Source: Ignavibacteria bacterium
GTDB taxonomy: Bacteria > Bacteroidota > Ignavibacteria > UBA10030
Reading direction: 5' to 3'
Length of the DNA stretch: 64,000 nucleotides
Assembly: GCA_016873805.1 (NCBI GenBank)
Contig: VGVZ01000001.1
Span: 124,001 to 188,000 of the forward strand
Shown here: positions 1 through 64,000 of the stretch, one piece after another
How the letters are laid out: each line of letters starts with the position of its first letter
Numbering within the stretch: position 1 is the stretch's first letter
Notes under the pieces: generated by a model
What the model was told of the DNA's origin: nothing
What the model saw: only the letters and a program-made list of their open reading frames with translations
Database searches by the model: none
Made by a program: the position numbers and the translations under genes

Positions 1-192
1 GTTGAACACCGGAATCGACTTTGCGAATCGATCTTTCTCATTGCCGTTGTACAGGGTTCCTCCTTTACCGGGAGTGACGCCCGCGACAACGTTGGTTCCG
101 TATTCGATCATTTGTCTCGTGTGGAAAGTCCCCTCCCCGCCGGTAATTCCTTGTACCACGACCTTCGTCTTCTTGTTGACTAGAATGCTCAT
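1..192 (-). CDS. sucD: Succinyl-CoA synthetase alpha subunit, N-terminal part (cut by window edge)
   Basis: Sixty-four codons run from an ATG at 192 off the left edge. The start reads [20 protein letters not shown], which is the classic N-terminus of the ADP/GDP-forming succinate-CoA ligase alpha subunit. The CoA-binding Rossmann motif [10 protein letters not shown] lies near residues 15-24, and GVTPGKGG follows near residue 38. The family interconverts succinyl-CoA and succinate in the TCA cycle with substrate-level phosphorylation, together with the SucC beta subunit. Only the first fifth or so of the usual protein is present, so the active-site histidine is outside the window. Confidence 0.92.
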
Positions 193-253
193 GCCGTTCT
201 CACCATGAAGTCACGTTCAATATTTCATCGTTGATTTGTCGTTTCGCAAAACG

Positions 254-1675
254 TTATGCTCGTGTTTCCAGAAAATCGGCAACGCGGAGAACCGTCTCCT
301 CGTCAAACTGTTTGCCCATGATCTGCAGACCAATCGGGAGGTTGTTACCGTCTGTCCCGCAGGGAATACTCACAGCCGGAATTCCGGCCAGATTCGCGGA
401 TGTTGTGTAGATATCTGAGAGATACATTTGGAGCGGATCGTCCGTCTTTTCACCCGCCTTGAAGGATGTGGTCGGCGAAGTCGGACCGATCAGGACATCA
501 ACCTCGGAAAGTGCCCGTTCGAAATCCGAGCTGATCAACCGACGTACTTTTTGGCCTTTCAGGTAGTACGCATCGTAGTAGCCGGAGGAGAGAACGTAGG
601 TCCCCAGCATGATCCGCCGCTTTACCTCCTGCCCGAATCCGCGGCTACGGGATTTCGTATAGTTTTCTTTCAGCGTCGATGCGTCGTCGGCCCGGAATCC
701 ATACCGTGCACCGTCAAATCGAGCGAGATTCGATGATGCTTCCGCCGTAGCGAGGATGTAATACGTGGCGACCGTATAGTCCGCATGCGGGAGCGAGACC
801 TGCCGCACTTCAGCTCCCGCACTCCGGAGGATATCCAACTGCGTTTCAATTGCCGCGCGAATGTCGTTCCTGAGGGATTCGTCGAAGTATTCTCGCGGCA
901 CTCCGATCTTCAATCCCTTCACGTCGCGATTCAAAGCCGTGAGGTAGTCGGGAACCGGGACTTTTGCCGTTGTCGAATCCCGTTCGTCATGCCCGGCGAT
1001 GGCCTGGAGGAGACGCGCAGCATCGCGGACTGTGACCGCGAAAGGCCCGATCTGATCAAGCGACGAGGCAAAGGCAACCAATCCGTAGCGCGAAACTCGT
1101 CCGTATGTCGGCTTGAGCCCCACGATTCCGGTGAACGAAGCGGGCTGGCGGATCGATCCGCCGGTGTCGGAACCGAGCGCTGTTGTGCACATTCCGGCGC
1201 TCACCGCCACCGCGGAACCACCGCTGGATCCCCCCGGCACCCTTGATGCATCTACCGGATGTTTCACCCTGCCGAACGCAGAGTTTTCGGTCGACGATCC
1301 CATGGCAAACTCATCCATGTTCGTCTTTCCGATGATGATCGCGTCAGCATCAGAGAGCTTTTCGATCGTCGTCGCATTATAGGGCGCAACGAACTCTTCG
1401 AGAATCTTCGACGCGCAGGTCGTATTCCAGTCTTTGATGCAGATATTGTCTTTGACCGCGACAACCATTCCCGCAAGAGGCCCTGCGTCGCCGCCCATGC
1501 GTTTTTCATCCACCTGTCGAGCCCGCACGAGGGCACGTTCGGCATCGACTGCGAGGAAGGCGTTTAGGTCTCTTCGCGCGTCGATCGTTGCAAGATATTC
1601 CTGGATAATATTTTCGCACGTCGTCGCGTGTTCCGAGAGGGCCGCACTGATGTCGTCAAACGATCTCATTGACAT
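254..1675 (-). CDS. gatA: Asp-tRNA(Asn)/Glu-tRNA(Gln) amidotransferase subunit A
   Basis: About 473 residues, the normal GatA length. Amidase-signature motifs are clear: AVKDNI with the catalytic lysine (K75), GGSSGGS with the cis-serine (S150) and GGSIRQPA with the nucleophile (S174). The spacing of these three residues matches the family's Lys-Ser-Ser triad. GatA releases ammonia from glutamine so that GatB can amidate misacylated Glu-tRNA(Gln) or Asp-tRNA(Asn). The frame is open to a TTG at 1705, but the ATG at 1675 gives the usual N-terminus. No gatB or gatC is adjacent. It lies 90 bp downstream of tatA on the same strand. Confidence 0.95.
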   Translation of the reverse strand: MSMRSFDDISAALSEHATTCENIIQEYLATIDARRDLNAFLAVDAERALVRARQVDEKRMGGDAGPLAGMVVAVKDNICIKDWNTTCASKILEEFVAPYNATTIEKLSDADAIIIGKTNMDEFAMGSSTENSAFGRVKHPVDASRVPGGSSGGSAVAVSAGMCTTALGSDTGGSIRQPASFTGIVGLKPTYGRVSRYGLVAFASSLDQIGPFAVTVRDAARLLQAIAGHDERDSTTAKVPVPDYLTALNRDVKGLKIGVPREYFDESLRNDIRAAIETQLDILRSAGAEVRQVSLPHADYTVATYYILATAEASSNLARFDGARYGFRADDASTLKENYTKSRSRGFGQEVKRRIMLGTYVLSSGYYDAYYLKGQKVRRLISSDFERALSEVDVLIGPTSPTTSFKAGEKTDDPLQMYLSDIYTTSANLAGIPAVSIPCGTDGNNLPIGLQIMGKQFDEETVLRVADFLETRA

Positions 1676-1764
1676 TCCGGCTTCTCTGACACGCGTTGAA
1701 GGCAACGTTGCAGGTTCGATGAGGCAGGATGCACAGTGATGATTGGAGCCGAATGATCAATCCG

Positions 1765-1968
1765 TTACGATGACTGCTTCTTGTCGCTGTCGTCGATGCG
1801 CTTGGCATCTTTCTCCACATCGTCTTGAATCTCACGAGCGGCCTTCCGGAATTCGCGCAACCCCTTTCCCAGGCCCTGTGCAAGCTCGGGGATTTTCTTT
1901 GCGCCAAAAAAGATCAGAACGACAAGCAGGATGAGAATTATTTCCGTTGCGCCAAGATTGCCCAACAT
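1765..1968 (-). CDS. tatA: Twin-arginine translocase subunit TatA/E
   Basis: Sixty-seven residues with the standard TatA plan. A short periplasmic start is followed by one membrane helix (residues about 8-22), the [17 protein letters not shown] hinge and amphipathic helix, and a charged Lys/Asp-rich tail. TatA oligomers form the pore that moves folded proteins with RR signal peptides across the inner membrane, together with TatC. The gene is 12 bp downstream of purQ and in the same direction, so it is probably co-transcribed. TatB and TatC are not in the window, so a single TatA/E may serve both roles, as in many bacteria. Confidence 0.93.
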
Positions 1969-1980
1969 GAGAAGAATCTC

Positions 1981-2715
1981 CTATGAGTGAACTGAAAAGC
2001 TTTCGTTATCCTTGCGGACGAGACTGTGAATCAATGATCCGAAGATCTTCCGGCCGTCGATTCGTCCGAGCACGGGATCGACCGCCCGCTCGGGGTGCGG
2101 CATCAGACCCATCACATTTCCGGCCGTGTTCACGATCCCCGCGATGCTTGCCACGGAACCGTTCGGATTTGCTTCTGCGATGATCTTCCCCTGAGCCGAG
2201 CAATACCGGAACAAGATTTGTCCGTTATCCTCGAGTCGTTTCAATCCCTCTTCGTCAGTATAGTAATTTCCGTCACCATGGGCAACCGGGATTTTCAGCA
2301 CCTCACCGGGCTTGCACGACTCGGTGAAGATGGTATCGCTCCGCTCGACGCGAACGAACGTATCCATGCAGACAAATCGGAGAGACTCGTTTCGCAACAG
2401 CGCGCCCGGAAGAAGTCCCGCTTCCGTAAGAATTTGGAAACCGTTGCAGATTCCGAGAACAACGCCTCCATGGTTCGCGAACCTCACGACTTCCTTCATG
2501 ACAGGAGAGAAGCGGGCGATGGCCCCGCAGCGCAAATAGTCGCCGTAGGAAAATCCGCCGGGGAGAATCACAACATCGGGATCTCCCAGATCGGTATCCT
2601 TATGCCAGACGAAGCGCGCCTCCTGTTCCATTATCCGCTCCACCGCGTTGAACGCGTCGCGATCACAGTTCGATCCTGGAAACACCACGACGGCAAATTT
2701 GATTTTCGATCTCAT
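1981..2715 (-). CDS. purQ: Phosphoribosylformylglycinamidine synthase, glutaminase subunit
   Basis: A 244-residue class I glutamine amidotransferase. The nucleophile is C90 in GICNGFQ, and the C-terminal HPE element of the triad is seen in MPHPERAVD. The N-terminus (FPGSNCDRD) is typical of PurQ. The subunit makes ammonia from glutamine for conversion of FGAR to FGAM in purine synthesis, working with PurL and PurS. The gene lies directly downstream of purS, which fits the split PurSLQ architecture found outside the Proteobacteria. PurL is not in the window. Confidence 0.95.
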   Translation of the reverse strand: MRSKIKFAVVVFPGSNCDRDAFNAVERIMEQEARFVWHKDTDLGDPDVVILPGGFSYGDYLRCGAIARFSPVMKEVVRFANHGGVVLGICNGFQILTEAGLLPGALLRNESLRFVCMDTFVRVERSDTIFTESCKPGEVLKIPVAHGDGNYYTDEEGLKRLEDNGQILFRYCSAQGKIIAEANPNGSVASIAGIVNTAGNVMGLMPHPERAVDPVLGRIDGRKIFGSLIHSLVRKDNESFSVHS

Positions 2716-2737
2716 CGTTCTCTGGTGCGGGGTTCGA

Positions 2738-3004
2738 TTAGACGTGTGTCACTTCTTCAATCGAAACGGTGAAATCTTCCATGACTGGATTTGCAAGCAA
2801 TCTCGCACCGACCTCTCGGCAAATACGTTCCGCTTCTTGCCGGTCTCGCGCGTCCACGTTCAACTCCACGAATTTTCCAATCCGCAATTCGTTCACGTTG
2901 TCATATCCGAGCGCATGAATCCCATGTTCGACGGCTTTTCCCTGAGGATCGAGAATCGATTTTCTCAGCGTCACAACGATCTTGGCATGGAACACGGTCT
3001 TCAT
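2738..3004 (-). CDS. purS: Phosphoribosylformylglycinamidine synthase subunit PurS
   Basis: Eighty-eight residues starting MKTVFHAKIVVTLRKSILDP. It contains the PurS motifs DPQGKAVEHGIHALGYDNV and RIGKFVELN, and it has the usual family length. PurS is the small structural subunit that holds PurQ and PurL together and helps channel ammonia. The frame stays open upstream to 3202, overlapping pssA, but the ATG at 3004 is the conserved start. It is 22 bp from purQ and 8 bp from pssA, so all three probably share a transcript. Confidence 0.93.
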   Translation of the reverse strand: MKTVFHAKIVVTLRKSILDPQGKAVEHGIHALGYDNVNELRIGKFVELNVDARDRQEAERICREVGARLLANPVMEDFTVSIEEVTHV

Positions 3005-3012
3005 CCTCCCTG

Positions 3013-3774
3013 TTAGATATCGATGCTCGAAACTTCGGATTCCTCCTCCTCTTTTGAAAATCCCGCGGGGAGGCCGCGAATCCACTCGAAGGCGGAACGA
3101 CCAATCCCGATCGCGATCGCGGCAATCAGCACAGGGAACAAGAGGCGTCCTCCGGAAACGAGGACAACGGCCGCAGCAACCACAGAGACGATGGCCCGCC
3201 ATGGATGCGTCTTTAGCCCTTTCCGAGAAAATTTCGGCATGGCGTCATACTTCACCCGACTCACCATCAACAGGGCCAGGACGATCACCAGCGGTGCCAG
3301 GAGGCCGGCGCTCCACCCGTGCAAACCATGCTCTTCGGAATAGTACTGCAGGACATAGGCACAAATCGTGATGGCCGCGAACGGAATCGGCAACCCCTTG
3401 AAGTATTCTTTTTCAAACCCGACAAGCTGAACATTGAACCGCGCGAGGCGAATCGCACCGAACACCAGCGGCATAGCACTGATGATGATTCCGAATGTGT
3501 TCAACGTCTGAAGATGAATCTGATAGACCAGAAACGAGGGAGCAGCACCGAAGGAAACCACATCGGCGAGAGAGTCGAGTTCAACGCCGAACTGACTCGA
3601 TGATCGCGTGATGCGAGCCATAACTCCGTCGAGCGAGTCGAAGACAGCCGCAAGAACCACGAACCAGGCGGACATCACGAACGCTCCTTCCGCGGCATTG
3701 ACGATCGATAGAAATCCGCAGACAACGTTCAAGACGGTGAAGAGACTCGGAACAACGGCTCTGGTAATCTTCAT
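3013..3774 (-). CDS. pssA: CDP-diacylglycerol-serine O-phosphatidyltransferase
   Basis: A 253-residue integral membrane protein of the CDP-alcohol phosphatidyltransferase family. The full signature D-G-x2-A-R-x8-G-x3-D-x3-D is present at residues 49-71 (DGVMAR then GVELDSLAD). It makes phosphatidylserine from CDP-diacylglycerol and serine. The following gene, 12 bp upstream on the strand, encodes phosphatidylserine decarboxylase, so the pair makes phosphatidylethanolamine. Several hydrophobic helices follow the motif, and the C-terminus is acidic (KEEEESEVSS). Confidence 0.93.
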   Translation of the reverse strand: MKITRAVVPSLFTVLNVVCGFLSIVNAAEGAFVMSAWFVVLAAVFDSLDGVMARITRSSSQFGVELDSLADVVSFGAAPSFLVYQIHLQTLNTFGIIISAMPLVFGAIRLARFNVQLVGFEKEYFKGLPIPFAAITICAYVLQYYSEEHGLHGWSAGLLAPLVIVLALLMVSRVKYDAMPKFSRKGLKTHPWRAIVSVVAAAVVLVSGGRLLFPVLIAAIAIGIGRSAFEWIRGLPAGFSKEEEESEVSSIDI

Positions 3775-3786
3775 TCCGCTATCCGT

Positions 3787-4437
3787 CTAGTTGAATTGAG
3801 CAAGGATTGTTTCTCCCGCCACAGGCCGATCTCCAACATTCACACAGATTTTTGCTGAAACCGGAACAAACACGTCGACACGCGAACCGAACTTAATCAT
3901 GCCAAACCGCTCACCTGCGACAACGGTATCCCCCACGCGGAGCGGGCAAACGATTCTGCGTGCCACGAACCCCGCGATCTGTTTGAACAGGACTTTTCCG
4001 TGCCCGTTCTCCATTCCGACAATCGACTGTTCGTTCTTTTCGGACGCCTTGTCCTCGAAGGCGGCAAAATACTCCCCTTCGAGGTATCGATAGTGGGTGA
4101 CTTTCCCGGTGATCGGGTTTCTGTTCACATGGACATTCAACGGAGACATGAATATGCTGATCTGGATCGCTTCTGACTTGAAGAATTCATGTTCCAGAAC
4201 CTTCTTCACGACGATGACCTTGCCATCGGCAGGTGCGATAACGTTCCGATCGCCTTCGGGGGTCGTCCGTTCGGGATCCCGAAAGAAATTCAGTGTAAAT
4301 CCGAACAGAACGATTGAGAGAGCAACGACCGAGTATTTTGGGATCCGGGGTTCAATGAAGAGGAGGGCAAGCAGGGCGAGGAGGATGCAAATACCGACAA
4401 CGACAAGAAAGACATCGAGACCGTACTTCGTAACCAT
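3787..4437 (-). CDS. psd: Phosphatidylserine decarboxylase proenzyme
   Basis: A 216-residue short-form (archaetidylserine/phosphatidylserine) decarboxylase. The N-terminal half has two hydrophobic segments (about residues 10-28 and 36-51). The self-cleavage site is IKFGSRVDV, where G184/S185 corresponds to the conserved Gly-Ser that yields the pyruvoyl group. Other family motifs are IAPADGKV and PLNVHVNR. It converts phosphatidylserine to phosphatidylethanolamine at the inner membrane. It is the first gene of the psd-pssA-purS-purQ-tatA run. Confidence 0.92.
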   Translation of the reverse strand: MVTKYGLDVFLVVVGICILLALLALLFIEPRIPKYSVVALSIVLFGFTLNFFRDPERTTPEGDRNVIAPADGKVIVVKKVLEHEFFKSEAIQISIFMSPLNVHVNRNPITGKVTHYRYLEGEYFAAFEDKASEKNEQSIVGMENGHGKVLFKQIAGFVARRIVCPLRVGDTVVAGERFGMIKFGSRVDVFVPVSAKICVNVGDRPVAGETILAQFN

Positions 4438-4914
4438 GAGTTATTGGAGACTTCCTTTCAATGAAAGCTGAGCAGATGCGTCGGACACGGGAACATGTTC
4501 TGACTGTGGGATGGCATCGCTCAACGGGGAGATCCTTTGAACCGATGTCGACATGTCATACGAAAGAAGGGAGAGCCGTGTCCTTCAGAGTGTGTCCAAC
4601 ATTCCCCGATGTTCTTTTCTTGAGCGATGAGATGGCGAGAGCGAATTGGGGGAATTTGAGAGTTCAATACGTTGCTCAGACGAATGCGACGAAAACTTAC
4701 CTAAAAATCGAGGGAAAATCAAGAAATGAAAAGCCAAGTGAGACAGCGAACGAATGCAAGTTTACGGATGGTCTCCAATGATTTCTCTTTGGAGATGCAG
4801 CATTTATTCATTACTTTTGTTTTGGTTTTGATGCAGAAATCTTCGCTATGGAGTGATGTTCCCATACCCAGGCGGAATCCTCACTCCAACATCTGCAATC
4901 GAAAATTCCTATTT
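4438..4914. other. Non-coding stretch upstream of psd
   Basis: No convincing gene on either strand. The open frames here have no family signature and no good ribosome site. The stretch should hold the promoter of the psd-to-tatA run, which is transcribed leftward, but I cannot point to a clear -10/-35 pair. Confidence 0.4.
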
Positions 4915-5239
4915 GCCCCGTGTCCTTCGTCAAGCTCAGGACACGCGCAGGTGAGAATGCCTTGTGGTGTCCTTCGTCAAGCTCAGGACACGCGCAGGTG
5001 AGAATGCCTTGTGGTGTCCTTCGGCCGTTCGACAGGACTTCGACGAGTCAGTCGAGTCGCTCACGGCTCAGGACACGCGCAGGTGAGAATGCCCCGTGGT
5101 GTAACTCTTGCCCGCCAATCTTACCTGTCCGCCATCTTTGTGGCGGAATGGCGGGGGCAACACGTCTAGCGAGGTTTTTCTGAATCTTATTTTGCCCCGT
5201 GGTGTCCTTCGTCAAGCTCAGGACACGCGCAGGTGAGAA
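4915..5239 (+). repeat. Tandem repeats made from the 5' end of tRNA-Gln joined to a REP-like sequence
   Basis: A unit built of TTCGTCAAGCTCAGGAC, then CACGCGCAGGTGAGAAT, then GCC(CC/TT)GTGGTGT recurs at about 4915, 4959 and 5190. A longer variant occupies 5006-5089. The last part is the first 12 bases of the tRNA-Gln gene that follows at 5240, and GGTGAGAAT is the same 5' flank. The tRNA 5' end plus its flank has therefore been duplicated several times around a short palindromic repeat. Confidence 0.8.
5090..5167 (+). pseudogene. tRNA-Gln 5'-half copy split by a palindromic insertion
   Basis: Bases 5090-5106 are identical to the first 17 bases of the intact tRNA-Gln at 5240. The tRNA sequence resumes at about 5155 with GGCAACACGTCT and then stops matching. 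Between them, about 48 bp (5107-5154) form a nested palindrome with outer arms TGCCCGCCA/TGGCGGG and inner arms TCCGCCA/TGGCGGA. The insertion point is in the D-loop. The copy lacks the anticodon loop and 3' half, so it cannot be a working tRNA. Confidence 0.75.
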
Positions 5240-5311
5240 TGCCCCGTGGTGTAACTGGCAACACGTCTGACTCTGGATCAGAAGAGTCCAGGTTCGAGCC
5301 CTGGCGGGGCA
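5240..5311 (+). tRNA. tRNA-Gln (anticodon CTG)
   Basis: A full cloverleaf can be drawn. The acceptor pairs TGCCCCG with CGGGGCA. The D-arm is GTGT...ACAC and the anticodon arm TCTGA/TCAGA. The seven-base loop CTCTGGA places CTG at positions 34-36. The T-arm is CCAGG-TTCGAGC-CCTGG. CCA is not encoded. The anticodon reads CAG codons. Confidence 0.95.
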
Positions 5312-5347
5312 ACGAGGCAATTCAAAATGAAAAATGCAACATGAAAA

Positions 5348-5380
5348 AATGAGAGAGGGGCTCTCATTCTTTACTTTTTC
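5348..5380 (+). terminator. Rho-independent terminator after tRNA-Gln
   Basis: An eight-base stem AATGAGAG/CTCTCATT with a five-base loop is followed by a T-rich run (CTTTACTTTTT). It sits 36 bp after the tRNA-Gln gene. Confidence 0.6.
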
Positions 5381-5426
5381 ACCATTTTCCCTTTTTCATT
5401 TTTCCTTTTTACTTTTTCATTGACCC

Positions 5427-5499
5427 GGCCCTATCGTCTAAGGGTTTAGGACGCGGCCCTCTCAAGGCCGAAATACGGGTTCGAATCCCGTTAGGGCTA
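5427..5499 (+). tRNA. tRNA-Glu (anticodon CTC), integration target
   Basis: The acceptor arm pairs GGCCCTA with TAGGGCT, and the discriminator A is at 5499. The D-arm is GTC...GAC and the anticodon arm CGGCC/GGCCG. The loop CTCTCAA gives anticodon CTC. The T-arm is ACGGG-TTCGAAT-CCCGT. Its last 16 or so bases (AATCCCGTTAGGGCTA) recur at the end of each 358-bp unit downstream and in part at 41854 and 42165. This makes the tRNA 3' end the likely attachment site of the island. Confidence 0.95.
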
Positions 5500-5500
5500 C

Positions 5501-5858
5501 TCCCAAAACGACAGAACTTAGCGAGCCTTTCAGGGCGAAGCTAAGTTCTTTGTCGTTTTGAGGATCCCGTCGATCCGCCGCAGGCGGAGAGACGGGAGCT
5601 GCCCCGCAAAGTCGACGACACGAGTTAGCTGCTTGTGATATCAGAGCGGCTACCTCGTTTGTCGTTTTGAGGAGTTAGCGAGTCCGTCAGGACGAAGCTA
5701 ACTCTTTGTTGTTTCGCGCGTCCCGACGATGCCGCGTTTCTCAGCGTCCCGACATTTTTCAGTCGGGATTGTCGGGACCAGACGCACGGGTTCTCCGCCT
5801 ACGCTTGAACAACAGCTTCGGCGGATCTCACTTCGTTCGAGAATCCCGTTAGGGCTAC
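5501..5858 (+). repeat. 358-bp palindrome-rich unit, copy 1
   Basis: First of two head-to-tail copies that look identical by eye. It is a string of hairpins: AAAACGACAGAACTTAGC pairing with GCTAAGTTCTTTGTCGTTTT; CCCGTC/GACGGG enclosing TCCGCC/GGCGGA; AGTTAGC/GCTAACT; and GTCCCGACA/TGTCGGGAC. It ends with GAGAATCCCGTTAGGGCTAC, a near copy of the tRNA-Glu 3' end. No gene is recognised in it. Confidence 0.9.
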
Positions 5859-6216
5859 TCCCAAAACGACAGAACTTAGCGAGCCTTTCAGGGCGAAGCT
5901 AAGTTCTTTGTCGTTTTGAGGATCCCGTCGATCCGCCGCAGGCGGAGAGACGGGAGCTGCCCCGCAAAGTCGACGACACGAGTTAGCTGCTTGTGATATC
6001 AGAGCGGCTACCTCGTTTGTCGTTTTGAGGAGTTAGCGAGTCCGTCAGGACGAAGCTAACTCTTTGTTGTTTCGCGCGTCCCGACGATGCCGCGTTTCTC
6101 AGCGTCCCGACATTTTTCAGTCGGGATTGTCGGGACCAGACGCACGGGTTCTCCGCCTACGCTTGAACAACAGCTTCGGCGGATCTCACTTCGTTCGAGA
6201 ATCCCGTTAGGGCTAC
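5859..6216 (+). repeat. 358-bp palindrome-rich unit, copy 2
   Basis: Tandem repeat of 5501-5858, again closed by the tRNA-Glu 3'-end sequence at 6199-6216. The offset between matching bases is exactly 358 at both boundaries checked. The recombinase remnant begins immediately after it. Confidence 0.9.
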
Positions 6217-6825
6217 GAGCTGCACCCTGAAACTCAATTGCGTTTTTGGCCTGAAAACGCTGTTGGGCGCTGACAGGAAAACTCGCTGCACCCTGAAACA
6301 CGGAAGGTATCTGTGCACGGTCTGTGACGTTGGGGATTATGGGCAGGGGTTTGATGTAGCAGCGGACTTTGCGTTCCTCCCGGTTGACCAGAATCGCTTC
6401 TACAATCCTCTTGAGTACTTCTTTTCTCTCCATCACTGACAACTCGTCGAAGGTCCTTTCGAAGTCCTCTATGAAAACTCTGACAGCTTTGGCGACGCGC
6501 TTCGGATCCAGCTTTGGAGGCTCAAGTGCGAGCAATCGCCTTCTCTCTTGCTCAAGCTTCTCCTGAATTTCCTCGAGTTCTCTGATTCGAACGCTTACAC
6601 TCCTCAATCCTGCTCCCTCTTCTGCAATCGAGAGAAGGTTCGCTATTTTTCCTTCGTTTTCCCGGAGGATCTCATCGATGTTTTCGAGCCTTTGCTCAAT
6701 TGCTGACGGCTGCTGCTTGTTAAACTCTTCGACGTATTTGAGGACATTTTGCGCAGAACCAGGATTCAAAAACGTTTGCTTGATGCTCGTGAGAACGAAG
6801 TCCTCCAACTTGTCCTGCCTGATCG
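6217..6825 (-). pseudogene. Large serine recombinase, C-terminal remnant
   Basis: The frame begins mid-protein at the IS boundary (IRQDKLEDFVLTSIKQTFLN). It then shows the long coiled coil and the basic ending usual in the C-terminal part of large serine recombinases (ELSVMERKEVLKRIVEAI, then VRCYIKPLPIIP). The catalytic serine domain and zinc ribbon are missing, cut off exactly at the end of the IS element at 6826. The frame has no stop until 6056, so it reads through into the 358-bp unit; the original end is probably near 6220-6330. It was probably the integrase of the island and is now inactive. Confidence 0.7.
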
Positions 6826-6895
6826 TGAGCTAGCCCCCGAAAAGAGATCCAAGATTTAGTTAGGAAGAATGTTATCTTGGGTCAAAGGAGGCAAC

Positions 6896-7174
6896 ATGGG
6901 AAGACAGAAACACACGGCGGAACAGATTATCAGCAAGCTGAGAGAAGCGGAGGTACTCCAAGGCAAAGGCATGACGCTGGAGGAGACGCTTCGTCAGCTG
7001 GGCATCAGCGATGCGACATACTACAAATGGCGGAAGGAGTATGGCGGGTTGAGGCTCGACCAGGCTAAACGGCTGAAGGAACTTGAGCAGGAGAACAGCC
7101 GATTGCGGAAGGTGGTGTCTGATTTGTCGATCGACAATGCGATTCTCAAGGAGGCAGCCCGGGGAAACTGGTAA
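6896..7174 (+). CDS. IS3-family transposase OrfA
   Basis: A 92-residue helix-turn-helix protein starting MGRQKHTAEQIISKLREAEV. The ATG at 6896 follows a strong AAAGGAGG site. The HTH (LEETLRQLGISDATYYKWRK) is followed by a leucine-zipper-like coiled coil (LKELEQENSRLRKVVSDL). It binds the IS ends. OrfB lies in the -1 frame, as expected for programmed frameshifting to the OrfAB transposase. Confidence 0.92.
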   Translation: MGRQKHTAEQIISKLREAEVLQGKGMTLEETLRQLGISDATYYKWRKEYGGLRLDQAKRLKELEQENSRLRKVVSDLSIDNAILKEAARGNW

Positions 7175-7197
7175 GCCCGGTCAAACGGCGCCGGGCG

Positions 7198-8043
7198 GTG
7201 AAGGAACTCCAGGAGGCCATGCATGCCTCGGAACGACGTGTATGCCGTGCATTGGATCAGCCACGAACGACTCAGCGACGCAAGAGGATTGTGAAGGGAG
7301 ACGAGGAAGCGCTGAGGCAACGGATGACGGCTTTGGCGTGTGAATATGGCCGTTATGGTTATCGCAGAGTGACGGAGTTGTTGCGAGCTGAAGGATGGAG
7401 GGTCAACCACAAGCGGGTTGAACAATTGTGGCGTCAGGAGGGCCTGAAAGTGCCCAAGAGACAGCCAAAGCGGAGACGATTGTGGCTGAATGATGGCTCG
7501 TGCGTCCGCTTGCGACCATTGTATCGGAACCACGTCTGGAGCTATGATTTTGTCGCTGACCGGACCAGTGACGGTCGACCGTTGCGGATGCTGAACATCA
7601 TGGATGAATACAGTCGGGAGTGTTTGAGGATCCACATTGACCGACGAGTGAAAGCAACAGATGTGCTCTATGAGTTGTCGGATCTCTTTGTTGAACGCGG
7701 AGTGCCAGACTTCCTGCGATCGGATAATGGCGCAGAGTTCACCGCCAAGCAAGTACGCGAATGGTTGCAGAGGCTGGGAGTGAAGACGCTGTTTATCGAA
7801 CCAGGTAGTCCTTGGGAGAACGGGTACATTGAATCGTTCAACGGCAAGATGAGAGACGAACTGCTGAACGGAGAGATCTTCGATACGATCCTGGAGGCAA
7901 AGGTAGTTACAGAACGATGGAGGAAAACCTACAACACAATACGGCCACACAGTTCACTGGGATATCGGCCACCAGCCCCAGCGGCCAGATACCCCCTCAG
8001 CATGCCAACCTGCCTGCCGGCAGGCAGGTGGCAGAATGCATAA
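7198..8043 (+). CDS. IS3-family transposase OrfB (DDE integrase domain)
   Basis: A 281-residue rve-type integrase. It has an HTH_21 segment (YGYRRVTELLRAEGWRVN) and then the catalytic acids: D in SYDFVADR, D in RSDNGAEF and E in NGYIESFNGKMRDELL. The D-D-35-E layout is intact. It is made as a fusion with OrfA by -1 frameshifting; the GTG at 7198 is the annotated internal start. Near its C-terminus, a perfect 20-bp palindrome (8009-8028) adds about six residues in frame (TCLPAG). Confidence 0.92.
   Translation: MKELQEAMHASERRVCRALDQPRTTQRRKRIVKGDEEALRQRMTALACEYGRYGYRRVTELLRAEGWRVNHKRVEQLWRQEGLKVPKRQPKRRRLWLNDGSCVRLRPLYRNHVWSYDFVADRTSDGRPLRMLNIMDEYSRECLRIHIDRRVKATDVLYELSDLFVERGVPDFLRSDNGAEFTAKQVREWLQRLGVKTLFIEPGSPWENGYIESFNGKMRDELLNGEIFDTILEAKVVTERWRKTYNTIRPHSSLGYRPPAPAARYPLSMPTCLPAGRWQNA
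8009..8028. repeat. Perfect 20-bp GC palindrome inside orfB
   Basis: CCTGCCTGCC followed directly by its exact reverse complement. It lies in the last codons of the IS transposase and keeps the frame. The same core recurs at 36945-37013 and 50329-50347 and in looser form elsewhere in the window. Confidence 0.85.
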
Positions 8044-8133
8044 ACTAACTTATCATTGGCACCACTACTGGGGGCTGGTCAAGTTTGCTTGATTCAACGT
8101 TGCAAACTTTGGTTCGGCATTGTATGCAGGCCA

Positions 8134-9165
8134 TCATCTACCAGCTAGGATCTCGAGCCCTGGAACCGCGACGACTGTAATCGCTGTGTCTTTGTAATCG
8201 GGTGGTATCTCCCCAATATTCCATCCTGTCGATGTCATTTCAACATAGTAATACCTTTTACCATCAGACTCGGCATAAACACCTTTCATGCCTGTGGCAC
8301 CTGCAACCCCAAGTGCAGCATGTCCTGGCAAAAACAGTAACGCCACATCGTAACCCATCACTTTTAGTATAGCTGCTCCAAGAATAGAAAAATCCTCGCA
8401 ATCGCCGGCGTCTTCAACAAGGGTTTCAACGGGATATTTTGGGTACTCACCGACATCGCTCCTGTAAGTGATTACACTCTGTACGAAGTGAAGGATAAAA
8501 TTAACCTCAGCGAATGTCCCAAATGGATTACCAATTTTAATGAGTTGATATGCTAGCTCCCTCACTTCACCGCAAATGCCTTTTGCGACATATTCTTTAG
8601 ACCATTCAGAGGATGGTACACGCGGCTCTGCTCTAAGGTGTTCATAGATTGCGCGTCTGATGACTAGTCTGAGGGAATAATCCTTTCCGTTCTGATTCCA
8701 TTTGTATTCCTTGACGATATCCTCTGGTATTTGAGGCTTTGTCAATTCGGGGATAGAGACAACTCTGGAGGGTACAACATCTTCCTGCAACAACTTCGGG
8801 ACTATTTCAATGCCCAGAGCATTTGCTAATAGAATCGCTGCAAGGGGGACAAGCGCACCTACTGTCGCAACAGAAAGCCCAACGATAGAAAGGGAGAATA
8901 ATAGGACTATGATACCGCTCGCGCCAGTTAACAAAGCGATCCATTTGACTCCTCGTACCCTGATTAAGTTCCTAGTGAACAACTTAAGATCCGGCTTGTA
9001 CGAATGGATGAGAAAAACCATTATCCAAAAGATCAACAAAGAGATAGCAAAGAAAATTGGGATTGAGAGCCAACCTACCACTGGGAAAAGGTCAAAAAAA
9101 GGCTCAATCAGAAAATGATAAGGTAACCAGAGTATCAGGTAGATTATAAGGCTAAGCAGAAGCAT
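8134..9165 (-). CDS. Membrane-anchored transglutaminase-like cysteine protease
   Basis: A 343-residue protein. Two N-terminal hydrophobic hairpins come first (about residues 3-20 with 29-54, and 75-117). A soluble transglutaminase-fold domain then shows a plausible triad: C256 in AGDCEDFS, H282 in LPGHAALGV and an acidic residue E309 in YYVEMTS. Members of this fold act as peptidases or amide-crosslinking enzymes. It is the last gene of the tubulin-like/vWA operon, 34 bp after the 722-residue membrane partner, which suggests it processes proteins at the same membrane site. The substrate is unknown. Confidence 0.75.
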   Translation of the reverse strand: MLLLSLIIYLILWLPYHFLIEPFFDLFPVVGWLSIPIFFAISLLIFWIMVFLIHSYKPDLKLFTRNLIRVRGVKWIALLTGASGIIVLLFSLSIVGLSVATVGALVPLAAILLANALGIEIVPKLLQEDVVPSRVVSIPELTKPQIPEDIVKEYKWNQNGKDYSLRLVIRRAIYEHLRAEPRVPSSEWSKEYVAKGICGEVRELAYQLIKIGNPFGTFAEVNFILHFVQSVITYRSDVGEYPKYPVETLVEDAGDCEDFSILGAAILKVMGYDVALLFLPGHAALGVAGATGMKGVYAESDGKRYYYVEMTSTGWNIGEIPPDYKDTAITVVAVPGLEILAGR

Positions 9166-9199
9166 CGTTTGGTCCAGACTTCTTGGAGATTGCTCAATC

Positions 9200-11368
9200 C
9201 TAAACTAGTATGGATTCAAGATTCACGCCCTCAGAGAAACAGTAGAACGAGATTCTGTAAATGCTTTTTGCGCTTTGAACCTCAACAGTTCGAAAGTTAT
9301 GTTCGATGGCCGTTGTTATTCTCGAACGGATATCATCACAGCCCTCAGATTGAATTTCTATAGTAGGCGCGTACCCTCCTCTTGGTTCGTCTGGCTTCAA
9401 AACAAGGAAGGGCTCAGCAGATCTAATAATTAGTTCCAAAATGTTGTTGAATTGTTGCTCATTTTCTCTTAGCAATTGGCAAGCGGACAAGTCCAATACT
9501 GGTGTGCTATGTGGCAACAAGTGAAGAGCTGCACCCTGAATGAGTTTCCACTCCCATTCGTTCCATTCACTCGTACCTTTCGGAGACAACCTTTGCCACA
9601 GTTCAAGAGGTTGACGCGAAACAAGATACTCTCGCGTGAGATTCCCTACGTTCACATTTATGAACTTCTGGTATTTGACGATTTCTTCTCTACGATTGAC
9701 CACATACATCCAAAATGCCGAACCAGATGGCGCCGGGGCAAGATACTTCTCCTGACTGAAATCAATTATTTCCTTCAGCCGTTCAGCAGCACTCTCTATC
9801 TGAGAAACAACCTCATCAATAGTTGCGAAGTATTCAGGCAGTTTCTGATACATTACTTTCGTGATTTCGTGGTCAAGCAGCGAATTCCATTTACCCAACA
9901 ATGTCTCCCAAATCGAGACGACAAGCCGTTCAATTCGTGTAGTCCATGCGTTCCAGTAAATGAACCCTGTTAGAGCGGCGAGAAACGCAAAACCCGTGGC
10001 AAATAGACTTGAATCAATGACGGTCCATCCGATAAGAAAGCTAGTGAAAGCAAGAAAGATCGTTCTTACACTTACTGATTCTTTTCGAGGTCCACGCTGT
10101 ACATCCTGTGCAAGTCGACGGGTTAGCGGAACAACATCAGAATATTGGGCGGGAGAAGGTTCTTTCGGGATAAGCTTTTTGATATGTTCTCTTAGTTTTT
10201 GTAGAAACGATTCGACCACGTTCAATCCACCGACCTCTCCAGAGATAATCGCATTCACTTCTTCGAGAAGCTGATACCGGAATTCTTCCAAGTGCTTACT
10301 GGCGATCTGTAGCATGATCTTACCATTTTCACTAGCCAAGTCTGGAAGACCCGCATCGATAGTATCCACAAAGGAAATGAACTTCTCCGGGTTCCGAAGA
10401 TCCCATTTTGATGGTGTTTTACTGCCGACCTTTTGTCTCTCTCCAAAAGGATTAGGAAGTGGAAATCTTTCATTCTGAGCAAGTTCCTTACGAAATACGT
10501 CAGCAGAATTGAGCGAGCTTTTATTAAGAAAAGAAAGCACACGTGCGTCCGCTTTTTCATCCGACGGCGTTTGAAATAAAGCTTCTTGGAGCAATTCTCC
10601 AGCCTTCCCTATCAATATGGTTTCCATGATTTGATCGATGGGAACTAAAACAGAAATGCCAGAAAAACCCGTGCACCAACCATTCGAGGGACTGTTGCCT
10701 TTAAGCCATTCACGATACTGATCTGTTCTTGATTCAATGGTCGCATCAATTGGTCCTTTTGTAAGTACGTACAGAACATGCCCAATTAGGAAATGCAGAT
10801 CTGTTGGGTCGGTGTACATCGCGCCACGAGGATTGGCCATGTTTACTATGAAAAGTCGATCTAAGTGCTCTTGAGCCCATGCAAAAACCTCATCATTTGA
10901 TAAGTTTTTTCCTCGATCATCTGGTCTAACAAGAAATATTCCTGTTCTGAAAAGTGGGAGTGAATCACCCGTTTGTTTCTTGTGAAGATCGGCAAAGAAT
11001 TGATCAATCTTCTGAATTCGTTCGTGCGCTTCCTGCTCGGACAAATCTGCGACAAATATGAGTTGATTAATTGTATCTACAATGCGGTATCCTTTTACTA
11101 TCAGACCATTTATCGTTTTCGCGTCGAATGACTGTTGCCATGTCCTCAAGAGCACATCTTCTTTTGAAGCTTGATCGGAGGCAATCCAGGGGTAGAGTAG
11201 TTCCAAACCGCTCTCAGTAAGCGGGAACCATTGATGAAACCAATCGGCGATGTGACCCAAGGACGGAGAAATCATTACGTAGAAGGTCCTCGACACGTAC
11301 TTACTTTGTGGAACCTTGCGAGGACCGGTCAGCGCGTGTATTTTCGTTCGTAACTCTTCCAAGGGCAT
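9200..11368 (-). CDS. Large membrane partner of the tubulin-like protein (function unknown)
   Basis: I do not recognise a named family. The 722 residues divide into a long N-terminal region (1-430), a pair of membrane helices (about 435-452 and 455-473) and a C-terminal soluble region. The N-terminal region has Rossmann-like stretches (FRTGIFLVRPDD near 140; RLFIVNMANP near 171; FSGISVLVPIDQIMETI near 235). The C-terminal region is rich in charged helices. The gene starts 17 bp after the tubulin-like gene. Its first part appears to be a cytoplasmic alpha/beta fold, and the helices could anchor the filament-forming partner to the membrane. That role is inference from position and topology. Confidence 0.55.
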   Translation of the reverse strand: MPLEELRTKIHALTGPRKVPQSKYVSRTFYVMISPSLGHIADWFHQWFPLTESGLELLYPWIASDQASKEDVLLRTWQQSFDAKTINGLIVKGYRIVDTINQLIFVADLSEQEAHERIQKIDQFFADLHKKQTGDSLPLFRTGIFLVRPDDRGKNLSNDEVFAWAQEHLDRLFIVNMANPRGAMYTDPTDLHFLIGHVLYVLTKGPIDATIESRTDQYREWLKGNSPSNGWCTGFSGISVLVPIDQIMETILIGKAGELLQEALFQTPSDEKADARVLSFLNKSSLNSADVFRKELAQNERFPLPNPFGERQKVGSKTPSKWDLRNPEKFISFVDTIDAGLPDLASENGKIMLQIASKHLEEFRYQLLEEVNAIISGEVGGLNVVESFLQKLREHIKKLIPKEPSPAQYSDVVPLTRRLAQDVQRGPRKESVSVRTIFLAFTSFLIGWTVIDSSLFATGFAFLAALTGFIYWNAWTTRIERLVVSIWETLLGKWNSLLDHEITKVMYQKLPEYFATIDEVVSQIESAAERLKEIIDFSQEKYLAPAPSGSAFWMYVVNRREEIVKYQKFINVNVGNLTREYLVSRQPLELWQRLSPKGTSEWNEWEWKLIQGAALHLLPHSTPVLDLSACQLLRENEQQFNNILELIIRSAEPFLVLKPDEPRGGYAPTIEIQSEGCDDIRSRITTAIEHNFRTVEVQSAKSIYRISFYCFSEGVNLESILV

Positions 11369-11385
11369 ATTTGCTGATAGATTTT

Positions 11386-14334
11386 TTAGATTCTCTCCCG
11401 CAACTCCAGCACGGCAATCTCTACCTTTTGGTCGACTACCGCGAAAAGGGAATTATACAAGGCTCTCAAAACCTCCACTCGCCTCTTTTCCTTCCCTTTC
11501 GTCGGCACTTTGGATGAAATTTCGATCTCCCTTCGGAGGACTGGCTCAAAATCACTAATTAGTCTCGATCGAACTTCAGATCTTTTTTCACTAATTCTCG
11601 CTTCCACAAGGTTTCGTACTCGCTCGCGCCATTCTGGCTGAACAGTAAAATTCTCAACTGCTTCCTCAATCCCCGTACCAATCTTGATCTTTTCTTCTCC
11701 TGCCCCAGTTTGTATGAAGTATACATTACCTCTATTGTAAATGTATGCTTCATTCCTTTTTTCGTCCGTAGGATACAGATAACTAAGGGCTCTTCCCAAA
11801 GCAAATAATTCAAAAGCCTCGTCCTCGCCCTTCGGTCTTGGAACGAGTTCCTCCCACTTAGATGCATCAGTCCAACAATGAATGGGTCTATGAGCGATTC
11901 CCTCTGAGAATGCTTGCTCATAGCGAGCTTGCAGCATGTCGTAGTTTGCCTTATAGGTTTGCAACCTTGTAAGGGAATGGGCAGTGTAACCATGTCGAAT
12001 GCAATAAAGAACTACTTCGAAGGCGTTTGGGAAATAAGCATGCATCATTCCATCGCCTTTTGGCTTGTAGTTTCCAAATAGTTGCTGAAAATCCTGCCTG
12101 ATGCTCTGGTGAACGGCGGTGATCCAACTTGTTTCATACGCTCCTTCTTGCTTGCTACTATCGAGGGGGAAAAGTGCATTTGCGAGGCTGACCAATGACG
12201 TAAAGAGAGAATCTTTCTTCTGCTGTTCTGAGTAAAAGTGATTGATTACAGTCAAGATGTTGACTCCTAAAAGCTTGCTCTGAATCTCATCGTTGATTGC
12301 TCCTTTTACTTTCGCGACCCACATTTCATCACTGGAGGATGTGTCTGTAATCATCTCCGTTTCACGCCACAGATGACGAGCTCGTTCGGCAATCGCCTTT
12401 TCTAAATCAGACGGGATGTATTGATCATACAATACCTTTGCTCGCTCCTTATCAACAAGGCTAAATCTATTCCCAGCTCCACGCTTGCTGATATCTGAGA
12501 GGCTGTCTATTTCTAAACCTGTCGCAACGGCACTGTTTCTCACAAACGCAGACCTTCCTCTTAAGGAGTCTTGGACTTTCACCCATCGGCCATGAAAACC
12601 CTTCAGATATGAAGATAGCTTCTCATAGACTTGGATTCCTATTTCCTGAGACCACACAACTACTTGCTGGTTCAAATATGCCTCAAGATCACCGTCAAAA
12701 GACCCCAGAGCAGCTTTGATCTTACCACCTCTTCCGACGATGAAGCTTTTTGCTGCCATTCCAACCGCACCAGCCGATTGGGAGAGTTTGTGATCAGCTT
12801 TGACCAACCGTTCTTTGTCTCTATGAAACTCTTGTTCTAGAGCTTTCCGGTGAGCGGAAACTTCATTTGACAAGCGTTCAAGAAAATCAACTGCCGCTCC
12901 TACCGACTGACCTTTGAGAATCTCGTGGAACCTTAATTCTAAACCTTTCTTCGCCAACTCCAACAGCACCGATGAATTCTTTTCCATGATCGGCTTGTAT
13001 TGTTCGGAAACTGAGAGTAGTTTCTTAGCCTTTAGGTCTGAGCAGGCTTTTATGAGTTCCGTCCGTTTCTTGTCTCCGATTTCACCAACCACGTCTATGG
13101 CAATCCTCATAGGGTTGCCTTCTTTGTTTTTTCGGATCGCTCCTTGCAGCTGATCAGCCTTAGCTTCCGACAAATGATGTTGGTCTATCCATTGATCCAC
13201 TTCGCTTTGGCCGACGGAATCCAGCAACTCCTTGTCCAGAGCATGGTCAATAATTCGAAGGGCATAAAGCTCGACCAGTTTCTCCATCGGTAGTCCGAAT
13301 CGGACTGTGCCAATCGAGGATAGAAACTTAGGCATATCATCAATTCCAAAATTGGATTGCTGAGGATTCTCTTTATCCTGGACCTTAGGCTGACCCTCGC
13401 TCGTTTCGAGCGGACTCTGAATCTCGAACATGAGGTATTGAACAACCGAATCCGCAATGTCCTTCATTTTGTCAAAAATCACTTTGTCGTTTCGGTCCGT
13501 TACTAGGAAAAGTGGATCAGGCATGAAATCTTGTGAGACCATAACATTTTCGTATCCGGGCATTCCATACGTGACTGTTTCTTTGTTGCCACGGATGAAA
13601 TGAAATATTTCTTTCAAGGACGCATACACGTTGGCGTAGAAGTCGGGGAATTTAATATCCTGTGCCTCATCTTGAAGAACTTCCGGTGTGACAACAATCG
13701 ATTGAAAAAGATAATTAACTCCAACGTTGTCCGATAGGAATTTCTTCGTGACGATGCAGGCGTCCGCGAACATTCCTGATCCAGTACCTCCTGCGAGACT
13801 GGAAATCAAGTACACCTTCGTGTTGGCTCGGGCTCCGAAGTTTTGTTTGAACCTGTTTACGGTGGTATAAGCCGAGTTCAGACTAGCAAGAAATTTGGTT
13901 AGCGTAGGAGGAAAAAGAAAAGCTATTCTCCCCAGAGGCTTGGTCATATCTACTCCACCGGAAATTGTTTTTGCACTCCATTTGCCGGCAAGTTTCTTGT
14001 ACCATCCTAATGACTTTGCATTCCTCGGATTGCTAGCGACAGTGTCCGGATGAATCCCTATCATTTCGATGTACTCTACCGGCGTAAGGATATCCGTAGT
14101 TTCACGAGAGTGAGTATCTAACGCGATAAAGGCAAAGCCGTCTCGAATTTGCGGAACTGGTATTAGGTCATTGATGCTCTTTTTAAGCGCGCGCACAACC
14201 ATGCACCCGAAACCACCAAGCACGATGTAGATCGTGGGCCTGAATGATGCGTTGTGTTGTAGCTCTTCCCATGTGCCTTTGTAGTTCTCATTTCGGACAT
14301 GAGGATTGATAATGTCGTTCCAAAAGTCTGGCAT
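11386..14334 (-). CDS. Tubulin/FtsZ-like GTPase (Tubulin_2-type)
   Basis: A 982-residue protein. The N-terminal 200 residues carry the tubulin-superfamily GTP site: the first loop IYIVLGGFGCMV (35-46), FIALDT (69-74) and the signature SSLAGGTGSGMFADA (178-192), equivalent to GGGTG(T/S)G of FtsZ and tubulin. It is much longer than FtsZ. A long helical C-terminal extension follows, with coiled-coil-like stretches near 490-530. Such proteins are known as a separate branch of the superfamily, tied by gene neighbourhood to vWA and membrane proteins and proposed to remodel membranes. The flanking genes here fit that pattern exactly. Polymerisation and nucleotide use are not proven by sequence. Confidence 0.8.
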   Translation of the reverse strand: MPDFWNDIINPHVRNENYKGTWEELQHNASFRPTIYIVLGGFGCMVVRALKKSINDLIPVPQIRDGFAFIALDTHSRETTDILTPVEYIEMIGIHPDTVASNPRNAKSLGWYKKLAGKWSAKTISGGVDMTKPLGRIAFLFPPTLTKFLASLNSAYTTVNRFKQNFGARANTKVYLISSLAGGTGSGMFADACIVTKKFLSDNVGVNYLFQSIVVTPEVLQDEAQDIKFPDFYANVYASLKEIFHFIRGNKETVTYGMPGYENVMVSQDFMPDPLFLVTDRNDKVIFDKMKDIADSVVQYLMFEIQSPLETSEGQPKVQDKENPQQSNFGIDDMPKFLSSIGTVRFGLPMEKLVELYALRIIDHALDKELLDSVGQSEVDQWIDQHHLSEAKADQLQGAIRKNKEGNPMRIAIDVVGEIGDKKRTELIKACSDLKAKKLLSVSEQYKPIMEKNSSVLLELAKKGLELRFHEILKGQSVGAAVDFLERLSNEVSAHRKALEQEFHRDKERLVKADHKLSQSAGAVGMAAKSFIVGRGGKIKAALGSFDGDLEAYLNQQVVVWSQEIGIQVYEKLSSYLKGFHGRWVKVQDSLRGRSAFVRNSAVATGLEIDSLSDISKRGAGNRFSLVDKERAKVLYDQYIPSDLEKAIAERARHLWRETEMITDTSSSDEMWVAKVKGAINDEIQSKLLGVNILTVINHFYSEQQKKDSLFTSLVSLANALFPLDSSKQEGAYETSWITAVHQSIRQDFQQLFGNYKPKGDGMMHAYFPNAFEVVLYCIRHGYTAHSLTRLQTYKANYDMLQARYEQAFSEGIAHRPIHCWTDASKWEELVPRPKGEDEAFELFALGRALSYLYPTDEKRNEAYIYNRGNVYFIQTGAGEEKIKIGTGIEEAVENFTVQPEWRERVRNLVEARISEKRSEVRSRLISDFEPVLRREIEISSKVPTKGKEKRRVEVLRALYNSLFAVVDQKVEIAVLELRERI

Positions 14335-14379
14335 GGGGAAATCCCTTTCTTTGTTTTGGCTAGTTTGAAAATCGGGTTT

Positions 14380-16596
14380 TTACCTCAGGTAGGCGAACTC
14401 GTAGTCACCGACCTTTAGTCGTAGCCCTGGTGAAAGATCATAAGTTTCCCCGGGCTCTCTCTGGATTTCAATGTCCACGTCGGGATCTTTGACGTTAATC
14501 TCTTGTTTAGATTCCTCCGGACTATCGTTCTTTATGTAGTCCCGCCCAAAGCGATAGAAAATAAGTTCTACACGCAAATCGTCTGGAAGCAATTCAAGAA
14601 CAATATCCCCGTGATCCCGGCCAATACGAATTCTGTTCTTCTTCCAGTTAAGCCACCTACTCCAAATGCCCCTTTTGACCTTACCGAGCTCAATGTCATC
14701 CAACAAAACTCCAGAAGGAGCACTGAGGGGGCGAAGAACACCTACTGGCGCTTTAAGCCTTGCCCAAAGCAGAACGAGGACAAGTAGAACTATGAGCAGT
14801 ATTCCGAGTACAACAAGCAAAGGCAATGTGAGTTTTTCCCAGATACTGGGGACATGGACACTGTATCGAACCTTAAAAGACTCATTATGATTTGTTGAGA
14901 AAGTCAATTCGCCCTCATAATCACCCCAGCATCCGTCCTCTGGGATCGCCATCGCGATTTCACGAGAGAGCGCCTCACCGGGCTTGATTGTGAAGTCGGT
15001 ACTGCTAACCCGAGGATGCTTTGCTACTTCGTCTTCACACCTGCTAAGTTGCGTGGTCTTCGAATGGACTCTTACAGTTCGATTTTCTTGAAGACCGGAT
15101 ACAATCCTCACGGTGTAGGTTTTGGTTTCACCCTGATCAATATCTCCAAAACTTATGTAGTCTGGTTCAACGTAGAATCGAGGCAAAACCATGCACTGAA
15201 ATTCTTTGCTCGGTCGAGGAAACATCTCATTCCCGTTCTTGTCCCGAGCGTGAAGAGTGAATCTCAATTTCAGGGTTCCTACTCTCGCAACGGAATATTC
15301 AAGGGAAAAACCCTTTTCAGTTTCTACCAACGGAATAGAAGACCGCAACTGATCTTCAGTCATTACATCTACCACTACTTTCGAGCCAGGACCAAGGACA
15401 CCACGTGCATCTTTACCACCAATGGTCACTTTCACGGAACACTCCAACCTCTCTCCAAAGAGATATTTTTGCTTCAGTCCTTCGACCTCGAGTTCGATCA
15501 TGCTTTTCCCTACGATCAGCAAACGATATTTCCCACTCCCGGAATCGAATATATAGGACCACGAACCAGGCGGGGTTGCCTTTTTGAGAGGAACTATCTT
15601 TAGATTCTGATGTGTATATCCGAGGGCTTCCTCCTCTAAATTATTTGGAGCTCTCAACTTGAATTTAGCGGCCTGATCGGTCAAGACTATGAACTTCCCA
15701 TCCCTCACATACTCATCAATAAAGATTCGCTTTGATGAATGGAGTTGAATTATATCTTCTTCAGTATGCAACTTGATGCTATTCTGCCAGAATTGTAAGA
15801 GACCCAAAAAGACATCCATCAGGTCAACTGCTTCATCTGCAAAATAAGCATGCGATTCAGTCTTTGACTGGCTCGTCTTTTCGGCTAAATAGGAAAGGAA
15901 TTCCCGATCAGCATCTGTGCTGAACCCAACACAGAAAACCTCCACCTGCTGCTCCACGAAGAGCGGTAGTATATGCGAATCAATGATTCTCCTCGCAATG
16001 GGGGTAAGCTTATTACGATAGTGCTCGTTTATTCGTCTGATTGATTCGCGGTCTTCTCCCCGGATGGCAAGTCTATACTCTATGTTGTAGGGAGCATAGC
16101 GATCACTAAACGGGTTAGGCTCGAAAATCCCATCCGAAAGAAGTAAAATAACCTTTCTGGAATTAGCCGGCGCTTCCTCAATGACATTCTTTGCTGTTTC
16201 AAGCGCCGCCCTAAAATCTGTGTGGGCTCCTTTATTCCCCGCACGAGCTATTGCATTGATGATTTTCTCCTTTTCAGATGCCATACTCCAATCAGAAAGA
16301 ACCCTACCATCGGAGTCAAACTCAATCACAGCAATCCTGTCAACAGGAGAAAGTAGCAACGCTATAGCTTGAGCTGCGAGTTTTCTGAACTCCGATGAAT
16401 CTGTCGTTCTCATGCTGCCCGAAGCATCCATCAGGAGAACCAAGGAAAGAGGTCGTGAATCCAGCGATGTGTTCTTCCCAACGGACTGATTCGCTTTGAA
16501 GCCCTCCGAATCGGAAGTGAAAACAGTGAAAACCAGCAGAAGCAACATTACAGAAGCTCCAAGGCCTAATTTGATGTGCACGATAACCTGCTTCAT
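14380..16596 (-). CDS. Membrane-anchored von Willebrand factor A domain protein
   Basis: The ATG at 16596 follows AAGGA at good spacing and gives 738 residues. Residues 8-27 form a signal-anchor helix. The vWA domain follows, with the MIDAS motif DASGS (D57, S59, S61) and the later strand VILLLSDG. The middle is a run of beta-rich, Ig-like extracytoplasmic segments. A second membrane helix (LLVVLGILLIVLLVLVLLW) lies near residue 610, then a cytoplasmic beta-rich tail. A metal-bound vWA outside the membrane and a tail inside could pass a signal to the tubulin-like protein encoded next. The spacing to that gene is 45 bp. Confidence 0.8.
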   Translation of the reverse strand: MKQVIVHIKLGLGASVMLLLLVFTVFTSDSEGFKANQSVGKNTSLDSRPLSLVLLMDASGSMRTTDSSEFRKLAAQAIALLLSPVDRIAVIEFDSDGRVLSDWSMASEKEKIINAIARAGNKGAHTDFRAALETAKNVIEEAPANSRKVILLLSDGIFEPNPFSDRYAPYNIEYRLAIRGEDRESIRRINEHYRNKLTPIARRIIDSHILPLFVEQQVEVFCVGFSTDADREFLSYLAEKTSQSKTESHAYFADEAVDLMDVFLGLLQFWQNSIKLHTEEDIIQLHSSKRIFIDEYVRDGKFIVLTDQAAKFKLRAPNNLEEEALGYTHQNLKIVPLKKATPPGSWSYIFDSGSGKYRLLIVGKSMIELEVEGLKQKYLFGERLECSVKVTIGGKDARGVLGPGSKVVVDVMTEDQLRSSIPLVETEKGFSLEYSVARVGTLKLRFTLHARDKNGNEMFPRPSKEFQCMVLPRFYVEPDYISFGDIDQGETKTYTVRIVSGLQENRTVRVHSKTTQLSRCEDEVAKHPRVSSTDFTIKPGEALSREIAMAIPEDGCWGDYEGELTFSTNHNESFKVRYSVHVPSIWEKLTLPLLVVLGILLIVLLVLVLLWARLKAPVGVLRPLSAPSGVLLDDIELGKVKRGIWSRWLNWKKNRIRIGRDHGDIVLELLPDDLRVELIFYRFGRDYIKNDSPEESKQEINVKDPDVDIEIQREPGETYDLSPGLRLKVGDYEFAYLR

Positions 16597-16613
16597 TTGA
16601 TGGGTCCTTCTAA

Positions 16614-16913
16614 TCAGAGCACTCCGAACACTGCCAGGATTAACCTCAGGGAGATCATAACCCATCCAACCAGCACAATTATCCACGTGGCCTTACGCGC
16701 TGCCTGAACGAGAATGAGAAACGCTGTAACCACCGCAAGATAGTCTACCGGATTGATCAAGTCATCGCGCAGCGCGAGACTGGGGAAGATTATGCCGATA
16801 GCGTTCAGAATTGCGAAGCCTACGTAGTGTGCGGTTGAATGGATAAATGTGAGTATCTGATGCAGTACCTCCTGCCACAGATTGTCCGGAAACATCCCAA
16901 GTGAGAATGTCAT
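16614..16913 (-). CDS. Small multi-pass membrane protein
   Basis: Ninety-nine residues with about three hydrophobic segments (YVGFAILNAIGIIFPSLAL, YLAVVTAFLILVQAA, WIIVLVGWVMISLRLILAVF). The ATG follows GGAG at normal spacing. No family is recognised. It precedes the vWA gene by 17 bp and probably opens the vWA/tubulin-like operon. Confidence 0.55.
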   Translation of the reverse strand: MTFSLGMFPDNLWQEVLHQILTFIHSTAHYVGFAILNAIGIIFPSLALRDDLINPVDYLAVVTAFLILVQAARKATWIIVLVGWVMISLRLILAVFGVL

Positions 16914-17550
16914 GGTTTCTCCAAGAGCAGTGATCGCGTCGTCGCGCGATGCATTGTGTATGTCGCCAGGGAGTTGTTCTCGCCCCGAGACAATCCTCCG
17001 GGCGGCGAGGACTTGTACATGAGCGTCGAATTGTAATGGGGTGACTTTATCTGAAGAGGGGAGTAGTGAAAAAACACTGGACTCACAGGCCTCTGGCGGC
17101 TCGAAGGGTCAGTTCTGAGCGTGCTGCCAGACGCGGACGGCAACAGAACTAGATGAATCGATGAGGAGACTGGCTGAATGGACCTTGACCGCAAGTGCCG
17201 TTGTGAAAGGCTTTGTTCTTCCACAAGGACCGAGCTAGCCTGTGAAATGAGGAAAACATATCTGAAGGCTGTGGCCATTCTGAGGCAGTTACCAAAAAGA
17301 GACAGAGTTTATGGTGCCCCTGCCGCACGGTTCCCCAACACGGGAATCTTAACACTGTATAAGCCAAGCGAATATCTTCAACCTAAGTCTAATTGGCGAA
17401 CGGTCAAAGTGCTGAAGGAGAACAGCGAATAGACACATTTTCGAGGAGACATTATACCGCCATAAAACCTTAGATTCAACTAGCAAACCAAAGAAGAGGT
17501 CGCGAATCCAACGATGTTTCCATCCCACCGGTTTTATGGTGAGGAGCTAT
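16914..17550. other. 637-bp gap that probably holds the promoter of the vWA/tubulin-like operon
   Basis: No convincing gene. The longest minus-strand frame (16910-17278) is a low-complexity Ser/Arg-rich shadow. This is the only large break in the minus-strand gene run from 34039 to 8134, so a promoter for the downstream module is expected here. At about 17478-17520 the minus strand resembles codons 43-50 of the vWA gene (see findings). Confidence 0.4.
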
Positions 17551-17877
17551 TTATTGCTCCTCTTCAACAATAACGACCACGCTTCTATCTCCGATCGCAA
17601 AAGCCTGATTCACCCGGCCGGTCACCTTAAGTTTTGCCCCTTTTGCGGGAACCGACTTCTTTGCCACGACGACGATTTCACCCGTTGCATCTCTCACCGC
17701 GTAATATCTCAAGAAGATAAGATTAACGCTTTCAGTGACATCACCGGAAATAGTTACGGTCTTCCCGTCATATTCACGTGGGTCATCAAGAATCTTCTTT
17801 ATGTCCGTTGGAAATAGCTGTGAACACGACGCGCAAATGAAGACAAGAATGGGTAATATGACTGTTACCAAAACCAT
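17551..17877 (-). CDS. OB-fold lipoprotein (tRNA_anti-like)
   Basis: Starting at the ATG at 17877 (AGGA about 9 bases upstream) gives 108 residues. A hydrophobic signal (VLVTVILPILVFI) ends at a lipobox CASC. A small OB-fold of the tRNA_anti-like type follows, with the sequence DPREYDGKTVTISGDVTES and the strand GAKLKVTGRVN. Such domains act as periplasmic or outer-membrane binding modules of unclear ligand. The gene follows the M48-TerB gene and is the last of the upstream run. Confidence 0.65.
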   Translation of the reverse strand: MVLVTVILPILVFICASCSQLFPTDIKKILDDPREYDGKTVTISGDVTESVNLIFLRYYAVRDATGEIVVVAKKSVPAKGAKLKVTGRVNQAFAIGDRSVVVIVEEEQ

Positions 17878-17977
17878 AGGCTCGATTCCTGGCTTGCTTG
17901 CGACACTCGCACGTTGAAATAGGAGACGTCTTTCCTCTCGGTCACCTGTACTGCGGGAGATAATGTCGATAAAAGAA

Positions 17978-19300
17978 CTAGTCATTTGGGCTTCGTGGGA
18001 ATCCTATCTTCATTGACTCTCGCAGTTCATCTGCAATTCTGTTAAGCTTGATGTCTGTTCTGAAACCTACCGTTTGCGCCGCGCCAATGATGATACGGTA
18101 TGCATTTCGTTCGGGGATGTTCAGCATTTCCGCAATCCTCATTATTACACCGCCCTCAGCATCGAGCAAAGCACCGTCCGCCAGGGCAATGTCTGCCAGT
18201 CGGGACAGAATAAACTCTTTGTCATGCTCATCCCCATCTCTGTTTACCTCTGCAATAACCTTTGGAAGTTCTTCCAAAACCTGATCTCGATTCGACAAGA
18301 TTTCTTTCTCTGGCTCATCTGTGAACCAGCGATGAAGTATTTGAATTAGAATCTTTGCCTCTTCATTGCCGATATCACCGTCGGCACCCAGTGTGAGGAC
18401 ACCGCTGAGAGCAACTGCTTTCATGACAGACTGGTGCAGTGTTTTGTAGGGATAACGGCGAGTCAGGTGAATAAGATCGTCAACGCTGTCCTCTAGCTCT
18501 TCGTCGTTCAATCTTTGTCCTTGCGTCTTGAGTCCATTTCTTGTCGCCTTTTCGGACCGGGAAAAGAGTTCGAGAGCTTTCAAGCGTATGGGTAACACCG
18601 GATGAGACGCGAAAGTCTCTTCCATCAGTTCCGGGTGACCTTTTATCTCGTCGATTTGGTGAAGAAGAGAGTCGATATCCAGATTCAGATTCTTTTCACT
18701 GAGGCCGAAAGCGCATTTCATCAATGAGGTTGCCGAAGCTTTGAAATTGCCGCACGCAAGAAGACCTACGCGATCAGCGCTTATCTCCGCCTTTTTCCTC
18801 CAGCGCAGATACAAACTCTCACCTAGAGGTGGCAAAACTGTTACTGCAGGGTTCTTTTCATCTCGTGTGAGAAGGGCGTTGAGGCGATTATTCCTGAAGA
18901 GGAAATGACCCATTTCATGACCGAGCACGGATTTGATTTCCGCATCTTCGAGATTCTCAAGTGCGCCGGCAGTGACCGCTACCAGGGAGTATGTGCGGGA
19001 CTTTTGGATATCCAGAGAAGCAAATGCATTTATTTCCATTCCCGGGAGGCAATAGATTTCTTCCGTTGCCTCTATGTCGAGGCTGCTGCACACGTCACGG
19101 AAAATTTTATGTATGCGAGGTGATAGGCGATCCGTCAGCTTGATTCCCTCTTTCATCAACTTTTGGCGTAAACCAGAGTCATCCTGTCTCAGACGCTCTT
19201 CATACGTATTCAGATAGTTCTCAACACGGTAGACTTCAAACAACTCCTTCACATCTTCTGCGTCACCGCGATAACGAATATCTTCGTAGTTGATTGGCAT
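17978..19300 (-). CDS. M48-family metallopeptidase fused to a TerB-like domain
   Basis: A 440-residue protein. The N-terminal half is a zinc peptidase: HEMGH with H128, E129 and H132, and the third ligand in EISADRVG (E172), as in the HtpX/Oma1/M48 group. The membrane helices usual in HtpX are missing, so it is probably soluble. The C-terminal 160 residues hold a TerB-like helical domain (SGVLTLGADGDIGNEEA near 310; LADIALADGALLDAEGG near 374). TerB-type domains are tied to stress-response systems with vWA proteins and membrane-linked signalling. The gene sits between the channel-like module and the OB lipoprotein. Confidence 0.8.
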   Translation of the reverse strand: MPINYEDIRYRGDAEDVKELFEVYRVENYLNTYEERLRQDDSGLRQKLMKEGIKLTDRLSPRIHKIFRDVCSSLDIEATEEIYCLPGMEINAFASLDIQKSRTYSLVAVTAGALENLEDAEIKSVLGHEMGHFLFRNNRLNALLTRDEKNPAVTVLPPLGESLYLRWRKKAEISADRVGLLACGNFKASATSLMKCAFGLSEKNLNLDIDSLLHQIDEIKGHPELMEETFASHPVLPIRLKALELFSRSEKATRNGLKTQGQRLNDEELEDSVDDLIHLTRRYPYKTLHQSVMKAVALSGVLTLGADGDIGNEEAKILIQILHRWFTDEPEKEILSNRDQVLEELPKVIAEVNRDGDEHDKEFILSRLADIALADGALLDAEGGVIMRIAEMLNIPERNAYRIIIGAAQTVGFRTDIKLNRIADELRESMKIGFPRSPND

Positions 19301-19360
19301 GGCTTTATTTCCAGTTTAGCAGATCAAAAGGCATTCCTCCAGTCCGATGCCGCAACCGCA

Positions 19361-19840
19361 CTAATCCTCCCGCACAATTTTCACAATCGCAAAGATTATG
19401 AATGCGAAGACCGCCAGCGCAAATACAGTCTCTGAAACGATCACAACCGGATCACTTGCGGAGGAGAATTGAGTAACGCTATCAGCCGTCGCTTCAAGAG
19501 CATCTGATCGTTGTTTGCCGCTTGAATCGGCACCGGAGAGCAACCTAATATCCAGTTGGGAGAACACAAGGTAACTCAGAGCCAAAACAGCTCCGATGCC
19601 AGGCATCCGTAGGTTGGGATGATAGCCAGACTCTCTCTTTCCTTCCTCCGTGTCCGACCAGCGAAGCTCAAAGGCAGCGTAGTCAAGCAACAGGAAGGCG
19701 AACGGCAGAAAGATAAGAAGACGCAACGCTGTGTCAGCATCGTGCAACAAGGAATCAACGATCAGTGCGAAGATCAATAGCGTAAGCACCAATCGCCATG
19801 CCCGAGTTACAAAAGCTCGAATGTGCTCAACTATTTTCAT
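19361..19840 (-). CDS. Three- or four-helix membrane protein, function unknown
   Basis: A 159-residue protein with hydrophobic segments at about 14-28, 40-54, 83-95 and 133-153, and a basic start (MKIVEHIRAFVTRAWR). AAGGAG precedes the ATG. No known family. It begins 11 bp after the channel-like protein gene, so the two are probably translated together and may form one membrane complex. Confidence 0.55.
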   Translation of the reverse strand: MKIVEHIRAFVTRAWRLVLTLLIFALIVDSLLHDADTALRLLIFLPFAFLLLDYAAFELRWSDTEEGKRESGYHPNLRMPGIGAVLALSYLVFSQLDIRLLSGADSSGKQRSDALEATADSVTQFSSASDPVVIVSETVFALAVFAFIIFAIVKIVRED

Positions 19841-19851
19841 TTTCTTACTCC

Positions 19852-21711
19852 TTAGCGCCTGGTGATGAGTGTGTAGAGATGCGCTATGAATACTCCCAAG
19901 TGAATGAATCCTGTAAACATGGTCAAGAGTGTGAGGGCCTTCGCGCCCGACGTCCCAGGCAGATCTATCGGTTGAAGGCCGAAAAAGGTACTATAGGCGT
20001 TGACCACATGATCACTCACTTGCCAACTTGCATCGAAGTCGATCTTGAGCCAGTAGCCGGCGAGGCCAAACACGAGGGGCCAAGTAAGAAGGGCAATGAT
20101 AAACAGAGCAAACGACCCGACAACCGTTTCGACATACCATCTAATTGGCCAGAAGAAGGCAAACCACGGGTGGCTGGAGAAATACCACCGGCGATTCAGA
20201 TCCCTAAAGTGCTTCAAACACTGTTGCTCCTCGTCGAATTGCCCATATTGCCGGAAGATGCGAGCAATTTGGGTGATGATGCTCATCTGTGCATTCAGCA
20301 AAGATCTCTGACGCACACTTGAGTGAAACCACCGTGCCACTGCTTTGGCTTCCATCTCGATTTCTTTGAGTCTGTTTTTCACATCGATGTTGTAGGCAAC
20401 ACCGTAGAACATACACTCGGCTTTCACTTCGAGTTGATGGCGGAGAGCTGTTGCCTCTAGAGCCGTAGTGGGCGTCCGGAAACCCAAGAGTTCGGATGCT
20501 TCCAGTGCCAACGTCGCGCCTCGAATGCACTCTTGAACTGAATCGGCTTCTTTGAGGATCTTCTCGGCGCGGTTGTTGAGCCTCTCGGCGACAACAAGAA
20601 GGCGGCCGGGAGCGCTGTGGCCTGAGGCACCCTCCTCCGCAAAACGGCGAGGGTCAGTATCATCTCTCCATTTACGTAGCCTTTGCCAGTAGGCGTTGAG
20701 CAAGCCGGCCTTTTCAAGCAAATTATATATGCCGCCGCTGGGTTTGAAGATTCTCTTGATTTTCTTCTCGAGGATAAACAAACGATTCCTCTCATACGAC
20801 TCGCTGTGCTTGTGTCCGACGGTAACCAAGATGTGCCGCTTGACGCGATTCAATCCTTTATACCGCTCCTCAAATCGCTTGTGAAGGTCCGACCGCCCCT
20901 CGCGCTCCGGCTCATCGGGAAAGTTGAGATAGATATCCTGAAAAGTTGTCTCCAAGTCGCTACTATTCCTCTCATTTCCAAATAACTCGTCCATCATTCT
21001 TTCAGTTGTGACAAGATGAACACGATAACCGAGTTTGTAAAGAAGGTACCCATGCATGAAGGCATAGGGTTCTTCTTCGTCAATTGCGGCGGCGCATTTT
21101 GTCCGCTCGAGGAACCCTAGACTGTCGTTAGGGAGCCTCATGTTGTACTGAATTGCGTTTCTAAGTCCGGCGGGATCAAACAACGATCGGTAATGTGATC
21201 CCGTTGCTTTCCGTAGATTGATCATCCCGCGCAAGAAGTTATGCCAGTCAAGCAGATGAAACTTACTGAGTGTAGAAATATCGACTAGTCCATTAGCTGT
21301 GTCCATCTTTGGCCGCAAGAATCGATCAGCGGAACCGGTCAAGACTAACCAATGTGCTTCAGGAAAAGCAAGAACCAGCATAGAATAGACCTCTGCTGCT
21401 AACGAAGAGAACTCTGGTCTAGTATAGACTGGATTCATTTCCCGAAGCCTTTCCAACGGTAGTCTAGTATCTTTCGACGTAGAGTTGAAAAGGCAGGGAT
21501 CAATCAGGCCAACCAAGCTTTTGTCTGTCTCAGACTTTGAACAGTAAGCCTCTAATTGAGAAGACAGCTCCTCGAACTGTCGAACTGCATTCTCGCGACT
21601 CCAATCGCAAAGGGGCTTAATCCACACAGATTCAACTCCCCCCACGAAAGAAAGATACCGCTGGAAAGCATTCGCAAAACTAGAATCACCGGTGAAAAGA
21701 TAAAAGGTCAT
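19852..21711 (-). CDS. Sensor-like protein ending in a two-helix channel-like pore
   Basis: A 619-residue protein in three parts. Residues 1-330 look like an alpha/beta region (YLFTGDSSFANAF; LVGLIDPCLF; AFMHGYLLYKLGYRVHLVTT). Residues about 370-500 are helical (ATLALEASELLGFRTPTTAL). The C-terminus resembles the Ion_trans_2 pore: TM1 at about 530-552, a pore-helix-like AYSTFFGLQP segment near 571, and TM2 at about 593-615 ending LYTLITRR. The usual TVGYGD filter is not present. This suggests a regulated ion-conducting effector or a degenerate channel. It follows the receiver gene by 14 bp. Confidence 0.5.
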   Translation of the reverse strand: MTFYLFTGDSSFANAFQRYLSFVGGVESVWIKPLCDWSRENAVRQFEELSSQLEAYCSKSETDKSLVGLIDPCLFNSTSKDTRLPLERLREMNPVYTRPEFSSLAAEVYSMLVLAFPEAHWLVLTGSADRFLRPKMDTANGLVDISTLSKFHLLDWHNFLRGMINLRKATGSHYRSLFDPAGLRNAIQYNMRLPNDSLGFLERTKCAAAIDEEEPYAFMHGYLLYKLGYRVHLVTTERMMDELFGNERNSSDLETTFQDIYLNFPDEPEREGRSDLHKRFEERYKGLNRVKRHILVTVGHKHSESYERNRLFILEKKIKRIFKPSGGIYNLLEKAGLLNAYWQRLRKWRDDTDPRRFAEEGASGHSAPGRLLVVAERLNNRAEKILKEADSVQECIRGATLALEASELLGFRTPTTALEATALRHQLEVKAECMFYGVAYNIDVKNRLKEIEMEAKAVARWFHSSVRQRSLLNAQMSIITQIARIFRQYGQFDEEQQCLKHFRDLNRRWYFSSHPWFAFFWPIRWYVETVVGSFALFIIALLTWPLVFGLAGYWLKIDFDASWQVSDHVVNAYSTFFGLQPIDLPGTSGAKALTLLTMFTGFIHLGVFIAHLYTLITRR

Positions 21712-21725
21712 AATTTAAGTGCAGT

Positions 21726-22106
21726 TCAAGATTGCTTTGTCAAGCTTTTAAGTTCCTCCTTCAGTTGCCATACATCGATAGGTTTGCGCAAGAACTTCTC
21801 TGCCCCGCTATTAAGACAATCTACGGCTGCATCGAAATCTCGGTACGCTGACATCATCACCACGGGTATAGCAGGGTAATTTTTCTTCGACCAACGGAGA
21901 ACCTCGATGCCACCTCGATCTATGCCAGGACGAGATTCATCCAAACAAATATCCACCAGCAATAAGGATAACTCCTTCGACATCTTGCCTTTCGCTTCAT
22001 CGAACGATGTCGCAACAACAATCTCAAAATCATTCTCCAATGCTCGGCGGAGCGAATTGAGGTACTCAGGCAGGTCATCAATAATAAGAATCTTTGCTTT
22101 TGCCAT
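21726..22106 (-). CDS. Single-domain response regulator (receiver only)
   Basis: Starting at the ATG at 22106 gives 126 residues, exactly one CheY-like receiver. Key residues are D10/D11 (ILIIDD), the phospho-acceptor D52 in LLLVDICLD, the conserved MMSA switch segment and the lysine in FLRKPID. There is no output domain, so it must act by protein contact, plausibly on the channel-like protein encoded 14 bp downstream. The partner kinase is likely the histidine-kinase-like protein encoded two genes upstream. The longer frame to 22277 overlaps the preceding gene and is not needed. Confidence 0.85.
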   Translation of the reverse strand: MAKAKILIIDDLPEYLNSLRRALENDFEIVVATSFDEAKGKMSKELSLLLVDICLDESRPGIDRGGIEVLRWSKKNYPAIPVVMMSAYRDFDAAVDCLNSGAEKFLRKPIDVWQLKEELKSLTKQS

Positions 22107-22140
22107 TGAATCTGATAATCTGAATTGCGGTTCTTGGACT

Positions 22141-23139
22141 TCAGCCAATTGTTTTTTCGAGCGCTTTGTCCGTTGCTCTAATCCAAGCGATAAACTGCTC
22201 GCCGCCGAAGTTCGGTATCTTCTTTCCACAAATAACATCGACCATAATTTTTTCATCACGCTTTTCGAGAGCATCATTCAACGCAACCAGGAATTTTACA
22301 ACATCCGACTCTAAATCAATTTCACCATTGTTCGTTTGCTTGACCAAGAACAGCTTCCAACTGAATGTTTCATCTCCCAGCAACTTCCTTATGGTATAAT
22401 CGTCAGGCAGATCCGTGTCAGTACAGTGTGTGGTGATCTTAGTCAGTAACTCGAAATCCTTTTTACCCAAGACGAAGAATTGGTAATCGGCCAGAAGTCG
22501 CAGATAGTAGTTTTGCTCAACCTGATGCTCCTCGATTACCTTGCGAGCATACTCTAACCGTTCATGCTCGCCGGAACGGATAATTCCAGCGCAGTCAGTC
22601 CTTAGAGAAAGGAAAACATGTCCGAGCCGGTGTTTAAGCACTGATAATCCTCTTGGCCTCTTGCGCGCTTCGACTTGTATTTCATCCCAGGAAGGAATTG
22701 TTCCGTACTTGGGGGAGTTCCAGTTGATCCCATCGCCTTGCAAGCAATTATTGATTGCGTTAATCAGCCAAAAAGGAAAATAGTGCTGTCTGTCGTGGGC
22801 AAACCCCGTTGCGAAAAGGTGATAGCATAGATCACCCTGAACAGAGAGTTTATAGAAATCTTCGTCCTTACTTCCTACATTATGCTTTGTGTGTGCCCCG
22901 TGTGCAAATATGACAACCTCGTCTTGTCTCAACTCTATTCCGATTTTCTTAAACAACTTTTCGAAGAACTCATCCGATGTCCGACCTTCGCTAGGAAGAT
23001 TCACAAAAACGACATAATAATCTGCAAGCTCATAGGGCTTGGAGTATGCAAAACCACTCGGCAGTTCCGAAGCCTTGGTTGCACAACTCCCCCAGCTATC
23101 CATACCTGCATATCCAGTTAGAAGCAGATACCTTCGCAT
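22141..23139 (-). CDS. Uncharacterised protein between kinase-like and receiver genes
   Basis: A 332-residue soluble protein from the ATG at 23139 (AGGA upstream). I do not recognise the family. The start is MRRYLLLTGYAGMDSWGSCA. A beta strand then leads to VVIFAHGAHTKHN, a His-Gly arrangement reminiscent of caspase-like or alpha/beta-hydrolase folds, but no partner cysteine motif is evident. The C-terminal half is helical. It lies between the kinase-like gene and the receiver gene with tiny gaps, so it is probably an adaptor or effector of that signalling unit. Confidence 0.55.
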   Translation of the reverse strand: MRRYLLLTGYAGMDSWGSCATKASELPSGFAYSKPYELADYYVVFVNLPSEGRTSDEFFEKLFKKIGIELRQDEVVIFAHGAHTKHNVGSKDEDFYKLSVQGDLCYHLFATGFAHDRQHYFPFWLINAINNCLQGDGINWNSPKYGTIPSWDEIQVEARKRPRGLSVLKHRLGHVFLSLRTDCAGIIRSGEHERLEYARKVIEEHQVEQNYYLRLLADYQFFVLGKKDFELLTKITTHCTDTDLPDDYTIRKLLGDETFSWKLFLVKQTNNGEIDLESDVVKFLVALNDALEKRDEKIMVDVICGKKIPNFGGEQFIAWIRATDKALEKTIG

Positions 23140-23150
23140 TTCATAATTCC

Positions 23151-26100
23151 TCAAGATCCATAAATCGCTTTCGTGAGCAAATACTTTGCGCCAAGAGCAG
23201 GGGAGTAGGGCTCGACCCTCGATGCATACTCAAAGCAGCGTTCAAGATTCTCAATTGGGATGAATCTTACCTTTTCGGAAACCTTTTCTGTCAAGCCGGT
23301 CAACCAGTCCCGCCCTCGTCCGGTCGTAACAATAACATACTCGTATCTTTGTACCACACTGCTGTGATTACTAAAGAAGGCTTCGACAGCATCTTTGTTT
23401 CTTTTCGTGGTCAGCTCTTCGATAAAGCTTAGATGAATAACCAGAAAATGTTTTGGGTTTCTACTCTGTTGAATCGCTTCTTCTTTCTCGTTGAAAGCTT
23501 CTACATACAAGCGATTTAACAATCCCTCTTGATCTGTGTTCACTTTGTCCACATGCGATTTCAGTCTGTCATCGAAAATATCGATCATCGTACCAACGAT
23601 TTCCACAAATTCTGCTCGTAACGCCTCTCCATTTTCTGCGTTCATGTTATTGAATTTCCCCACGAATCCATCTTTTTTGAATTGAGCGTGGGTTGAAGCA
23701 TCATCTTTCTTGTTTCGATCCCTGTGATAAAAGTTGAAAGCATTATTAAACGCCCACCCAGAAGCTTGATAGAACATATTCTTGCTGAATAAATAAACCT
23801 GGTCTTCGCCAAAATACTCGCAGTGAATTTTCAAAGGGGAACGATAAATCCTCTCATTCAGCACGAACTCTTGAACCCATTGTTGATATAACTGCCCAAA
23901 AGTGTTCTTGTCATTCTGGTCAATAGAATTCGGATCGTTGATTACCCGATGTCTGATAGGCGAATGCTCTTTACGATACTCGTCGAGTTGGCTACTTTGA
24001 ACAAGGATGATCTTGTATCTGCCAGCTACATCTTCGAGATTGGATATTCCCTTCTTGACACCCTCCCAAGCCGCCAAGGGTTTACCTTTCCAGATTTCGA
24101 ATCGATATGTCACAGCGGATAATTTGTGGTCATAAACAAATTCGATAACGGGTTTATCTGTCATACGCTGTCGTCGATCAACATCCCAGAAACTAAGTCC
24201 TCGAACCATACCAGCACAAAGAACGTTCTGGGACGTTCCCCCCATATTCGGTCCTGGTCGTCCATTTTTTGAAAGAACCCCGCTCCAATTTTTCATGCCT
24301 TCCACTTTTTTCATTACTTCTTCGGGATTTTTCTGTCCGCTTAACTGAATCCAGACTGTTATTTGTATTCTTTCTGTTTTCTTGTTCAGTTGATCAAACC
24401 GTATGTGGAAGGGTAATGGCTTTTTATCTCCGTTCTCCAGCTTGCAGTGCTTGACGTTTCTAATAACATTTTCCCAAATCGTGTATACAGCCTGTTGACC
24501 GACAACTCCTTCGGGTAGATATATGTCGGCATCCTGAAGTGTCTTCTTAATTGTTTCAGCACCTGCTGGTTTGTAGCCGTCCACTCCAGAAGTTCCTAAG
24601 ACAATGCCATCCTGATCCTGATTTCCAATGTGACACGTAAATTCGATTTCTTCGATTCCGTCCGATTCAACAAGCGATCCACAGAGTAGATAGTTTTTCA
24701 TGAAATCTTCTATCAGTTCCCAGCAGCTCCTTACTTCCCCGCCATAAAGATGGCCTCCACGCGAGATCGCATTCCAAAATGCACTTTTCCCTTTTAGGTA
24801 GTTCAAATACTCAATGAAGCCGGCGTGACTCTTGAGTAACTTGCCAATCTCTTTTTTTACATTTGTTTCCACATCTGCATTGAACGCAACGCTCTGAAAT
24901 GCACCAAGTACGGAGCTATAAAGAGATTCCTGCTCTTGAATGGCCAATTCTTCCATGCTCTTCTTTGTGAGGTTTTCATGTATCGCCTTTACCCCTCGCA
25001 GCTCTGTCCATTGTTTGTGTAGAAATTTCGTTAGTCCATCGAGGGCGTGTGCACCCATATTGTGCGCATAAGATTCAGTGAGAATGGCTGAAGAAGCAGC
25101 CTGCACTGTAGCTTTCCGTTCGGCACGCCGGATTCTAAATGCTTCAAAAAGTCTATCTCCCAATCGTTTCAACCATTCCTCCTCTCCTTTTTCTACAGAC
25201 GATACGTCCATAATTACGGCCACTACACGCTCAACCCTGTCCCAGAGCCAATAGCCTGATCGGTATTTTTCCCATCGAGGTGACATTCTCTCCAGTTCAT
25301 CGGACTCAAGCATTTTGCTTCCCGCAGGATGCTGGTCAGATTGCTGGGTCGCATCACGGGCCGCCCAAGCTTTAGAAAGGTAGGTTGTCAACTCCTTTTG
25401 CTTGTACCAGTTTCTCCAGAGATAGTGCCGAAGGGTCTCTTCGTGTAGTCTGATTGACCGTGGAACGTAAGTCTTCCCCTTTTCCTCCTTCGGATAGACT
25501 GATAGTGAGAAACCTCCTGAGTCTTGAGGACGCCATTCAATATGGAAATAAGACTTTCCTGAATCCCCCTTTGCCTCTATCTTGCCGTGTTTAAAGAGTG
25601 AAAGTAATGGGGGATAATCATCAAGAACCTCCTTAGCCTTTTGTTCCCCCTTTTTCAACAATATGCGACCGGCTCTTTCGATTGCTAAGAGCGTGCCAGG
25701 ATGCTTAAGATAACTCTCGCCTTCATTCTCTACGTGAATCGGCTTGCCTTCGCCGGCATTGAGTAGGTGTTGGTTTGCACATCGAATTGGGCACTCGCCG
25801 TTCGAGGAGACAAAATTCAGCGACACGAAATCGTCAACAATTTCCCAGTATTCTATTCCCAAGATACTATAACGTAGGGTGTCGTATGATATCTTGTTCT
25901 CAGGTGTCTTTTGGTAAAACTCTGATAATTTATTGTGCGGCTTAACCTTTCCACCGTTCGGGATTTCAATTTCAACGGGTTCATACAACTTGCACTTCTC
26001 TTTCAACTTCTTCTCATCTCCATTGAACACGAAGTCAGCCCATACGTCAAACAGCCCTTTTCTAAGTTCAGCCAATCGCTTTGTCGTTGATACGTCATGC

Positions 26101-27248
26101 TTCGAACCTTCTTCCTCCCACAATTCTGATAGAAGATTTCCTAGATCCTCTACAAGAGCATTGATTTGCTCATTTACATTAACCGCGGTATCATTAGCTT
26201 GGTTGATTGGCCTATTAATGGTGTACAATCGAAGTATGAACCGATTCGAACGCTCTTGCTGCGGAATGACTTCCAGCCCATCATCAACACCACATAGAAA
26301 ACGTCCCATGAATCCGATTGAGGCGGTTGAGGGATCTCTTAAAGGGCATGTGTCGCAGCTGTGTTGACCGGCGAGAGAACACCACAGCAGCTCTTGAAGC
26401 AGTAAATGTTCAACTTCGTTTGTATCGGTGTACAGATAATCAGGATTGGGCAACACCCACTCGTTTCCAACTGAGGTGAATATCATTGCTAAGGAAGGGC
26501 TGATCAATCGGGATTGTTCGATGACTTTAAGAATACTCGACTCTTCCCCAGAAATGAAGCCGGCTATTTCAATAGACCGACTGATCTCCTCGGTGAGAGT
26601 ATCGTCCCGGTGCCTGTGTCGAAGTTCATCCTTAAACTTATCAACAACCTGCTTGACATCTTTTTTTGTGTCTTCCTTATTATTCCAAGCGTTTATGTAA
26701 GGAAGAAAGAAAGTTACCGCCAGTAATACCTTACTTTCCGCATGGTTCGGAGCCTTCTCATCGTCGTCAATTTGCTTCACTGGAATTGCAACCCATGAGT
26801 AATCCCTTATCAGGTAATCTTCGACACTGACGCTCGAGCGCGGATCATCAGCCGTATCATTGAGAATTTCGCGCTGGCCAGTCCAAGATAATACACCTAC
26901 TGACGACCATCCAGACTTTACTCGCGCGCCGTCTTTTAGTAAGTCTATTAAGTCCTTTGTTTGGGTCTGTTCTGCTTCGTCAAGGGGAGGATATACTATT
27001 TCCCAATGTCTCATCACGTCTGACTGGGGCTCGTACTTCCATAACCACAGGGCAAGGAGGTTTTCTAAGATCGATTTCTTGGACCAGCTCTGTTGCGTTA
27101 GCTGCTCTTTGATAGAAGTGGCACCAAGTCTATCTAGAAACTCACTAATCTCTGCTTTGTCAGATTCACTTGGTCCCTGGATCAAAGGCTCCAATTTAGA
27201 CTGAGCTCCTTTCAGAATCTCTGCGAGTATTTCTTTGAGCGTCTCCAT
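23151..27248 (-). CDS. Giant histidine-kinase-like ATPase protein
   Basis: A 1365-residue protein. The N-terminal 650 residues have no recognised domain but contain a cysteine pair (SCDTCPL near 297). The central part looks like a kinase core: an H-box-like helix YAHNMGAHALDGL (727-739), an N-box IWENVIRNVKHC (924-935) and a G-box-like GPNMGGTSQNVLCAG (999-1013). The C-terminal 280 residues form another alpha/beta region, ending with a strand and loop YVIVTTGRGRDW near 1315. No membrane helix is seen, so it is cytoplasmic. Phosphotransfer to the receiver encoded nearby is inferred from gene order. It starts 27 bp after the radical SAM gene. Confidence 0.6.
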   Translation of the reverse strand: METLKEILAEILKGAQSKLEPLIQGPSESDKAEISEFLDRLGATSIKEQLTQQSWSKKSILENLLALWLWKYEPQSDVMRHWEIVYPPLDEAEQTQTKDLIDLLKDGARVKSGWSSVGVLSWTGQREILNDTADDPRSSVSVEDYLIRDYSWVAIPVKQIDDDEKAPNHAESKVLLAVTFFLPYINAWNNKEDTKKDVKQVVDKFKDELRHRHRDDTLTEEISRSIEIAGFISGEESSILKVIEQSRLISPSLAMIFTSVGNEWVLPNPDYLYTDTNEVEHLLLQELLWCSLAGQHSCDTCPLRDPSTASIGFMGRFLCGVDDGLEVIPQQERSNRFILRLYTINRPINQANDTAVNVNEQINALVEDLGNLLSELWEEEGSKHDVSTTKRLAELRKGLFDVWADFVFNGDEKKLKEKCKLYEPVEIEIPNGGKVKPHNKLSEFYQKTPENKISYDTLRYSILGIEYWEIVDDFVSLNFVSSNGECPIRCANQHLLNAGEGKPIHVENEGESYLKHPGTLLAIERAGRILLKKGEQKAKEVLDDYPPLLSLFKHGKIEAKGDSGKSYFHIEWRPQDSGGFSLSVYPKEEKGKTYVPRSIRLHEETLRHYLWRNWYKQKELTTYLSKAWAARDATQQSDQHPAGSKMLESDELERMSPRWEKYRSGYWLWDRVERVVAVIMDVSSVEKGEEEWLKRLGDRLFEAFRIRRAERKATVQAASSAILTESYAHNMGAHALDGLTKFLHKQWTELRGVKAIHENLTKKSMEELAIQEQESLYSSVLGAFQSVAFNADVETNVKKEIGKLLKSHAGFIEYLNYLKGKSAFWNAISRGGHLYGGEVRSCWELIEDFMKNYLLCGSLVESDGIEEIEFTCHIGNQDQDGIVLGTSGVDGYKPAGAETIKKTLQDADIYLPEGVVGQQAVYTIWENVIRNVKHCKLENGDKKPLPFHIRFDQLNKKTERIQITVWIQLSGQKNPEEVMKKVEGMKNWSGVLSKNGRPGPNMGGTSQNVLCAGMVRGLSFWDVDRRQRMTDKPVIEFVYDHKLSAVTYRFEIWKGKPLAAWEGVKKGISNLEDVAGRYKIILVQSSQLDEYRKEHSPIRHRVINDPNSIDQNDKNTFGQLYQQWVQEFVLNERIYRSPLKIHCEYFGEDQVYLFSKNMFYQASGWAFNNAFNFYHRDRNKKDDASTHAQFKKDGFVGKFNNMNAENGEALRAEFVEIVGTMIDIFDDRLKSHVDKVNTDQEGLLNRLYVEAFNEKEEAIQQSRNPKHFLVIHLSFIEELTTKRNKDAVEAFFSNHSSVVQRYEYVIVTTGRGRDWLTGLTEKVSEKVRFIPIENLERCFEYASRVEPYSPALGAKYLLTKAIYGS

Positions 27249-27275
27249 ATTAGAATTGCATGCGGTACAAAGGTA

Positions 27276-28856
27276 TTACGCTTGCATTATGATTTGGCGC
27301 CACTCTTCAAGCAGTGGTATCTTCTCTACCTCTGCCGGTATTTTGTCGAAGCTGGGAATACTGTACTGTATTACCCCTCCGATTCTTTCCTTATGGAAAA
27401 ATTCATGAGCGCGATGGTCAACAACAATTTTTGCCTGTCTGCTGCTATTCAAATTGTGAGTATTCACTAACTCGATAGCACGCTGCATGATCGCGTAGAC
27501 ATATTCTGGCGTGGCAAATCCCGGATTTACTGAGCGACTTCCCTCAAAACAGCGGTATATCGGATGACTTGACCTAAGATCGTTTTGTCCCTTCAGCATG
27601 TACCATTTCATGTCATAGTAACCCGCGTGTACCGGTTCTTGACCTGTGAGCCGGATCGGTGCATAATGGGGCAAATGGCTAAATGCCACTTCCGGCAAGA
27701 AACGCAAGATATTCATGGAAATGTAATCGGTGTCCAACTCGATTGCATTCTTTATGGTGAATTCGACATCTTCCCAACGTTCCGGAGTTAGAGTACCGTC
27801 GGGCATCATGCGAGCATTGCCAAAGATCAAAAAGACGCTGGGAGAGATTCTCGCTTCACGCAGCCAACGGTAGACTCTGGGCACGCATTCAAGGTAGTGC
27901 TGGGGTTTATGAGTCTTGTTCATTGCTCTAAGAATTTCTGGGACCAAGGACTCGACACCGCAAAACAAATAAACGCATCCTGATTCTCCCATGTATTTCA
28001 CCAGCTCCTTTTGCACGGCATCAACACGAGTATTGCAACCCCAGATGAAACCTCGCTTGTGCACTTCTTTGATGAGCTCAATAAGCCAATCCGGTTTCAG
28101 GGTAAAGGTTGAGTCGTCGAAGTAGATGGCTTCGTACCTCTGTTTCTTCAGAAGATCAAGTTCCTTGATTATGTTCCCTAAATCCCTCCAGTGAGTCCTT
28201 GAAGGGAAAAAAGCCTCCGAACAAAAAGCGCACTCCCAAGGGCAGCCACGAACCGTCATCATTTGTCCGGTCTTGCGATTTCCCAAGACTCTGAAGTTGT
28301 ACTCGGGAAACCAGTTCAATCTTGCTGGCATCAAGAAATTTGGATCTACTTCCTCGCGATGTCCGGTAGTAAGAACTGGTTTAGAACCATCCCAATATGC
28401 AACGCCTGGAATCTCCGCTTTCTTCGTATCCCATTCACCCTTGTCGATTGCTTTCGCTATCTGTTGGATTCCAATCTCTCCCTCACCTACGACACAGGCA
28501 TCTACGTAATCATGATGCAATGGTAGTGTGTACATGTACCCTGTAATCTCGTGAAAGCCTCCTTTGACGACAATTGCTTCTGGTAAAACTTGCTTCGTCA
28601 CCCAAGCAATATAGTTTGCAAGGTCGTTCTGGATGCTCATGTTAGTGATTCCAACTAACTGAGGTTGGAATTCGTCGAGCTTCGCCTTGTACTCTTGGAG
28701 CACATCTTTCTTCCTCACATAGCAGATGTCCAAGTCGAGGATCTCGACATTATGCTTGTGTGCCATGAGTGCAGCAGCAAGATAATCAAGACCCATGAAT
28801 TTTCCCGGATAACTTCGCTCTGGAAGAGGAGGAGCTACAAGCAATGCTCTGATCAT
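27276..28856 (-). CDS. B12-binding-type radical SAM protein
   Basis: A 526-residue protein. The N-terminal 150 residues resemble the cobalamin-binding Rossmann domain of class B radical SAM proteins, with GLDYLAAAL and ILDLD. The canonical DxHxxG cobalamin motif is not evident. The iron-sulfur cluster motif CxxxCxxC is at C205, C209 and C212 (GCPWECAFC). A TIM-barrel-like region follows (FDDSTFT, GCNTRVD, CGVES). The reaction is unknown; relatives include methylases and oxidative ring-forming enzymes. It starts 9 bp after the Liv receptor gene. That is an unusual partner for a transporter, and it may make or modify the sensed compound. Confidence 0.8.
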   Translation of the reverse strand: MIRALLVAPPLPERSYPGKFMGLDYLAAALMAHKHNVEILDLDICYVRKKDVLQEYKAKLDEFQPQLVGITNMSIQNDLANYIAWVTKQVLPEAIVVKGGFHEITGYMYTLPLHHDYVDACVVGEGEIGIQQIAKAIDKGEWDTKKAEIPGVAYWDGSKPVLTTGHREEVDPNFLMPARLNWFPEYNFRVLGNRKTGQMMTVRGCPWECAFCSEAFFPSRTHWRDLGNIIKELDLLKKQRYEAIYFDDSTFTLKPDWLIELIKEVHKRGFIWGCNTRVDAVQKELVKYMGESGCVYLFCGVESLVPEILRAMNKTHKPQHYLECVPRVYRWLREARISPSVFLIFGNARMMPDGTLTPERWEDVEFTIKNAIELDTDYISMNILRFLPEVAFSHLPHYAPIRLTGQEPVHAGYYDMKWYMLKGQNDLRSSHPIYRCFEGSRSVNPGFATPEYVYAIMQRAIELVNTHNLNSSRQAKIVVDHRAHEFFHKERIGGVIQYSIPSFDKIPAEVEKIPLLEEWRQIIMQA

Positions 28857-28865
28857 AGAACCACT

Positions 28866-30014
28866 TTATCGGGTTGCAGTAACAGAACCAGTCGGGACCC
28901 ACGTAACCAGTGCGAATTTCCCGTCCTTGGCTTCATACAGATAGTACGGCTTGCTTACTTCTCCGTATGAATCGAACTTCGTGATGCCCGTAACGCCCTT
29001 GAACTCTAGTTTATAAAGTGCATCCTTGATTCCATCGGAGGTATACCCCCCACGTTTAATCGCATCGGCAATAACCAGAATTGCATCGTAAGCGTATGCC
29101 GCATAAACGTCTGGCTCACCCCCATATGCCTTCTTGAACCCATCAAGAAAGTTGGCCACCTCTTCATCAGACACTCCGTACCCCATAGCCATCAGTGTAT
29201 AGTAAGAACCATTTGCTGCGCTGCCAGCTATGCCAAAGAGATCTGGTGAATATGCGCCATCCCCACCAACAAACGGAACTTGGATACCAAGTTGACGAGC
29301 CTGTTTCAAAATCAGTGCACACTCTTCGTAGTTTCCCGGAAAAAACACAACCTCTGGCCTCATTTGCTTGATCTTTGTCAAAGCGTGACGGAAGTCTTTT
29401 TGCCCACCTTCAAAAGTTTCCTGAGCGAGGATCTTCCCTCCAATGTTGCTGAAGTTCTCTATGAAAGCTTCCCCAAGGCTTTTTCCGTAGTCATCGTTTT
29501 GATAAAGCACAGCAGCGGTCTTCTTTTGAAGGTATTCAAGCACGAAATGCGCTGCCGTTTTTCCCTGATCACTGTTGGTTGGAACGTTCCGGAAAATGTA
29601 ATCACCCACATACTTAATTTCATCAGCCGTGGAACTTGCTGAAAAGAGAACTACTTTTCGACTTTCCGCCGTCCCAGCAATTGCCTGTGTCTCAGCTGAT
29701 CGGAACGCACCGAGTATTACCGGCACGCGGTCTACGTTAATAAGTTTCTGAAGGGCGTACCCAGCGTCCTTTGGCTCACCACGGCTATCCTCATAGATTG
29801 CTTCTACCTTCTTCCCGTCTATCCCGCCTGCCTTGTTGATTCTTTCGAAGGCAAGATCAACACCCTGTTTGGTGGCAGCTCCATACGTTGCACGGGAACC
29901 TGTAAGCGGTGTTATTACCCCAATCTTGTAAGCGTCAGGCTGCTTAGAGCAACCTACAAGTAAGATCGATACGAGAAGGACAATACTGCCGCAGTACATT
30001 GCAAAGGTTTTCAT
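28866..30014 (-). CDS. livK: Branched-chain amino acid/amide-type ABC receptor (lipoprotein)
   Basis: A 382-residue type I periplasmic binding protein. A signal and lipobox (SILLVGC, Cys near 22) are followed by the LivJ/LivK core IGVITPLTGSRATYG. Later family segments are AVLYQNDDYGKS and YAAYAYDAILV. It delivers a ligand to the permeases encoded upstream. The ligand cannot be read from sequence; relatives bind Leu/Ile/Val, amides, urea or aromatic acids. AAGGAG lies upstream of the ATG. Confidence 0.88.
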   Translation of the reverse strand: MKTFAMYCGSIVLLVSILLVGCSKQPDAYKIGVITPLTGSRATYGAATKQGVDLAFERINKAGGIDGKKVEAIYEDSRGEPKDAGYALQKLINVDRVPVILGAFRSAETQAIAGTAESRKVVLFSASSTADEIKYVGDYIFRNVPTNSDQGKTAAHFVLEYLQKKTAAVLYQNDDYGKSLGEAFIENFSNIGGKILAQETFEGGQKDFRHALTKIKQMRPEVVFFPGNYEECALILKQARQLGIQVPFVGGDGAYSPDLFGIAGSAANGSYYTLMAMGYGVSDEEVANFLDGFKKAYGGEPDVYAAYAYDAILVIADAIKRGGYTSDGIKDALYKLEFKGVTGITKFDSYGEVSKPYYLYEAKDGKFALVTWVPTGSVTATR

Positions 30015-30030
30015 CTTTATTTCTCCTTAT

Positions 30031-30759
30031 TTATGTTTGTAAAATAGTCTCAAAACTCTCTTGCTCAGATAAACTCTGAGGGTTCAGGTGTTCCTTTGAA
30101 ATCACACCCTCCTTCATCGCGTATGCCCTGTTTGCGATTGACAGTGCTCGGCGTATATTCTGCTCCACGAGCAGTATCGTGATCGAAAGAGATTCGTTGA
30201 GTCCTTTGATCTTCTCGATTACTCTGTTCACCAACTTCGGTGCTAAGCCTGCAGATGGCTCATCTAACAGCAAGAATTTCGGCTGTCTGAGCGTTACCAT
30301 GGCGAGTGACAGCATTTGCTGCTGTCCTCCGCTCAAAGCGCCTGCGCGCATCGGCTCAATCTGGGCAAGCTCAGGGAACAGTGAGAAAATATTGTCGGGT
30401 GCTGGGGAGCGTTCTGGGTTACTGTTTCCATTTGGACTGCTGGAGGCAAGGCTCAGGTTCTCCGCTACAGTTAAGCTCGGGAATATCGAACCGCCCTGCT
30501 TCAGGTATCCAATTCCGAGTCGAGCGCGTTCATGCGGATGCAGGTCTGTAATATCACTTCCCTCAAACTGTATTTTGCCCGCAGAGGGATGCAGTATGCC
30601 CATGATCGTTTTCAAGAGTGTCGATTTCCCTGCACCGTTGGGACCGATGAGGGCAACGATTTCTCCTCTCTCTGCGTGAAGTGAAATACCCTTGAGTATC
30701 TCTTTCTTTCGATAAGAAGCAACCAGGTTGTCAACAATCAGTAGTTGATTCATTCCCAT
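30031..30759 (-). CDS. livF: Liv-type ABC transporter ATPase (LivF-like)
   Basis: A 242-residue ABC ATPase. Walker A is GPNGAGKST, the signature is LSGGQQQM and Walker B is FLLLDEPSAGL. The order and the signature variant are typical of LivF. A Q-loop segment (GYLKQGGSIFPSLTV) is present. AGGAG precedes the ATG. It pairs with LivG to power uptake. Confidence 0.92.
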   Translation of the reverse strand: MGMNQLLIVDNLVASYRKKEILKGISLHAERGEIVALIGPNGAGKSTLLKTIMGILHPSAGKIQFEGSDITDLHPHERARLGIGYLKQGGSIFPSLTVAENLSLASSSPNGNSNPERSPAPDNIFSLFPELAQIEPMRAGALSGGQQQMLSLAMVTLRQPKFLLLDEPSAGLAPKLVNRVIEKIKGLNESLSITILLVEQNIRRALSIANRAYAMKEGVISKEHLNPQSLSEQESFETILQT

Positions 30760-30760
30760 C

Positions 30761-31549
30761 TTACACTCCTAAGTATGCCTCACGGGTGACTCTGTCGTGA
30801 ATCACCTCGTCCGGGAGTCCGAACGCGACAACTTCGCTATCGTCCAGCACATACACCCAGTGGGCAAGTTCCAGAACAACGCTAATGTTATGCTCAATGA
30901 AGATGATCGTTTTCCCTTGATCAACAAGCCGGGACATCAAATCCATCACGGAATCGAGAACCGCCGGGTGCACTCCCGAGGCCGGTTCGTCCAACAACAG
31001 AATCTTCGCATCCATCGCAAGCAACCGAGCTATTGCGAGGAGTTTCTGCTGTCCAAACGATAAATTCTCCGCCACTGTGTTTGCCTTATCTGCCAGGGTC
31101 ACAAACTCAAGCAATGCCTGTGCCCGTTCGATGTTCGGTCGCTCCATCTTCATCATCTGCGCCCGTTGGAAAATCGGCTGCCAGAACATCTCTCCGACTT
31201 GATTGGGGAAAGCCACGACGATGTTCTCCAGTGTCGTGAGCTTTCCAAACACTCGCACATCTTGAAACAACCTTCCGATACCCAGTCTGGCAATTTCCCA
31301 CGGTTTGCGAGTCGTCAGGTCGCCCGTTCCAAGGAGAATAGCGCCGCTTGTTGGTGCAATGTAACCGCCAATCAGATTGAACAAGGTTGTCTTGCCTGCG
31401 CCGTTCGGTCCAATCAGCGCGGTGATTCTTTGCGGTGTAAAGGCAATGCTCACATTGTTAACCGCAGCAACGCCGCCAAAGAACCGACTCAGGTGCTTCA
31501 CTTCGAGTGTGGGCACGTTGTCTGTCCGTCTACTCAAATCCATATTCAC
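30761..31549 (-). CDS. livG: Liv-type ABC transporter ATPase (LivG-like)
   Basis: A 262-residue ABC ATPase. Walker A is GPNGAGKTT, Walker B is ILLLDEPASGVHP, and the signature region is LSFGQQKLL, the usual LivG form. It overlaps the end of livM by 20 bp, and livF starts one base after its stop, so translation is tightly coupled. The extension at the N-terminus (MNMDLSRRTDNVP) is non-conserved. Confidence 0.92.
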   Translation of the reverse strand: MNMDLSRRTDNVPTLEVKHLSRFFGGVAAVNNVSIAFTPQRITALIGPNGAGKTTLFNLIGGYIAPTSGAILLGTGDLTTRKPWEIARLGIGRLFQDVRVFGKLTTLENIVVAFPNQVGEMFWQPIFQRAQMMKMERPNIERAQALLEFVTLADKANTVAENLSFGQQKLLAIARLLAMDAKILLLDEPASGVHPAVLDSVMDLMSRLVDQGKTIIFIEHNISVVLELAHWVYVLDDSEVVAFGLPDEVIHDRVTREAYLGV

Positions 31550-32399
31550 CGGCCAAGCCTCTCGGTCTATAGATTACCAGGAGGATAAGCGCAAGCGCAT
31601 ACAACATCATGCGGATGTTTGGCGCCACAGTATCCGGAATCTGTAAGAATCTCAACACCTCCGGCAGAACTACAAGAATAACAGTTCCGACGATTGGTCC
31701 CTTGATATTCCCACTGCCGCCAATAGCAAGGATTGTGATGAGAAACAGCGACTCGGCAATGGTGAAACTTGTGGGGTCAATATAGCGCATATATCCCGCA
31801 TAGAGAGAACCAGCGATAGCTGCCACTCCGGCACCGAGAGCAAACGATGTCGTCTTGAAAAAGAGAGGATCTTTGCCGATCGCCTGGGATGCGATTTCGT
31901 CTTCACGAATCGTCTTCAGAACTCGACCAAATTGTGATGAAGTGATGAGATAGACAAATCCGACGGTTAACAAAGCGAAAGCCGTTGTCAGTGACACATA
32001 CGAAGAAGGGGAATCGAACACGAAACCGAAAAGTGATGGAGATGGAATACCGGGTATTCCATAGGGTCCACGAGTGAACGAGATCCAGTTGTACATTATG
32101 CCGAAGATGATCGCTTGAAAGCCGAGTGTTCCTAGAACAAAGTAGTCTCCCCGAAGCCGCAACGTCGGGATAGAAACGACAAAACTGAGTAACATCGATA
32201 TGACGATGCTGGCAATTAGAGCTACAAAGAAATTCACACCCCAACTCGTCATGAGGAGTGTCGAGGCGTACGCACCGATTCCATAGAAAGCCGCGTGACA
32301 CACTGAGAGCAAACCCGTGTAGCCCATCACCAGGTTGAGCGATTGCGTGAGGATAAGGTAGATACCGATCATTACAAGTATGTGGAGCAGGTAATTCAT
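31530..32399 (-). CDS. livM: Liv-type ABC permease (LivM-like)
   Basis: The ATG at 32399 overlaps the livH stop by four bases (ATGA) and gives 289 residues. It is a hydrophobic permease with the LivM start (ILTQSLNLVMGYTGLLSVCHAAFYG) and the coupling segment near IREDEIASQAIGKD. The frame is open upstream to 32729 inside livH, but that part is a shadow. It forms the membrane channel with LivH. Confidence 0.9.
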   Translation of the reverse strand: MNYLLHILVMIGIYLILTQSLNLVMGYTGLLSVCHAAFYGIGAYASTLLMTSWGVNFFVALIASIVISMLLSFVVSIPTLRLRGDYFVLGTLGFQAIIFGIMYNWISFTRGPYGIPGIPSPSLFGFVFDSPSSYVSLTTAFALLTVGFVYLITSSQFGRVLKTIREDEIASQAIGKDPLFFKTTSFALGAGVAAIAGSLYAGYMRYIDPTSFTIAESLFLITILAIGGSGNIKGPIVGTVILVVLPEVLRFLQIPDTVAPNIRMMLYALALILLVIYRPRGLAGEYGFE

Positions 32400-33268
32400 A
32401 CTTCTTCCAAACGAACCTTTTTCCCGAGAAGTCCTTGCGGACGCAGCACAAGAAAGAGAACAAGGATGCTGAATGTAAAGACATCCATCCAGCGCACGGA
32501 GAACTGCCAAACAACAAGACTCTGAACAATTCCGAGAACAACGCCGCCGACAATCGCGCCTTCGAACAACTTCACACCACCCACGACGACCGCAACGGCA
32601 GAGATCAGCAGTGCACTCATGCCAACGTGCGGATCCATTCCGATATCCATTACAGAGATGATTGCGGAAATACCGGCTAACAAAGAACCAGCCGCAAAGA
32701 TCGCAATCCTGATAACGGAGGCATTCCAACCAAGTACCTCAACAAGGGCAGGGTTATCTGAAAAGGCTGTGAGCAGTCGTCCAAGTCGCGACTTTTTGAA
32801 GAGAAAGAACGCAACAAGTGTGACAACAAAAGTTGCAAAACCCAATAACTGAAAACGTGTCAGTATAACTGATCCGACTTCAAATGTGATATCGACGCCC
32901 GGTCTGAGAACTTTTGTCTCGTTACCGGCTATCAGTGCAATCAGGTTCACAGCGAAAAGATAGATTCCAAACGAGCCAATTAACGCTGCCAACGGAGATG
33001 CGCGCCGCTTCTGAATAGGGCGATACACCAATAGCTCAGCAAGCACACCGCTGAAAGCAGCACCGAGGAGTGCAACGGCGACAGCGACTGGCCACCAGAT
33101 ATTGGTTGCAACTAGCATTAAATATGTCAGGTAAGCCGCTATAGTATAGATTGCCCCGTGGGCGAAGTGGAAAACGCCCGTTGACCGATAAATGATACCA
33201 AAACCAAGGGCAACGATTGCATACAAAGCGCCAGCGCAAAGGCCGTTAGCAAGTAGCTGTGGTAGCAT
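32396..33268 (-). CDS. livH: Liv-type ABC permease (LivH-like)
   Basis: A 290-residue permease from the ATG at 33268. It has the LivH opening LLANGLCAGALYAIVALGFG and IYRSTGVFHFAHGAIY, and ends RPQGLLGKKVRLEEV, the standard C-terminal segment. A TTG at 33313 would add 15 non-conserved residues. It starts 84 bp downstream of the LuxR-type regulator gene. Confidence 0.9.
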   Translation of the reverse strand: MLPQLLANGLCAGALYAIVALGFGIIYRSTGVFHFAHGAIYTIAAYLTYLMLVATNIWWPVAVAVALLGAAFSGVLAELLVYRPIQKRRASPLAALIGSFGIYLFAVNLIALIAGNETKVLRPGVDITFEVGSVILTRFQLLGFATFVVTLVAFFLFKKSRLGRLLTAFSDNPALVEVLGWNASVIRIAIFAAGSLLAGISAIISVMDIGMDPHVGMSALLISAVAVVVGGVKLFEGAIVGGVVLGIVQSLVVWQFSVRWMDVFTFSILVLFLVLRPQGLLGKKVRLEEV

Positions 33269-33352
33269 GAGAATGACACCCTGGCAACAAAGATAAGAGA
33301 AGCCTTTGGGCAAGCAAGACGTCCATTGGGAGTCAAAAGACTACCCAAAAGA

Positions 33353-34039
33353 CTAAGAATCGATGTCAGCGGGGCTTACTATACCATATTTGATTGCGAT
33401 TACGACTGCGTGCGCCCGGTTTTTAGCGCTCATCTTCGCCAGGAGAGCGGCGATGACGTTCTTGATTCTTTTTTCGTTTGTATGCAGGTGTTCAGCTATT
33501 TCCTTGTTGGATAAGCCCTGGGCGAGGAAGGTGAGGACCTGTTGTTCTTGTTCGGTAAGGTGGAAATCTTTTTTCTTGATTATTTCCCCTGCAACTTTCT
33601 TCTGGACGGCCTCGATGAGCTTCTTTGTTGCAGTTGGAGACAATCCAACGAGGCCGTCAGAAGCTTTTTCGATTACTTCCCTAAGAAACTTGAGTTCGTC
33701 CGACTTGGCAAAGTATCCTCTTGCTCCGCTGGCCAGGGCTTGTGCAATAACACCTGGCTCACTATAGTGCGACGTAAATATGGTCTTGATTCCGGGGAGC
33801 TCGCTCGAAATCTTCTTGGCCGCCTTAATGCCGGCAAATTCCTCAGCCGGATAATCTATGTCGAGAAGAACAATATCGGGACGCTGCTTCTTGAGGAGGT
33901 CAATGCAGTTCTGCAGGCTTTTCTCTCCGCCGACCACCTGAAAGCCCTCGAATTCAAGCCAACGGATATAGCTTTCCCTGACAGAATCGTGATCATCGAA
34001 GATTAAGATTTTAACTTTGCTGGGCTCTCTTTGCATCAT
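33353..34039 (-). CDS. NarL/LuxR-family response regulator
   Basis: A 228-residue two-domain regulator. The receiver has D15/D16 (IFDDHD) and phospho-acceptor D60 in VLLDIDYP. The C-terminal LuxR-type HTH contains LTEQEQQVLTFLAQGLSNKEIAEHL (about 177-201), with the usual TNEKRIKNV recognition segment. AAAGGA precedes the ATG. As the first gene of the long minus-strand run it may regulate the Liv/kinase/channel genes that follow. No classical sensor kinase is adjacent; the 1365-residue kinase-like protein downstream is a candidate partner. Confidence 0.88.
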   Translation of the reverse strand: MMQREPSKVKILIFDDHDSVRESYIRWLEFEGFQVVGGEKSLQNCIDLLKKQRPDIVLLDIDYPAEEFAGIKAAKKISSELPGIKTIFTSHYSEPGVIAQALASGARGYFAKSDELKFLREVIEKASDGLVGLSPTATKKLIEAVQKKVAGEIIKKKDFHLTEQEQQVLTFLAQGLSNKEIAEHLHTNEKRIKNVIAALLAKMSAKNRAHAVVIAIKYGIVSPADIDS

Positions 34040-34674
34040 GATTCCTTTTCTTTAACAATGCGGCGAGATTCTTGCGGACGATCGCAAGTCAGGTTTCGCC
34101 TTCCCCGTTCGATTTGCAGTCTTCTCAGCAATCATCCAGGATTCGTTACTTGATGAAACATCGGTACTTACGGGCGGGAGACACAACGAAACGACGCGAC
34201 AAAGTAGGAAACTACTGCGAAGAAATCAATTTTGAACCGTTTATCCGTTATGAACCAGTAGTAGTGTCAGTTGTCATATTAACAACGTCCAAATGGGAGA
34301 GGACAAATCAGCACCGAGCTGCGCTTGCCCCGCGAAGGCCTGTTTGCCTGTGCAAACGGGCAGGCGGAAGAAGCCCACCAAAAGGTGAAGCATAGCGGGT
34401 AAACGGGGAATTGGCACAAAAACGAGTGTCCGGTGACGTGCCTGCACGCCGAAGTTTGTTCTACACAGGTGTTTCGGCACGTCCGCCTTCCGCAAGCGTG
34501 CGGCGGACAGGCAGGCGTGTGTCGAGGGATGATAGGTTTGTGCCAAGACCAGGCCGTTGTTTGGGCTGGACAAGCGCGCCTTCGTCCGACAGAAGCGGAC
34601 TCCGGCGGTTAAACGCATTTGGGACAATAGAGAGGGAGTCCGCCTATGCTTCAGAATAACAGCTTCGGCGGGGG
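34040..34674. other. Intergenic region with probable operon promoter and palindromic repeats
   Basis: No supported gene. The left 200 bp should carry the promoter of the leftward LuxR/Liv run. Palindromes lie at 34338-34366 (GCCTG...CAGGC) and 34437-34519. The latter is the CGTGCCTGCACGCCGAAGT ... GCGGCGGACAGGCAGGCGTG element that returns at 36644-36740 and, as a half copy, at 39235. Confidence 0.5.
34437..34519. repeat. 83-bp GC-rich palindromic element, copy 1
   Basis: Starts CGTGCCTGCACGCCGAAGT and ends GCGGCGGACAGGCAGGCGTG. The two outer ends match 36644-36740 almost base for base, while the middle (about 20 bp) differs. Internal arms GTCCGCC/GGCGGAC can pair. Confidence 0.75.
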
Positions 34675-34872
34675 TCAAAACGGCACTCCCTCGCCGATCA
34701 TTGTCTCGAGCTTTTGGATAAGCAGATTGTTCTGCTCAACTGCTCGTTGGGCAAGCTCTCGAACGATGTCGAGCCTGCACGAGCCGAATTGATTGAGATA
34801 CTGGTCGCGCTCGGATTCGAGCGACTGAATGAGATAGCGAATTTCTTCAGGTGTCAGTTCGATGGTTGTCAT
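34675..34872 (-). CDS. Small conserved-looking hypothetical protein
   Basis: Sixty-five residues, MTTIELTPEEIRYLIQSLES, mostly alpha-helical with charged residues. A strong AAAGGAG lies 6-7 bases before the ATG, which is the main reason to believe the gene. No family is recognised. Palindromic repeats flank it on both sides. Confidence 0.55.
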   Translation of the reverse strand: MTTIELTPEEIRYLIQSLESERDQYLNQFGSCRLDIVRELAQRAVEQNNLLIQKLETMIGEGVPF

Positions 34873-35163
34873 AAAGTTCTCCTTTGATTCTGATCCCGCT
34901 TCACGTTTCAGGCGTTGAGAGCGGGATCCTCAACTTGACGACAGAGTTAGCTTCCCCCGACAAGTCGGGGTCGCTAACTCTGGTCAAGTTGGGACCTCTT
35001 CCGGTGTGAATTGGATTGTGATCCTGGATCCTCCTTATGTTTCAGATCCCGCTATCGGGGGTTTAGCCGTGAGGCGGGATTCTCAATTTGACATCATCGT
35101 TAGTCCCGCTCTTGGATTTTGCATATTAGCGGGATTCCAGAAAGCGGAACTTCACTGCGTTCA
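34873..35163. repeat. Two composite double-hairpin palindromes
   Basis: Unit A (about 34900-34990) has GATCCCGCT ... AGCGGGATC, then CAACTTGAC...GTCAAGTTG enclosing GAGTTAGC...GCTAACTC and CCCCGAC/GTCGGGG. Unit B (about 35040-35190) has GATCCCGC ... GCGGGAT, then CAATTTGAC...GTCAAATTG enclosing GTTAGT...ACTAAC, and reaches into the end of the next gene. The layout matches the 358-bp unit at 5501 in reverse orientation, with different but still complementary arm sequences. Confidence 0.75.
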
Positions 35164-35607
35164 CTAACGCTGGTCAAATTGGAATTTCCTCCAAGCTGAA
35201 ATGATTTGTTCTATGGTTCTTATACCAACCTTGGGAAGGTAGTAGACCTCAAGCCACGTCTTGTAGGGACGGCTGGTGACAATGATTTCTATGCGGGCGG
35301 AGTTGATGCGTTCCTGAGAGAGAAGCTGCCAGAGCCGTGAAGTGGGCGTTTCGTTGAGCCAATTGAGACAAGCTCTTGCTTCATCATCGTCAGTGAACGG
35401 AAGTAGAATCTCGTCGTAACGAGTGCCCTGTTGCTCTATGTATGCGGGATGTGGTGCTCTGGGTATGTGCGGTGTGGGATTTGGATTGACGATGTAGGCG
35501 ATGATGCCAACAATGACCGCGAGTATTATGAGGGAGAATGTGAGCAAGTCACCGACTTCCGGATGGAGTTGCCTGACTCGCTTTCTCAAGCGTGGGCTGT
35601 ATTCCAT
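35164..35607 (-). CDS. Hypothetical protein with one membrane helix
   Basis: From the ATG at 35607, 147 residues. A basic start (MEYSPRLRKRVRQLHPEVGD) is followed by one membrane helix (LLTFSLIILAVIVGIIAYIV) and then a soluble domain, DEILLPFTDDDEARACLNWL ... SARIEIIVTSRPYKTWLEV. No family is recognised. A GGAG lies about 20 bases upstream, which is too far to fix the start. The last codons run into palindrome unit B. Confidence 0.5.
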   Translation of the reverse strand: MEYSPRLRKRVRQLHPEVGDLLTFSLIILAVIVGIIAYIVNPNPTPHIPRAPHPAYIEQQGTRYDEILLPFTDDDEARACLNWLNETPTSRLWQLLSQERINSARIEIIVTSRPYKTWLEVYYLPKVGIRTIEQIISAWRKFQFDQR

Positions 35608-36374
35608 CCACGTGATGGACTCGTAAAACTCCTTCAACCCCGTTAACGGGGTAAACTGTTTCGTCAGTGACTTGGCCCGCCAAACAGACGGCGGGCAGGG
35701 CTGCCACTGAAACGCAGACTGACCAGCAACCTGAACGGCACGCCACGAGCCACGACCGAGGCGAGGCAAACGGGCGGGAGAGAAACCGACGCAGAAGACG
35801 AAGACCGACACGCCGAGACAAGCAGCTAGACGGCAAGCGAGCAGAGAGCCACGGGACTTGCGAGACGAGAGAAAGCAGACGAGAGCGGAAGGACGGGCCC
35901 CCGCCTGACCGGCGGGCAGGTGAGCGAGAAAGCGAACGAGCGCAACAGACCGGCCGGCGAGACGCAGCCGCAGCGGAACACCGAGGCGACCCCCAGCCCA
36001 CCAAGCAACGGAAGTGATATCCCGCTGATCGAAAGCGTGGTCGGCCTTCTTGTTTTGGTCACACAGCCTCCCTTAACATATTCTGCCTGATCGCCGATTA
36101 TTGTGCTGCGCCGCTACGAAAAACCCGTAGAGTTAGCTCGCTGAGGGCTTTCTTCCCTACGGGTCACCTGCCCGACTACGTCGTTCGGGCGGGTTGCTCC
36201 ATTCCTCGAAATGGCTCAAGAGAGTGGAACAGATATCTTATGAAATCTTACTCTCTCCCTCCTCTGCTCAGCACGTCCGGTTCGCCTTCAGTAGTGAAAT
36301 GTCTGCGATGGGCGAGTATTAAGGTAAAACAAAATCGTGCAAAAACAATTTGTCGGTCGTTAACCCCTCCCTGA
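35608..36374. other. Non-coding stretch with a thymine-depleted segment and palindromes
   Basis: No believable gene: the long frames here on both strands are products of skewed composition. Bases 35701-36000 contain only nine T in 300, with T-free runs of 94 (35733-35826) and 93 (35922-36014) bases. A GC palindrome sits at 35897-35920 (CCCGCCTGACCGGCGGG), and hairpins occupy 36132-36200 (ACCCGTAG ... CTACGGGT and ACCTGCCCG ... CGGGCGGGT). Confidence 0.6.
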
Positions 36375-36643
36375 TTATCTGGATTGTCCGGTGCGTTCAG
36401 CTCGTGATCTGTAAGGCTCAGAGTGCTCGTTGTGAAAGTGCCAGTTCTCGATGTAGCGGGAAGCCAGTTCCTTGTCGCGGACAACGAGAAGATTCTCCGC
36501 GTTGCTTTCTTCGGCTGCCTTGGAAAAGTTTGCGCCAGAGGCGCATCAGCCTTCCGCCAGAAAGACGGCGGACAGGTCGGCTAAGAACGAGCCCGTGATT
36601 ACGGTTTCATTGTCGATGATCATTACTTTGTTGTGAGCAATGG

Positions 36644-36740
36644 CGTGCCTGCACGCCGAAGTGTACTACTAACCTTTGAGATTGTACAACCGTTTCGGCA
36701 CGTCCGCCTTCCGCAAGCGTGCGGCGGACAGGCAGGCGTG
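36644..36740. repeat. GC-rich palindromic element, copy 2 (inside PLD gene)
   Basis: Same ends as the element at 34437-34519. It lies directly before the codons for AHNKVMIID of the PLD gene. A half copy sits at exactly the same place in a second PLD fragment at 39174-39253. Confidence 0.75.
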
Positions 36741-36944
36741 AGCTGCATCTCCGCCAGAGGCGGATCCGCCTTCGGCGGGGATCTTCGTCGAAATGCCGGC
36801 ATTGGCCAGGAAGTCGGCCGAGGAGTATTTCTCGGTTCTCTGGCTCTTGTCCAGTAGCACCTGGACCCTGACCCCTCTCCGATGTGCTTTGACCAGGGCT
36901 TCGGCAATCGGTGCTGAGGTGAAGGAATAAGCCTGAACGAGCAC

Positions 36945-37040
36945 GCCTGCCTGCGCTAACGCTTCCGCCTTCATTGCGTTTCGGCCGACAAGCCGGCAGG
37001 CAGGGATGATTTGGCTTGCCCGCCATGCTTTGTGGCGGGC
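36945..37040. repeat. Pair of mini-palindromes inserted in frame in the PLD gene
   Basis: GCCTGCCTGC (36945) pairs with GCCGGCAGGCAGG (about 37002), and GCCCGCCATGC (37018) pairs with GTGGCGGGC (ends 37040). Together they add roughly 30 codons (KAWRASQIIPACRLVGRNAM region) that interrupt the link between LDNAR and VLVQAYSF. Confidence 0.7.
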
Positions 37041-37411
37041 GTTGTCGAGGGCTTGACGGATGGCAAAGATGGCTCCGCCACGGGGACCCGCCTGCGTCTG
37101 ATGGTTCGACAGGCTCACCATCAAAACGACTTCGGCGGGTAAAGAGAATCCGCCAAACCGCCACAAAGAAGGCGGTCGAGAAAGATGGCGGACAGGGTAG
37201 ACGTCCCAGGTGGGGGAGGCGGGCGTGGCTGATTGGGCATTTGCTGCGACGTTGAGAGTGACACAGCAAATGAAGAATGCCGCTATATGTGCATGGAGTT
37301 TCCGCACCGATTCCTGCCTCATAGGGTCTTTTTTTTGAAATCTCTATAACACATTGAAATCAAACGAACTCCGTCCTCAAAATGTGCTTTGCACTAAATT
37401 TCTATTTAGTG

Positions 37412-37936
37412 TTATTTAGTTTTTAGAAGCTTACCGGTAGGATAGTAGCGCGTTCCGCGTCCCTTTCCTTCCTTTCTGAGCAATCCGTCGCTTACCAGCT
37501 TGCGTAATTGAACAGATGCAGTGACGACATGGATGTTTCCAGCAAGCCCCCGGTAGCCTGTGTTGGTCAAGTATTCTTTCCTTGAGAAGTGCTCTCTTAG
37601 CTTTTCTTCCAAGGAAGCTCTTTGCAAAAGAGGATAGTATTTCGCCGCTTTGCGTGTTCCAACGATTTCCACCACACCCAGATCGATAAGTTCCTTGATC
37701 TCCGCCTTTGCGGTGTCCTTATCGACGCGGTTGACTTTCACGTATTCTCGAAGAACGAAGTGGCCCTTCTTGTTTTGATAGGTCTCAGCCAGGATCCGAC
37801 GTTGGCGGTTGTTCATTTTATCAAGTGGGAAAGATCGAAGCCACCGCATGGTTTCATCATCAAACACAACCGTGTTTCGAAGTTCCTTTGCGTGTCCACC
37901 ATGCAGGCAGGAACACCCCGAATCCCGCCTGCTCAA
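37412..37936 (-). pseudogene. Winged-helix C-terminal fragment
   Basis: The frame codes for 174 residues. From about residue 25 on (FDDETMRWLRSFPLDKMNNR) it looks like the C-terminal winged-helix tail common in AlbA-type and Fic-like regulators, with a first HTH (VDKDTAKAEIKELIDLGVVE) and a second (VVTASVQLRKLVSDGLLRKE). The first 20 or so codons come from the reverse-frame end of the truncated SNF2-type gene, so the gene has lost its true N-terminus at a junction near 37870-37900. It could still be translated as a small DNA-binding protein. Confidence 0.5.
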
Positions 37937-39170
37937 AGATCAACGCCTGGTGCGTCAGAAACTCATGCGCACTACTCGTATCGAGTTCGTAACCGGCCGG
38001 TGCAGATTTTTTCAGACTTCGCTCTACGTGCTGCGAAAGGGCTGCTGCCTGACCCAGCGAGAGGAGCAAGTACTCCCGCGCGTGGTCCCAGGCGGCCTCT
38101 TGCCGTGAGCCGTTCTTCCATAGCTCTTTCACGGGAAGAAGGATGCTTGGATCATCGTGCCGTTGAAGAAGATACTCCACGCGCCACGTGTGGTTCTCTG
38201 CCTCCTTTCCTGATATCCTGCTCGGAATCGACCCGTCCGGCTCGTGCAACCTGAAACAAAGTCGAAAATCCGATTCGGAGAGGCGATCGATTGGTCGGCG
38301 CCATTCGGCTACTTGTTGCGCTAATTCCGCCAGAGATTTCGTCTCTCCGCGCAACATACCTGCCGGAATCTGTAACGCGTGTAGCCACTGACTGTGAAGA
38401 CTCTCAAAAGCGGGCGGCTTTCGCTGAGATGGGCTTTCAATCATTGGGTGTTCACTGGCAGCGGCAGGTCGAACAAGGTGGTCAATAAATTCCGTAATGA
38501 TGTCTGTCAAAAGCTTCTGTCTATCTACGGTGAGCGGCGTTTTCCTCGCCTGCGAGTAGCGTTCGCGCGTCAACGCATGAACCGATGGTGGCATCGCTTT
38601 CAATAGAGAAGTGAATCGCTCCTTGTCGGCATCGAGGAAAACCGGCTGCCATTGAGCACGGAACGATTCGCCGATAACGACTACCCCAGGGAGATACTGC
38701 TGGCGTGCAACCAGCGATCCGGCAAACCGGAGGGCAGCGCGGAAGAAAAGGACATCCTTCCCGAGAGCGACACCGTGGGCAACTGTTCGTGTGTCTCCAA
38801 TGGAACAAAGAAACTGCAGCAGATCGTCCCAGGATATCTCGGCAATGGTAACGCGCCAAGGTTTTAACCTCGGCTTGACCTTCGAATCTGGAGAAGGCCC
38901 GATCAGCGCCGAAGATGGGAGCGCGCTCCCATTAACCGTCGGCAACCAAGCAGTGGCCTTCTTGAAATGAGTCGTTGCGAAGGCTGCATCTCCCAGCTCT
39001 TGCTTGAGCAGCCTGAAGTTTTCCTCGCCGGCATCGTAGGGAAATGTGGTGGAACTGCGTATGAGACGTCGTTGCCCCCTGGCCGCGCGTCCCTTCACAG
39101 GTTCATCAAAAGATCGCTCGGCCCATACAACAGGGCGGCTTTCAAGATTCGAGATGTGGAAGAGAATCAT
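37860..39170 (-). pseudogene. SNF2-type helicase, N-terminal part only
   Basis: 436 residues. The C-terminal part (FLTHQALIFEQAGFGVFLPA, then WWTRKGT) is characteristic of the domain that precedes the SNF2/Rad54 ATPase in bacterial SNF2 helicases (DUF3670 type), but the ATPase itself is absent. The frame breaks just after WWTRKGT at the junction with the winged-helix fragment. The upstream side is also a junction: the first ATG overlaps the end of a PLD fragment. The remains show a gene cut by recombination on at least one side. Confidence 0.6.
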
Positions 39171-39173
39171 TGG

Positions 39174-39253
39174 TTAAACGACCCGGTGATCACAACTTCG
39201 TTATCGATGATCATGACTTTGTTGTGAGCAATCGCGTGCCTGCACGCCGAAGT
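39174..39253 (-). pseudogene. Second PLD nuclease fragment
   Basis: The minus strand reads AIAHNKVMIIDNEVVITGSF then NQ and a stop, matching the HxK region of the PLD gene at 36595-36645. The half palindrome CGTGCCTGCACGCCGAAGT lies at the same position in both. Nothing else of this gene copy is found. Confidence 0.7.
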
Positions 39254-39329
39254 TACCCCGTATTGTTTCTGTTCTTTTCTTTAGGTAGCATTTTTTTGTA
39301 TTGGATTCGCTTGCTACTCGCAACTTAGT

Positions 39330-39420
39330 CGGAACTTACTCGGAACTCTGGCTGCTCTCAGGACAGCTAGGACTTTACTAGGACCTCACTAGGACCCTAC
39401 TCGGACATCACTCGGACCGT
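39330..39420. repeat. Degenerate 11-bp tandem repeat at the end of the AlbA gene
   Basis: On the minus strand, GTCCGAGTGAT, GTCCGAGTAGG, GTCCTAGTGAG, GTCCTAGTAAA and GTCCTAGCTGT follow each other directly. The first unit contains the last codons and stop of the AlbA-type gene. The period is 11 bp, close to one helical turn. Confidence 0.75.
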
Positions 39421-40811
39421 CCAATCAGCTTGTCAAGCTGCAATCCTTCCTTTAGCGAGTACGTACCGGTTGGATCCGTCGCTGATTTCCCGGACCAGAC
39501 AAGAATTTCTGACATTCCTTTAAGATTTCTCCGAACGACTCTGAGTGCAATACCCAGATACTCCTGGAGTTCACTCGTTCTCGCCTGACCATGCTTCTTT
39601 AAGTAACTGACGATCTTCTTCTGAGTCTCATTCAATCGAATTGGCGGCGCAGCTTTTCCTCTTGCAACTGCTGTCTTCGAGCGCTTGAAGGTCACGACAA
39701 AACTCTCTGACTTGACTGCGAATTCCGGGACAGATAAACCAGCTTCCTTGCACAGATCGATGATCCGGTTCGTTCCCGTTCCCCACTGCTCGATATATTT
39801 GATCAGATAAAAACAGTCCGCGACGAGTCCGTTTCGCGGCTTCGATTCGTGCTCGTGCTTCAATGATTCGGCCGTAATTCCAGGCGGCAGGGTACCCGGA
39901 CTCCATACCTCAAGCCGGTCATCAAAAATCCGAATCTGGACGTTACCAGGATCTTCATAGTCCCGATGACAGACCGCGTTGACAATTGCCTCGCGTAGAG
40001 CCTCTTTTGGGTATTCCCAGACGTCCTCCCGCTCGGGTTCGCCCGTCATTTTCACACCCACATTTATATGCTTACGTATGAAATTCAGAGCTTCGGGAAC
40101 TTGCTCAATAATCGATCCTTCAAAGACTTTCATGTCGATGAAATCAATTGGCTTTGTTCCAGCGAAACGACCGCAACGCAATTTAGCTTGGATAAGATGC
40201 GATTGCGGATCTTTGCCGAAGAGGAGTAAAGCCGCATTCGTCGGCTTCCCCTTCTTGAGCAAGTGGAGCCGGGTCAACAATTGGGAAATCTGTCGTGAGC
40301 CTTCAAATGTCGTGTTGCGTTCTTCTTCAGCTCTTCGGAGAAACGCTCGCACTCGCCCGCTGTCGACGTCAGAAAAAAATGCTTGACTTGGAGCTTCGTG
40401 ATCCCAGAGAAATGGTAGACTGTCCCGGACGAGCTGTCTGATTTTTTCTGCAGAAGCGCGTTGATTGGAGCGGCCAACTCGAATGAAAACCTTGTCGGAT
40501 GCCCAGACAGGCTTTACAGGGAACTCAGGGATTGAGATTTTGATGACATCCTTCCCGTTGATCCTCTGGGTTTCAATGGAAGGGAAAACTTTGGGATCGG
40601 TGTTTTGTTTGATTTCATTGGCGATGTTCTCCAGCGTGCGACCACCGATGTCCAGGCCAAGAACTTCTCCCGAAGGGTCAATGCCGATGTAAACAGTGCC
40701 ACCATGCGTGTTTGAAAACGCCGACACGGTCTCGAGGATTTCCTTTCGTTCTGCTAACGAACTCTTGAATTCTGTCGTCTCGTTTTCTTTGAGTTTGAAT
40801 TGTTTTGGCAT
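39408..40811 (-). CDS. AlbA_2 (Schlafen-type) domain regulator with HATPase_c_4
   Basis: 467 residues from the ATG at 40811 (the TTG at 40829 adds six). The N-terminal AlbA_2 domain reads ENETTEFKSSLAERKEILET and GGTVYIGIDPSGEVLGL. The middle has the divergent ATPase signature EALREAIVNAVCHRDYED with IFDDRLEVWSPGTLP, and GTGTNRI. The C-terminus is a winged helix (TSELQEYLGIALRVVRRNLK). These proteins are often labelled RecG-like regulators, but no helicase is present. Some are linked to defence or toxin-antitoxin loci. It follows the AbiEi-like gene by about 60 bp. Confidence 0.85.
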   Translation of the reverse strand: MPKQFKLKENETTEFKSSLAERKEILETVSAFSNTHGGTVYIGIDPSGEVLGLDIGGRTLENIANEIKQNTDPKVFPSIETQRINGKDVIKISIPEFPVKPVWASDKVFIRVGRSNQRASAEKIRQLVRDSLPFLWDHEAPSQAFFSDVDSGRVRAFLRRAEEERNTTFEGSRQISQLLTRLHLLKKGKPTNAALLLFGKDPQSHLIQAKLRCGRFAGTKPIDFIDMKVFEGSIIEQVPEALNFIRKHINVGVKMTGEPEREDVWEYPKEALREAIVNAVCHRDYEDPGNVQIRIFDDRLEVWSPGTLPPGITAESLKHEHESKPRNGLVADCFYLIKYIEQWGTGTNRIIDLCKEAGLSVPEFAVKSESFVVTFKRSKTAVARGKAAPPIRLNETQKKIVSYLKKHGQARTSELQEYLGIALRVVRRNLKGMSEILVWSGKSATDPTGTYSLKEGLQLDKLIGRSE

Positions 40812-40873
40812 TTGAATTCTTGTGGTCAATTCGTGGACACAGTGTTAGAGATTGACGATTATGGTTACACCGA

Positions 40874-41671
40874 TCAGATGATAATAGAGTCTTTGTGTTC
40901 GGAGCACAACTTCACGATGGAAGTTTTCACTTTCCGGCGCTCGGCATAGCGGAACAACCTTCCCATGTTGATGCGATGCGCAAAGATGATGTTCTCAAAT
41001 ATGCGCTTGAATTCTGCCAGATCCATCAGGAACAGCCGGTCCTTCTCGAGAAAGAGATCAACGAGCGTTTTCTCGATGGTTGCGTAGTGACCGTCGACTG
41101 GCTCTTCTGTAACCAATTGACGGACAATGATCCGCCGATCAGACGCAACCACATATTTTTCTACTTCCGTTTGTTTGGGATTGGAATAGACCGTATACTT
41201 GCGGCCCTGCAAGTATTCTGCGACCGGAGTAATAGCATCCGTTTCTGTGTGGAGGAATATCGTAAAACGGCTCATAAGGTGATGAGCAAATGGCTGCAGC
41301 TGCTCCGTACTCCAGACAGAGAACTGCAGTTGGGGGAATTGCTTCTCTACTAGCCGGGCGATTGTTCTTACAGAAGCGTACTGTGGTTTGAACGGCGTCG
41401 GGATTGTAGAGTACCATCTTCTTCCGGCATCAAAGAGCATTTTGGATTCTACGAGCCTGTAGAGCGTCGTGTAGAGGGAGCTCGGCGGTATTCTGTTTTT
41501 GCTGCCAAGCTTTCTTCTCAACCCTTTGACGCTCGCATATTTTGCGGAATCGAGCGCCTGAAGTAGTGTGTCTTTGAGCGTCTTCGTGGCAGTGTTCTCC
41601 TGTATAACTAAGGCACATACATTTATATGTGCCGTAATTATACAACAAATGCCAGAATGTTGCAAACTCAA
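40874..41671 (-). CDS. AbiEi-like antitoxin/regulator (DUF6577-type)
   Basis: The frame is open for 265 residues. It has an N-terminal wHTH (ASVKGLRRKLGSKNRIPPSS), the FPQLQFSVWSTEQLQPFAHH motif typical of AbiEi relatives, and IEKTLVDLFLEKDRLFLMDL with a basic RYAERRK segment near the end. Family members are type IV antitoxins that repress their own operon. The first 28 or so codons overlap a palindrome and are not conserved. CAGGAG at about 41597 points to a start near 41587, but only ACG codons lie there, so the start is uncertain and may be mutated. No AbiEii nucleotidyltransferase gene is adjacent. Confidence 0.65.
   Translation of the reverse strand: MSLQHSGICCIITAHINVCALVIQENTATKTLKDTLLQALDSAKYASVKGLRRKLGSKNRIPPSSLYTTLYRLVESKMLFDAGRRWYSTIPTPFKPQYASVRTIARLVEKQFPQLQFSVWSTEQLQPFAHHLMSRFTIFLHTETDAITPVAEYLQGRKYTVYSNPKQTEVEKYVVASDRRIIVRQLVTEEPVDGHYATIEKTLVDLFLEKDRLFLMDLAEFKRIFENIIFAHRINMGRLFRYAERRKVKTSIVKLCSEHKDSIII
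41612..41633. promoter_or_regulatory. Palindromic operator candidate of the AbiEi-like gene
   Basis: GGCACATA (41612-41619) and TATGTGCC (41626-41633) form perfect 8-bp arms around six bases. The site lies just before the CAGGAG of the AbiEi-like gene. AbiEi antitoxins are known to repress by binding inverted repeats in their promoter. Confidence 0.55.
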
Positions 41672-41853
41672 AGATGCGGGTTCAGAATACTTGGAGAAGT
41701 CCCAATAGGGAGAAGTAAAGCGTCGGATACACGGATTCGGAAGAGTCGGGGCCAGGAAAGCTTTTTGAAAATGGTGGAATTTTTCGTATCCTTATTATCG
41801 TAGCTCTAACTCGGTAATGACGACCTCGTCTACTGGGTGCAGAGAGTTGTCTT

Positions 41854-42177
41854 TTAGGGCTACTCCCAAAACGGCCCGCGAGCGTTGTGGGCGAGCGGCT
41901 GCCGTTTTGAGGATCCCGTCGATCCGCCGCAGGCGGAGAGACGGGAGCTGCCCCGCAAAGTCGACGACACGAGTTAGCTGCTTGTGATATCAGAGCGGCT
42001 ACCTCGTCTGTCGTTTTGAGGAGTTAGCGAGTCCGTCAGGACGAAAAAAACTCTTTGTTGTTTCGCGCGTCCCGACATTTTTCAGTCGGGATTGTCGGGA
42101 CCGGAAACACGGGTTCTCCGCCTACGCTTGAACAATAGCTTCGGCGGATCTCACTTCGTTCGAGAATCCCGTTAGGG
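41854..42177 (+). repeat. 358-bp-type unit, copy 3, with tRNA-Glu 3'-end sequence
   Basis: TTAGGGCTACTCCCAAAACG (41854-41873) is identical to 5491-5510. The first hairpin has changed to AAAACGGC...GCCGTTTT, keeping base pairing, and part of the GTCCCGACGATGCC segment is missing. It ends with GAGAATCCCGTTAGGG (up to 42177), again like the tRNA-Glu 3' end. It is the likely right attachment scar of the island. Confidence 0.85.
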
Positions 42178-42511
42178 AGGCATAACATTTCGGAATTTGG
42201 AAATCGGGTAATTTGGTAATTTGCCCAACGGACCCCGGGTTGACGCTTCTATTAACTCCGCTCCCCAGAAGTCTTCTCCCCTGCTCAACCGCTTTTTCCC
42301 ACTCGCGTAGATCCTCATCGCTGAACAGGTGTGCATTCTCTTCCGTCAGGATCATCCCGGTCTTCCGGACGGCATAGAGCTGCACGGGGTCGATTTTCAC
42401 CTCCATTCCTGCTTCGACAGATTCGTCAAGCGCTTCGCGGGGATCGGACTGTCGGGATCGAAGAAGAATGGATCCTTCGGTCCCGGCTCGCGGCCGAATT
42501 ACCTTATGCAA
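42122..42511 (-). CDS. Hypothetical protein, 3' end replaced by repeat sequence
   Basis: 129 residues from an ATG at 42511. The central part (VKIDPVQLYAVRKTGMILTE, then DEDLREWEKAVEQGRRLL) looks like genuine protein, but no family is recognised. The last 30-40 residues are read from the copy-3 repeat and its flank, so the original C-terminus has probably been lost. Confidence 0.35.
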   Translation of the reverse strand: MHKVIRPRAGTEGSILLRSRQSDPREALDESVEAGMEVKIDPVQLYAVRKTGMILTEENAHLFSDEDLREWEKAVEQGRRLLGSGVNRSVNPGSVGQITKLPDFQIPKCYASLTGFSNEVRSAEAIVQA

Positions 42512-42637
42512 GCGCTCCTTTCACTGCTTCATCCTAGCCACCGTTCACCGTTTACCCTTCAGCGCTTACCGCTTCTATTGAACCAGCGGGAGGCGATGAG
42601 GTGCAGCGATGTTCTGTGCTCACTTTCACCTGAGTTA

Positions 42638-43582
42638 TCAAAGAAAAATGTTGTCATTATGCCATTTGAGAAACTCTGCGGTGGGTTTCTCCTGCTCTTT
42701 TAACGGGGTGACTATATCCGTCCCGTGAAACGGATAGTAAGACCTGCCATTGCTGTAATCAACGCGCAATCGGTTGCTTACTTCAAGCTTGAAATCCGTT
42801 GTGACAGTGATGTATCCCTGCTCAAAGAGCCGATGAAGGTCTGCACGTAGGAGCAGTCCGTTTCGAGTGTCATGAGGTCCTTCTTTGGAATACGGTCTGA
42901 TATGAGCAGCTTCAAGGGCGGGAAGAGAATGTTCCTTTGTTACCGCACAGGCCCTTCCGTAGGCTTCGGTAACAGCAACGCGAAAGGCGCCTTGCCCTAA
43001 ACGTGGTCTCATTGTTATTGGCGAACCAAATCGGGGGCGTTCACCTTGAACCACCGCGGTGTCGACCCCCGTAGGTTTCGGCAAATCGACCCGGACTCGA
43101 GAAAGACACTCATCCCAAACCCTCTTCCCTTCACCGACGGTTAGATCGTACCGAGTCGGCCGGAGAGTTCGGACAGGCCAATCGCGAGGTTGCGGAATCC
43201 ATTGGCTTTCGGAAAAGAACGTGACATGAACGACGATGATACAACCAATTTGAGCGATGGGAGAGTCGCCTCTGTAATCAAAGCGCCGACGGATCTTTGA
43301 GATCCGGTTTTTCATCTCGTCAAATGAGGCACAACCGTTTCCCTCACCGAAACAATCCCATGCAAGCCAATCGGGGAGTGCCGCGTATCGGACAAAGAAA
43401 CCAAATCCGGCGATTGCATTGTGAGGAGCTTTGAGCTTGAACAAAAACGGGGAGAATTCAGGAGCTCGGAAGGTCCAGTGGGACGATGGGGTCCAGAAAT
43501 TGACCTCTTCCCTCGTAGGATTGCTGGCCAGAAAGTGATACCAACGATAATCAGTTATCGCAATTGTTCCGAAAAGGGACAT
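42638..43582 (-). CDS. HNH endonuclease
   Basis: 314 residues from the ATG at 43582. A GTG at 43591 overlapping the preceding stop is an alternative start with translational coupling. The N-terminal 180 residues are a family-specific region. The C-terminal HNH nuclease has GRACAVTKEHSLPALEAAHI, then RNGLLLRADLHRLFEQGYIT: a His pair around AAHI, the conserved N in NGLLL and H in LHRLF. Such proteins act as type IV or stand-alone restriction nucleases. It follows a PD-(D/E)XK-like gene and an Mrr gene, so it is part of a defence cluster. Confidence 0.82.
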   Translation of the reverse strand: MSLFGTIAITDYRWYHFLASNPTREEVNFWTPSSHWTFRAPEFSPFLFKLKAPHNAIAGFGFFVRYAALPDWLAWDCFGEGNGCASFDEMKNRISKIRRRFDYRGDSPIAQIGCIIVVHVTFFSESQWIPQPRDWPVRTLRPTRYDLTVGEGKRVWDECLSRVRVDLPKPTGVDTAVVQGERPRFGSPITMRPRLGQGAFRVAVTEAYGRACAVTKEHSLPALEAAHIRPYSKEGPHDTRNGLLLRADLHRLFEQGYITVTTDFKLEVSNRLRVDYSNGRSYYPFHGTDIVTPLKEQEKPTAEFLKWHNDNIFL

Positions 43583-43587
43583 TGAGG

Positions 43588-44019
43588 TCACGAGAACAAC
43601 TTATGCACTTTTCTGTCAAAGAGATGTTGATGGAACGCCGAGGCGTGGCTCTTAGACGGAACGCCATCTGTGTGAAAATAGAGCTGATAGCGATTGCTTG
43701 AATGTTGCTGTGCCAACTTGCGAATTTCTTTTCCCGTGAAAAGCCAGATTCGGTCCGTTGACAAATCGACAAGCGCCACAATGTCGGCTGTGGATTTGTC
43801 GTCAATCCACAGGTTCAAAGACGGCCTTCCTTTTCCCCCGGCGGGCTTGGGCTTCAGATTCGTTTTCACTTGAATAGTTCGCGCTTTCTTCTTCCGCGCG
43901 GAAAAGACAACCATGTCAATGCCTGAATCCGTGGTCATGAGAGAAGAGTCGTAACTATAGAGCAACAACCTCTGTTGGACTAGTTCACCCGCTCGCCCTA
44001 TTTGAGCTTTGGTGATCAT
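43588..44019 (-). CDS. Restriction-endonuclease-fold (PD-(D/E)XK-like) protein
   Basis: 143 residues from the ATG at 44019. The opening helix (QIGRAGELVQQRLLLYSYD) is followed by the core D in GIDMVVFSA and Q-x-K in TIQVKTN. This is the order of a PD-(D/E)XK nuclease with Gln replacing the usual acidic residue. Its role may be cleavage or DNA binding only. It lies 4 bp after the mrr gene and runs into the HNH gene. Confidence 0.6.
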   Translation of the reverse strand: MITKAQIGRAGELVQQRLLLYSYDSSLMTTDSGIDMVVFSARKKKARTIQVKTNLKPKPAGGKGRPSLNLWIDDKSTADIVALVDLSTDRIWLFTGKEIRKLAQQHSSNRYQLYFHTDGVPSKSHASAFHQHLFDRKVHKLFS

Positions 44020-44023
44020 TGAT

Positions 44024-44905
44024 TTAATCCTCTGAATCGAGGAAATACACGGCCCGGAGGGGCAGGTGTCGCCGGCTGACGTCGGGAATTCTCTCATAAT
44101 TCTGAATCCACAAATCGATCAAACGCCGCGAATCCACGAGCATAAGCCGGCGCTTTTCCTGATAACGCGCCTCCTCCTCGGCATCCTTTGTGAACCCACC
44201 CATTGCCACATAGAGACCTACATCTCCTTCGGAGACAAGGGCCAAAAAGGATCGAATTTCCTTTGAATCAACCTTGTCCGCTCTCCTCTTCACCTGGACC
44301 TTGATGCGAGGACCGTTGAGGCCAAGCGGGTCCGAATTTGCTATGATATCCACCCCCCTATCAGGACCCGGTGGAGCGACCCAGGCGACATGATAACCCA
44401 TGCCCTTCAGTAACCCTGCAACAAGATTTTGAAAGTCGTAGGGATTCATTTGGGATAAGTGTAGTTCGAGCTCAGACCACGCAGCTTCCTCTGCTTCCTC
44501 CAATGTTGTCCCCGGCTCTGGCGTATCCCCTGCTCCAGTCCCGTCTTCTTCCGGCTGTTCCTTCCGCCACTTTCTGTAGAGCCGATCCGCCTCTCTGGCA
44601 AACTCCTCCGGATCCTTGTGTTTCTCGAAAGCCTTCAATCCGGCCTCTGAAATTGACCAAAGACCCTTATCCTTGATCAGCCAGCCTGCTTTCACGAAAG
44701 TAATCGTGCCAAATCGGACTATCCGCTCGTATCGTCGAACATTGGGCATCGTGGGGAATGCGCCTTCTTCAAACTCGGTTGGCGGAACGATCTTTTCCAG
44801 CTCGCGCAGGATATCCTTTGCGGGATAACCGTCGGGATGTTTTCTGAGGATTTCGAAGATACCCCGAACAAGTTAACCATTGCGTTTTCTTGTTATCTCT
44901 GGCAT
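44024..44905 (-). pseudogene. mrr: Mrr-type restriction endonuclease with a premature stop at codon 11
   Basis: The frame from the ATG at 44905 reads MPEITRKRNG, then TAA (44873-44875), then LVRGIFEILRKHPDGYPAKD and on without further breaks. The wHTH N-domain and the Mrr_cat domain are otherwise complete: FQNLVAGLLKGMGYHV, PDRGVDIIAN and KVQVKRR give the D...QxK catalytic layout. A single base change from GAA could explain the TAA. Restart at the ATG at 44749 would give 241 residues lacking much of the DNA-binding domain. Mrr enzymes cut methylated DNA. Confidence 0.75.
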
Positions 44906-45056
44906 TTTAGTTTTCTCTATCGTGCGGTTATTCCTTTTCTCCCGACCCCAAGAGTCCACGCCTCAAACATCTACTCCAGATGCTCCCAGGTACGATGACA
45001 CTGGTACATCGCCTCTGAATAGATCTACGCGATCAACTCCCGAATGATCTGACCCT

Positions 45057-46550
45057 TCACTTCTTACCATTAATCTCCGCCATGATTGCTCTGAAACTCT
45101 CCAGACCCGCCTCTAGATTCTCGATGATGTCTTCAGCGAGCACGTCAGGGTCGGGTAGAGAATCCAAATCGGTAAGACTCTTGTCCTTCAACCATGTAAT
45201 GTCCAGACTCGTCTTGTCGCGGCTGAGTATCTCATCGTAGGTGAACTTTCGCCAGCGTCCATCGGCGTTCTTCTCCGGGTCGTACGTTTCCTTCCTCTTG
45301 TGCCTGTTCTTCGGATTGTAGCACTCAATAAAATCCTTCAAGTCCTCCAACTGCATCGGGTTCTTCTTCTGGGTGTGGTGGACGTTCGTCCGGTAGTCGT
45401 AGTACCAGATCTCCTTCGTCCATGGTTCCTTGGATGCTGGCTTGGCATCGAAGAAAATGACGTTTGCCTTTACACCCTGAGAATAGAAGATGCCTGTGGG
45501 GAGACGGAGAATCGTGTGGAGATCTGTGGTTTCAACAAGCTTCTTTCTGACCGTTTCTCCGGCTCCACCTTCAAAGAGAACATTGTCCGGAACCACGACA
45601 GCGGCCTTGCCGGTGGTCTTGAGCATTGTTCTAATGTGCTGGACGAAGTTGAGTTGCTTGTTGGATGTCGTTGCCCAGAAGTCCTGCCTGTTGTACGTCA
45701 GCTCTTCCTTCTCCTGCTCGCCTTCCTCGTTCGTAAATGTCATACTGCTTTTCTTGCCGAAGGGAGGATTGGCAAGCACGTAGTCGTACCGTTCACCCGA
45801 ATCGGCAAGGAGGGAATCGGCTGATGAAATGGGACTTTCACTGTCAATATCGCCAATGTTGTGCAGGAAGAGATTCATCAGCGCAAGACGGCGTGTGCCG
45901 GCGACGACTTCGTTGCCGGAGAATGTCTTGAACTTCAGGAACTGGTTCTCCGACCTGTCCAATTTGTTGTTCTTGACAATGAAATCGTACGCTGCGAGGA
46001 AGAACCCGCCCGTACCGCATGCGGGATCGGCGATGGTCTTCTTGGGTTCGGGACGGATACATTCAATCATTGCTTTGATAAGTGCACGGGGCGTGAAATA
46101 CTGTCCCGCACCGCTCTTGGTATCCTCCGCGTTCTTCTCCAGCAAACCTTCGTAGATGTCTCCCTTGACATCCGCACCCATCACGACCCAGCTTTCCAGG
46201 TTGATCATGTCAATCAGCTTGTAGAGCTTGGCGGGATCCTGGATCTTGTTCTGGCTCTTGGTGAATATTTGTCTGAGGATGCCCTTTTGCTTGCCGAGTT
46301 CCCTGAGGAGATTGCTGTAGTGAAGCTCAAGCTCAGCGCCTCGTTTGGAGACGAGGCTCTCCCAATTGTGTTCCTTCGGAATAGGGAGCTTCCTACTGTA
46401 CGGTGGCTTGGAGTATTCATCCGCCATCTTGAGGAAGAGGAGATACGTGAGTTGCTCAAGATAATCGCCGTAGCTCACACCGTCGTCTCGGAGTGTATTG
46501 CAAAAGCTCCAGACTTTGGAGATGATACCTGTGGTGTTCGCTGTGTTCAT
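45057..46550 (-). CDS. hsdM: Type I restriction-modification DNA methyltransferase
   Basis: A 497-residue N6-adenine methyltransferase. The SAM motif DPACGTGGFF is at 175-184 and the catalytic NPPFGKKSS near 265. The HsdM N-domain (TLRDDGVSYGDYLEQLTYLL) is present. It normally modifies DNA with HsdS and acts with HsdR. No hsdR exists in the window, and only a C-terminal piece of hsdS remains, so it is probably an orphan. It starts 6 bp after the Fic gene. Confidence 0.93.
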   Translation of the reverse strand: MNTANTTGIISKVWSFCNTLRDDGVSYGDYLEQLTYLLFLKMADEYSKPPYSRKLPIPKEHNWESLVSKRGAELELHYSNLLRELGKQKGILRQIFTKSQNKIQDPAKLYKLIDMINLESWVVMGADVKGDIYEGLLEKNAEDTKSGAGQYFTPRALIKAMIECIRPEPKKTIADPACGTGGFFLAAYDFIVKNNKLDRSENQFLKFKTFSGNEVVAGTRRLALMNLFLHNIGDIDSESPISSADSLLADSGERYDYVLANPPFGKKSSMTFTNEEGEQEKEELTYNRQDFWATTSNKQLNFVQHIRTMLKTTGKAAVVVPDNVLFEGGAGETVRKKLVETTDLHTILRLPTGIFYSQGVKANVIFFDAKPASKEPWTKEIWYYDYRTNVHHTQKKNPMQLEDLKDFIECYNPKNRHKRKETYDPEKNADGRWRKFTYDEILSRDKTSLDITWLKDKSLTDLDSLPDPDVLAEDIIENLEAGLESFRAIMAEINGKK

Positions 46551-46556
46551 CGCTTT

Positions 46557-47693
46557 CTATTTTGAAAACAAAGCAACATACTCTTCAAAGGAGAATACTC
46601 TGTTCCTACGGTTTCCCGTTTGTTCGACAAGCACCTTGAGATCCACGAGGTCTTGAATCAGCTCATTTGCCGATTTTGGGGTCACGTCGAGGATCCTCCC
46701 GACATCCTTTGCCGTCACGCTCGGATTCTTGTAGAGGTTCACAAGAAGCTTCGAAGCATTGGTCGCTTTCTTGCCAAGCCGGGGAAGCCTGCGCGCCTCG
46801 ACATCCTCCCGAAGTTTCAGAATCTTCTCAAATGTTCTGACCCCCTTGTCGCACGTCTCAACGACGGCAACGAGAAAGAAGATGATCCACTGTCCCAGGT
46901 CGTTTTTCGATCTGGCGAACATCAGCTTGTCGTAATACACGGACCGATGTTTCTCGAAGTAGTCGGAAAGATACAGGGTCGGCTTCGTCAAGAGTCCCTT
47001 GTTGACAAGGTAGAGGGTAATGAGTAACCGGCCAATGCGTCCGTTGCCGTCCAGGAACGGATGAATGGTCTCGAACTGATAATGGCCGATGGCAAGGCGG
47101 ACAAGATTCGGAACCTCAATCGTGTCGTTGTGAAGAAAGCTCTCCAGATCGCCCATGAGCGCGGGCACTTCTTCGTGAGAGGGAGGAACAAACACTGCGT
47201 CTGCAATGGATGACCCGCCGATCCAGTTCTGACTTCTGCGATACTCGCCGGGCTGTTTGCTAGCCCCGCGCCCCTTGCTCAGAAGTATCTTGTGCGTTTC
47301 CTTCAGGAGTCGTGTCGAGAGAGGCACGCGTGCGAGTTGCTTCACTGCATGGTTCATTGCAGCAATGTAGTTCTGCACCTCCTGCCAATCGTCACGGCGT
47401 TCGGGGTGAACGGCATCCGCCTTGAGCAACGCCTCGCTGATGCTTGTTTTTGTTCCCTCGATACGACTCGATGCTGTTGCCTCCTTGACAACATGCATAC
47501 GGATGAAGTAATCAACATCGGGAACCTGCCTGGAGAACGCATCGAGCGCGCCAAGCTTGTGGTTCGCCTCCTCCAACAGCGTGTTGACTTTCGGGTTGCT
47601 CCATACCCAGGTATGGTTTATGAAGGATGGTGTGAAGCTCTTGTACTGATATTGCTGCTTGTGCGTCCCCGCTTTGAAGTCTCTAAGGTCCAC
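46557..47693 (-). CDS. Fic-domain AMP-transferase with inhibitory helix and winged helix
   Basis: A 378-residue protein with a GTG start. The inhibitory motif SSRIEG (75-80) carries the conserved Glu that blocks the active site. The Fic core is complete at HPFLDGNGRIGR (211-222). The C-terminal winged helix (VTAKDVGRILDVTPKSANEL) suggests DNA binding. Fic enzymes transfer AMP or similar groups to protein hydroxyls. Position between hsdS and hsdM is a recurrent arrangement in type I RM loci. Inverted repeats upstream may be its operator. Confidence 0.9.
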   Translation of the reverse strand: MDLRDFKAGTHKQQYQYKSFTPSFINHTWVWSNPKVNTLLEEANHKLGALDAFSRQVPDVDYFIRMHVVKEATASSRIEGTKTSISEALLKADAVHPERRDDWQEVQNYIAAMNHAVKQLARVPLSTRLLKETHKILLSKGRGASKQPGEYRRSQNWIGGSSIADAVFVPPSHEEVPALMGDLESFLHNDTIEVPNLVRLAIGHYQFETIHPFLDGNGRIGRLLITLYLVNKGLLTKPTLYLSDYFEKHRSVYYDKLMFARSKNDLGQWIIFFLVAVVETCDKGVRTFEKILKLREDVEARRLPRLGKKATNASKLLVNLYKNPSVTAKDVGRILDVTPKSANELIQDLVDLKVLVEQTGNRRNRVFSFEEYVALFSK

Positions 47694-47713
47694 TTCTGTG
47701 CTATTTTCTCCGG

Positions 47714-47762
47714 GTAAAATAAGGATTCGATTATTTTAGTTTACCGTGCCAAAGTAAAATAA
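47714..47762. promoter_or_regulatory. Repeated TAAAATAA motifs upstream of the Fic gene
   Basis: GTAAAATAAG occurs at 47714 and 47754, and the inverted form TTATTTTAG at 47731-47739. The second and third pair over eight of nine bases. The site lies 20-70 bp before the GTG of the Fic gene and could bind the Fic protein's own winged helix. The same A/T-rich stretch may be the promoter. Confidence 0.35.
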
Positions 47763-47784
47763 GAGAATTCTTGTTTTAGTCAAG

Positions 47785-48117
47785 TCAGAGTCCTCCTTCG
47801 GGGTGTTGCTTTGCGCCTTTCTTCTGGTTTGCTGATTGGCTTGTGTGTTCCTTTTCCGTCCTGATCTTCTTCAAAAGCTCCGACGCAGGCGGGCCTGCCC
47901 GCCGAAGTCCCTCTCTCTCCATCTTAATCTTTTCAAGCAATTCGGACGCAGGCGGGTCCGACGGATCTTGCGGGACCAGCTTTCCCTCAAACGCCTTCTT
48001 CAAAATGCTCTGCCTCAGCGCTTCGGACTGGAGCAATGCTTCGGCGATGGTTTCTTCCACCTTGTCGCCCGCCTGCCTTTTGGGATTCTCTGGGGCGTCT
48101 ATAGAAAAGAATGTCAA
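47785..48117 (-). pseudogene. hsdS: Type I specificity subunit, C-terminal tail only
   Basis: The conserved HsdS tail is readable: KVEETIAEALLQSEALRQSI, then LKKAFEGKLVPQDP and PPASELLEKIK. The two target-recognition domains are missing. Upstream of about 48070 the frame no longer looks like HsdS and meets an IS110 remnant. A 16-bp palindrome (47888-47903) sits between two copies of the PPASELL(E/K)KI segment, so the tail itself has been partly duplicated. Confidence 0.75.
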
Positions 48118-48456
48118 GGGAAAACAGTACAGCGCTCGAGGGCCGAAGCACTCGTTTCACTGACATGGTCTCGCTCATCGAACCAGCTGCATCAAACAGC
48201 ACCAACGTGCTTGAGGTTTTGAGATCTTACTTTTGCTGGCGTTTCCGATGCGTCTATGTGAGCTCTCAAGGGCTATTGCAAATGGGTGTATAAAACCGGA
48301 GTGGGCTAACCGGGCAGATGGCGTATACCTGAACAGAGAGGTTCGCACGCCTCAGCGTGAGCTCTCACTCCGAGTGACCAGATTCATGAAGCTCCAAGCA
48401 CAAGACAACAGCACTGTTGACAGACCGGGTTCGATCAGCATGGTGTCACGATATGG
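48118..48456. other. Non-coding stretch downstream of the IS110-type transposase
   Basis: No gene is recognised between the HsdS remnant and the transposase stop. It may contain the 3' non-coding end of the IS110-family element. In the IS1111 branch this region encodes the guide (bridge) RNA. I cannot identify the RNA structure by eye. Confidence 0.35.
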
Positions 48457-49023
48457 TTAAGCTGCGTTGTTCTTGAGCGTCAGGCTGTAAGGTTTGTAAG
48501 GTGTCCCGGTCTTTAGGATGCCATAGGTGATCCGGGCGATGTAACGAGCAAGAGCATGTCGGGCACTGTGATCAGCCACCCCCTGCGCTCGCAACAGATC
48601 GTAATATTCTCGCAGCGGATTGTTGGGTGAACTGATGGCGGACATGGCTGCGAGTTTGTAAATGCGTTTGAGCATGTGGTGATAGCGAGCCTTTCGTTTG
48701 CCGTAGTCGCGTCCACCGCTTTGCTTGCGGAAGTGGACCAGACCGCAATAGACCAGATAATGACTCGAGCGTGGGAAGCGTTGTGCATCGACCACAATAG
48801 CCAAGATGGTGAGCGAGCCGATGACACCGATACCCTTGATATCCTGGAGAAGCCGTGCAAGTCGATACTGGGTGGAGAGCTCTTGGAAGCGTTGCTCATA
48901 CTGTTTCTTGGTTACCTCGTAGAGACCGATAGCAGTATCAAGATGTCTCAGGACGAATGGTGCTTCGCCAGTTGATTCACTGGGACCATGATACAACGCA
49001 TGGCGCTGGTTCTTCAGGCCCAC
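48457..49023 (-). pseudogene. IS110-family transposase, C-terminal part
   Basis: The Transposase_20 domain is clear: LQDIKGIGVIGSLTILAIV, QRFPRSSHYLVYCGLVHFRK, LKRIYKLAAMSAISSPNNPL. The N-terminal DEDD nuclease domain is missing, because the frame is cut at 49032 by the end of an IS3-family element. The missing half is not found on the other side of that element. Confidence 0.8.
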
Positions 49024-49086
49024 GCCGGACTTGTACTGAACCCCGAAAGTGAAGACAGTTTTTGAGTTGTTTTGGTTGAGTATGTT

Positions 49087-49975
49087 TCATGCTGCTTTAT
49101 GTGATGTGAGCTGTTCAAATTCAACGGGGCTGAGTTCGCCGAGCATGGAGTGCGGGTAGTCGTTGTTGTAAAAATCGATTGTCCGTTCACCAGTGGTGAT
49201 GGCATCGGCATACGAGAAGAACTCATTTGGCCAGATCGCTTCTTCTTTGAAGGTTCGGATGGCTCGTTCGATTTCTGCGTTGCCCTTTGGGTTAGCATAG
49301 GACGTCGTCACGTGCTCAATGCCCAGGCTCTGGACGACCGTTTCATATTTTTGACTCGTGGGCTGTGAACCATTGTCCGTCATCAGATGAATGTCGTAGG
49401 AGCGACTACCGGCGGGGCACTCGTTCTGGACCGCCATCTGAAGAGCATCGATCCACAGCTGGGTGTCCGGTCGAAGACCAAAACGATGGCCGATGATTTT
49501 CCGGCTGAACCAGTCCAGCACAATCACCAGATAGACCCAACCGACCGTGTGGACGTAAAACTTGGTCATGTCGCTGCCCCACCAGTGGTTCTTGTGGGTT
49601 GCCTTTGGCTTGTGGGTCTGCACTGTCCGCCTGGCCTTGTAGTGCTTGACCTGCCCGCCAGACCGCTTGTCGGGCTGGAACTAACAGACCATGCTCTTTC
49701 ATCAGGCGATAGACGCGCTTACGATTCACCGGTTTTCCAAGCCTTTTCTTGGCCAGGGATCGCACCCGACGGTAGCCCCAGAAGGGATGCTCGAGCTTGA
49801 TGGCTTTGATCAGCTCCAACAGTTCCCGCTCCGACTCGGTCACCAACGGAGATTTCATGGTTGCTTGTCCACTCTTGCGGTAGACGTTGCTGCGGGGTAT
49901 CTGTAGGATCCGGCAGGTGGTAGCCACGGGATACCCTTCAGCTGCAAGCTTCGAGATAAGCTCCTGGTCTGGCAT
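49087..49975 (-). pseudogene. IS3-family OrfB split by a palindromic insertion
   Basis: The first part (from 49975) has the HTH_21 region GYRRVRSLAKKRLGKPVNRK. The second part, in another frame (VKHYKARRTVQ to the stop at 49087), has the DDE acids in LDWFSRK, LMTDNGSQ and NAEIERAIRTFK. The switch happens near 49653-49680, where a GC palindrome (CCTGCCCGCCAGACC ... TTGTCGGGC) has been inserted. The enzyme is therefore probably inactive. Confidence 0.75.
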
Positions 49976-50259
49976 CAGCGGAGATTCAAGTTTTTTTTCA
50001 GTACCTGGATTTCAACGGTCTGTTTGCCAATGACTCGTTCCAACTCCTCGATCTTCGCTTTCTCGGCGGTGTTCGAAGCTTGACCGTTCTCCATCAGAGC
50101 ACGCTTGCCGCCTGAAAGGAACTTATCGCGCCACTTGTAGAACGTTGTCTGGGTGATCCCGTGCTTGCGGCACAGATCAGCAATTGATTGCTCTGAGCGG
50201 AAGCTTTCCAGAATCAGAGCCAAGCGTTCATCGGTACTCAGTTGAGATGCTTTAGGCAT
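49975..50259 (-). CDS. IS3-family transposase OrfA
   Basis: 94 residues with an HTH (IADLCRKHGITQTTFYKWRD) and a C-terminal leucine-zipper helix (AKIEELERVIGKQTVEIQVL). It precedes orfB in the usual IS3 order and overlaps it by one base. Its start is followed by MPKASQLSTDERLALILESF. Confidence 0.88.
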   Translation of the reverse strand: MPKASQLSTDERLALILESFRSEQSIADLCRKHGITQTTFYKWRDKFLSGGKRALMENGQASNTAEKAKIEELERVIGKQTVEIQVLKKNLNLR

Positions 50260-50612
50260 GACAGGGTCCTCCTTGAGAATGTGCGTGAGTGAACATCGTT
50301 AGAGATCCCTTCACGGTCAAGCCGTCAGCCTGCCTGCTGCAGGCAGGCGCCCCAAGAGCACTCCCCCCCACCGCACTCGTGCTCTTGGGGGATAGGAATC
50401 TCTAAACCAGGTGACTGTCTCACTCTCAAGGGGTGCAATATAGTTGGCACTTCCGCTTCGATTCCCGTACCATTCATCGTATCCAAGGTTTTCGTTCGCT
50501 ATGAGCACGAAGCCCTTGAGCATTCAAGGCGCACGTTGATCCATCGACGACGTTCGCCCTCATCGGGATGCAGAGCATGTGATTGAATAATGTCGAATTG
50601 AGTGGAGCCAAC
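50260..50612. other. Intergenic stretch before GH97, with a strong hairpin
   Basis: A 12-bp perfect stem, CCCCAAGAGCAC (50350-50361) with GTGCTCTTGGGG (50379-50390), has no T-run, so it is not a simple terminator. A mini-palindrome CCTGCCTGC-T-GCAGGCAGG lies beside it at 50329-50347. A short minus frame (50317-50523) shows no family. The promoter of the GH97 gene must lie in the right part. Confidence 0.5.
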
Positions 50613-52754
50613 ATGAACCGTATCGTTCTTCTCTATTCCCTCCTGATCCTCCAATACATCTCATTTGCCCAGACCATCAAGTCCCCTGACGGGACGCTTT
50701 CACTCACATTCGCACTCAATGCCGAGGGTGAACCAACATATCAGCTGAAACATGGACTGATGGAAGTCGTGAAGACCAGCAAGCTCGGAATCCTACTTAC
50801 GGATGGCCCCTCGTTTGACAAGTCATTCTCTCTCGCATCGATCGATACTTCGTCACATGACGAAACCTGGGAAACGGTTTGGGGTGAGGTGAGGTATATC
50901 CGGGACCGCTACCGCGAGCTGACTGTAACTCTCAAACAGCCGTCGGTCAAAAGCAGGACGATTATCCTCCGGTTCCGCCTCTTCAACGATGGGCTGGGAT
51001 TTCGGTACGAATTTCCGAAGCAGGAACACCTGAGTTATTTCACCGTTTCGAATGAATTAACCGAGTTCACACTCACAGGGGACCACAAGACATTCTGGAT
51101 TCCGGGAGACTACGACACGAATGAGTATGCGTACACGACTTCGCTCCTGAGCAAGATTGATGCGACGACGGGGAACGCCGCGGATGAGATCTTTGCCAAA
51201 ACGCCGATAAGCCGTAACGCTGTTCAAACACCGTTGATGATGAAAACGGGAGACGGCCTCTATCTCAACATCCACGAGGCCGCGCTGGTCGATTATCCGG
51301 CGATGAATTTGATCCTGAATCAGCAAACATTCTCACTCATGACACACTTGGTGCCTGATGCCGTCGGCAACAAAGCGTATCTCCAGACGCCGGCAAAGAC
51401 TCCCTGGCGCACCATCATCGTTTGCGATAACGCTCCCGACATCCTGAACTCCAAACTGATCCTGAACCTGAACGAGCCAACGAAACTTGAAGATGTCCGT
51501 TGGATCAAGCCGCAGAAATACGTTGGGGTGTGGTGGGAACTCCACATCGCCAAGTCGTCGTGGAACTACGCCGATGTCGATAACGTGAATCTCGCGGGAA
51601 CCGATTGGAGTACTCTCAAGCCAAACGGCCGCCATGGAGCTACAACCGCCCGAGTGAAGAGATATATCGATTTCGCTGCCGAGCATGGAATCGATGGCGT
51701 GCTGGTGGAGGGATGGAATATCGGGTGGGAAGACTGGTTCGGCAACTGGAAAGAAGAGGTGTTTGATTTCATCACACCCTATCCTGATTTCGATGTGAAG
51801 GAACTACAGAGGTATGCAGCTCAAAAAGGTGTGAAGTTGATCATGCACCACGAAACCTCCGCCTCTGTCACCAACTACGAACGCCGGATGGCTGAAGCGT
51901 ACCGCTTCATGAAGGATCACGGCTACGACGCGGTGAAGACGGGATATGTCGGCAAGATTATTCCGCGCGGAGAACATCATGATGGACAATGGATGGTGAA
52001 CCACTATGTGCGTGTCGCGGAACTGACGGCACAGCACCAGATCATGGTCGTTGCGCATGAGCCGGTCCGACCCACGGGCCTACACCGCACATACCCAAAC
52101 TGGCTTGCCTCCGAAGCCGCGCGCGGCAACGAATTCAACGCGTGGAGCCATGGCAATCCCCCTGAGCACGAAACGATTCTCCCCTTCACTCGCCTCATCG
52201 GGGGACCAATGGACTACACTCCGGGCATATTCCAGATCAAGATTGCCTCATACGGCCGGCAAGGAGACTTCCAGGTGCACACGACCCTCGCGAAACAACT
52301 TGCGCTCTACGTGACGATGTACAGTCCCATCCAGATGGCCGCCGATTTGCCCGAGAACTATGAACGGTTCCCGGACGCGTTTCAGTTCATCAAAGACGTA
52401 GCAGTCGATTGGGACGACACAAAGATTCTCGAGGCAGAGCCCGGCGATTTCCTCACGATAGCTCGGAAAGCACGCAGTAAAGACGAGTGGTATATCGGCG
52501 CAATCACAGATGAACATCCACGTTCATCTCAGATTGTTCTCGATTTTCTCCCGAAGAAACGATGGTACCTCGCAACCATCTATGCCGATGGCCCGAATGC
52601 CCACTGGAAAAAAAAGCCAATGGAATACCAGATTCAAAATGCTTTGGTCAATGATCAGACCAAGCTCAACGTGAAACTGGCACCCGGCGGCGGGACCGCC
52701 ATCAGTCTGAGACCTGCGACACCGGAAGACCTGACGAAGTGGAAGAAATACTAG
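50613..52754 (+). CDS. susB: Glycoside hydrolase family 97 (SusB-like alpha-glucosidase)
   Basis: 713 residues from the ATG at 50613 (a GGAG site lies 6-9 bases before it). A signal peptide (residues 1-19) ends ISFAQ. The GH97 N-terminal beta domain (IKSPDGTLSLTFALN) is followed by the catalytic barrel, with GVLVEGWNIGWEDWFGN, MHHETSAS, VVAHEPVRPTG and ASEAARGNEF. The Glu residues in HHET, HEPV and GNEF match the layout of inverting SusB-type enzymes. It would cut alpha-glucosidic oligosaccharides in the periplasm, beside the maltodextrin importer. It is the only gene on the plus strand in this locus. Confidence 0.92.
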   Translation: MNRIVLLYSLLILQYISFAQTIKSPDGTLSLTFALNAEGEPTYQLKHGLMEVVKTSKLGILLTDGPSFDKSFSLASIDTSSHDETWETVWGEVRYIRDRYRELTVTLKQPSVKSRTIILRFRLFNDGLGFRYEFPKQEHLSYFTVSNELTEFTLTGDHKTFWIPGDYDTNEYAYTTSLLSKIDATTGNAADEIFAKTPISRNAVQTPLMMKTGDGLYLNIHEAALVDYPAMNLILNQQTFSLMTHLVPDAVGNKAYLQTPAKTPWRTIIVCDNAPDILNSKLILNLNEPTKLEDVRWIKPQKYVGVWWELHIAKSSWNYADVDNVNLAGTDWSTLKPNGRHGATTARVKRYIDFAAEHGIDGVLVEGWNIGWEDWFGNWKEEVFDFITPYPDFDVKELQRYAAQKGVKLIMHHETSASVTNYERRMAEAYRFMKDHGYDAVKTGYVGKIIPRGEHHDGQWMVNHYVRVAELTAQHQIMVVAHEPVRPTGLHRTYPNWLASEAARGNEFNAWSHGNPPEHETILPFTRLIGGPMDYTPGIFQIKIASYGRQGDFQVHTTLAKQLALYVTMYSPIQMAADLPENYERFPDAFQFIKDVAVDWDDTKILEAEPGDFLTIARKARSKDEWYIGAITDEHPRSSQIVLDFLPKKRWYLATIYADGPNAHWKKKPMEYQIQNALVNDQTKLNVKLAPGGGTAISLRPATPEDLTKWKKY

Positions 52755-52813
52755 GAGAGATCGGCGACATTCGATTCCGCGTGGAGAACAGACCGAACGA
52801 AACCGAATCGAGG

Positions 52814-53917
52814 TCAAATTGCCTCGTTCGTTTGCTCATCAAAGAAATGTGCCTGAGACATGTCAAAGCTTAGTTCCATCCATCTGCCGGCCGTCGGGAT
52901 CACCTCGGCACTGAATCTTGCCACATATTGATTTCCTCCCTCCACCGTCGTGAAGTAGAGGAGGAGCTCATTCCCCATCGGTTCGACCACCTCAACGTGC
53001 ACCTTCACATTCACCGCGGCCTTCCGCTTCAGATCCTTGGGACCGATATGCTCGGGTCTCAATCCGAAGGTTACGCGTTTGCCCGTGTAGGCCGCAACGC
53101 GCTTCTGGTTCTTCTTCTCGATCGGAAGGCGTAGTCGGTCAGCCTCTGCGGAAAAGGAGAGTCCCCGCTGCCTCGCGATTGTTCCCGCAAAGAAATTCAT
53201 TGCCGGACTTCCGATGAATCCCGCCACGAACTTGTTGTCGGGCCGATGATAGAGGCCAAGCGGCGTATCGACCTGCTGAATGTGGCCATCCTTCATGACC
53301 ACGATTCGGTCGCCGAGCGTCATCGCTTCCATCTGATCGTGCGTCACATAGATCATTGTTGCCGCCAACCGTTGATGGAGCTTGGAAATCTCGGTCCGCG
53401 TCTGGACACGAAGCTTTGCATCAAGATTGCTCAACGGTTCATCGAAGAGGAAGACTTTGGGCTGGCGAACAATGGCCCGGCCCAACGCCACGCGTTGCCG
53501 CTGACCGCCGGAGAGCGCTTTCGGCTTTCGATTCAGAAGGTTCTCGATTCCCAGAATATCGGCAGCTTCCCGCACCCTTCGAGTGATCTCAGGTTTCGCA
53601 AACTTCCGCAGCCTCAGACCGAAGGCCATGTTTTCAAAGACCGTCATGTGGGGGTACAAGGCGTAGTTCTGAAACACCATGGCAATATCACGATCCTTGG
53701 GGGCAACATCATTCACGATCTGTCCATCGATCGAAATGGTTCCCTCGGTCGCCTCCTCCAGACCTGCCACCATTCTCAGGGTGGTAGATTTGCCGCAGCC
53801 AGATGGTCCCACCAGAACAACGAGCTCTCTGTCTTCGATGTCGAGGCTCATACTGTGGACCGCAACATGCCCTCCATCAAATACCTTTTTCACATTCTCC
53901 AGGCGTACGCTTGCCAT
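52814..53917 (-). CDS. malK: Sugar ABC importer ATPase (MalK/UgpC/MsmX family)
   Basis: A 367-residue protein with Walker A GPSGCGKST, signature LSGGQRQRVALGRA, Walker B VFLFDEPLSNLDA and switch histidine in YVTHDQ. The C-terminal TOBE region (FGLRPEHIG) is present. It powers the MalF/MalG-like permeases encoded downstream in coordinate, although it is separated from them by the GH13 lipoprotein gene. Confidence 0.92.
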   Translation of the reverse strand: MASVRLENVKKVFDGGHVAVHSMSLDIEDRELVVLVGPSGCGKSTTLRMVAGLEEATEGTISIDGQIVNDVAPKDRDIAMVFQNYALYPHMTVFENMAFGLRLRKFAKPEITRRVREAADILGIENLLNRKPKALSGGQRQRVALGRAIVRQPKVFLFDEPLSNLDAKLRVQTRTEISKLHQRLAATMIYVTHDQMEAMTLGDRIVVMKDGHIQQVDTPLGLYHRPDNKFVAGFIGSPAMNFFAGTIARQRGLSFSAEADRLRLPIEKKNQKRVAAYTGKRVTFGLRPEHIGPKDLKRKAAVNVKVHVEVVEPMGNELLLYFTTVEGGNQYVARFSAEVIPTAGRWMELSFDMSQAHFFDEQTNEAI

Positions 53918-54011
53918 GTCAGTCTCCTCTTACTTCGTGTCCGATTTGAGCCACGAGATCTCTCCCCCGTTGCAGGACCTCAAATCGTTGACCATCAACC
54001 GGTTCTGTACA

Positions 54012-55808
54012 CTACTGCGGAAGAGCTAAGACGTAGAAGTCAAACGGTCTCAGCGTCAGCGATATCACCCCATCGGCGACGTCCACAGACCTTCCCGCAA
54101 GAAGATCGTTCAGCTTTGCATTGGCTCGACCACCAAGTGATATTGTCGCCTCGCGTGATCGGTTAGAGAGATTCACGACGACAAGACGCTTCTCACTGCC
54201 CGACTGTCGGAGAAAGGAGATCACTTTCTCCCCATCCGAGTTCTTCAAGGGTTTGTATTCACCATGCCGGAGGGCCGCGTGGGTCTTTCGAAGCCTGGCC
54301 AAATCCGAATAGAGATCGCGAAAATCGCGATTCTTGGTCCAGTCGATATCAATCTTTTCAAAGAGACCAAGCCTTTTGCTATTTCCAACCTCTTCGCCGT
54401 TGTAGATGAGAGGGACTCCAGGAAATGTGAACATCAGCACCGCACTTGCCTTCGCCCCCGCCGGGGTGAATTTCTCGACGGCCGGCGCCTCCCATGCATT
54501 CTTGTCGTGGTTTGTGTTGAAACGCAGCCGCAGCGATCCTTTGGGGAATTTGTACGATTCACGCTCCAGCAACTCTTCAAACATACCGACGCTCCCTGAG
54601 CCGGATATGACATTCGAGAGGAGATCGTAGAAATTCCACGCATAGGTGAGATCGAATGCCTCTACGTGATGCTCCGGCAGCGTTCCCTCGGACAACATCA
54701 TGACCGGTTTGATGGAGTCCAGCTCCTTCCGGGCACGATTCCAGAATTCTGTTGGAACCAACTCTGACACGTCACACCGATATCCGTCGATGCCGATGTC
54801 GCGTACCCAATAGTTCATCATCTCAATCATGTATGTCCACAATTCCTGTCGACTGTAGTCGAGATCGGCGACATCAGTCCAGTCATCGTTCGGCGCGATC
54901 ACTTTTCCTGATTCGTCCCTCGTGAACCAATCAGGATGCTCGTTCATAAGTCTACTGTCCCAGGCAGTATGATTCGCGACGAGATCGATGATAATCTTCA
55001 GGCCGTGTCGATGTATGGTGCGGATGAGCGATCGAAAATCTTCAAGCGTGCCAAACTCCGGATTGATGGCATAGTAATCTTGCACGGCGTACGGGCTTCC
55101 CAGTGTTCCCTTCCGATGCAATTTCCCGACCGGATGAATCGGCATGAGCCATATGACGGTCACGCCCATTTCCTTCAGTTCCGGGATACGGCGCTCCAAC
55201 GCCTTCATGCTCCCCTCTTTCGAGAACGAACGGAGATACACTTCATAGATGACAGCATCTCTGATCCACTCCTCACTCGGTTTTGCCTGCATCCGAGAAA
55301 ACGCTGTCCTGAGGAGGTCTGGAACTCGATCGAGCAGATCCACCGTGACAGATTGGTAGATTCCTCCCGGTCCACCGAAATCAACGACACGAACAGCCAT
55401 TTCATTTACTCCTGTGCGCAGTGCCCGAGTGATGTCAAAGTAGAACGCATCGCTATGTTCGACATGGGAACCCACAGACACGCCGTTAATCCAAACATCC
55501 GCGGCGTCGTCCACACCGCCAAAAACCAGCGCCATCGGCCGGCTCCCCCCTGCATACTCAAACGTTGTCGAAAACCATCCCACTCCGTCGTACGAAGCGA
55601 GGTCATAACGCTCCCAGTGATCGGGAACGCTTACTTTGGTCCAACCAGATCGGTTGAATTCTTCAGCGTACCACGATTTCGACATCCCTTCGTCAAGCGA
55701 GTCAACCTGAAAGAACCATGGACCATTCAAGTTCATCCGAAGCGACTCATCCGTTGCACATCCCCCGGTGCAAACGAGAGTCACGAGTATTGCCGTCGTT
55801 TTTTTCAT
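54012..55808 (-). CDS. GH13 alpha-amylase-type lipoprotein with N-terminal beta-sandwich
   Basis: A 598-residue protein. The lipoprotein signal ends CTGGC (Cys near 17). Residues 25-150 are a jelly-roll like the GH2 sugar-binding domain (GPWFFQVDSLDEG ... DDAADVWINGVSVGSH). The GH13 barrel follows: DLVANH, nucleophile in GYRCDVSE, acid/base in MLSEGTLPEH, and FNTNHDKN. A beta C-domain ends the protein. It probably acts at the cell surface or in the periplasm on malto-oligosaccharides. It begins 3 bp after the MalG-like permease. Confidence 0.9.
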   Translation of the reverse strand: MKKTTAILVTLVCTGGCATDESLRMNLNGPWFFQVDSLDEGMSKSWYAEEFNRSGWTKVSVPDHWERYDLASYDGVGWFSTTFEYAGGSRPMALVFGGVDDAADVWINGVSVGSHVEHSDAFYFDITRALRTGVNEMAVRVVDFGGPGGIYQSVTVDLLDRVPDLLRTAFSRMQAKPSEEWIRDAVIYEVYLRSFSKEGSMKALERRIPELKEMGVTVIWLMPIHPVGKLHRKGTLGSPYAVQDYYAINPEFGTLEDFRSLIRTIHRHGLKIIIDLVANHTAWDSRLMNEHPDWFTRDESGKVIAPNDDWTDVADLDYSRQELWTYMIEMMNYWVRDIGIDGYRCDVSELVPTEFWNRARKELDSIKPVMMLSEGTLPEHHVEAFDLTYAWNFYDLLSNVISGSGSVGMFEELLERESYKFPKGSLRLRFNTNHDKNAWEAPAVEKFTPAGAKASAVLMFTFPGVPLIYNGEEVGNSKRLGLFEKIDIDWTKNRDFRDLYSDLARLRKTHAALRHGEYKPLKNSDGEKVISFLRQSGSEKRLVVVNLSNRSREATISLGGRANAKLNDLLAGRSVDVADGVISLTLRPFDFYVLALPQ

Positions 55809-55811
55809 TTT

Positions 55812-56657
55812 CTATCCCTTGACACTTCCCAATGTCAGACCAGAAACAAGATACCGGCTCAGAAGAAGAAATAACACGACAACAGGAATCATCACAATGA
55901 GAGATGCCGCGCCGTAGAGTCCCCATTGGGTACTCATGCTGGCTTCAAACGATTTCAAGCCGAGAGGAAGAGTCCAGAGTTGAGAGTCCTGGAGAATCTG
56001 CGCGGCAACGAGATATTCGGACCATGCTGTCATGAAAGAAAAGAGGGCCGTGATGACGAGCGCCGGCGCGGCAAGCGGCAGAATAACTCTGTAAAATGTC
56101 ATGAATGGTGAGCACCCATCGATACTCGCCGCCTCTTCGAGAGTCGCCGGAATAGTATCATAGTACCCCTTCATGGTCCAGATGCAAAACGGAAGCGCGG
56201 TGGCGGAATAGACAATCACAACGCCAAGATAGGTGTTGATGAGACCAAGATTGATCAGCATGATATACATCGGCAGGAGAAGCATCGTCGCCGGGAACAT
56301 TTGCGTCGTGAGCAGTGTGAGGAGCCCAAACTTCTTTCCGACAAACCGGAATCGCGAGAATGCATAGCCGGCGGTCGACGCCAGCACGACCCCTGTCAGA
56401 GTTACTGCGAGCGAAACGAGAGTACTGTTCCACAACCAGAGGAGAAAACTTCCGCTGCTCAGCAGATTCATGTAGTTTTCCAAGGTTGCATTCGAGGGGA
56501 TGATCTCCAGCGTGGTGGAAAGAAGTTGATTCCCGGGACGCAGGGAGATATTGACGATCTGCCAGATCGGAAAAATCGAGATGATGCAGAAGAAGAGGAG
56601 GACGGCGTAGCTGGAGAGCCGCTTGAGAAGTCGTGTTCGTTTGCTTTGGACCGCCAT
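55812..56657 (-). CDS. malG: Maltose-type ABC permease (MalG-like)
   Basis: A 281-residue permease with six hydrophobic helices. The EAA loop is EEAASIDGCSPFMTFYRVIL, which contacts the ATPase. The end, SGLTLGSVKG, is the typical MalG/LacG C-terminus. It starts 15 bp after the MalF-like gene. Confidence 0.92.
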   Translation of the reverse strand: MAVQSKRTRLLKRLSSYAVLLFFCIISIFPIWQIVNISLRPGNQLLSTTLEIIPSNATLENYMNLLSSGSFLLWLWNSTLVSLAVTLTGVVLASTAGYAFSRFRFVGKKFGLLTLLTTQMFPATMLLLPMYIMLINLGLINTYLGVVIVYSATALPFCIWTMKGYYDTIPATLEEAASIDGCSPFMTFYRVILPLAAPALVITALFSFMTAWSEYLVAAQILQDSQLWTLPLGLKSFEASMSTQWGLYGAASLIVMIPVVVLFLLLSRYLVSGLTLGSVKG

Positions 56658-56672
56658 GGCCTTCCGTGATGC

Positions 56673-57560
56673 TTAATATGCAGATTCAGTTGCGCGAGTC
56701 TTTCGCATGAAAAAGAGACTGAACGTGAGCAGTATGACAAAGATGATGAGAGATAGGGCGGCAGCGTGACTGAAGCTGTAGAAGTTGAACGCCGCCTTGT
56801 ACACGAACGAGACAAGAATATGTGTGTTGTCGGATGGCTCACCGGCGTTGCTGACCAGCCAGACGATATTCAGATTGTTAAACGTCCAGATCACCCCAAG
56901 CGTGATAGCCGGGATCATCACCGGTCGGATGAGTGGGAGAGTGATCGTGCGAAGCTTGTGATGCCATTTGGCGCCGTCGATCTCGGCCGCTTCGTACAAC
57001 TCATGGGGAATGCTCTGAAGCGCACCGAGCGCAATGACCATCATGAAGGGGAATCCCAACCAGACGTTCGTCAGAATGATCGCCAGAAATGCCTCCGTCG
57101 GGCTTTTGAGCCACTCGACGGCGGGCAGGCCGAGATATTTGGTGATGATGAGATTAATGGATCCGTATTCATAGTTGAACATCCCCCGCCAGGTCAGGGC
57201 CACGATGTACTGTGGAATCGCCCAGGGCAGGATGAGTATCGTTCGGAATGCCCCTCTCCCCTTCAGGTGCTGATTGAGAACCAGCGCAAGGAACACGCCA
57301 ATCACGACGTGGAAGAAGACGTTCGCCGCCGTCCAGATAATCGTCTTGAGAAAAACAACGTAGAAATCCGGCTGCGACGGCTCGGTGAAGATCTTGATAA
57401 ACTGTCGAAAGCCAACCAGCTCCCAATCGCGGATCCGGCTCAGGTTCATGTTCCCAAACGCGAGGAACACATTGTAGACAAACGGGTAGAACACAACGAA
57501 GGCCATCACAAGAATCGCCGGCGCTATCAGTGCGATGATAAACCATTTCTGACGGCTCAT
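56673..57560 (-). CDS. malF: Maltose-type ABC permease (MalF-like)
   Basis: A 295-residue permease. The EAA loop is YEAAEIDGAKWHHKLRTITL. No long periplasmic P2 loop is present, so it is the short MalF type. Its start overlaps the end of the binding-protein gene by four bases. Confidence 0.92.
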   Translation of the reverse strand: MSRQKWFIIALIAPAILVMAFVVFYPFVYNVFLAFGNMNLSRIRDWELVGFRQFIKIFTEPSQPDFYVVFLKTIIWTAANVFFHVVIGVFLALVLNQHLKGRGAFRTILILPWAIPQYIVALTWRGMFNYEYGSINLIITKYLGLPAVEWLKSPTEAFLAIILTNVWLGFPFMMVIALGALQSIPHELYEAAEIDGAKWHHKLRTITLPLIRPVMIPAITLGVIWTFNNLNIVWLVSNAGEPSDNTHILVSFVYKAAFNFYSFSHAAALSLIIFVILLTFSLFFMRKTRATESAY

Positions 57561-58822
57561 TCGTTCATATCCCTGATTTTCTTGAGAGCAAGGTCTTGCA
57601 TGTCACGAGCGGCTTGCTCAGAAGTGCGAGCGCCTCCCATGACCGCCTGGTATGGCGGTCTCATCGCATCCCACACCGCACGCATCTCCGGGACAACCGG
57701 CATCGGTCTCCCCCGTTCGATTTGCAGCAGGGAGTTCATGATGATCGGATGAGAGCGAATCTCCGTTCGACCGTAGAGACTGCGGAGCGTGGGAGCCGTC
57801 ATGATTGCACGAACCGTTTCGAGTTGGTTCTCCTCGTTCAGAAGAAAACGAAGCAAACGAATCACGCTTTCAATTTTTTCCGGAGGAACGTTTGCGCTGA
57901 GGGAATATCCCTTCGGCGACGTCATCGGAGCACACCACAAGCCGGTTTCGCTGATCATCGGGAGCGGTGCGATCCCCACGTCAATCCCCTTCTCGACATA
58001 CCCTGCCCACGACCAGTCACCGTTAATGAGCATGGCGGTTTTCTGATCCTTGAACAGGGCATCGGCAATCTCATAGTCAGATTCGTTTGGGATGATCCTG
58101 TGTGTATCCCTCAGCGCCCGGACAAACCGGAGCGCGTTGACCATTGCGGTCGAATTGAGCGATGGTGTGACGCCGTCTTCATCGAAAACCCATCCCCCGA
58201 AACCGGTCAGGAACGGTATGAAGAAGAACGGTTCGGTGTAGTTCCACGCCAACCCGTAGACATTGGGTCGGCCGGCAAGGGATCCATGCTTCTCCTGAAT
58301 CTGTCTTGACATCTCAATCAGCTCACGATCACTCGTCGGCGGTCGTTCGAGGTACTTCTTGTTGTACACCAGTGCCAAGTGATTTCCTATCTTGTCCGCG
58401 ATCTGGTAGAGGTGATCGTTGTGCCATGTCTGTGCTGAACCCGAAAATTGATCGAGATAGTCTTTCGAAAGAAATTGTTCAAGAGGTTGAATGGTCTTCG
58501 TCGCTTCATAGATGCCGATAGGATCAGAGGGGCCATACACCAGATCCGGACCCTGGCCCGCAATGGAAGCGATCACAAAGCCGCTCCGGAGCTCTTCGGT
58601 CTCTTTGTATATCTCTACGACCTTGATTCCCGGAGTTCTTTCTTCGTATCGCCTCAACTGCCGCTGCAGAATCGCTCGCTCATCAGGTCTCATCTGGTGC
58701 CAGATCACGATCGTATTCAGGTCTTGTACTTTTGCGCCGCAACCGCTGAACGATAGCATAAGCGCGGTACTCAGGACCAGATGACACACCCAGAATCTAT
58801 GTGGCCGCTTCTGATTCATCAT
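57557..58822 (-). CDS. malE: Extracellular sugar-binding lipoprotein (MalE-like)
   Basis: A 421-residue binding protein with a lipobox near residue 28 (LSFSGCG). The type II periplasmic fold is visible in IVIWHQMRPDERAIL, GQGPDLVYGPSD and TAMLINGDWSWAGY. It should bind maltodextrins, given the neighbours. It starts 12 bp after the GH57 gene. Confidence 0.9.
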   Translation of the reverse strand: MMNQKRPHRFWVCHLVLSTALMLSFSGCGAKVQDLNTIVIWHQMRPDERAILQRQLRRYEERTPGIKVVEIYKETEELRSGFVIASIAGQGPDLVYGPSDPIGIYEATKTIQPLEQFLSKDYLDQFSGSAQTWHNDHLYQIADKIGNHLALVYNKKYLERPPTSDRELIEMSRQIQEKHGSLAGRPNVYGLAWNYTEPFFFIPFLTGFGGWVFDEDGVTPSLNSTAMVNALRFVRALRDTHRIIPNESDYEIADALFKDQKTAMLINGDWSWAGYVEKGIDVGIAPLPMISETGLWCAPMTSPKGYSLSANVPPEKIESVIRLLRFLLNEENQLETVRAIMTAPTLRSLYGRTEIRSHPIIMNSLLQIERGRPMPVVPEMRAVWDAMRPPYQAVMGGARTSEQAARDMQDLALKKIRDMNE

Positions 58823-58834
58823 CGTTCACAGTCG

Positions 58835-61114
58835 TCACATTTTGCCGAATCTATCCAGGAGAATCATTCGTTCACCCGGATTCTTGTCGATCGTAGCCTT
58901 GCGGTTTAATATGGGGAATTCTTCACTGGGGCTCCACACGCCTCGAGTACCGCTGTTGGTGAATTTGTATTCGATTGTTGCGCCGGGGGGAAGATAGACC
59001 TCGAGCGTCCAGATCCCATCAGCCGATGCCATGTCTCCGTTTGTCCCGTCATCGAACATCCGGACAAGATTCGGTTGCCAGCTGCCGAGGACGTCATGAT
59101 TTCCGGCAACATAGATCGCTGTGCGCACGTCGATCCCACGCACGTCGCACTGAAATACAACCCTCACGAGGTCAACTACGCTTTGCGCCATCGTTCCTCG
59201 ACCGCTCTTCTCGCCCGTGGGGAAAGTCCTCAGGATCGGATCGAAGGTTCGTTCCGGCATGGTTCCTCCGGCGAGTCTTGCGAATCGGTAGACATTGTTC
59301 AGAAGCGTGATAAACGCAGCATCAAACGGCTTGTCACCCCCGGGAGCCGTTTGATCGGTCCCGTACCACCAGAACCAATCCGATCCTTCAGCGGCGTACA
59401 TCGCCTCCCATGCCTTCACGCCATACCATCGTTGGGATCCTTTCTCGGAGGACTCTTCGCCAACCGTGGGTGCCGGAATGCCCGAAGCTCCCAGGTCTTC
59501 GCGCGCCATGCGCAAATATTCCCACCCCTTGTTCTCTTCGTGCTCCCCGATCCAGGTGTCATAACTGGCGTTGATCCACGAACCCGGCCAGAGCCATTCC
59601 AGCTTCCTCATCGTCTGAGAGGGATGTGGAGGGATGTTTCGACGAGGATTGCCGCTGATGTATTCGGTTGGAGTAACCGTGATAACCCTCTTATTTTTCT
59701 GAAGGTTAGTCAGCTTTTCATAAAGCGTGTTGAGGAATAGCTTCGCATCATTGTCCTTTCGATACCACTCCCAAGCGTTTTCACCATCCAGTATCACCGT
59801 GAGCAGTCTGTCTTGATCATCATCGTCAGGCACATAGCGGAGCACGTGCTCAACGAAGTCGTCAGCCGCTCTATCTCCTTCCCAATCCTGGTAGGTGAAG
59901 CCAATCTTGTCCGATAGTTCCGTATCCCGAAAGACGATTGCCAATCCGCCGTCATCGTCTCCCAGGGTATAGGGAAAGTACTTCGGCTGATCCCCCGGTC
60001 TTGAGCGTGCAAGCACTTTTTCATCCGTCGCGATCCATTTGATTCCGTGGCGCTGCATGATCGGCACGATTTCTTGGGCCACAGATCCCTCGGCAGGCCA
60101 CATCCCGGCGGGAGCCCTTCCAAAGAGCTTGCGGAAATAGAGCACCGATTTCGCCACTTGCGCATCGGCGTCTTCCGGGAAACTGAATCGTCCCGGCAAG
60201 TCTTCCGTTGGTTGACCGATTCTTGCGAGATCTGAATTGACGAGTAGTGGCAGAATCGGATGATAGTATGGGGTCGTGATCACCTCGAGCTGTCCGACTC
60301 CGACAGCGGGATCGTACATGAACTTTCGGTGGACGGGAATGATGGCTTCGAGTACCTTGGCCGTTTCCGCCACGATGCGATTGCAGTCATCTTCCGTGAT
60401 CCTTTTCTTCAATCCGTACGTTCCATCCCCCATCTTGCCAATCAAGTCGGTAAGGTCAATAACCTTTCCCGAGGCAAGCTGCACCGGTTGGTCGAAGAAA
60501 TCCGGATCGAAGTGCGCAAGAAAGAACCAGAACTTCAGATCCCGGAGCTCCTGTTCAGCAAATTTGTCATCACCAGTACGGAGCTTGCCTCTCAAATGAT
60601 TGTATGCCGGGAAACGTTCTATCATGACATCACTGACGCCGAAGGCATTCCATGTGTTCCGCAGGAGATGTGAACGATCCTTTTCTGTCAGCTCAGTGGT
60701 CGGTTTCAAGGCAATGTCGATCCAGGGATCGGTTTTCCCGCCGTACTGTTCGAAGTATTCCGCCGAGCGCATTCGGTTCTGCTGAGTATTCAGAAAGGGT
60801 ATCAACCGCGCGACATAGTATTCCTGAAGCTGAAAGAGCAGCGACGACGTCAGGTTTACCGTAACATGGATCTCCGGATATCGCTCGAGGATTGAGACCA
60901 TATCATAATAGTCTTTTGTCCCATGCGTACGAACCCAGGGTCCCTGCAGTTGATCTGTCTCCGGATCAAGATACAACGGTTGATGTTGATGCCAGATGAT
61001 ATTCAGGTACAACGGTCTCTTCGCTTTCTCTTGATGCGGATCGTGCATCGCGATGAGTTTCGAAGAAATGAACGTGATGCCGACCAAAACGGTCAGAAGG
61101 CGAATCGCGTACAT
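58835..61114 (-). CDS. GH57 amylopullulanase-type enzyme with C-terminal starch-binding-like domain
   Basis: A 759-residue protein with an N-terminal signal. The GH57 opening is IIWHQHQPLY, the nucleophile segment is GMWPAEGSVAQE, and the second acid is in VILDGENAWEWY. The last 100 residues (VAGNHDVLGSWQPN ... IEYKFTNSGTRGVW) resemble a CBM20-like starch-binding fold. It hydrolyses alpha-1,4 and perhaps alpha-1,6 links in starch or glycogen. It lies between the binding protein and the secreted GH13. Confidence 0.9.
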   Translation of the reverse strand: MYAIRLLTVLVGITFISSKLIAMHDPHQEKAKRPLYLNIIWHQHQPLYLDPETDQLQGPWVRTHGTKDYYDMVSILERYPEIHVTVNLTSSLLFQLQEYYVARLIPFLNTQQNRMRSAEYFEQYGGKTDPWIDIALKPTTELTEKDRSHLLRNTWNAFGVSDVMIERFPAYNHLRGKLRTGDDKFAEQELRDLKFWFFLAHFDPDFFDQPVQLASGKVIDLTDLIGKMGDGTYGLKKRITEDDCNRIVAETAKVLEAIIPVHRKFMYDPAVGVGQLEVITTPYYHPILPLLVNSDLARIGQPTEDLPGRFSFPEDADAQVAKSVLYFRKLFGRAPAGMWPAEGSVAQEIVPIMQRHGIKWIATDEKVLARSRPGDQPKYFPYTLGDDDGGLAIVFRDTELSDKIGFTYQDWEGDRAADDFVEHVLRYVPDDDDQDRLLTVILDGENAWEWYRKDNDAKLFLNTLYEKLTNLQKNKRVITVTPTEYISGNPRRNIPPHPSQTMRKLEWLWPGSWINASYDTWIGEHEENKGWEYLRMAREDLGASGIPAPTVGEESSEKGSQRWYGVKAWEAMYAAEGSDWFWWYGTDQTAPGGDKPFDAAFITLLNNVYRFARLAGGTMPERTFDPILRTFPTGEKSGRGTMAQSVVDLVRVVFQCDVRGIDVRTAIYVAGNHDVLGSWQPNLVRMFDDGTNGDMASADGIWTLEVYLPPGATIEYKFTNSGTRGVWSPSEEFPILNRKATIDKNPGERMILLDRFGKM

Positions 61115-61134
61115 CGTGCTTTCCTCTTATCAGA

Positions 61135-64000
61135 CTACCGAATCATAACAATTTTTTGCGTCAACCGTTGATTGTCACTCTCGAGTCTCGCAAAGTATAC
61201 TCCGGATGCCGCCTGATGGCCATGTTTTGTCCGCCCATCCCACTCCACATTGTAGATTCCTGCGTTCCGGGAATGATCGAGAAGCACAACAATCTCTTCC
61301 CCGATCAGATTATAAATTCTCAACGTGACGTGTCTATCTGTCTCCAGCTCGAACCGGAATGTGGTACCAGGGTTGAACGGATTGGGGAAATTCTGATGGA
61401 ACACAAAGTGACGAGGAACTTCCACCGTTCCGCCGGGCGGCAGTCCGGAATCCAGGCTCGGAAGCTGCAGCTGGCGAACCGTATCCGAGAACACGAAAAC
61501 GGCACTCCCATATGGCCGGAGATCGATCGTCACGTTTGCCCTGCCATCCACAAACTGGACTGCCGTTGAGACGTTCTCATACAAATTGCTGGCATACCAG
61601 ACCTTCGACTGCACATTATGCAGTCCAAGCGTTGAGGCTGATATCGCCAGCACGACTCTCACCGGCTGGGCGCTGAAATTCGCCGCGACAACACCGGCAT
61701 TATCCGGAAATGGACGGACATAGGTGTAGACCGATGAATTCCCGGACGAAAGCCGGATGAAATCCTGGGAAGAGAATGCCGCAAATGATCCGCGAATGTG
61801 AGCCAGCTTCTGATAGTGCGCCAACAGAAGCGACTTGCCCGCAACGTTCCAATCTATCACTCCTCTTCTCCGTTTGTTCAGACTTCTTTCGTCTGAGCCC
61901 TCGATGCCGAGTCCGTATCCAACCTCCTGACCTGAATAGATCATCGGCAAACCCGGGACGGTAAAGAGTACCGTTGCGGCGGGCATCGTCCGCTCGTACG
62001 AACCATAGAGGTAGCTGATTCGATCTTCATCATGGTTTTCGAGAAATCTCAGGAAATACGAATTGGGTCCAGGCACAAAACCCATTGTGTTGCCGCCGAA
62101 ATTTGTGATCCTGCTGTTGAGATCCTCGAGGCTTCGCGAATAGAGGTTTCTGAAGCCGTCCCAGTAGAGCTGCCAGTCGTACCCGGCATCCACTCCGCCG
62201 CCACGATCTGCATAGATCGCTTCTGTTCCCAGACCGACGCCGCTCTCTTCTGCAAGCAGAAGAATATCCGGTTTCACCCGTCTGAGGACACTCCGCACGG
62301 GAATACCCATCGCCTGCTCGCCATATCTCCGGAGCGGTCCCCAGTAGACGTCGTACCGATATCCATCAATCCCCATTTCCTTGATCCACCATCGATACAC
62401 AGAAGTCTTATAATATCGGGCATCGATGTCGGACCAGTCATAGTTCAGAAGCTGGTCCGAAAACCCGCAATAGTAGTTGAAGCCGTCTGCGGTCAGGCAA
62501 TCGCCGAGGTTGTTTGTGTTCTGGGTCCGTCTCGAATGTTCAAAGAAGTTCCAATAGTACGAATCCTCGCGAAAAACCTTCGCGTCTGAGACAAAGGGAT
62601 GAGCATAGCTGGCGTGGTTCGGTGTGACATCCAATATCACCTTCAGCCCTATTTTGTGTGCCTCTGCGGCAAAATTCTTGAAATCCGCAATCGTGCCATA
62701 CTCTGGTGCAACGCTGTAAAAATCCTTGATGTTGTAGCCCGGTCCGATATCGTTGTTGATGGGATTCGCGTTCATCATGACGGGCATCACCCAGAGAATG
62801 TTCACTCCGAGGTTCTTGAGATATGTCAGATATGGAAGCGCCGCATTGATTGTACCTTCAGGTGTGAATGATTTGAAGAAGAGTTCGTATACTCTCCCCT
62901 TCCGCACCCAATCCGGCACGGAAGCCATTGTCGTGCTCTGGAATGAGCCGTCAGAGAGTATGGTGAAGTAGTTGCGAGTCGTATCCGCATTTCCGTCCGG
63001 ATCACGCACGATCAGGCCATAGTAATATTCTCCCGGCGTCTGAGGTTTTGGAATCACGACCTGACTGAACGAGCCGCCGACATTCGTGGCCTGAGGATTT
63101 GCCGGACTTTCACTGAAGTTAAACTGAAGCAGTGCCGTCTGACCCGAATCAGGATCTGTGCTCTGCAATCCCGTGATTCGGATACTCGAGCCCTCGGTGA
63201 AGAAGTCAACCTTTGCTGTTGGAGCATGATCGACGACATACGTCATCAAGACTGAATCCGAACGATGAAGGGTTCCAAGGAGATCCGTCGCCAGCGCAAC
63301 GAATGTGTTCACTCCTTCACGAAGCGTTACTCTGCCGGCGAAGAATCCGTTCGAGACACTCGCCTGAATTGTATCACCCCCATTCTGTACGAGACGAATC
63401 GTGCCGCTCGTTGCGCCCTCGACGCGTCCGCGGATGTGGCGAACTGGGTTTCTTGTTGTGAAGCCGCCCCTCGTGGAGATCTGAACGTATCCTGCCTGCA
63501 CGATTATGCTCACGGAATCGATGTTTGAGCCGGCAGAGAGGACTACCTTGTGCACGCCGTTCGATATCGGTTCAGGGAGGCGAAACGAAAAACGCCGCTC
63601 AATTGGGTCATAGTGTGAACCTATTCCCGAGTACGTCTTTGGTCCCACCCTCAACACAATACTCGCTGTATCGACGAGTGTCCCAACTTTTGGATAGAGG
63701 AAGGCAGAGATGACAGGTGTGCTTGTGCGAACTATGCCTGTTCGTAGATTTGGAACGAAATGGTAGATCGTTGGATCTTTGACGAAAAGAACCGAGTTGT
63801 TGTTGTCGTTCGGATTGACATGATGATTGAGTGAATCGTTTGGCCATTGTGGTTGACCTGTCGCCGGTGGATAGAACTTGTATTGCCACGCCCCCGGTAC
63901 ACCATACTGAGGCGGGGTCGGATTGCCGCCGATACGCAGTCTGACGGTACGTGCCCAAACGTCGTTGCCGACGTGACTCATCGGCATTGCACTCGTGTTC
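61135..64000 (-). CDS. Secreted GH13 alpha-amylase with type IX sorting domain (N-terminus outside window)
   Basis: At least 950 residues; the frame is open to the right edge. Beta-rich domains come first. The GH13 barrel follows: VILDVTPNHASYAHP, nucleophile in GYRYDVYWG, acid/base in LLLAEESGVG, and ENHDEDRISY. The C-terminal 85 residues form a type IX secretion signal (FHQNFPNPFNPGTTFRFE, then GEEIVVLLD and ASGVYFARLES). The enzyme should be exported by the T9SS and degrade starch outside the cell. The products would feed the MalEFGK importer. Confidence 0.92.
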   Translation of the reverse strand, partial: NTSAMPMSHVGNDVWARTVRLRIGGNPTPPQYGVPGAWQYKFYPPATGQPQWPNDSLNHHVNPNDNNNSVLFVKDPTIYHFVPNLRTGIVRTSTPVISAFLYPKVGTLVDTASIVLRVGPKTYSGIGSHYDPIERRFSFRLPEPISNGVHKVVLSAGSNIDSVSIIVQAGYVQISTRGGFTTRNPVRHIRGRVEGATSGTIRLVQNGGDTIQASVSNGFFAGRVTLREGVNTFVALATDLLGTLHRSDSVLMTYVVDHAPTAKVDFFTEGSSIRITGLQSTDPDSGQTALLQFNFSESPANPQATNVGGSFSQVVIPKPQTPGEYYYGLIVRDPDGNADTTRNYFTILSDGSFQSTTMASVPDWVRKGRVYELFFKSFTPEGTINAALPYLTYLKNLGVNILWVMPVMMNANPINNDIGPGYNIKDFYSVAPEYGTIADFKNFAAEAHKIGLKVILDVTPNHASYAHPFVSDAKVFREDSYYWNFFEHSRRTQNTNNLGDCLTADGFNYYCGFSDQLLNYDWSDIDARYYKTSVYRWWIKEMGIDGYRYDVYWGPLRRYGEQAMGIPVRSVLRRVKPDILLLAEESGVGLGTEAIYADRGGGVDAGYDWQLYWDGFRNLYSRSLEDLNSRITNFGGNTMGFVPGPNSYFLRFLENHDEDRISYLYGSYERTMPAATVLFTVPGLPMIYSGQEVGYGLGIEGSDERSLNKRRRGVIDWNVAGKSLLLAHYQKLAHIRGSFAAFSSQDFIRLSSGNSSVYTYVRPFPDNAGVVAANFSAQPVRVVLAISASTLGLHNVQSKVWYASNLYENVSTAVQFVDGRANVTIDLRPYGSAVFVFSDTVRQLQLPSLDSGLPPGGTVEVPRHFVFHQNFPNPFNPGTTFRFELETDRHVTLRIYNLIGEEIVVLLDHSRNAGIYNVEWDGRTKHGHQAASGVYFARLESDNQRLTQKIVMIR

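Follow-up and report, generated by a model that had tools for sequence, protein, structure and literature searches.

A five-gene membrane module of an Ignavibacteria bacterium that suggests pairing of an FtsZl1 tubulin with a predicted G-loop-less paralogue

How might a cytosolic tubulin-like GTPase be connected to partners in and beyond the membrane? The FtsZl1 family (Pfam PF13809, Tubulin_2) and its link to vWA proteins were described by Makarova and Koonin (2010; PMC2875224), and the family has been known since then without a function. Its authors left open how, or whether, filaments form and by what means the cytosolic tubulin connects to membrane and periplasmic partners, and we found no experimental study of any FtsZl1 protein in the literature. 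Here, we analyzed a five-gene module within a 64,000-nucleotide stretch of an Ignavibacteria bacterium genome (the window). The gene cluster suggests that FtsZl1-type tubulins act at the membrane in pairs of one active and one inactive member.

Layout and setting of the module

The original prediction, made from the letters of the DNA, described five adjacent minus-strand genes with gaps of 17–45 bp. ORF calling bore this out: the five ORFs (16614–16913, 14380–16686, 11386–14334, 9200–11368, and 8134–9165) are intact and lie 17, 45, 17, and 34 bp apart, provided that the vWA protein starts at Met31 (16596) and not at the upstream GTG. The features are as follows.

16914–17550, minus strand: upstream gap of the module, with a possible promoter (a -10/-35-like site at 17479–17451)
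16614–16913, minus strand: SM, a 99-residue membrane protein with 2–3 TM segments (ORF)
14380–16596, minus strand: vWA protein, 738 residues from Met31 (768 from the GTG at 16686), with a VWA_2 match and a MIDAS
11386–14334, minus strand: TUB, a 982-residue protein assigned to FtsZl1 (Tubulin_2) by its PF13809 match, GGTGSG, and AF2/Foldseek
9200–11368, minus strand: P722, a predicted degenerate FtsZl1 paralogue without a G-loop, by hhalign and HMMER
8134–9165, minus strand: TG, 343 residues, a putative membrane-anchored protein with a transglutaminase-like cysteine-protease fold, by sub-cut-off profile matches and a triad

The -10/-35-like site agrees with the consensus at 10 of 12 positions, but such sites are about as frequent in this region as chance alone would give. 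GC content is 43–46% at the module versus 52–54% in the flanks, an IS3-type transposase lies at 6869–8043, and a single-sequence search found no P722 relatives in the other 148 sampled genomes of the class. These observations agree with the accessory island location that had been proposed, and make a genomic-island setting plausible.

According to the main text of PMC2875224, vWA-FtsZl1 operons share with the window an FtsZ-like N-terminal domain with GGTGSG, a coiled coil, and a helical C-terminal region in the tubulin, an adjacent MIDAS vWA gene with TM segments, other membrane proteins, and a coexisting canonical FtsZ, which is encoded here outside the module. Kinase, GTPase, or OmpA neighbors are frequent there but not obligatory; Pfam recognized none of them within 8134–21711. 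The same main text reports no G-loop-less FtsZl1 paralogue in the operon and no transglutaminase-like gene. Since the vWA link was published in 2010, the combination of tubulin and vWA is not new, and the novelty lies in the identification of the 722-residue protein.

TUB and its partner

TUB matched PF13809 at 6.5e-33 (114.9 bits against a Pfam cut-off of 27) and has an intact GGTGSG at residues 182–187, while its T1 loop reads LGGFG against a family consensus of GGTG. A long helical, coiled-coil-like middle region is followed by a mixed C-terminal domain. An AF2 model (pLDDT 71) retrieved CetZ, TubZ, and tubulin in Foldseek (best CetZ2, E 3.4e-5, probability 1.00), thus the tubulin fold was recovered by structure prediction. 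CetZ and TubZ are the best structural matches, but FtsZl1 departs from both in having a long coiled coil and a C-terminal domain of its own. Judged by these matches, TUB is a member of the FtsZl1 family of Makarova and Koonin (2010), and we expect it to be the soluble, GTP-binding subunit.

P722 had been regarded as a membrane partner of unknown family. The first half of this description stands, as a TM hairpin spans residues 433–472; the second half does not. Pfam gave no Tubulin_2 match for P722 (best match of any kind 0.015, under cut-off), single-sequence hhalign and phmmer comparisons with its positional equivalents returned nothing, and the relation to FtsZl1 is visible only with a deep FtsZl1 profile. 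Against this profile, the N half of P722 scored 61.8 in hhalign (P=6.1e-7), with 10 shuffles reaching at most 23.4 and none of seven other proteins from the window exceeding 18.5. The C half matched independently (P=2.6e-5), and the two matching halves are non-overlapping and in the right order. Moreover, an HMMER profile made without P722 found it at E=1.6e-5. In the alignment, the G-loop column reads SEQEAH in P722 instead of GGTGSG; the G-loop is absent in all aligned partners and kept in all FtsZl1 rows. Lacking GGTGSG, P722 was therefore classed as a degenerate paralogue and not as an FtsZl1 GTPase. Hairpins occur at the corresponding place in the partners. The AF2 core of P722 (pLDDT mostly 70–89) is collinear with TUB, with the first 100 residues poorly modeled, and the best Foldseek match of the model, CetZ1, had a probability of 0.92 but a weak E of 0.15, from an input alignment that included FtsZl1 rows. 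By these profiles, P722 is predicted to be a degenerate FtsZl1 paralogue that has lost its G-loop and carries a TM hairpin between two conserved halves.

The same partner gene immediately follows FtsZl1 in Chloroflexota, in one Acidobacteria MAG, in Bacillota, and in two same-class relatives. The partner at locus L131, from the same order as the window, matched PF13809 itself at 1.5e-9, above the Pfam cut-off, and that at L035 matched at 2.3e-5. By hhalign, the partners matched FtsZl1 at 2.6e-19 (L131), 4.5e-16 (L027), 1.7e-10 (L004), and 6e-10 (L026). The collection was scanned with a two-sequence alignment, since one covering FtsZl1 broadly proved too divergent for this purpose. Among 133 neighboring genes scanned, every match at P<0.02 was a partner downstream of FtsZl1, with L084, L066, and L054 set aside: the first two are apparent fragments of the FtsZl1 gene itself, and the third was omitted from the partner count. 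Genes at the Clostridia loci L051, L052, and L091, and at L019 and L022, have similarly placed TM segments and no detectable FtsZl1 similarity, and were therefore left uncounted. On the FtsZl1 tree, loci with a partner cluster (5 changes versus 13.4 in shuffles). Long branches dominate this tree, including that of the window (2.66), hence we do not claim an exact place for the latter. The vWA-FtsZl1-partner arrangement recurs across loci.

The vWA protein, TG, and SM

The vWA protein matched VWA_2 in Pfam at 2.5e-16, and its MIDAS comprises DASGS at 87–91, Thr156, and Asp185. An N-terminal TM segment is followed by the MIDAS vWA domain, an Ig-like region, a second TM segment (~620–642 in the 768-residue numbering), and an FHA-like cytosolic tail. 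A profile of the tail retrieved mostly FHA domains from the PDB, all weakly (best 3po8, E 0.013), and Pfam gave no hit; we therefore do not claim a strict FHA assignment.

The similarities of TG all fall under curated cut-offs: Transglut_core at 0.0017 and Peptidase_C93 at 0.034 (14.3 bits versus 27) in Pfam, and LapG at 0.0019 (17.4 bits versus 320) in NCBIfam; PDB entry 4fgo matched at 0.015. The triad Cys256/His282/Glu309 is kept in aligned relatives, and all three motif sets of the original prediction, in TUB, the vWA protein, and its transglutaminase-like enzyme, were found. TG has 3–4 predicted TM segments, and its topology turns on whether residues 76–121 form one or two TM helices. LapG/BTLCP proteins are periplasmic cysteine proteases of the Lap system (PMC3032545, PMC4359373). 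TG has in common with them a transglutaminase-like fold and a Cys-His-Asp/Glu set, and the Lap system offers a likeness in that periplasmic proteolysis is controlled across the inner membrane; unlike LapG, TG is membrane-anchored, and no LapD or c-di-GMP receptor was recognized next to it. From its sequence, TG is a putative membrane-anchored relative of LapG-like cysteine proteases. Crosslinking or proteolysis had been proposed as output. Because the nearest named relative of TG is the protease LapG, crosslinking is the less likely, and we favor proteolysis, the more so as protease-like proteins recur in the fourth position of related operons.

Six related operons have, as a fourth gene following that of the partner, one for a membrane protein with a peptidase-like domain; one of these proteins matched Transglut_core at 3e-6. 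The Clostridia encode a membrane-anchored metallopeptidase at this position, in one case extended by a transglutaminase domain. Relatives of TG occur in 50 of 296 Bacteroidota genomes, hence a specific co-occurrence with FtsZl1 was dropped; ten neighborhoods of such relatives that we read contained no FtsZl1. The TG family being widespread in Bacteroidota without FtsZl1, the exact five-gene combination is so far known from this window only. SM has no Pfam match. A 91-residue homologue lies just downstream of the L131 partner gene (phmmer 1.1e-13, 36% identity); the family was found elsewhere in the order, thus its specificity to FtsZl1 modules was also dropped.

TG and SM might accordingly be chance co-transcribed cargo of the island, with the system consisting of the vWA protein, TUB, and P722 only. 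The wide distribution of TG relatives and the copies of SM away from FtsZl1 in nine genomes fit this explanation, which we regard as possible but on the unlikely side, given the short gaps (17–34 bp), the SM homologue in the L131 module, the peptidase-like proteins that follow other partner genes, and a TG relative near FtsZl1 at L018.

A possible mechanism and its alternatives

The anatomy of the module is well supported, and from it we infer function. Neither of the two outcomes that the original prediction named as refuting it came up, and its picture of a tubulin-like polymer at the membrane with proteolysis as output gains support, with polymerization and sensing as predicted steps. Our preferred reading, held tentatively and just short of an even call, is a membrane system of the FtsZl1 type with a GTPase/pseudo-GTPase tubulin pair at its core, the vWA protein as sensor, and TG as effector. 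The hairpin of P722 would anchor the protein with both conserved halves toward the cytosol, where P722 would recruit TUB to the inner membrane and pair or co-assemble with it. P722 might serve as an immobile pseudo-GTPase subunit, as a nucleator, or as a cap, and so confine GTP-driven assembly of TUB to the membrane. The vWA protein, with a predicted periplasmic MIDAS ligand-binding domain and the FHA-like tail in the cytosol, would couple the external or envelope state to TUB/P722 assembly. TG, its domain probably periplasmic, would be the likely effector and, upon a change in assembly state, cleave a protein of the envelope or surface. For SM, the role of a small accessory subunit in the membrane is probable.

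Alpha/beta-tubulin and BtubA/B likewise bring two paralogous subunits with different nucleotide roles together. Here, one partner lacks the G-loop and is membrane-anchored, and the heterodimer serves as an analogy. A stronger version, in which a widespread branch of FtsZl1 systems forms an obligate pair, its GTPase soluble and its pseudo-GTPase paralogue embedded in the membrane as nucleator or cap, with a vWA sensor and a dedicated membrane protease output, we consider doubtful. If true, it would be a transmembrane signaling device based on tubulin polymerization. A G-loop-less membrane paralogue next door provides a testable answer to how the cytosolic tubulin reaches the membrane, namely that a sister subunit recruits it and assembles with it. 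This would be a tubulin-superfamily example of an active/pseudo-enzyme pair, and the recurring protease-like fourth gene is a candidate output open to assay.

Makarova and Koonin proposed membrane remodeling, vesicle, or transport machinery, in which proteolysis would here serve maturation only. Besides this published prediction, every part of the module but TUB is a membrane protein, and the strand of the module also carries a branched-chain amino acid ABC operon; a gene of this kind near an Arthrospira FtsZl1 was remarked on by a reviewer of their paper. The operon is, however, >11 kb from the module, and none was recognized near FtsZl1 in the loci read; we regard this function as unlikely.

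A defense or conflict system, in which assembly would sense phage or envelope damage and lead to TG-mediated killing or dormancy, seems less probable still. The module is accessory, low in GC, and patchy, and TIR-domain proteins adjoin FtsZl1 at L132 in the same class. Nevertheless, TIR was seen at this one FtsZl1 locus only, no PADLOC model matched the five proteins, plasmid and phage collections yielded no relatives of the module, and FtsZl1 of Ignavibacteria occurs in a stable, conserved setting.

Lastly, that an extracytoplasmic vWA sensor drives a single tubulin-like polymer on the membrane, with P722 an unrelated adaptor, accords with the co-occurrence of vWA and FtsZl1 here, in many relatives, and in the 2010 paper, but is very unlikely, as both halves of P722 match FtsZl1 in order, and Pfam and profile comparisons identify the proteins at equivalent positions elsewhere as homologues of FtsZl1.

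The FtsZl1 protein and its membrane partner

TUB, the 982-aa protein of the module, matched Pfam Tubulin_2 (PF13809; 6.5e-33), which is the family that Makarova & Koonin 2010 call FtsZl1. Its AlphaFold2 model (mean pLDDT 71) matched CetZ, gamma-tubulin and TubZ in the PDB (E down to 3.4e-5, probability 1.00), bearing out the tubulin-like protein of the original prediction.

The 722-aa membrane protein encoded directly downstream (P722) had been described as a partner of unknown family, and single-sequence searches with it returned no match. Profile comparison instead places P722 with FtsZl1, which we sampled at 80 loci gathered by a scan of species genomes. The FtsZl1 profile matched P722 with P = 6.1e-7 (score 61.8, against at most 23.4 for 10 shuffles and at most 18.5 for seven other window proteins), aligning P722 residues 170-284 to TUB 273-386. 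The C-terminal half of P722 alone matched the FtsZl1 C-terminal half (P = 2.6e-5), which shuffled versions did not. When FtsZl1 and partner proteins were made into a HMMER profile with P722 left out, that profile recovered P722 at E = 1.6e-5 among ~10,000 ORFs. The two matching regions occur in the same order in both proteins and are separated in P722 by a short TM hairpin (433-472), an arrangement that would keep both halves cytosolic. Where FtsZl1 has its GGTGSG G-loop, the aligned stretch of P722 reads SEQEAH. On these comparisons, P722 is a degenerate FtsZl1 paralogue. A structural model of P722, whose input alignment included FtsZl1 rows, shows a core of alpha/beta type that is collinear with TUB and has pLDDT values mostly of 70-89 between residues 100 and 300. 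The top PDB match of the model was CetZ1 at an E of only 0.15, and the other higher-probability matches were nearly all tubulins or FtsZ. The model is consistent with paralogy and falls short of proof.

Recurrence of the partner gene

A survey of Tubulin_2 homologues had been proposed for the P722 family, and the partner gene does recur: directly downstream of FtsZl1, other loci encode an FtsZl1 relative that lacks the G-loop and mostly has the TM hairpin in the same place.

Loci with a partner gene directly downstream of FtsZl1
L131, L004: window's class
L027: Acidobacteria MAG
L026: truncated by the end of its contig
L028, L035, Caldilineaceae group: Chloroflexota
L076: Bacillota, weaker match

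The L131 partner protein exceeds the Pfam Tubulin_2 cut-off (1.5e-9; 38 bits vs 27), and that of L035 matches at 2.3e-5. Among 133 genes tested near FtsZl1, every match at P<0.02 was the downstream partner gene and none lay upstream, once two apparent FtsZl1 fragments and the L054 protein are set aside. Partner-bearing loci are grouped on the FtsZl1 tree (5 changes vs 13.4 with shuffled labels), a figure to which near-copies contribute and which long branches oblige us to read with caution. At L054 (6283-10254, a cyanobacterium MAG), the FtsZl1 profile also picks out (P 4e-11) a protein of 1323 aa encoded downstream of FtsZl1, which has no G-loop and differs in layout.

The vWA, transglutaminase-like and small membrane proteins

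The vWA protein matched VWA_2 (2.5e-16) with an apparently complete MIDAS (DASGS 87-91, T156, D185), as originally proposed. Because it has an N-terminal TM segment and a second near residue 620, its vWA domain is probably extracytoplasmic. The tail matched nothing in Pfam; an alignment with five other tails placed FHA domains first in the PDB, weakly (0.013), and we call it FHA-like and give it no stronger name. Pfam confirmed vWA genes at L004, L028, L029 and L131, with a weak match at L051; the gene upstream of FtsZl1 at L027 had no vWA match.

TG, the 343-aa transglutaminase-like membrane protein, fell below every cut-off (Transglut_core 0.0017, C93 0.034, NCBIfam LapG 0.0019). Its best PDB sequence match was 4fgo (0.015), a LapG entry and a periplasmic protein. 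The Cys/His/Glu set of the original reading held up, and the Cys-His-Glu/Asp triad is conserved across relatives. Some relatives bear just one TM segment, at the N-terminus, or else a signal peptide, which suggests a periplasmic TG domain; in TG itself, the strongly positive TM2-TM3 loop fits this given three TM helices, but residues 76-121 might hold two. Relatives, found in 50 of 296 genomes, often occur in Bacteroidota-type genomes in the absence of FtsZl1; one lies near FtsZl1 (L018). In Clostridia and at L019, the product of the fourth gene is large, anchored in the membrane and equipped with a metallopeptidase-like domain, above cut-off at L070 (BSP 2.8e-7) and below it at L043, L051, L052, L091 and L019; the L051 protein additionally matched Transglut_core above cut-off (3e-6). 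A membrane-anchored peptidase-like protein thus recurs in the fourth-gene slot, drawn from different families.

SM, the 99-aa small membrane protein, has a homologue at L131 (36% identity) immediately after the partner gene. Members of the SM family also turn up in nine further genomes of the order or family, at sites that lack FtsZl1; within this order, those at L148-L157 have other, unrelated genes for neighbours.

A working model and the genomic setting

The best-supported reading, which we advance tentatively and give somewhat less than an even chance, is that TUB, a predicted GTPase, and P722, a membrane-anchored pseudo-GTPase paralogue, would cooperate at the inner membrane and be coupled there to the vWA ectodomain and a protease. 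Its anatomy, homology and recurrence are observed. GTP binding, pairing, assembly, signalling direction and substrate are what we infer.

Makarova & Koonin 2010 (PMC2875224) reported a vWA gene in most FtsZl1 operons, commonly with other membrane proteins of unknown family, and left unclear whether FtsZl1 makes filaments. The vWA-FtsZl1 system has thus been known since then. Neither the main text of that paper (supplements were outside this check) nor the other literature searched described the pseudo-tubulin partner, which we therefore rate as the new element.

In agreement with the original reading, the minus strand holds all five ORFs intact; taking Met31 as the vWA start, the intergenic gaps are 17, 45, 17 and 34 bp. 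GC content is 43-46% in the module region vs 52-54% in the flanks.

Features around the module
6056-6808: possible remnant of a recombinase (weak KfrA-like match), flanked by tRNA-Glu and the IS3 element
6869-8043: IS3-type transposase, bordering the module region
8134-16913, minus strand: five-gene module
17978-19300, minus strand: M48 peptidase-TerB domain fusion, two genes upstream of the module
19852-27248: row encoding a membrane protein of 619 aa, a response regulator, and two proteins (337 and 1365 aa) that belong to no known family; the 1365-aa protein has a histidine-kinase-like stretch (SYAHNMGAHAL) and no relative among 60 related genomes
27276-34039, minus strand: Radical SAM/B12 protein, complete branched-chain amino acid ABC operon, LuxR-type response regulator

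The module is accessory in this genome, since FtsZl1 occurs in 27 of 391 genomes of the class and, in the family-level sample of relatives, in only 2 (the window's own counted). The class includes genomes whose FtsZl1 is ~60% identical to that of Ignavibacteria. Apart from the module, the window's genome also encodes a canonical FtsZ. Five Ignavibacteria loci (L017, L069, L088, L095, L100) carry a stand-alone FtsZl1, without vWA or partner gene, whose position close to EF-P, accB and accC is conserved; this is probably a vertically inherited form. At L132 (225-6869), in the window's class, FtsZl1 has two TIR proteins for neighbours, one of 948 aa that combines a KGGVGR-type ATPase and TPRs with its TIR domain (TIR_2 8e-16) and one of 359 aa (5.5e-13); the locus may be a conflict system linked to FtsZl1.

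Follow-up and report, generated by a model that had tools for sequence, protein, structure and literature searches.

A double-hairpin repeat with covarying arms, probably a REP-like insertion element, at tRNA genes and gene ends in one bacterial order

The window, i.e. the whole 64,000-nucleotide stretch of DNA analysed here (G000:C1:124001-188000, from a source genome, G000, of 3,206,051 bases in 60 contigs), carries several copies of a double hairpin (Table 1). Two of them (34892-34995 and 35045-35184) are tandem units upstream of a minus-strand gene, and each consists of a first hairpin, a (T/C)CTC linker, and a second hairpin with locus-specific arms. The general layout is a hairpin 1 of the form TCCCG..CGGGA, a linker (T/C)(T/C)CTC or a close variant, and a hairpin 2 whose outer stem has variable arms ending in GAC / GTC and a 2-nt bulge on the 5' side. 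This outer stem encloses an inner stem around (G/C)TTAGC and then a loop, and the element ends in GGGA or GGAA. Hairpin 2 of copy 1 has the 2-nt 5' bulge, the inner stem CAGAGTTAGC/GCTAACTCTG, and the end GGGA; that of copy 2 has a long loop containing a further TCCCGCT/AGCGGGA palindrome, and the end GGAA. The 311 nt from 34885 to 35195 fold at -132 kcal/mol, compared with a mean of -95.7 (sd 5.7) for shuffled sequences, none of 100 being as good. No T run was seen by eye after the window copies. A minus-strand ORF (35164-35811) takes its final codons and its stop from hairpin 2 of copy 2, and an identical 49-nt repeat flanks the two-copy region (34471-34519 and 36692-36740).

The remaining window copies are tied to tRNA-Glu. 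Copy 3 shows hairpin 2 first and hairpin 1 second on the plus strand, and its arms AAAACGAC/GTCGTTTT (5505/5552) recur as the same pair at 5863/5910, in a second tandem unit that is identical to the first and was absent from the list of the first-pass annotation. The 358-bp unit is composed of the 3' part of tRNA-Glu and the element. Copy 4 (arms AAAACGGC/GCCGTTTT at 41868) sits in a fragment derived from tRNA-Glu, where no intact tRNA is present. The first-pass annotation had described the double-hairpin layout at several of these places; the layout is real there, with two more copies in the tRNA-Glu units, and small errors had to be corrected. The inner pair GTTAGC/GCTAAC that it gave for hairpin 2 holds for the copy at 34931 and for no other window copy: it is CGTTAG/CTAACG in the copy at 35084 and CTTAGC/GCTAAG in the tRNA-Glu copies, and the copy at 41868 has no inner stem of the GTTAGC type. 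The outer arms that it placed at about 35091 are indeed complementary and start at 35084. Shortly before tRNA-Gln, the window also holds 47-bp repeats GTGTCCTTCGTCAAGCTCAGGACACG.., both in tandem and dispersed (4911-5252).

Table 1. Element copies and associated features (window positions unless a contig is given)
Feature	Position	Strand	Remarks
Intact tRNA-Glu (CTC)	5427..5500	+	ARAGORN, Rfam
Tandem array	5483..6216	+	2.1 units of 358 bp, 100% matches (TRF)
Copy 3	5501..5599	-	directly after the tRNA-Glu 3' end; R1 90 bits
Copy 3'	5859..5957	-	in the second 358-bp tandem unit
Tandem pair of copies 1 and 2	34860..35205	+	left and right flanks also loosely alignable (pairwise alignment)
Copy 1, hairpin 1	34892..34928	+	GATCCCGCT..AGCGGGATC
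Copy 1, hairpin 2	34931..34994	+	outer arms CAACTTGAC (34931) / GTCAAGTTG (34983); R1 78.3 bits
Copy 2, hairpin 1	35045..35081	+	GATCCCGCT..AGGCGGGATT
Copy 2, hairpin 2	35084..35184	+	outer arms CAATTTGAC (35084) / GTCAAATTG (35173); R1 52.4 bits
Copy 4	41864..41948	-	arms CAAAACGGC/GCCGTTTTG; R1 54.9 bits
GIY-YIG/tRNA place	G000:C7:49343-50014		
GIY-YIG/tRNA place	G000:C13:76685-77583		
GIY-YIG/tRNA place	G000:C14:65616-66033		
GIY-YIG/tRNA place	G000:C16:348-850		
GIY-YIG/tRNA place	G000:C22:41205-41924		

We searched the source genome with the linker pattern GGGATYCTCAANNNGAC, which involves no folding criterion. All 11 exact matches have a complementary arm, defined as a Watson-Crick complement at 8-9 of 9 positions of the arm within 120 nt. 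The 10 matches with one mismatch comprise 3 with such an arm and 7 without, a tally that still counts those in which no hairpin was seen by eye and which were then dropped (L021, L022, L023, L027, L029). At two mismatches or fewer, the pattern gave 109 matches vs 14 for the reversed pattern; many of the two-mismatch matches were dropped because they resemble coding sequence. A covariance model built from 8 paired copies (R1) has 30 matches in the source genome at E<=1, of which 22 are at E<=2.8e-4, and matches 32 of 41 genomes (the source genome and 40 relatives) at E<=0.01. In a sample of the phylum, searched with strict filters that may lose weak matches outside the order, R1 matched 8 of 198 genomes at E<=1e-5, every one from the same order, which has 9 members among the phylum-sample genomes listed. 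The element was found here only within this one bacterial order. It is non-coding, about 75-140 bp long, and has the ends TCCC/TTCC and GGGA/GGAA in most copies (3' ends GGGA in 63 and GGAA in 36 of 137). The tag beside the stem is CCTC in 50, TCTC in 36, and CCGC in 13 of the 137 copies, others being fewer, and the 2-nt 5' bulge is present in 116 of 131 aligned rows. The outer stem has 9 columns, with A.U at the second and third pairs in 115 and 105 of the 129 rows with letters; the inner stem has 10 pairs, and the loops are mostly of 12-22 nt. Local amplification is seen as tandem units, which are often identical or equal in score.

The arms vary strongly and remain complementary. Among 131 distinct rows, 97.1% of 2360 cells are paired and 646 cells are altered on both sides, such changes affecting 18 of the 19 stem pairs at least once. 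The covariation score is 0.646, vs a mean of 0.166 after shuffling and at most 0.141 with slid partners. Absolute pairing values lean upwards because the alignment was fitted to the R1 structure and the copies were found by R1; the structure-blind linker-pattern set serves as the control for this bias. The excess of paired substitutions among genome-wide copies, on which the first-pass annotation had staked its proposal beforehand, is thus very large. Its suggestion that the folded form matters is partly supported, and the substitution spectrum favours DNA over RNA. The arm cells comprise 2272 Watson-Crick pairs, 19 G.U pairs, and 69 other mismatches (G.U in 19 of 88 non-Watson-Crick cells), vs 591, 25, and 0 in the tRNA acceptor stems of the same loci (88 distinct), for which the offset was set for best pairing and so favours the tRNA in this comparison. 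Since G.U is not preferred over other mismatches, DNA palindromes fit these data better than selection on an RNA. Template switching can homogenise arms and give paired changes without selection, according to the part of PMC8794818 available to us, so that covariation alone is no proof of function. The excess of paired changes is also seen at one orthologous place: among 29 tRNA-Phe leaders examined, 10 have a TCCT linker and an arm that pairs at 8-9 of 9 positions with the nine bases preceding the tRNA, in several different arm sequences; shuffled leaders gave at least 7 pairs in 191 of 1450 trials.

Copies are found directly at tRNA ends, or within partial tandem duplicates of a tRNA gene or of the end of a protein gene. 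In the relatives, 100 loci drawn from the better-scoring R1 matches, with L250-L256 left out, hold 135 copies. Of these copies, 84 have a tRNA called by ARAGORN no more than 300 bp away, 68 no more than 100 bp away, and 21 no more than 10 bp away. Counted by locus, a tRNA lies within 300 bp in 64 and within 10 bp in 20. The corresponding distances in the source genome hold for 16 (300 bp), 10 (100 bp), and 2 (10 bp) of 30 copies, and a tRNA lies within 300 bp at 9 of its 14 loci, vs 0 of 36 Y1-transposase loci and 0 of 9 chance-pattern loci. Opposite-strand shadow matches and matches under about 50 nt were left out of the flank, breakpoint, and tRNA-distance counts, as were duplicate loci of the source genome (L131, L134, L136, L138, and, for breakpoints and tRNA distance, L153). 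Four arrangements recur at tRNAs: hairpin 2 immediately 3' of the tRNA; an intact tRNA followed by a few bases, hairpin 1 of the element, and then a 3' fragment of that same tRNA; a 5' fragment followed by the element and the intact tRNA; and the element in the tRNA-Phe leader. Both orientations of the element occur at tRNA 3' ends. The same layout is found at protein-gene ends, among them L154, L239, and the 5' ends of kinase genes in L135, L240, and L247 (gene names assigned by eye). One relative (G029) has copies inside GCCTAAC..GTTAGGC sites, attC-like in appearance, which are about 950 bp apart with ORFs between them; an integron integrase above the TIGR02249 family cut-off is encoded on another contig of this genome. 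AttC-like sites holding the element were seen at L180 (G029:C30), which resembles an integron cassette array, and at L162 and L222.

In 60 of 146 copies, the right flank can be matched to sequence on the left side of the element (0 in the reversed control, 3 in the swapped-locus control), some of these matches, in arrays, being the neighbouring unit; 45 of the 60 begin at the first base past the element, and in the other 86 copies no duplicated flank reached the score used. This test started from 167 copies, of which 13 were set aside for a lost hairpin 1 call and a further 8 for flanks that were too short. At the loci that were read, the bases preceding hairpin 1 belong to the same gene as those of the right flank, hence the insertion there is clean. 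The junctions, such as GGTTTC-element-CTAAACC in tRNA-Arg and CAG-element-CTGG in tRNA-Val, have flanks that are contiguous in a nearby intact copy of the gene, which at these loci corresponds to insertion without target-site duplication. At tRNA-Phe, GAATTT..GGA recurs in the flank, a repeat that might represent a short target duplication. We rejected the idea that the arms are copies of the target, suggested by tRNA-Phe, because arm and left flank do not match at tRNA-Val or tRNA-Arg. A long staggered target duplication was also rejected: at the 3' loci, inspected by eye, the spacer past the intact tRNA is not clearly repeated past the fragment. Such a repeat does occur at the tRNA-Asp with a GIY-YIG gene. 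The tRNA breakpoints (49 rows, in which tandem units and orthologous places count singly and are not independent events) fall at nt 15 in the D-loop in 15 rows, at nt 33-37 in 11 and nt 39-41 in 7 (anticodon loop and its edge), and are scattered in 16.

Partial tRNA copies extend beyond the element. A partial copy lies within 600 bp of 12 of the 40 tRNA genes examined in the source genome (45 were found), vs 0 in the reversed control; loci of such partial tandem copies include L323, L342, L118, L317, L336, L341, L328, and L354. Those that we read out carry palindromes inserted at or close to the D-, anticodon, or T-loop; some of these inserts are unmatched by R1, and several are unrelated to the element. 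The tRNA fragments thus house several kinds of palindrome, of which the element is one, and it may have only a part in some broader process. Beside a tRNA-Ser (L357, bases about 1100-1360) there are tandem units of about 60 bp with GTCCCGA/TCGGGAC palindromes. The presence of the element differs between congeners at tRNA-Phe: G002 is filled and G017 is empty, with the sequence GGAAGAATTTTC-GGACAGG, and G007 is filled and G024 is empty. It also persists at the orthologous tRNA-Phe and tRNA-Val places in several genera.

The element works like a REP or a miniature transposon, and it resembles several known classes in part. The E. coli tyrT distal repeats (rtT) are tandem units that start from the 3' end of the tRNA before them, as are the tandem units of the element; unlike rtT, the latter measure about 116-358 bp, occur at many tRNAs and at 5' as well as 3' ends, and contain a double hairpin. 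Rickettsia palindromic elements (RPE) are palindromic insertions that end up inside genes, and copy 2 likewise supplies the end of an ORF in the window, a likeness in description. Integron attC sites are variable palindromes with a conserved fold. The element is a guest in attC-like sites (G029) and is not itself one, because it ends in TCCC/GGGA or close variants and not in GCCTAAC/GTTAGGC (the RYYYAAC/GTTRRRY boxes). Nor does it classify as a MITE of a DDE transposon, defined by TIR and target-site duplication, as no duplication was found at its ends in the loci read, tRNA-Phe being ambiguous. With the GTAG REPs that accompany RAYT genes (REPtrons) it shares dispersed imperfect palindromes. 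It differs from them in lacking a regular GTAG tag, since among 137 copies only 8 have GTAG and 7 have CTAC near a stem foot, and in having no RAYT gene at the copies. For REPs tagged with CGTC, the available part of the description (Di Nocera et al. 2013, PMC3733652) gives a tag CGTC (TGTC, CCTC), with CCTC as the variant in many repeats, a stem of 8-9 bp starting with A.T, a loop of 4-5 nt, and an unpaired tail that is mostly CCA. It reports these REPs, for which no transposase is known, from Chlorobi, Bacteroidetes, and other phyla, and describes REPs nested within other palindromes. Set against this partial description, the element shares the palindrome beside a 4-nt tag, an outer stem of similar length (8-9 bp) that begins with A.T pairs, and the lack of a known transposase. 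The identity of its tag gives a mixed picture, being CCTC in the 50 copies counted above and TCTC, CCGC, or another sequence in the others. It differs in having an inner stem, a loop larger than 4-5 nt, and a 2-nt bulge; in ending with GGGA/GGAA instead of CCA; in its regular neighbour hairpin 1; in reaching tens of copies per genome at most; and in sitting at tRNA genes with partial gene copies. Given these differences in loop and tail, and a RAYT association that is not found (see below), we do not file it as a CGTC or GTAG REP as defined in that part of PMC3733652. A literature search, mostly at the level of search results, found no account of hairpin repeats nesting in tRNA genes.

Taken together, we think that this is probably a REP-like, non-coding DNA-hairpin insertion element of one order, which favours tRNA genes and gene ends. 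It would enter DNA that is briefly single-stranded, at the loops or feet of hairpins such as the D- and anticodon arms of tRNA genes, attC sites, and other palindromes, and an enzyme encoded elsewhere would recognise the folded hairpin 2. An insertion into the body of a tRNA would be viable only if the gene had been partly duplicated, so that one copy stays whole. The arms would drift by mutation and stay complementary at the DNA level, upheld by template switching in the hairpin, by the need of the enzyme for a folded substrate, or by both. The persistence at orthologous tRNA-Phe and tRNA-Val places need not be expected of an inert insertion, and counts against this explanation. So do the copies with no duplicated flank, the hairpins unmatched by R1 in partial tRNA copies, the possible target duplication at tRNA-Phe, and the failure to find a mobilising enzyme. 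A more specific version, which we hold as a rather doubtful conjecture, is that the element recognises folded single strands and inserts into hairpin loops, in tRNA genes as well as attC sites, while duplicating the end of the gene and thereby preserving an intact tRNA. The tRNA-associated GIY-YIG nucleases might drive this process.

That the double hairpin acts in a transcript instead, in tRNA processing, termination, or mRNA stability, with selection on its RNA fold, seems unlikely to us. The strong covariation of the arms would fit it, as would the many copies that abut tRNAs, including the several paired arm sequences at the 5' end of tRNA-Phe. It is at odds with G.U pairs no commoner than other mismatches, with both orientations at tRNA 3' ends, and with the differing presence among congeners; moreover, Rfam at its gathering score identified two tRNAs and no other family in the window, and a known structured RNA family was rejected on this ground.

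The first-pass annotation had suggested a linked transposase or RAYT-like protein, and a REP moved by a RAYT or IS200-type HUH transposase is an explanation of similarly low probability. The bulged hairpin and the unpaired YCTC tag next to its stem recall tagged REPs, and the number of copies correlates with that of Y1_Tnp matches (rho 0.57 over 41 genomes and 0.65 within the family, both uncorrected for kinship). The suggested link is not supported at the loci themselves: only 1 of 36 Y1_Tnp loci, which are part of all Y1_Tnp matches, has a copy within about 1.5 kb, and the adjoining IS200-like gene seems unrelated. Three genomes have copies without a Y1_Tnp match (G018, G026, G029), and 7 have Y1 without copies. 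The RAYT-like gene of the source genome (L005, G000:C25) lies between tandem REPs of its own, with GTAG beside the hairpin, which are different from the element and unrelated to it.

Small GIY-YIG genes adjoin tRNAs in tandem copies, partly overlapping the tRNA sequence (L133, L347-L357), and 8 of the 11 in the source genome are at the 5 tRNA places of Table 1. A tRNA-targeting GIY-YIG nuclease might cut tRNA genes whose repair leaves partial tandem copies, into which hairpins are inserted or captured, the element being a non-autonomous passenger; this too we judge improbable. A tRNA lies within 300 bp of 13 of 41 GIY-YIG loci, vs none of the 36 Y1 loci, and the tRNA-Asp and tRNA-Pro loci of the source genome each have an intact tRNA together with a GIY-YIG gene and a hairpin-containing fragment of the tRNA. 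However, R1 matches only 4 of the 41 loci, two of which are one place, and protein-gene ends and attC-like sites also carry copies. No mobilising enzyme was found among the Y1_Tnp and GIY-YIG loci examined, and the small GIY-YIG genes that neighbour tRNAs are a possible lead.

Partial 3' tRNA halves starting in the anticodon loop resemble the att scars of integrases, which would suit an origin without any mobility, by hairpins growing in such scars through template-switch mutation. This is very unlikely even if template switching can create perfect stems, as the available part of PMC8794818 indicates, since de novo growth would not make one linker and one inner-stem sequence recur across many genera at places as unrelated as tRNA genes, protein genes, and attC-like sites, and the congeners G002 and G017 differ by a full element at the same locus.

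Palindromic repeats are common, and their insertion sites and manner of insertion are poorly known. Because many copies of this element, on our preferred reading a REP-like DNA insertion, lie in or beside tRNA genes whose fold and intact form are known, each breakpoint can be placed to the nucleotide and compared with the stems and loops. How perfect palindromes are kept up, whether through copying at the DNA level or because a folded substrate is selected, is a question for which the arms provide a natural test. Partial tRNA copies of this kind may mislead the annotation of tRNAs, att sites, and integrons. If insertion into the loop is indeed coupled to duplication of the gene end, then the partial tRNA copy, the insert in the loop, and the tandem growth would be the outcome of one mechanism.
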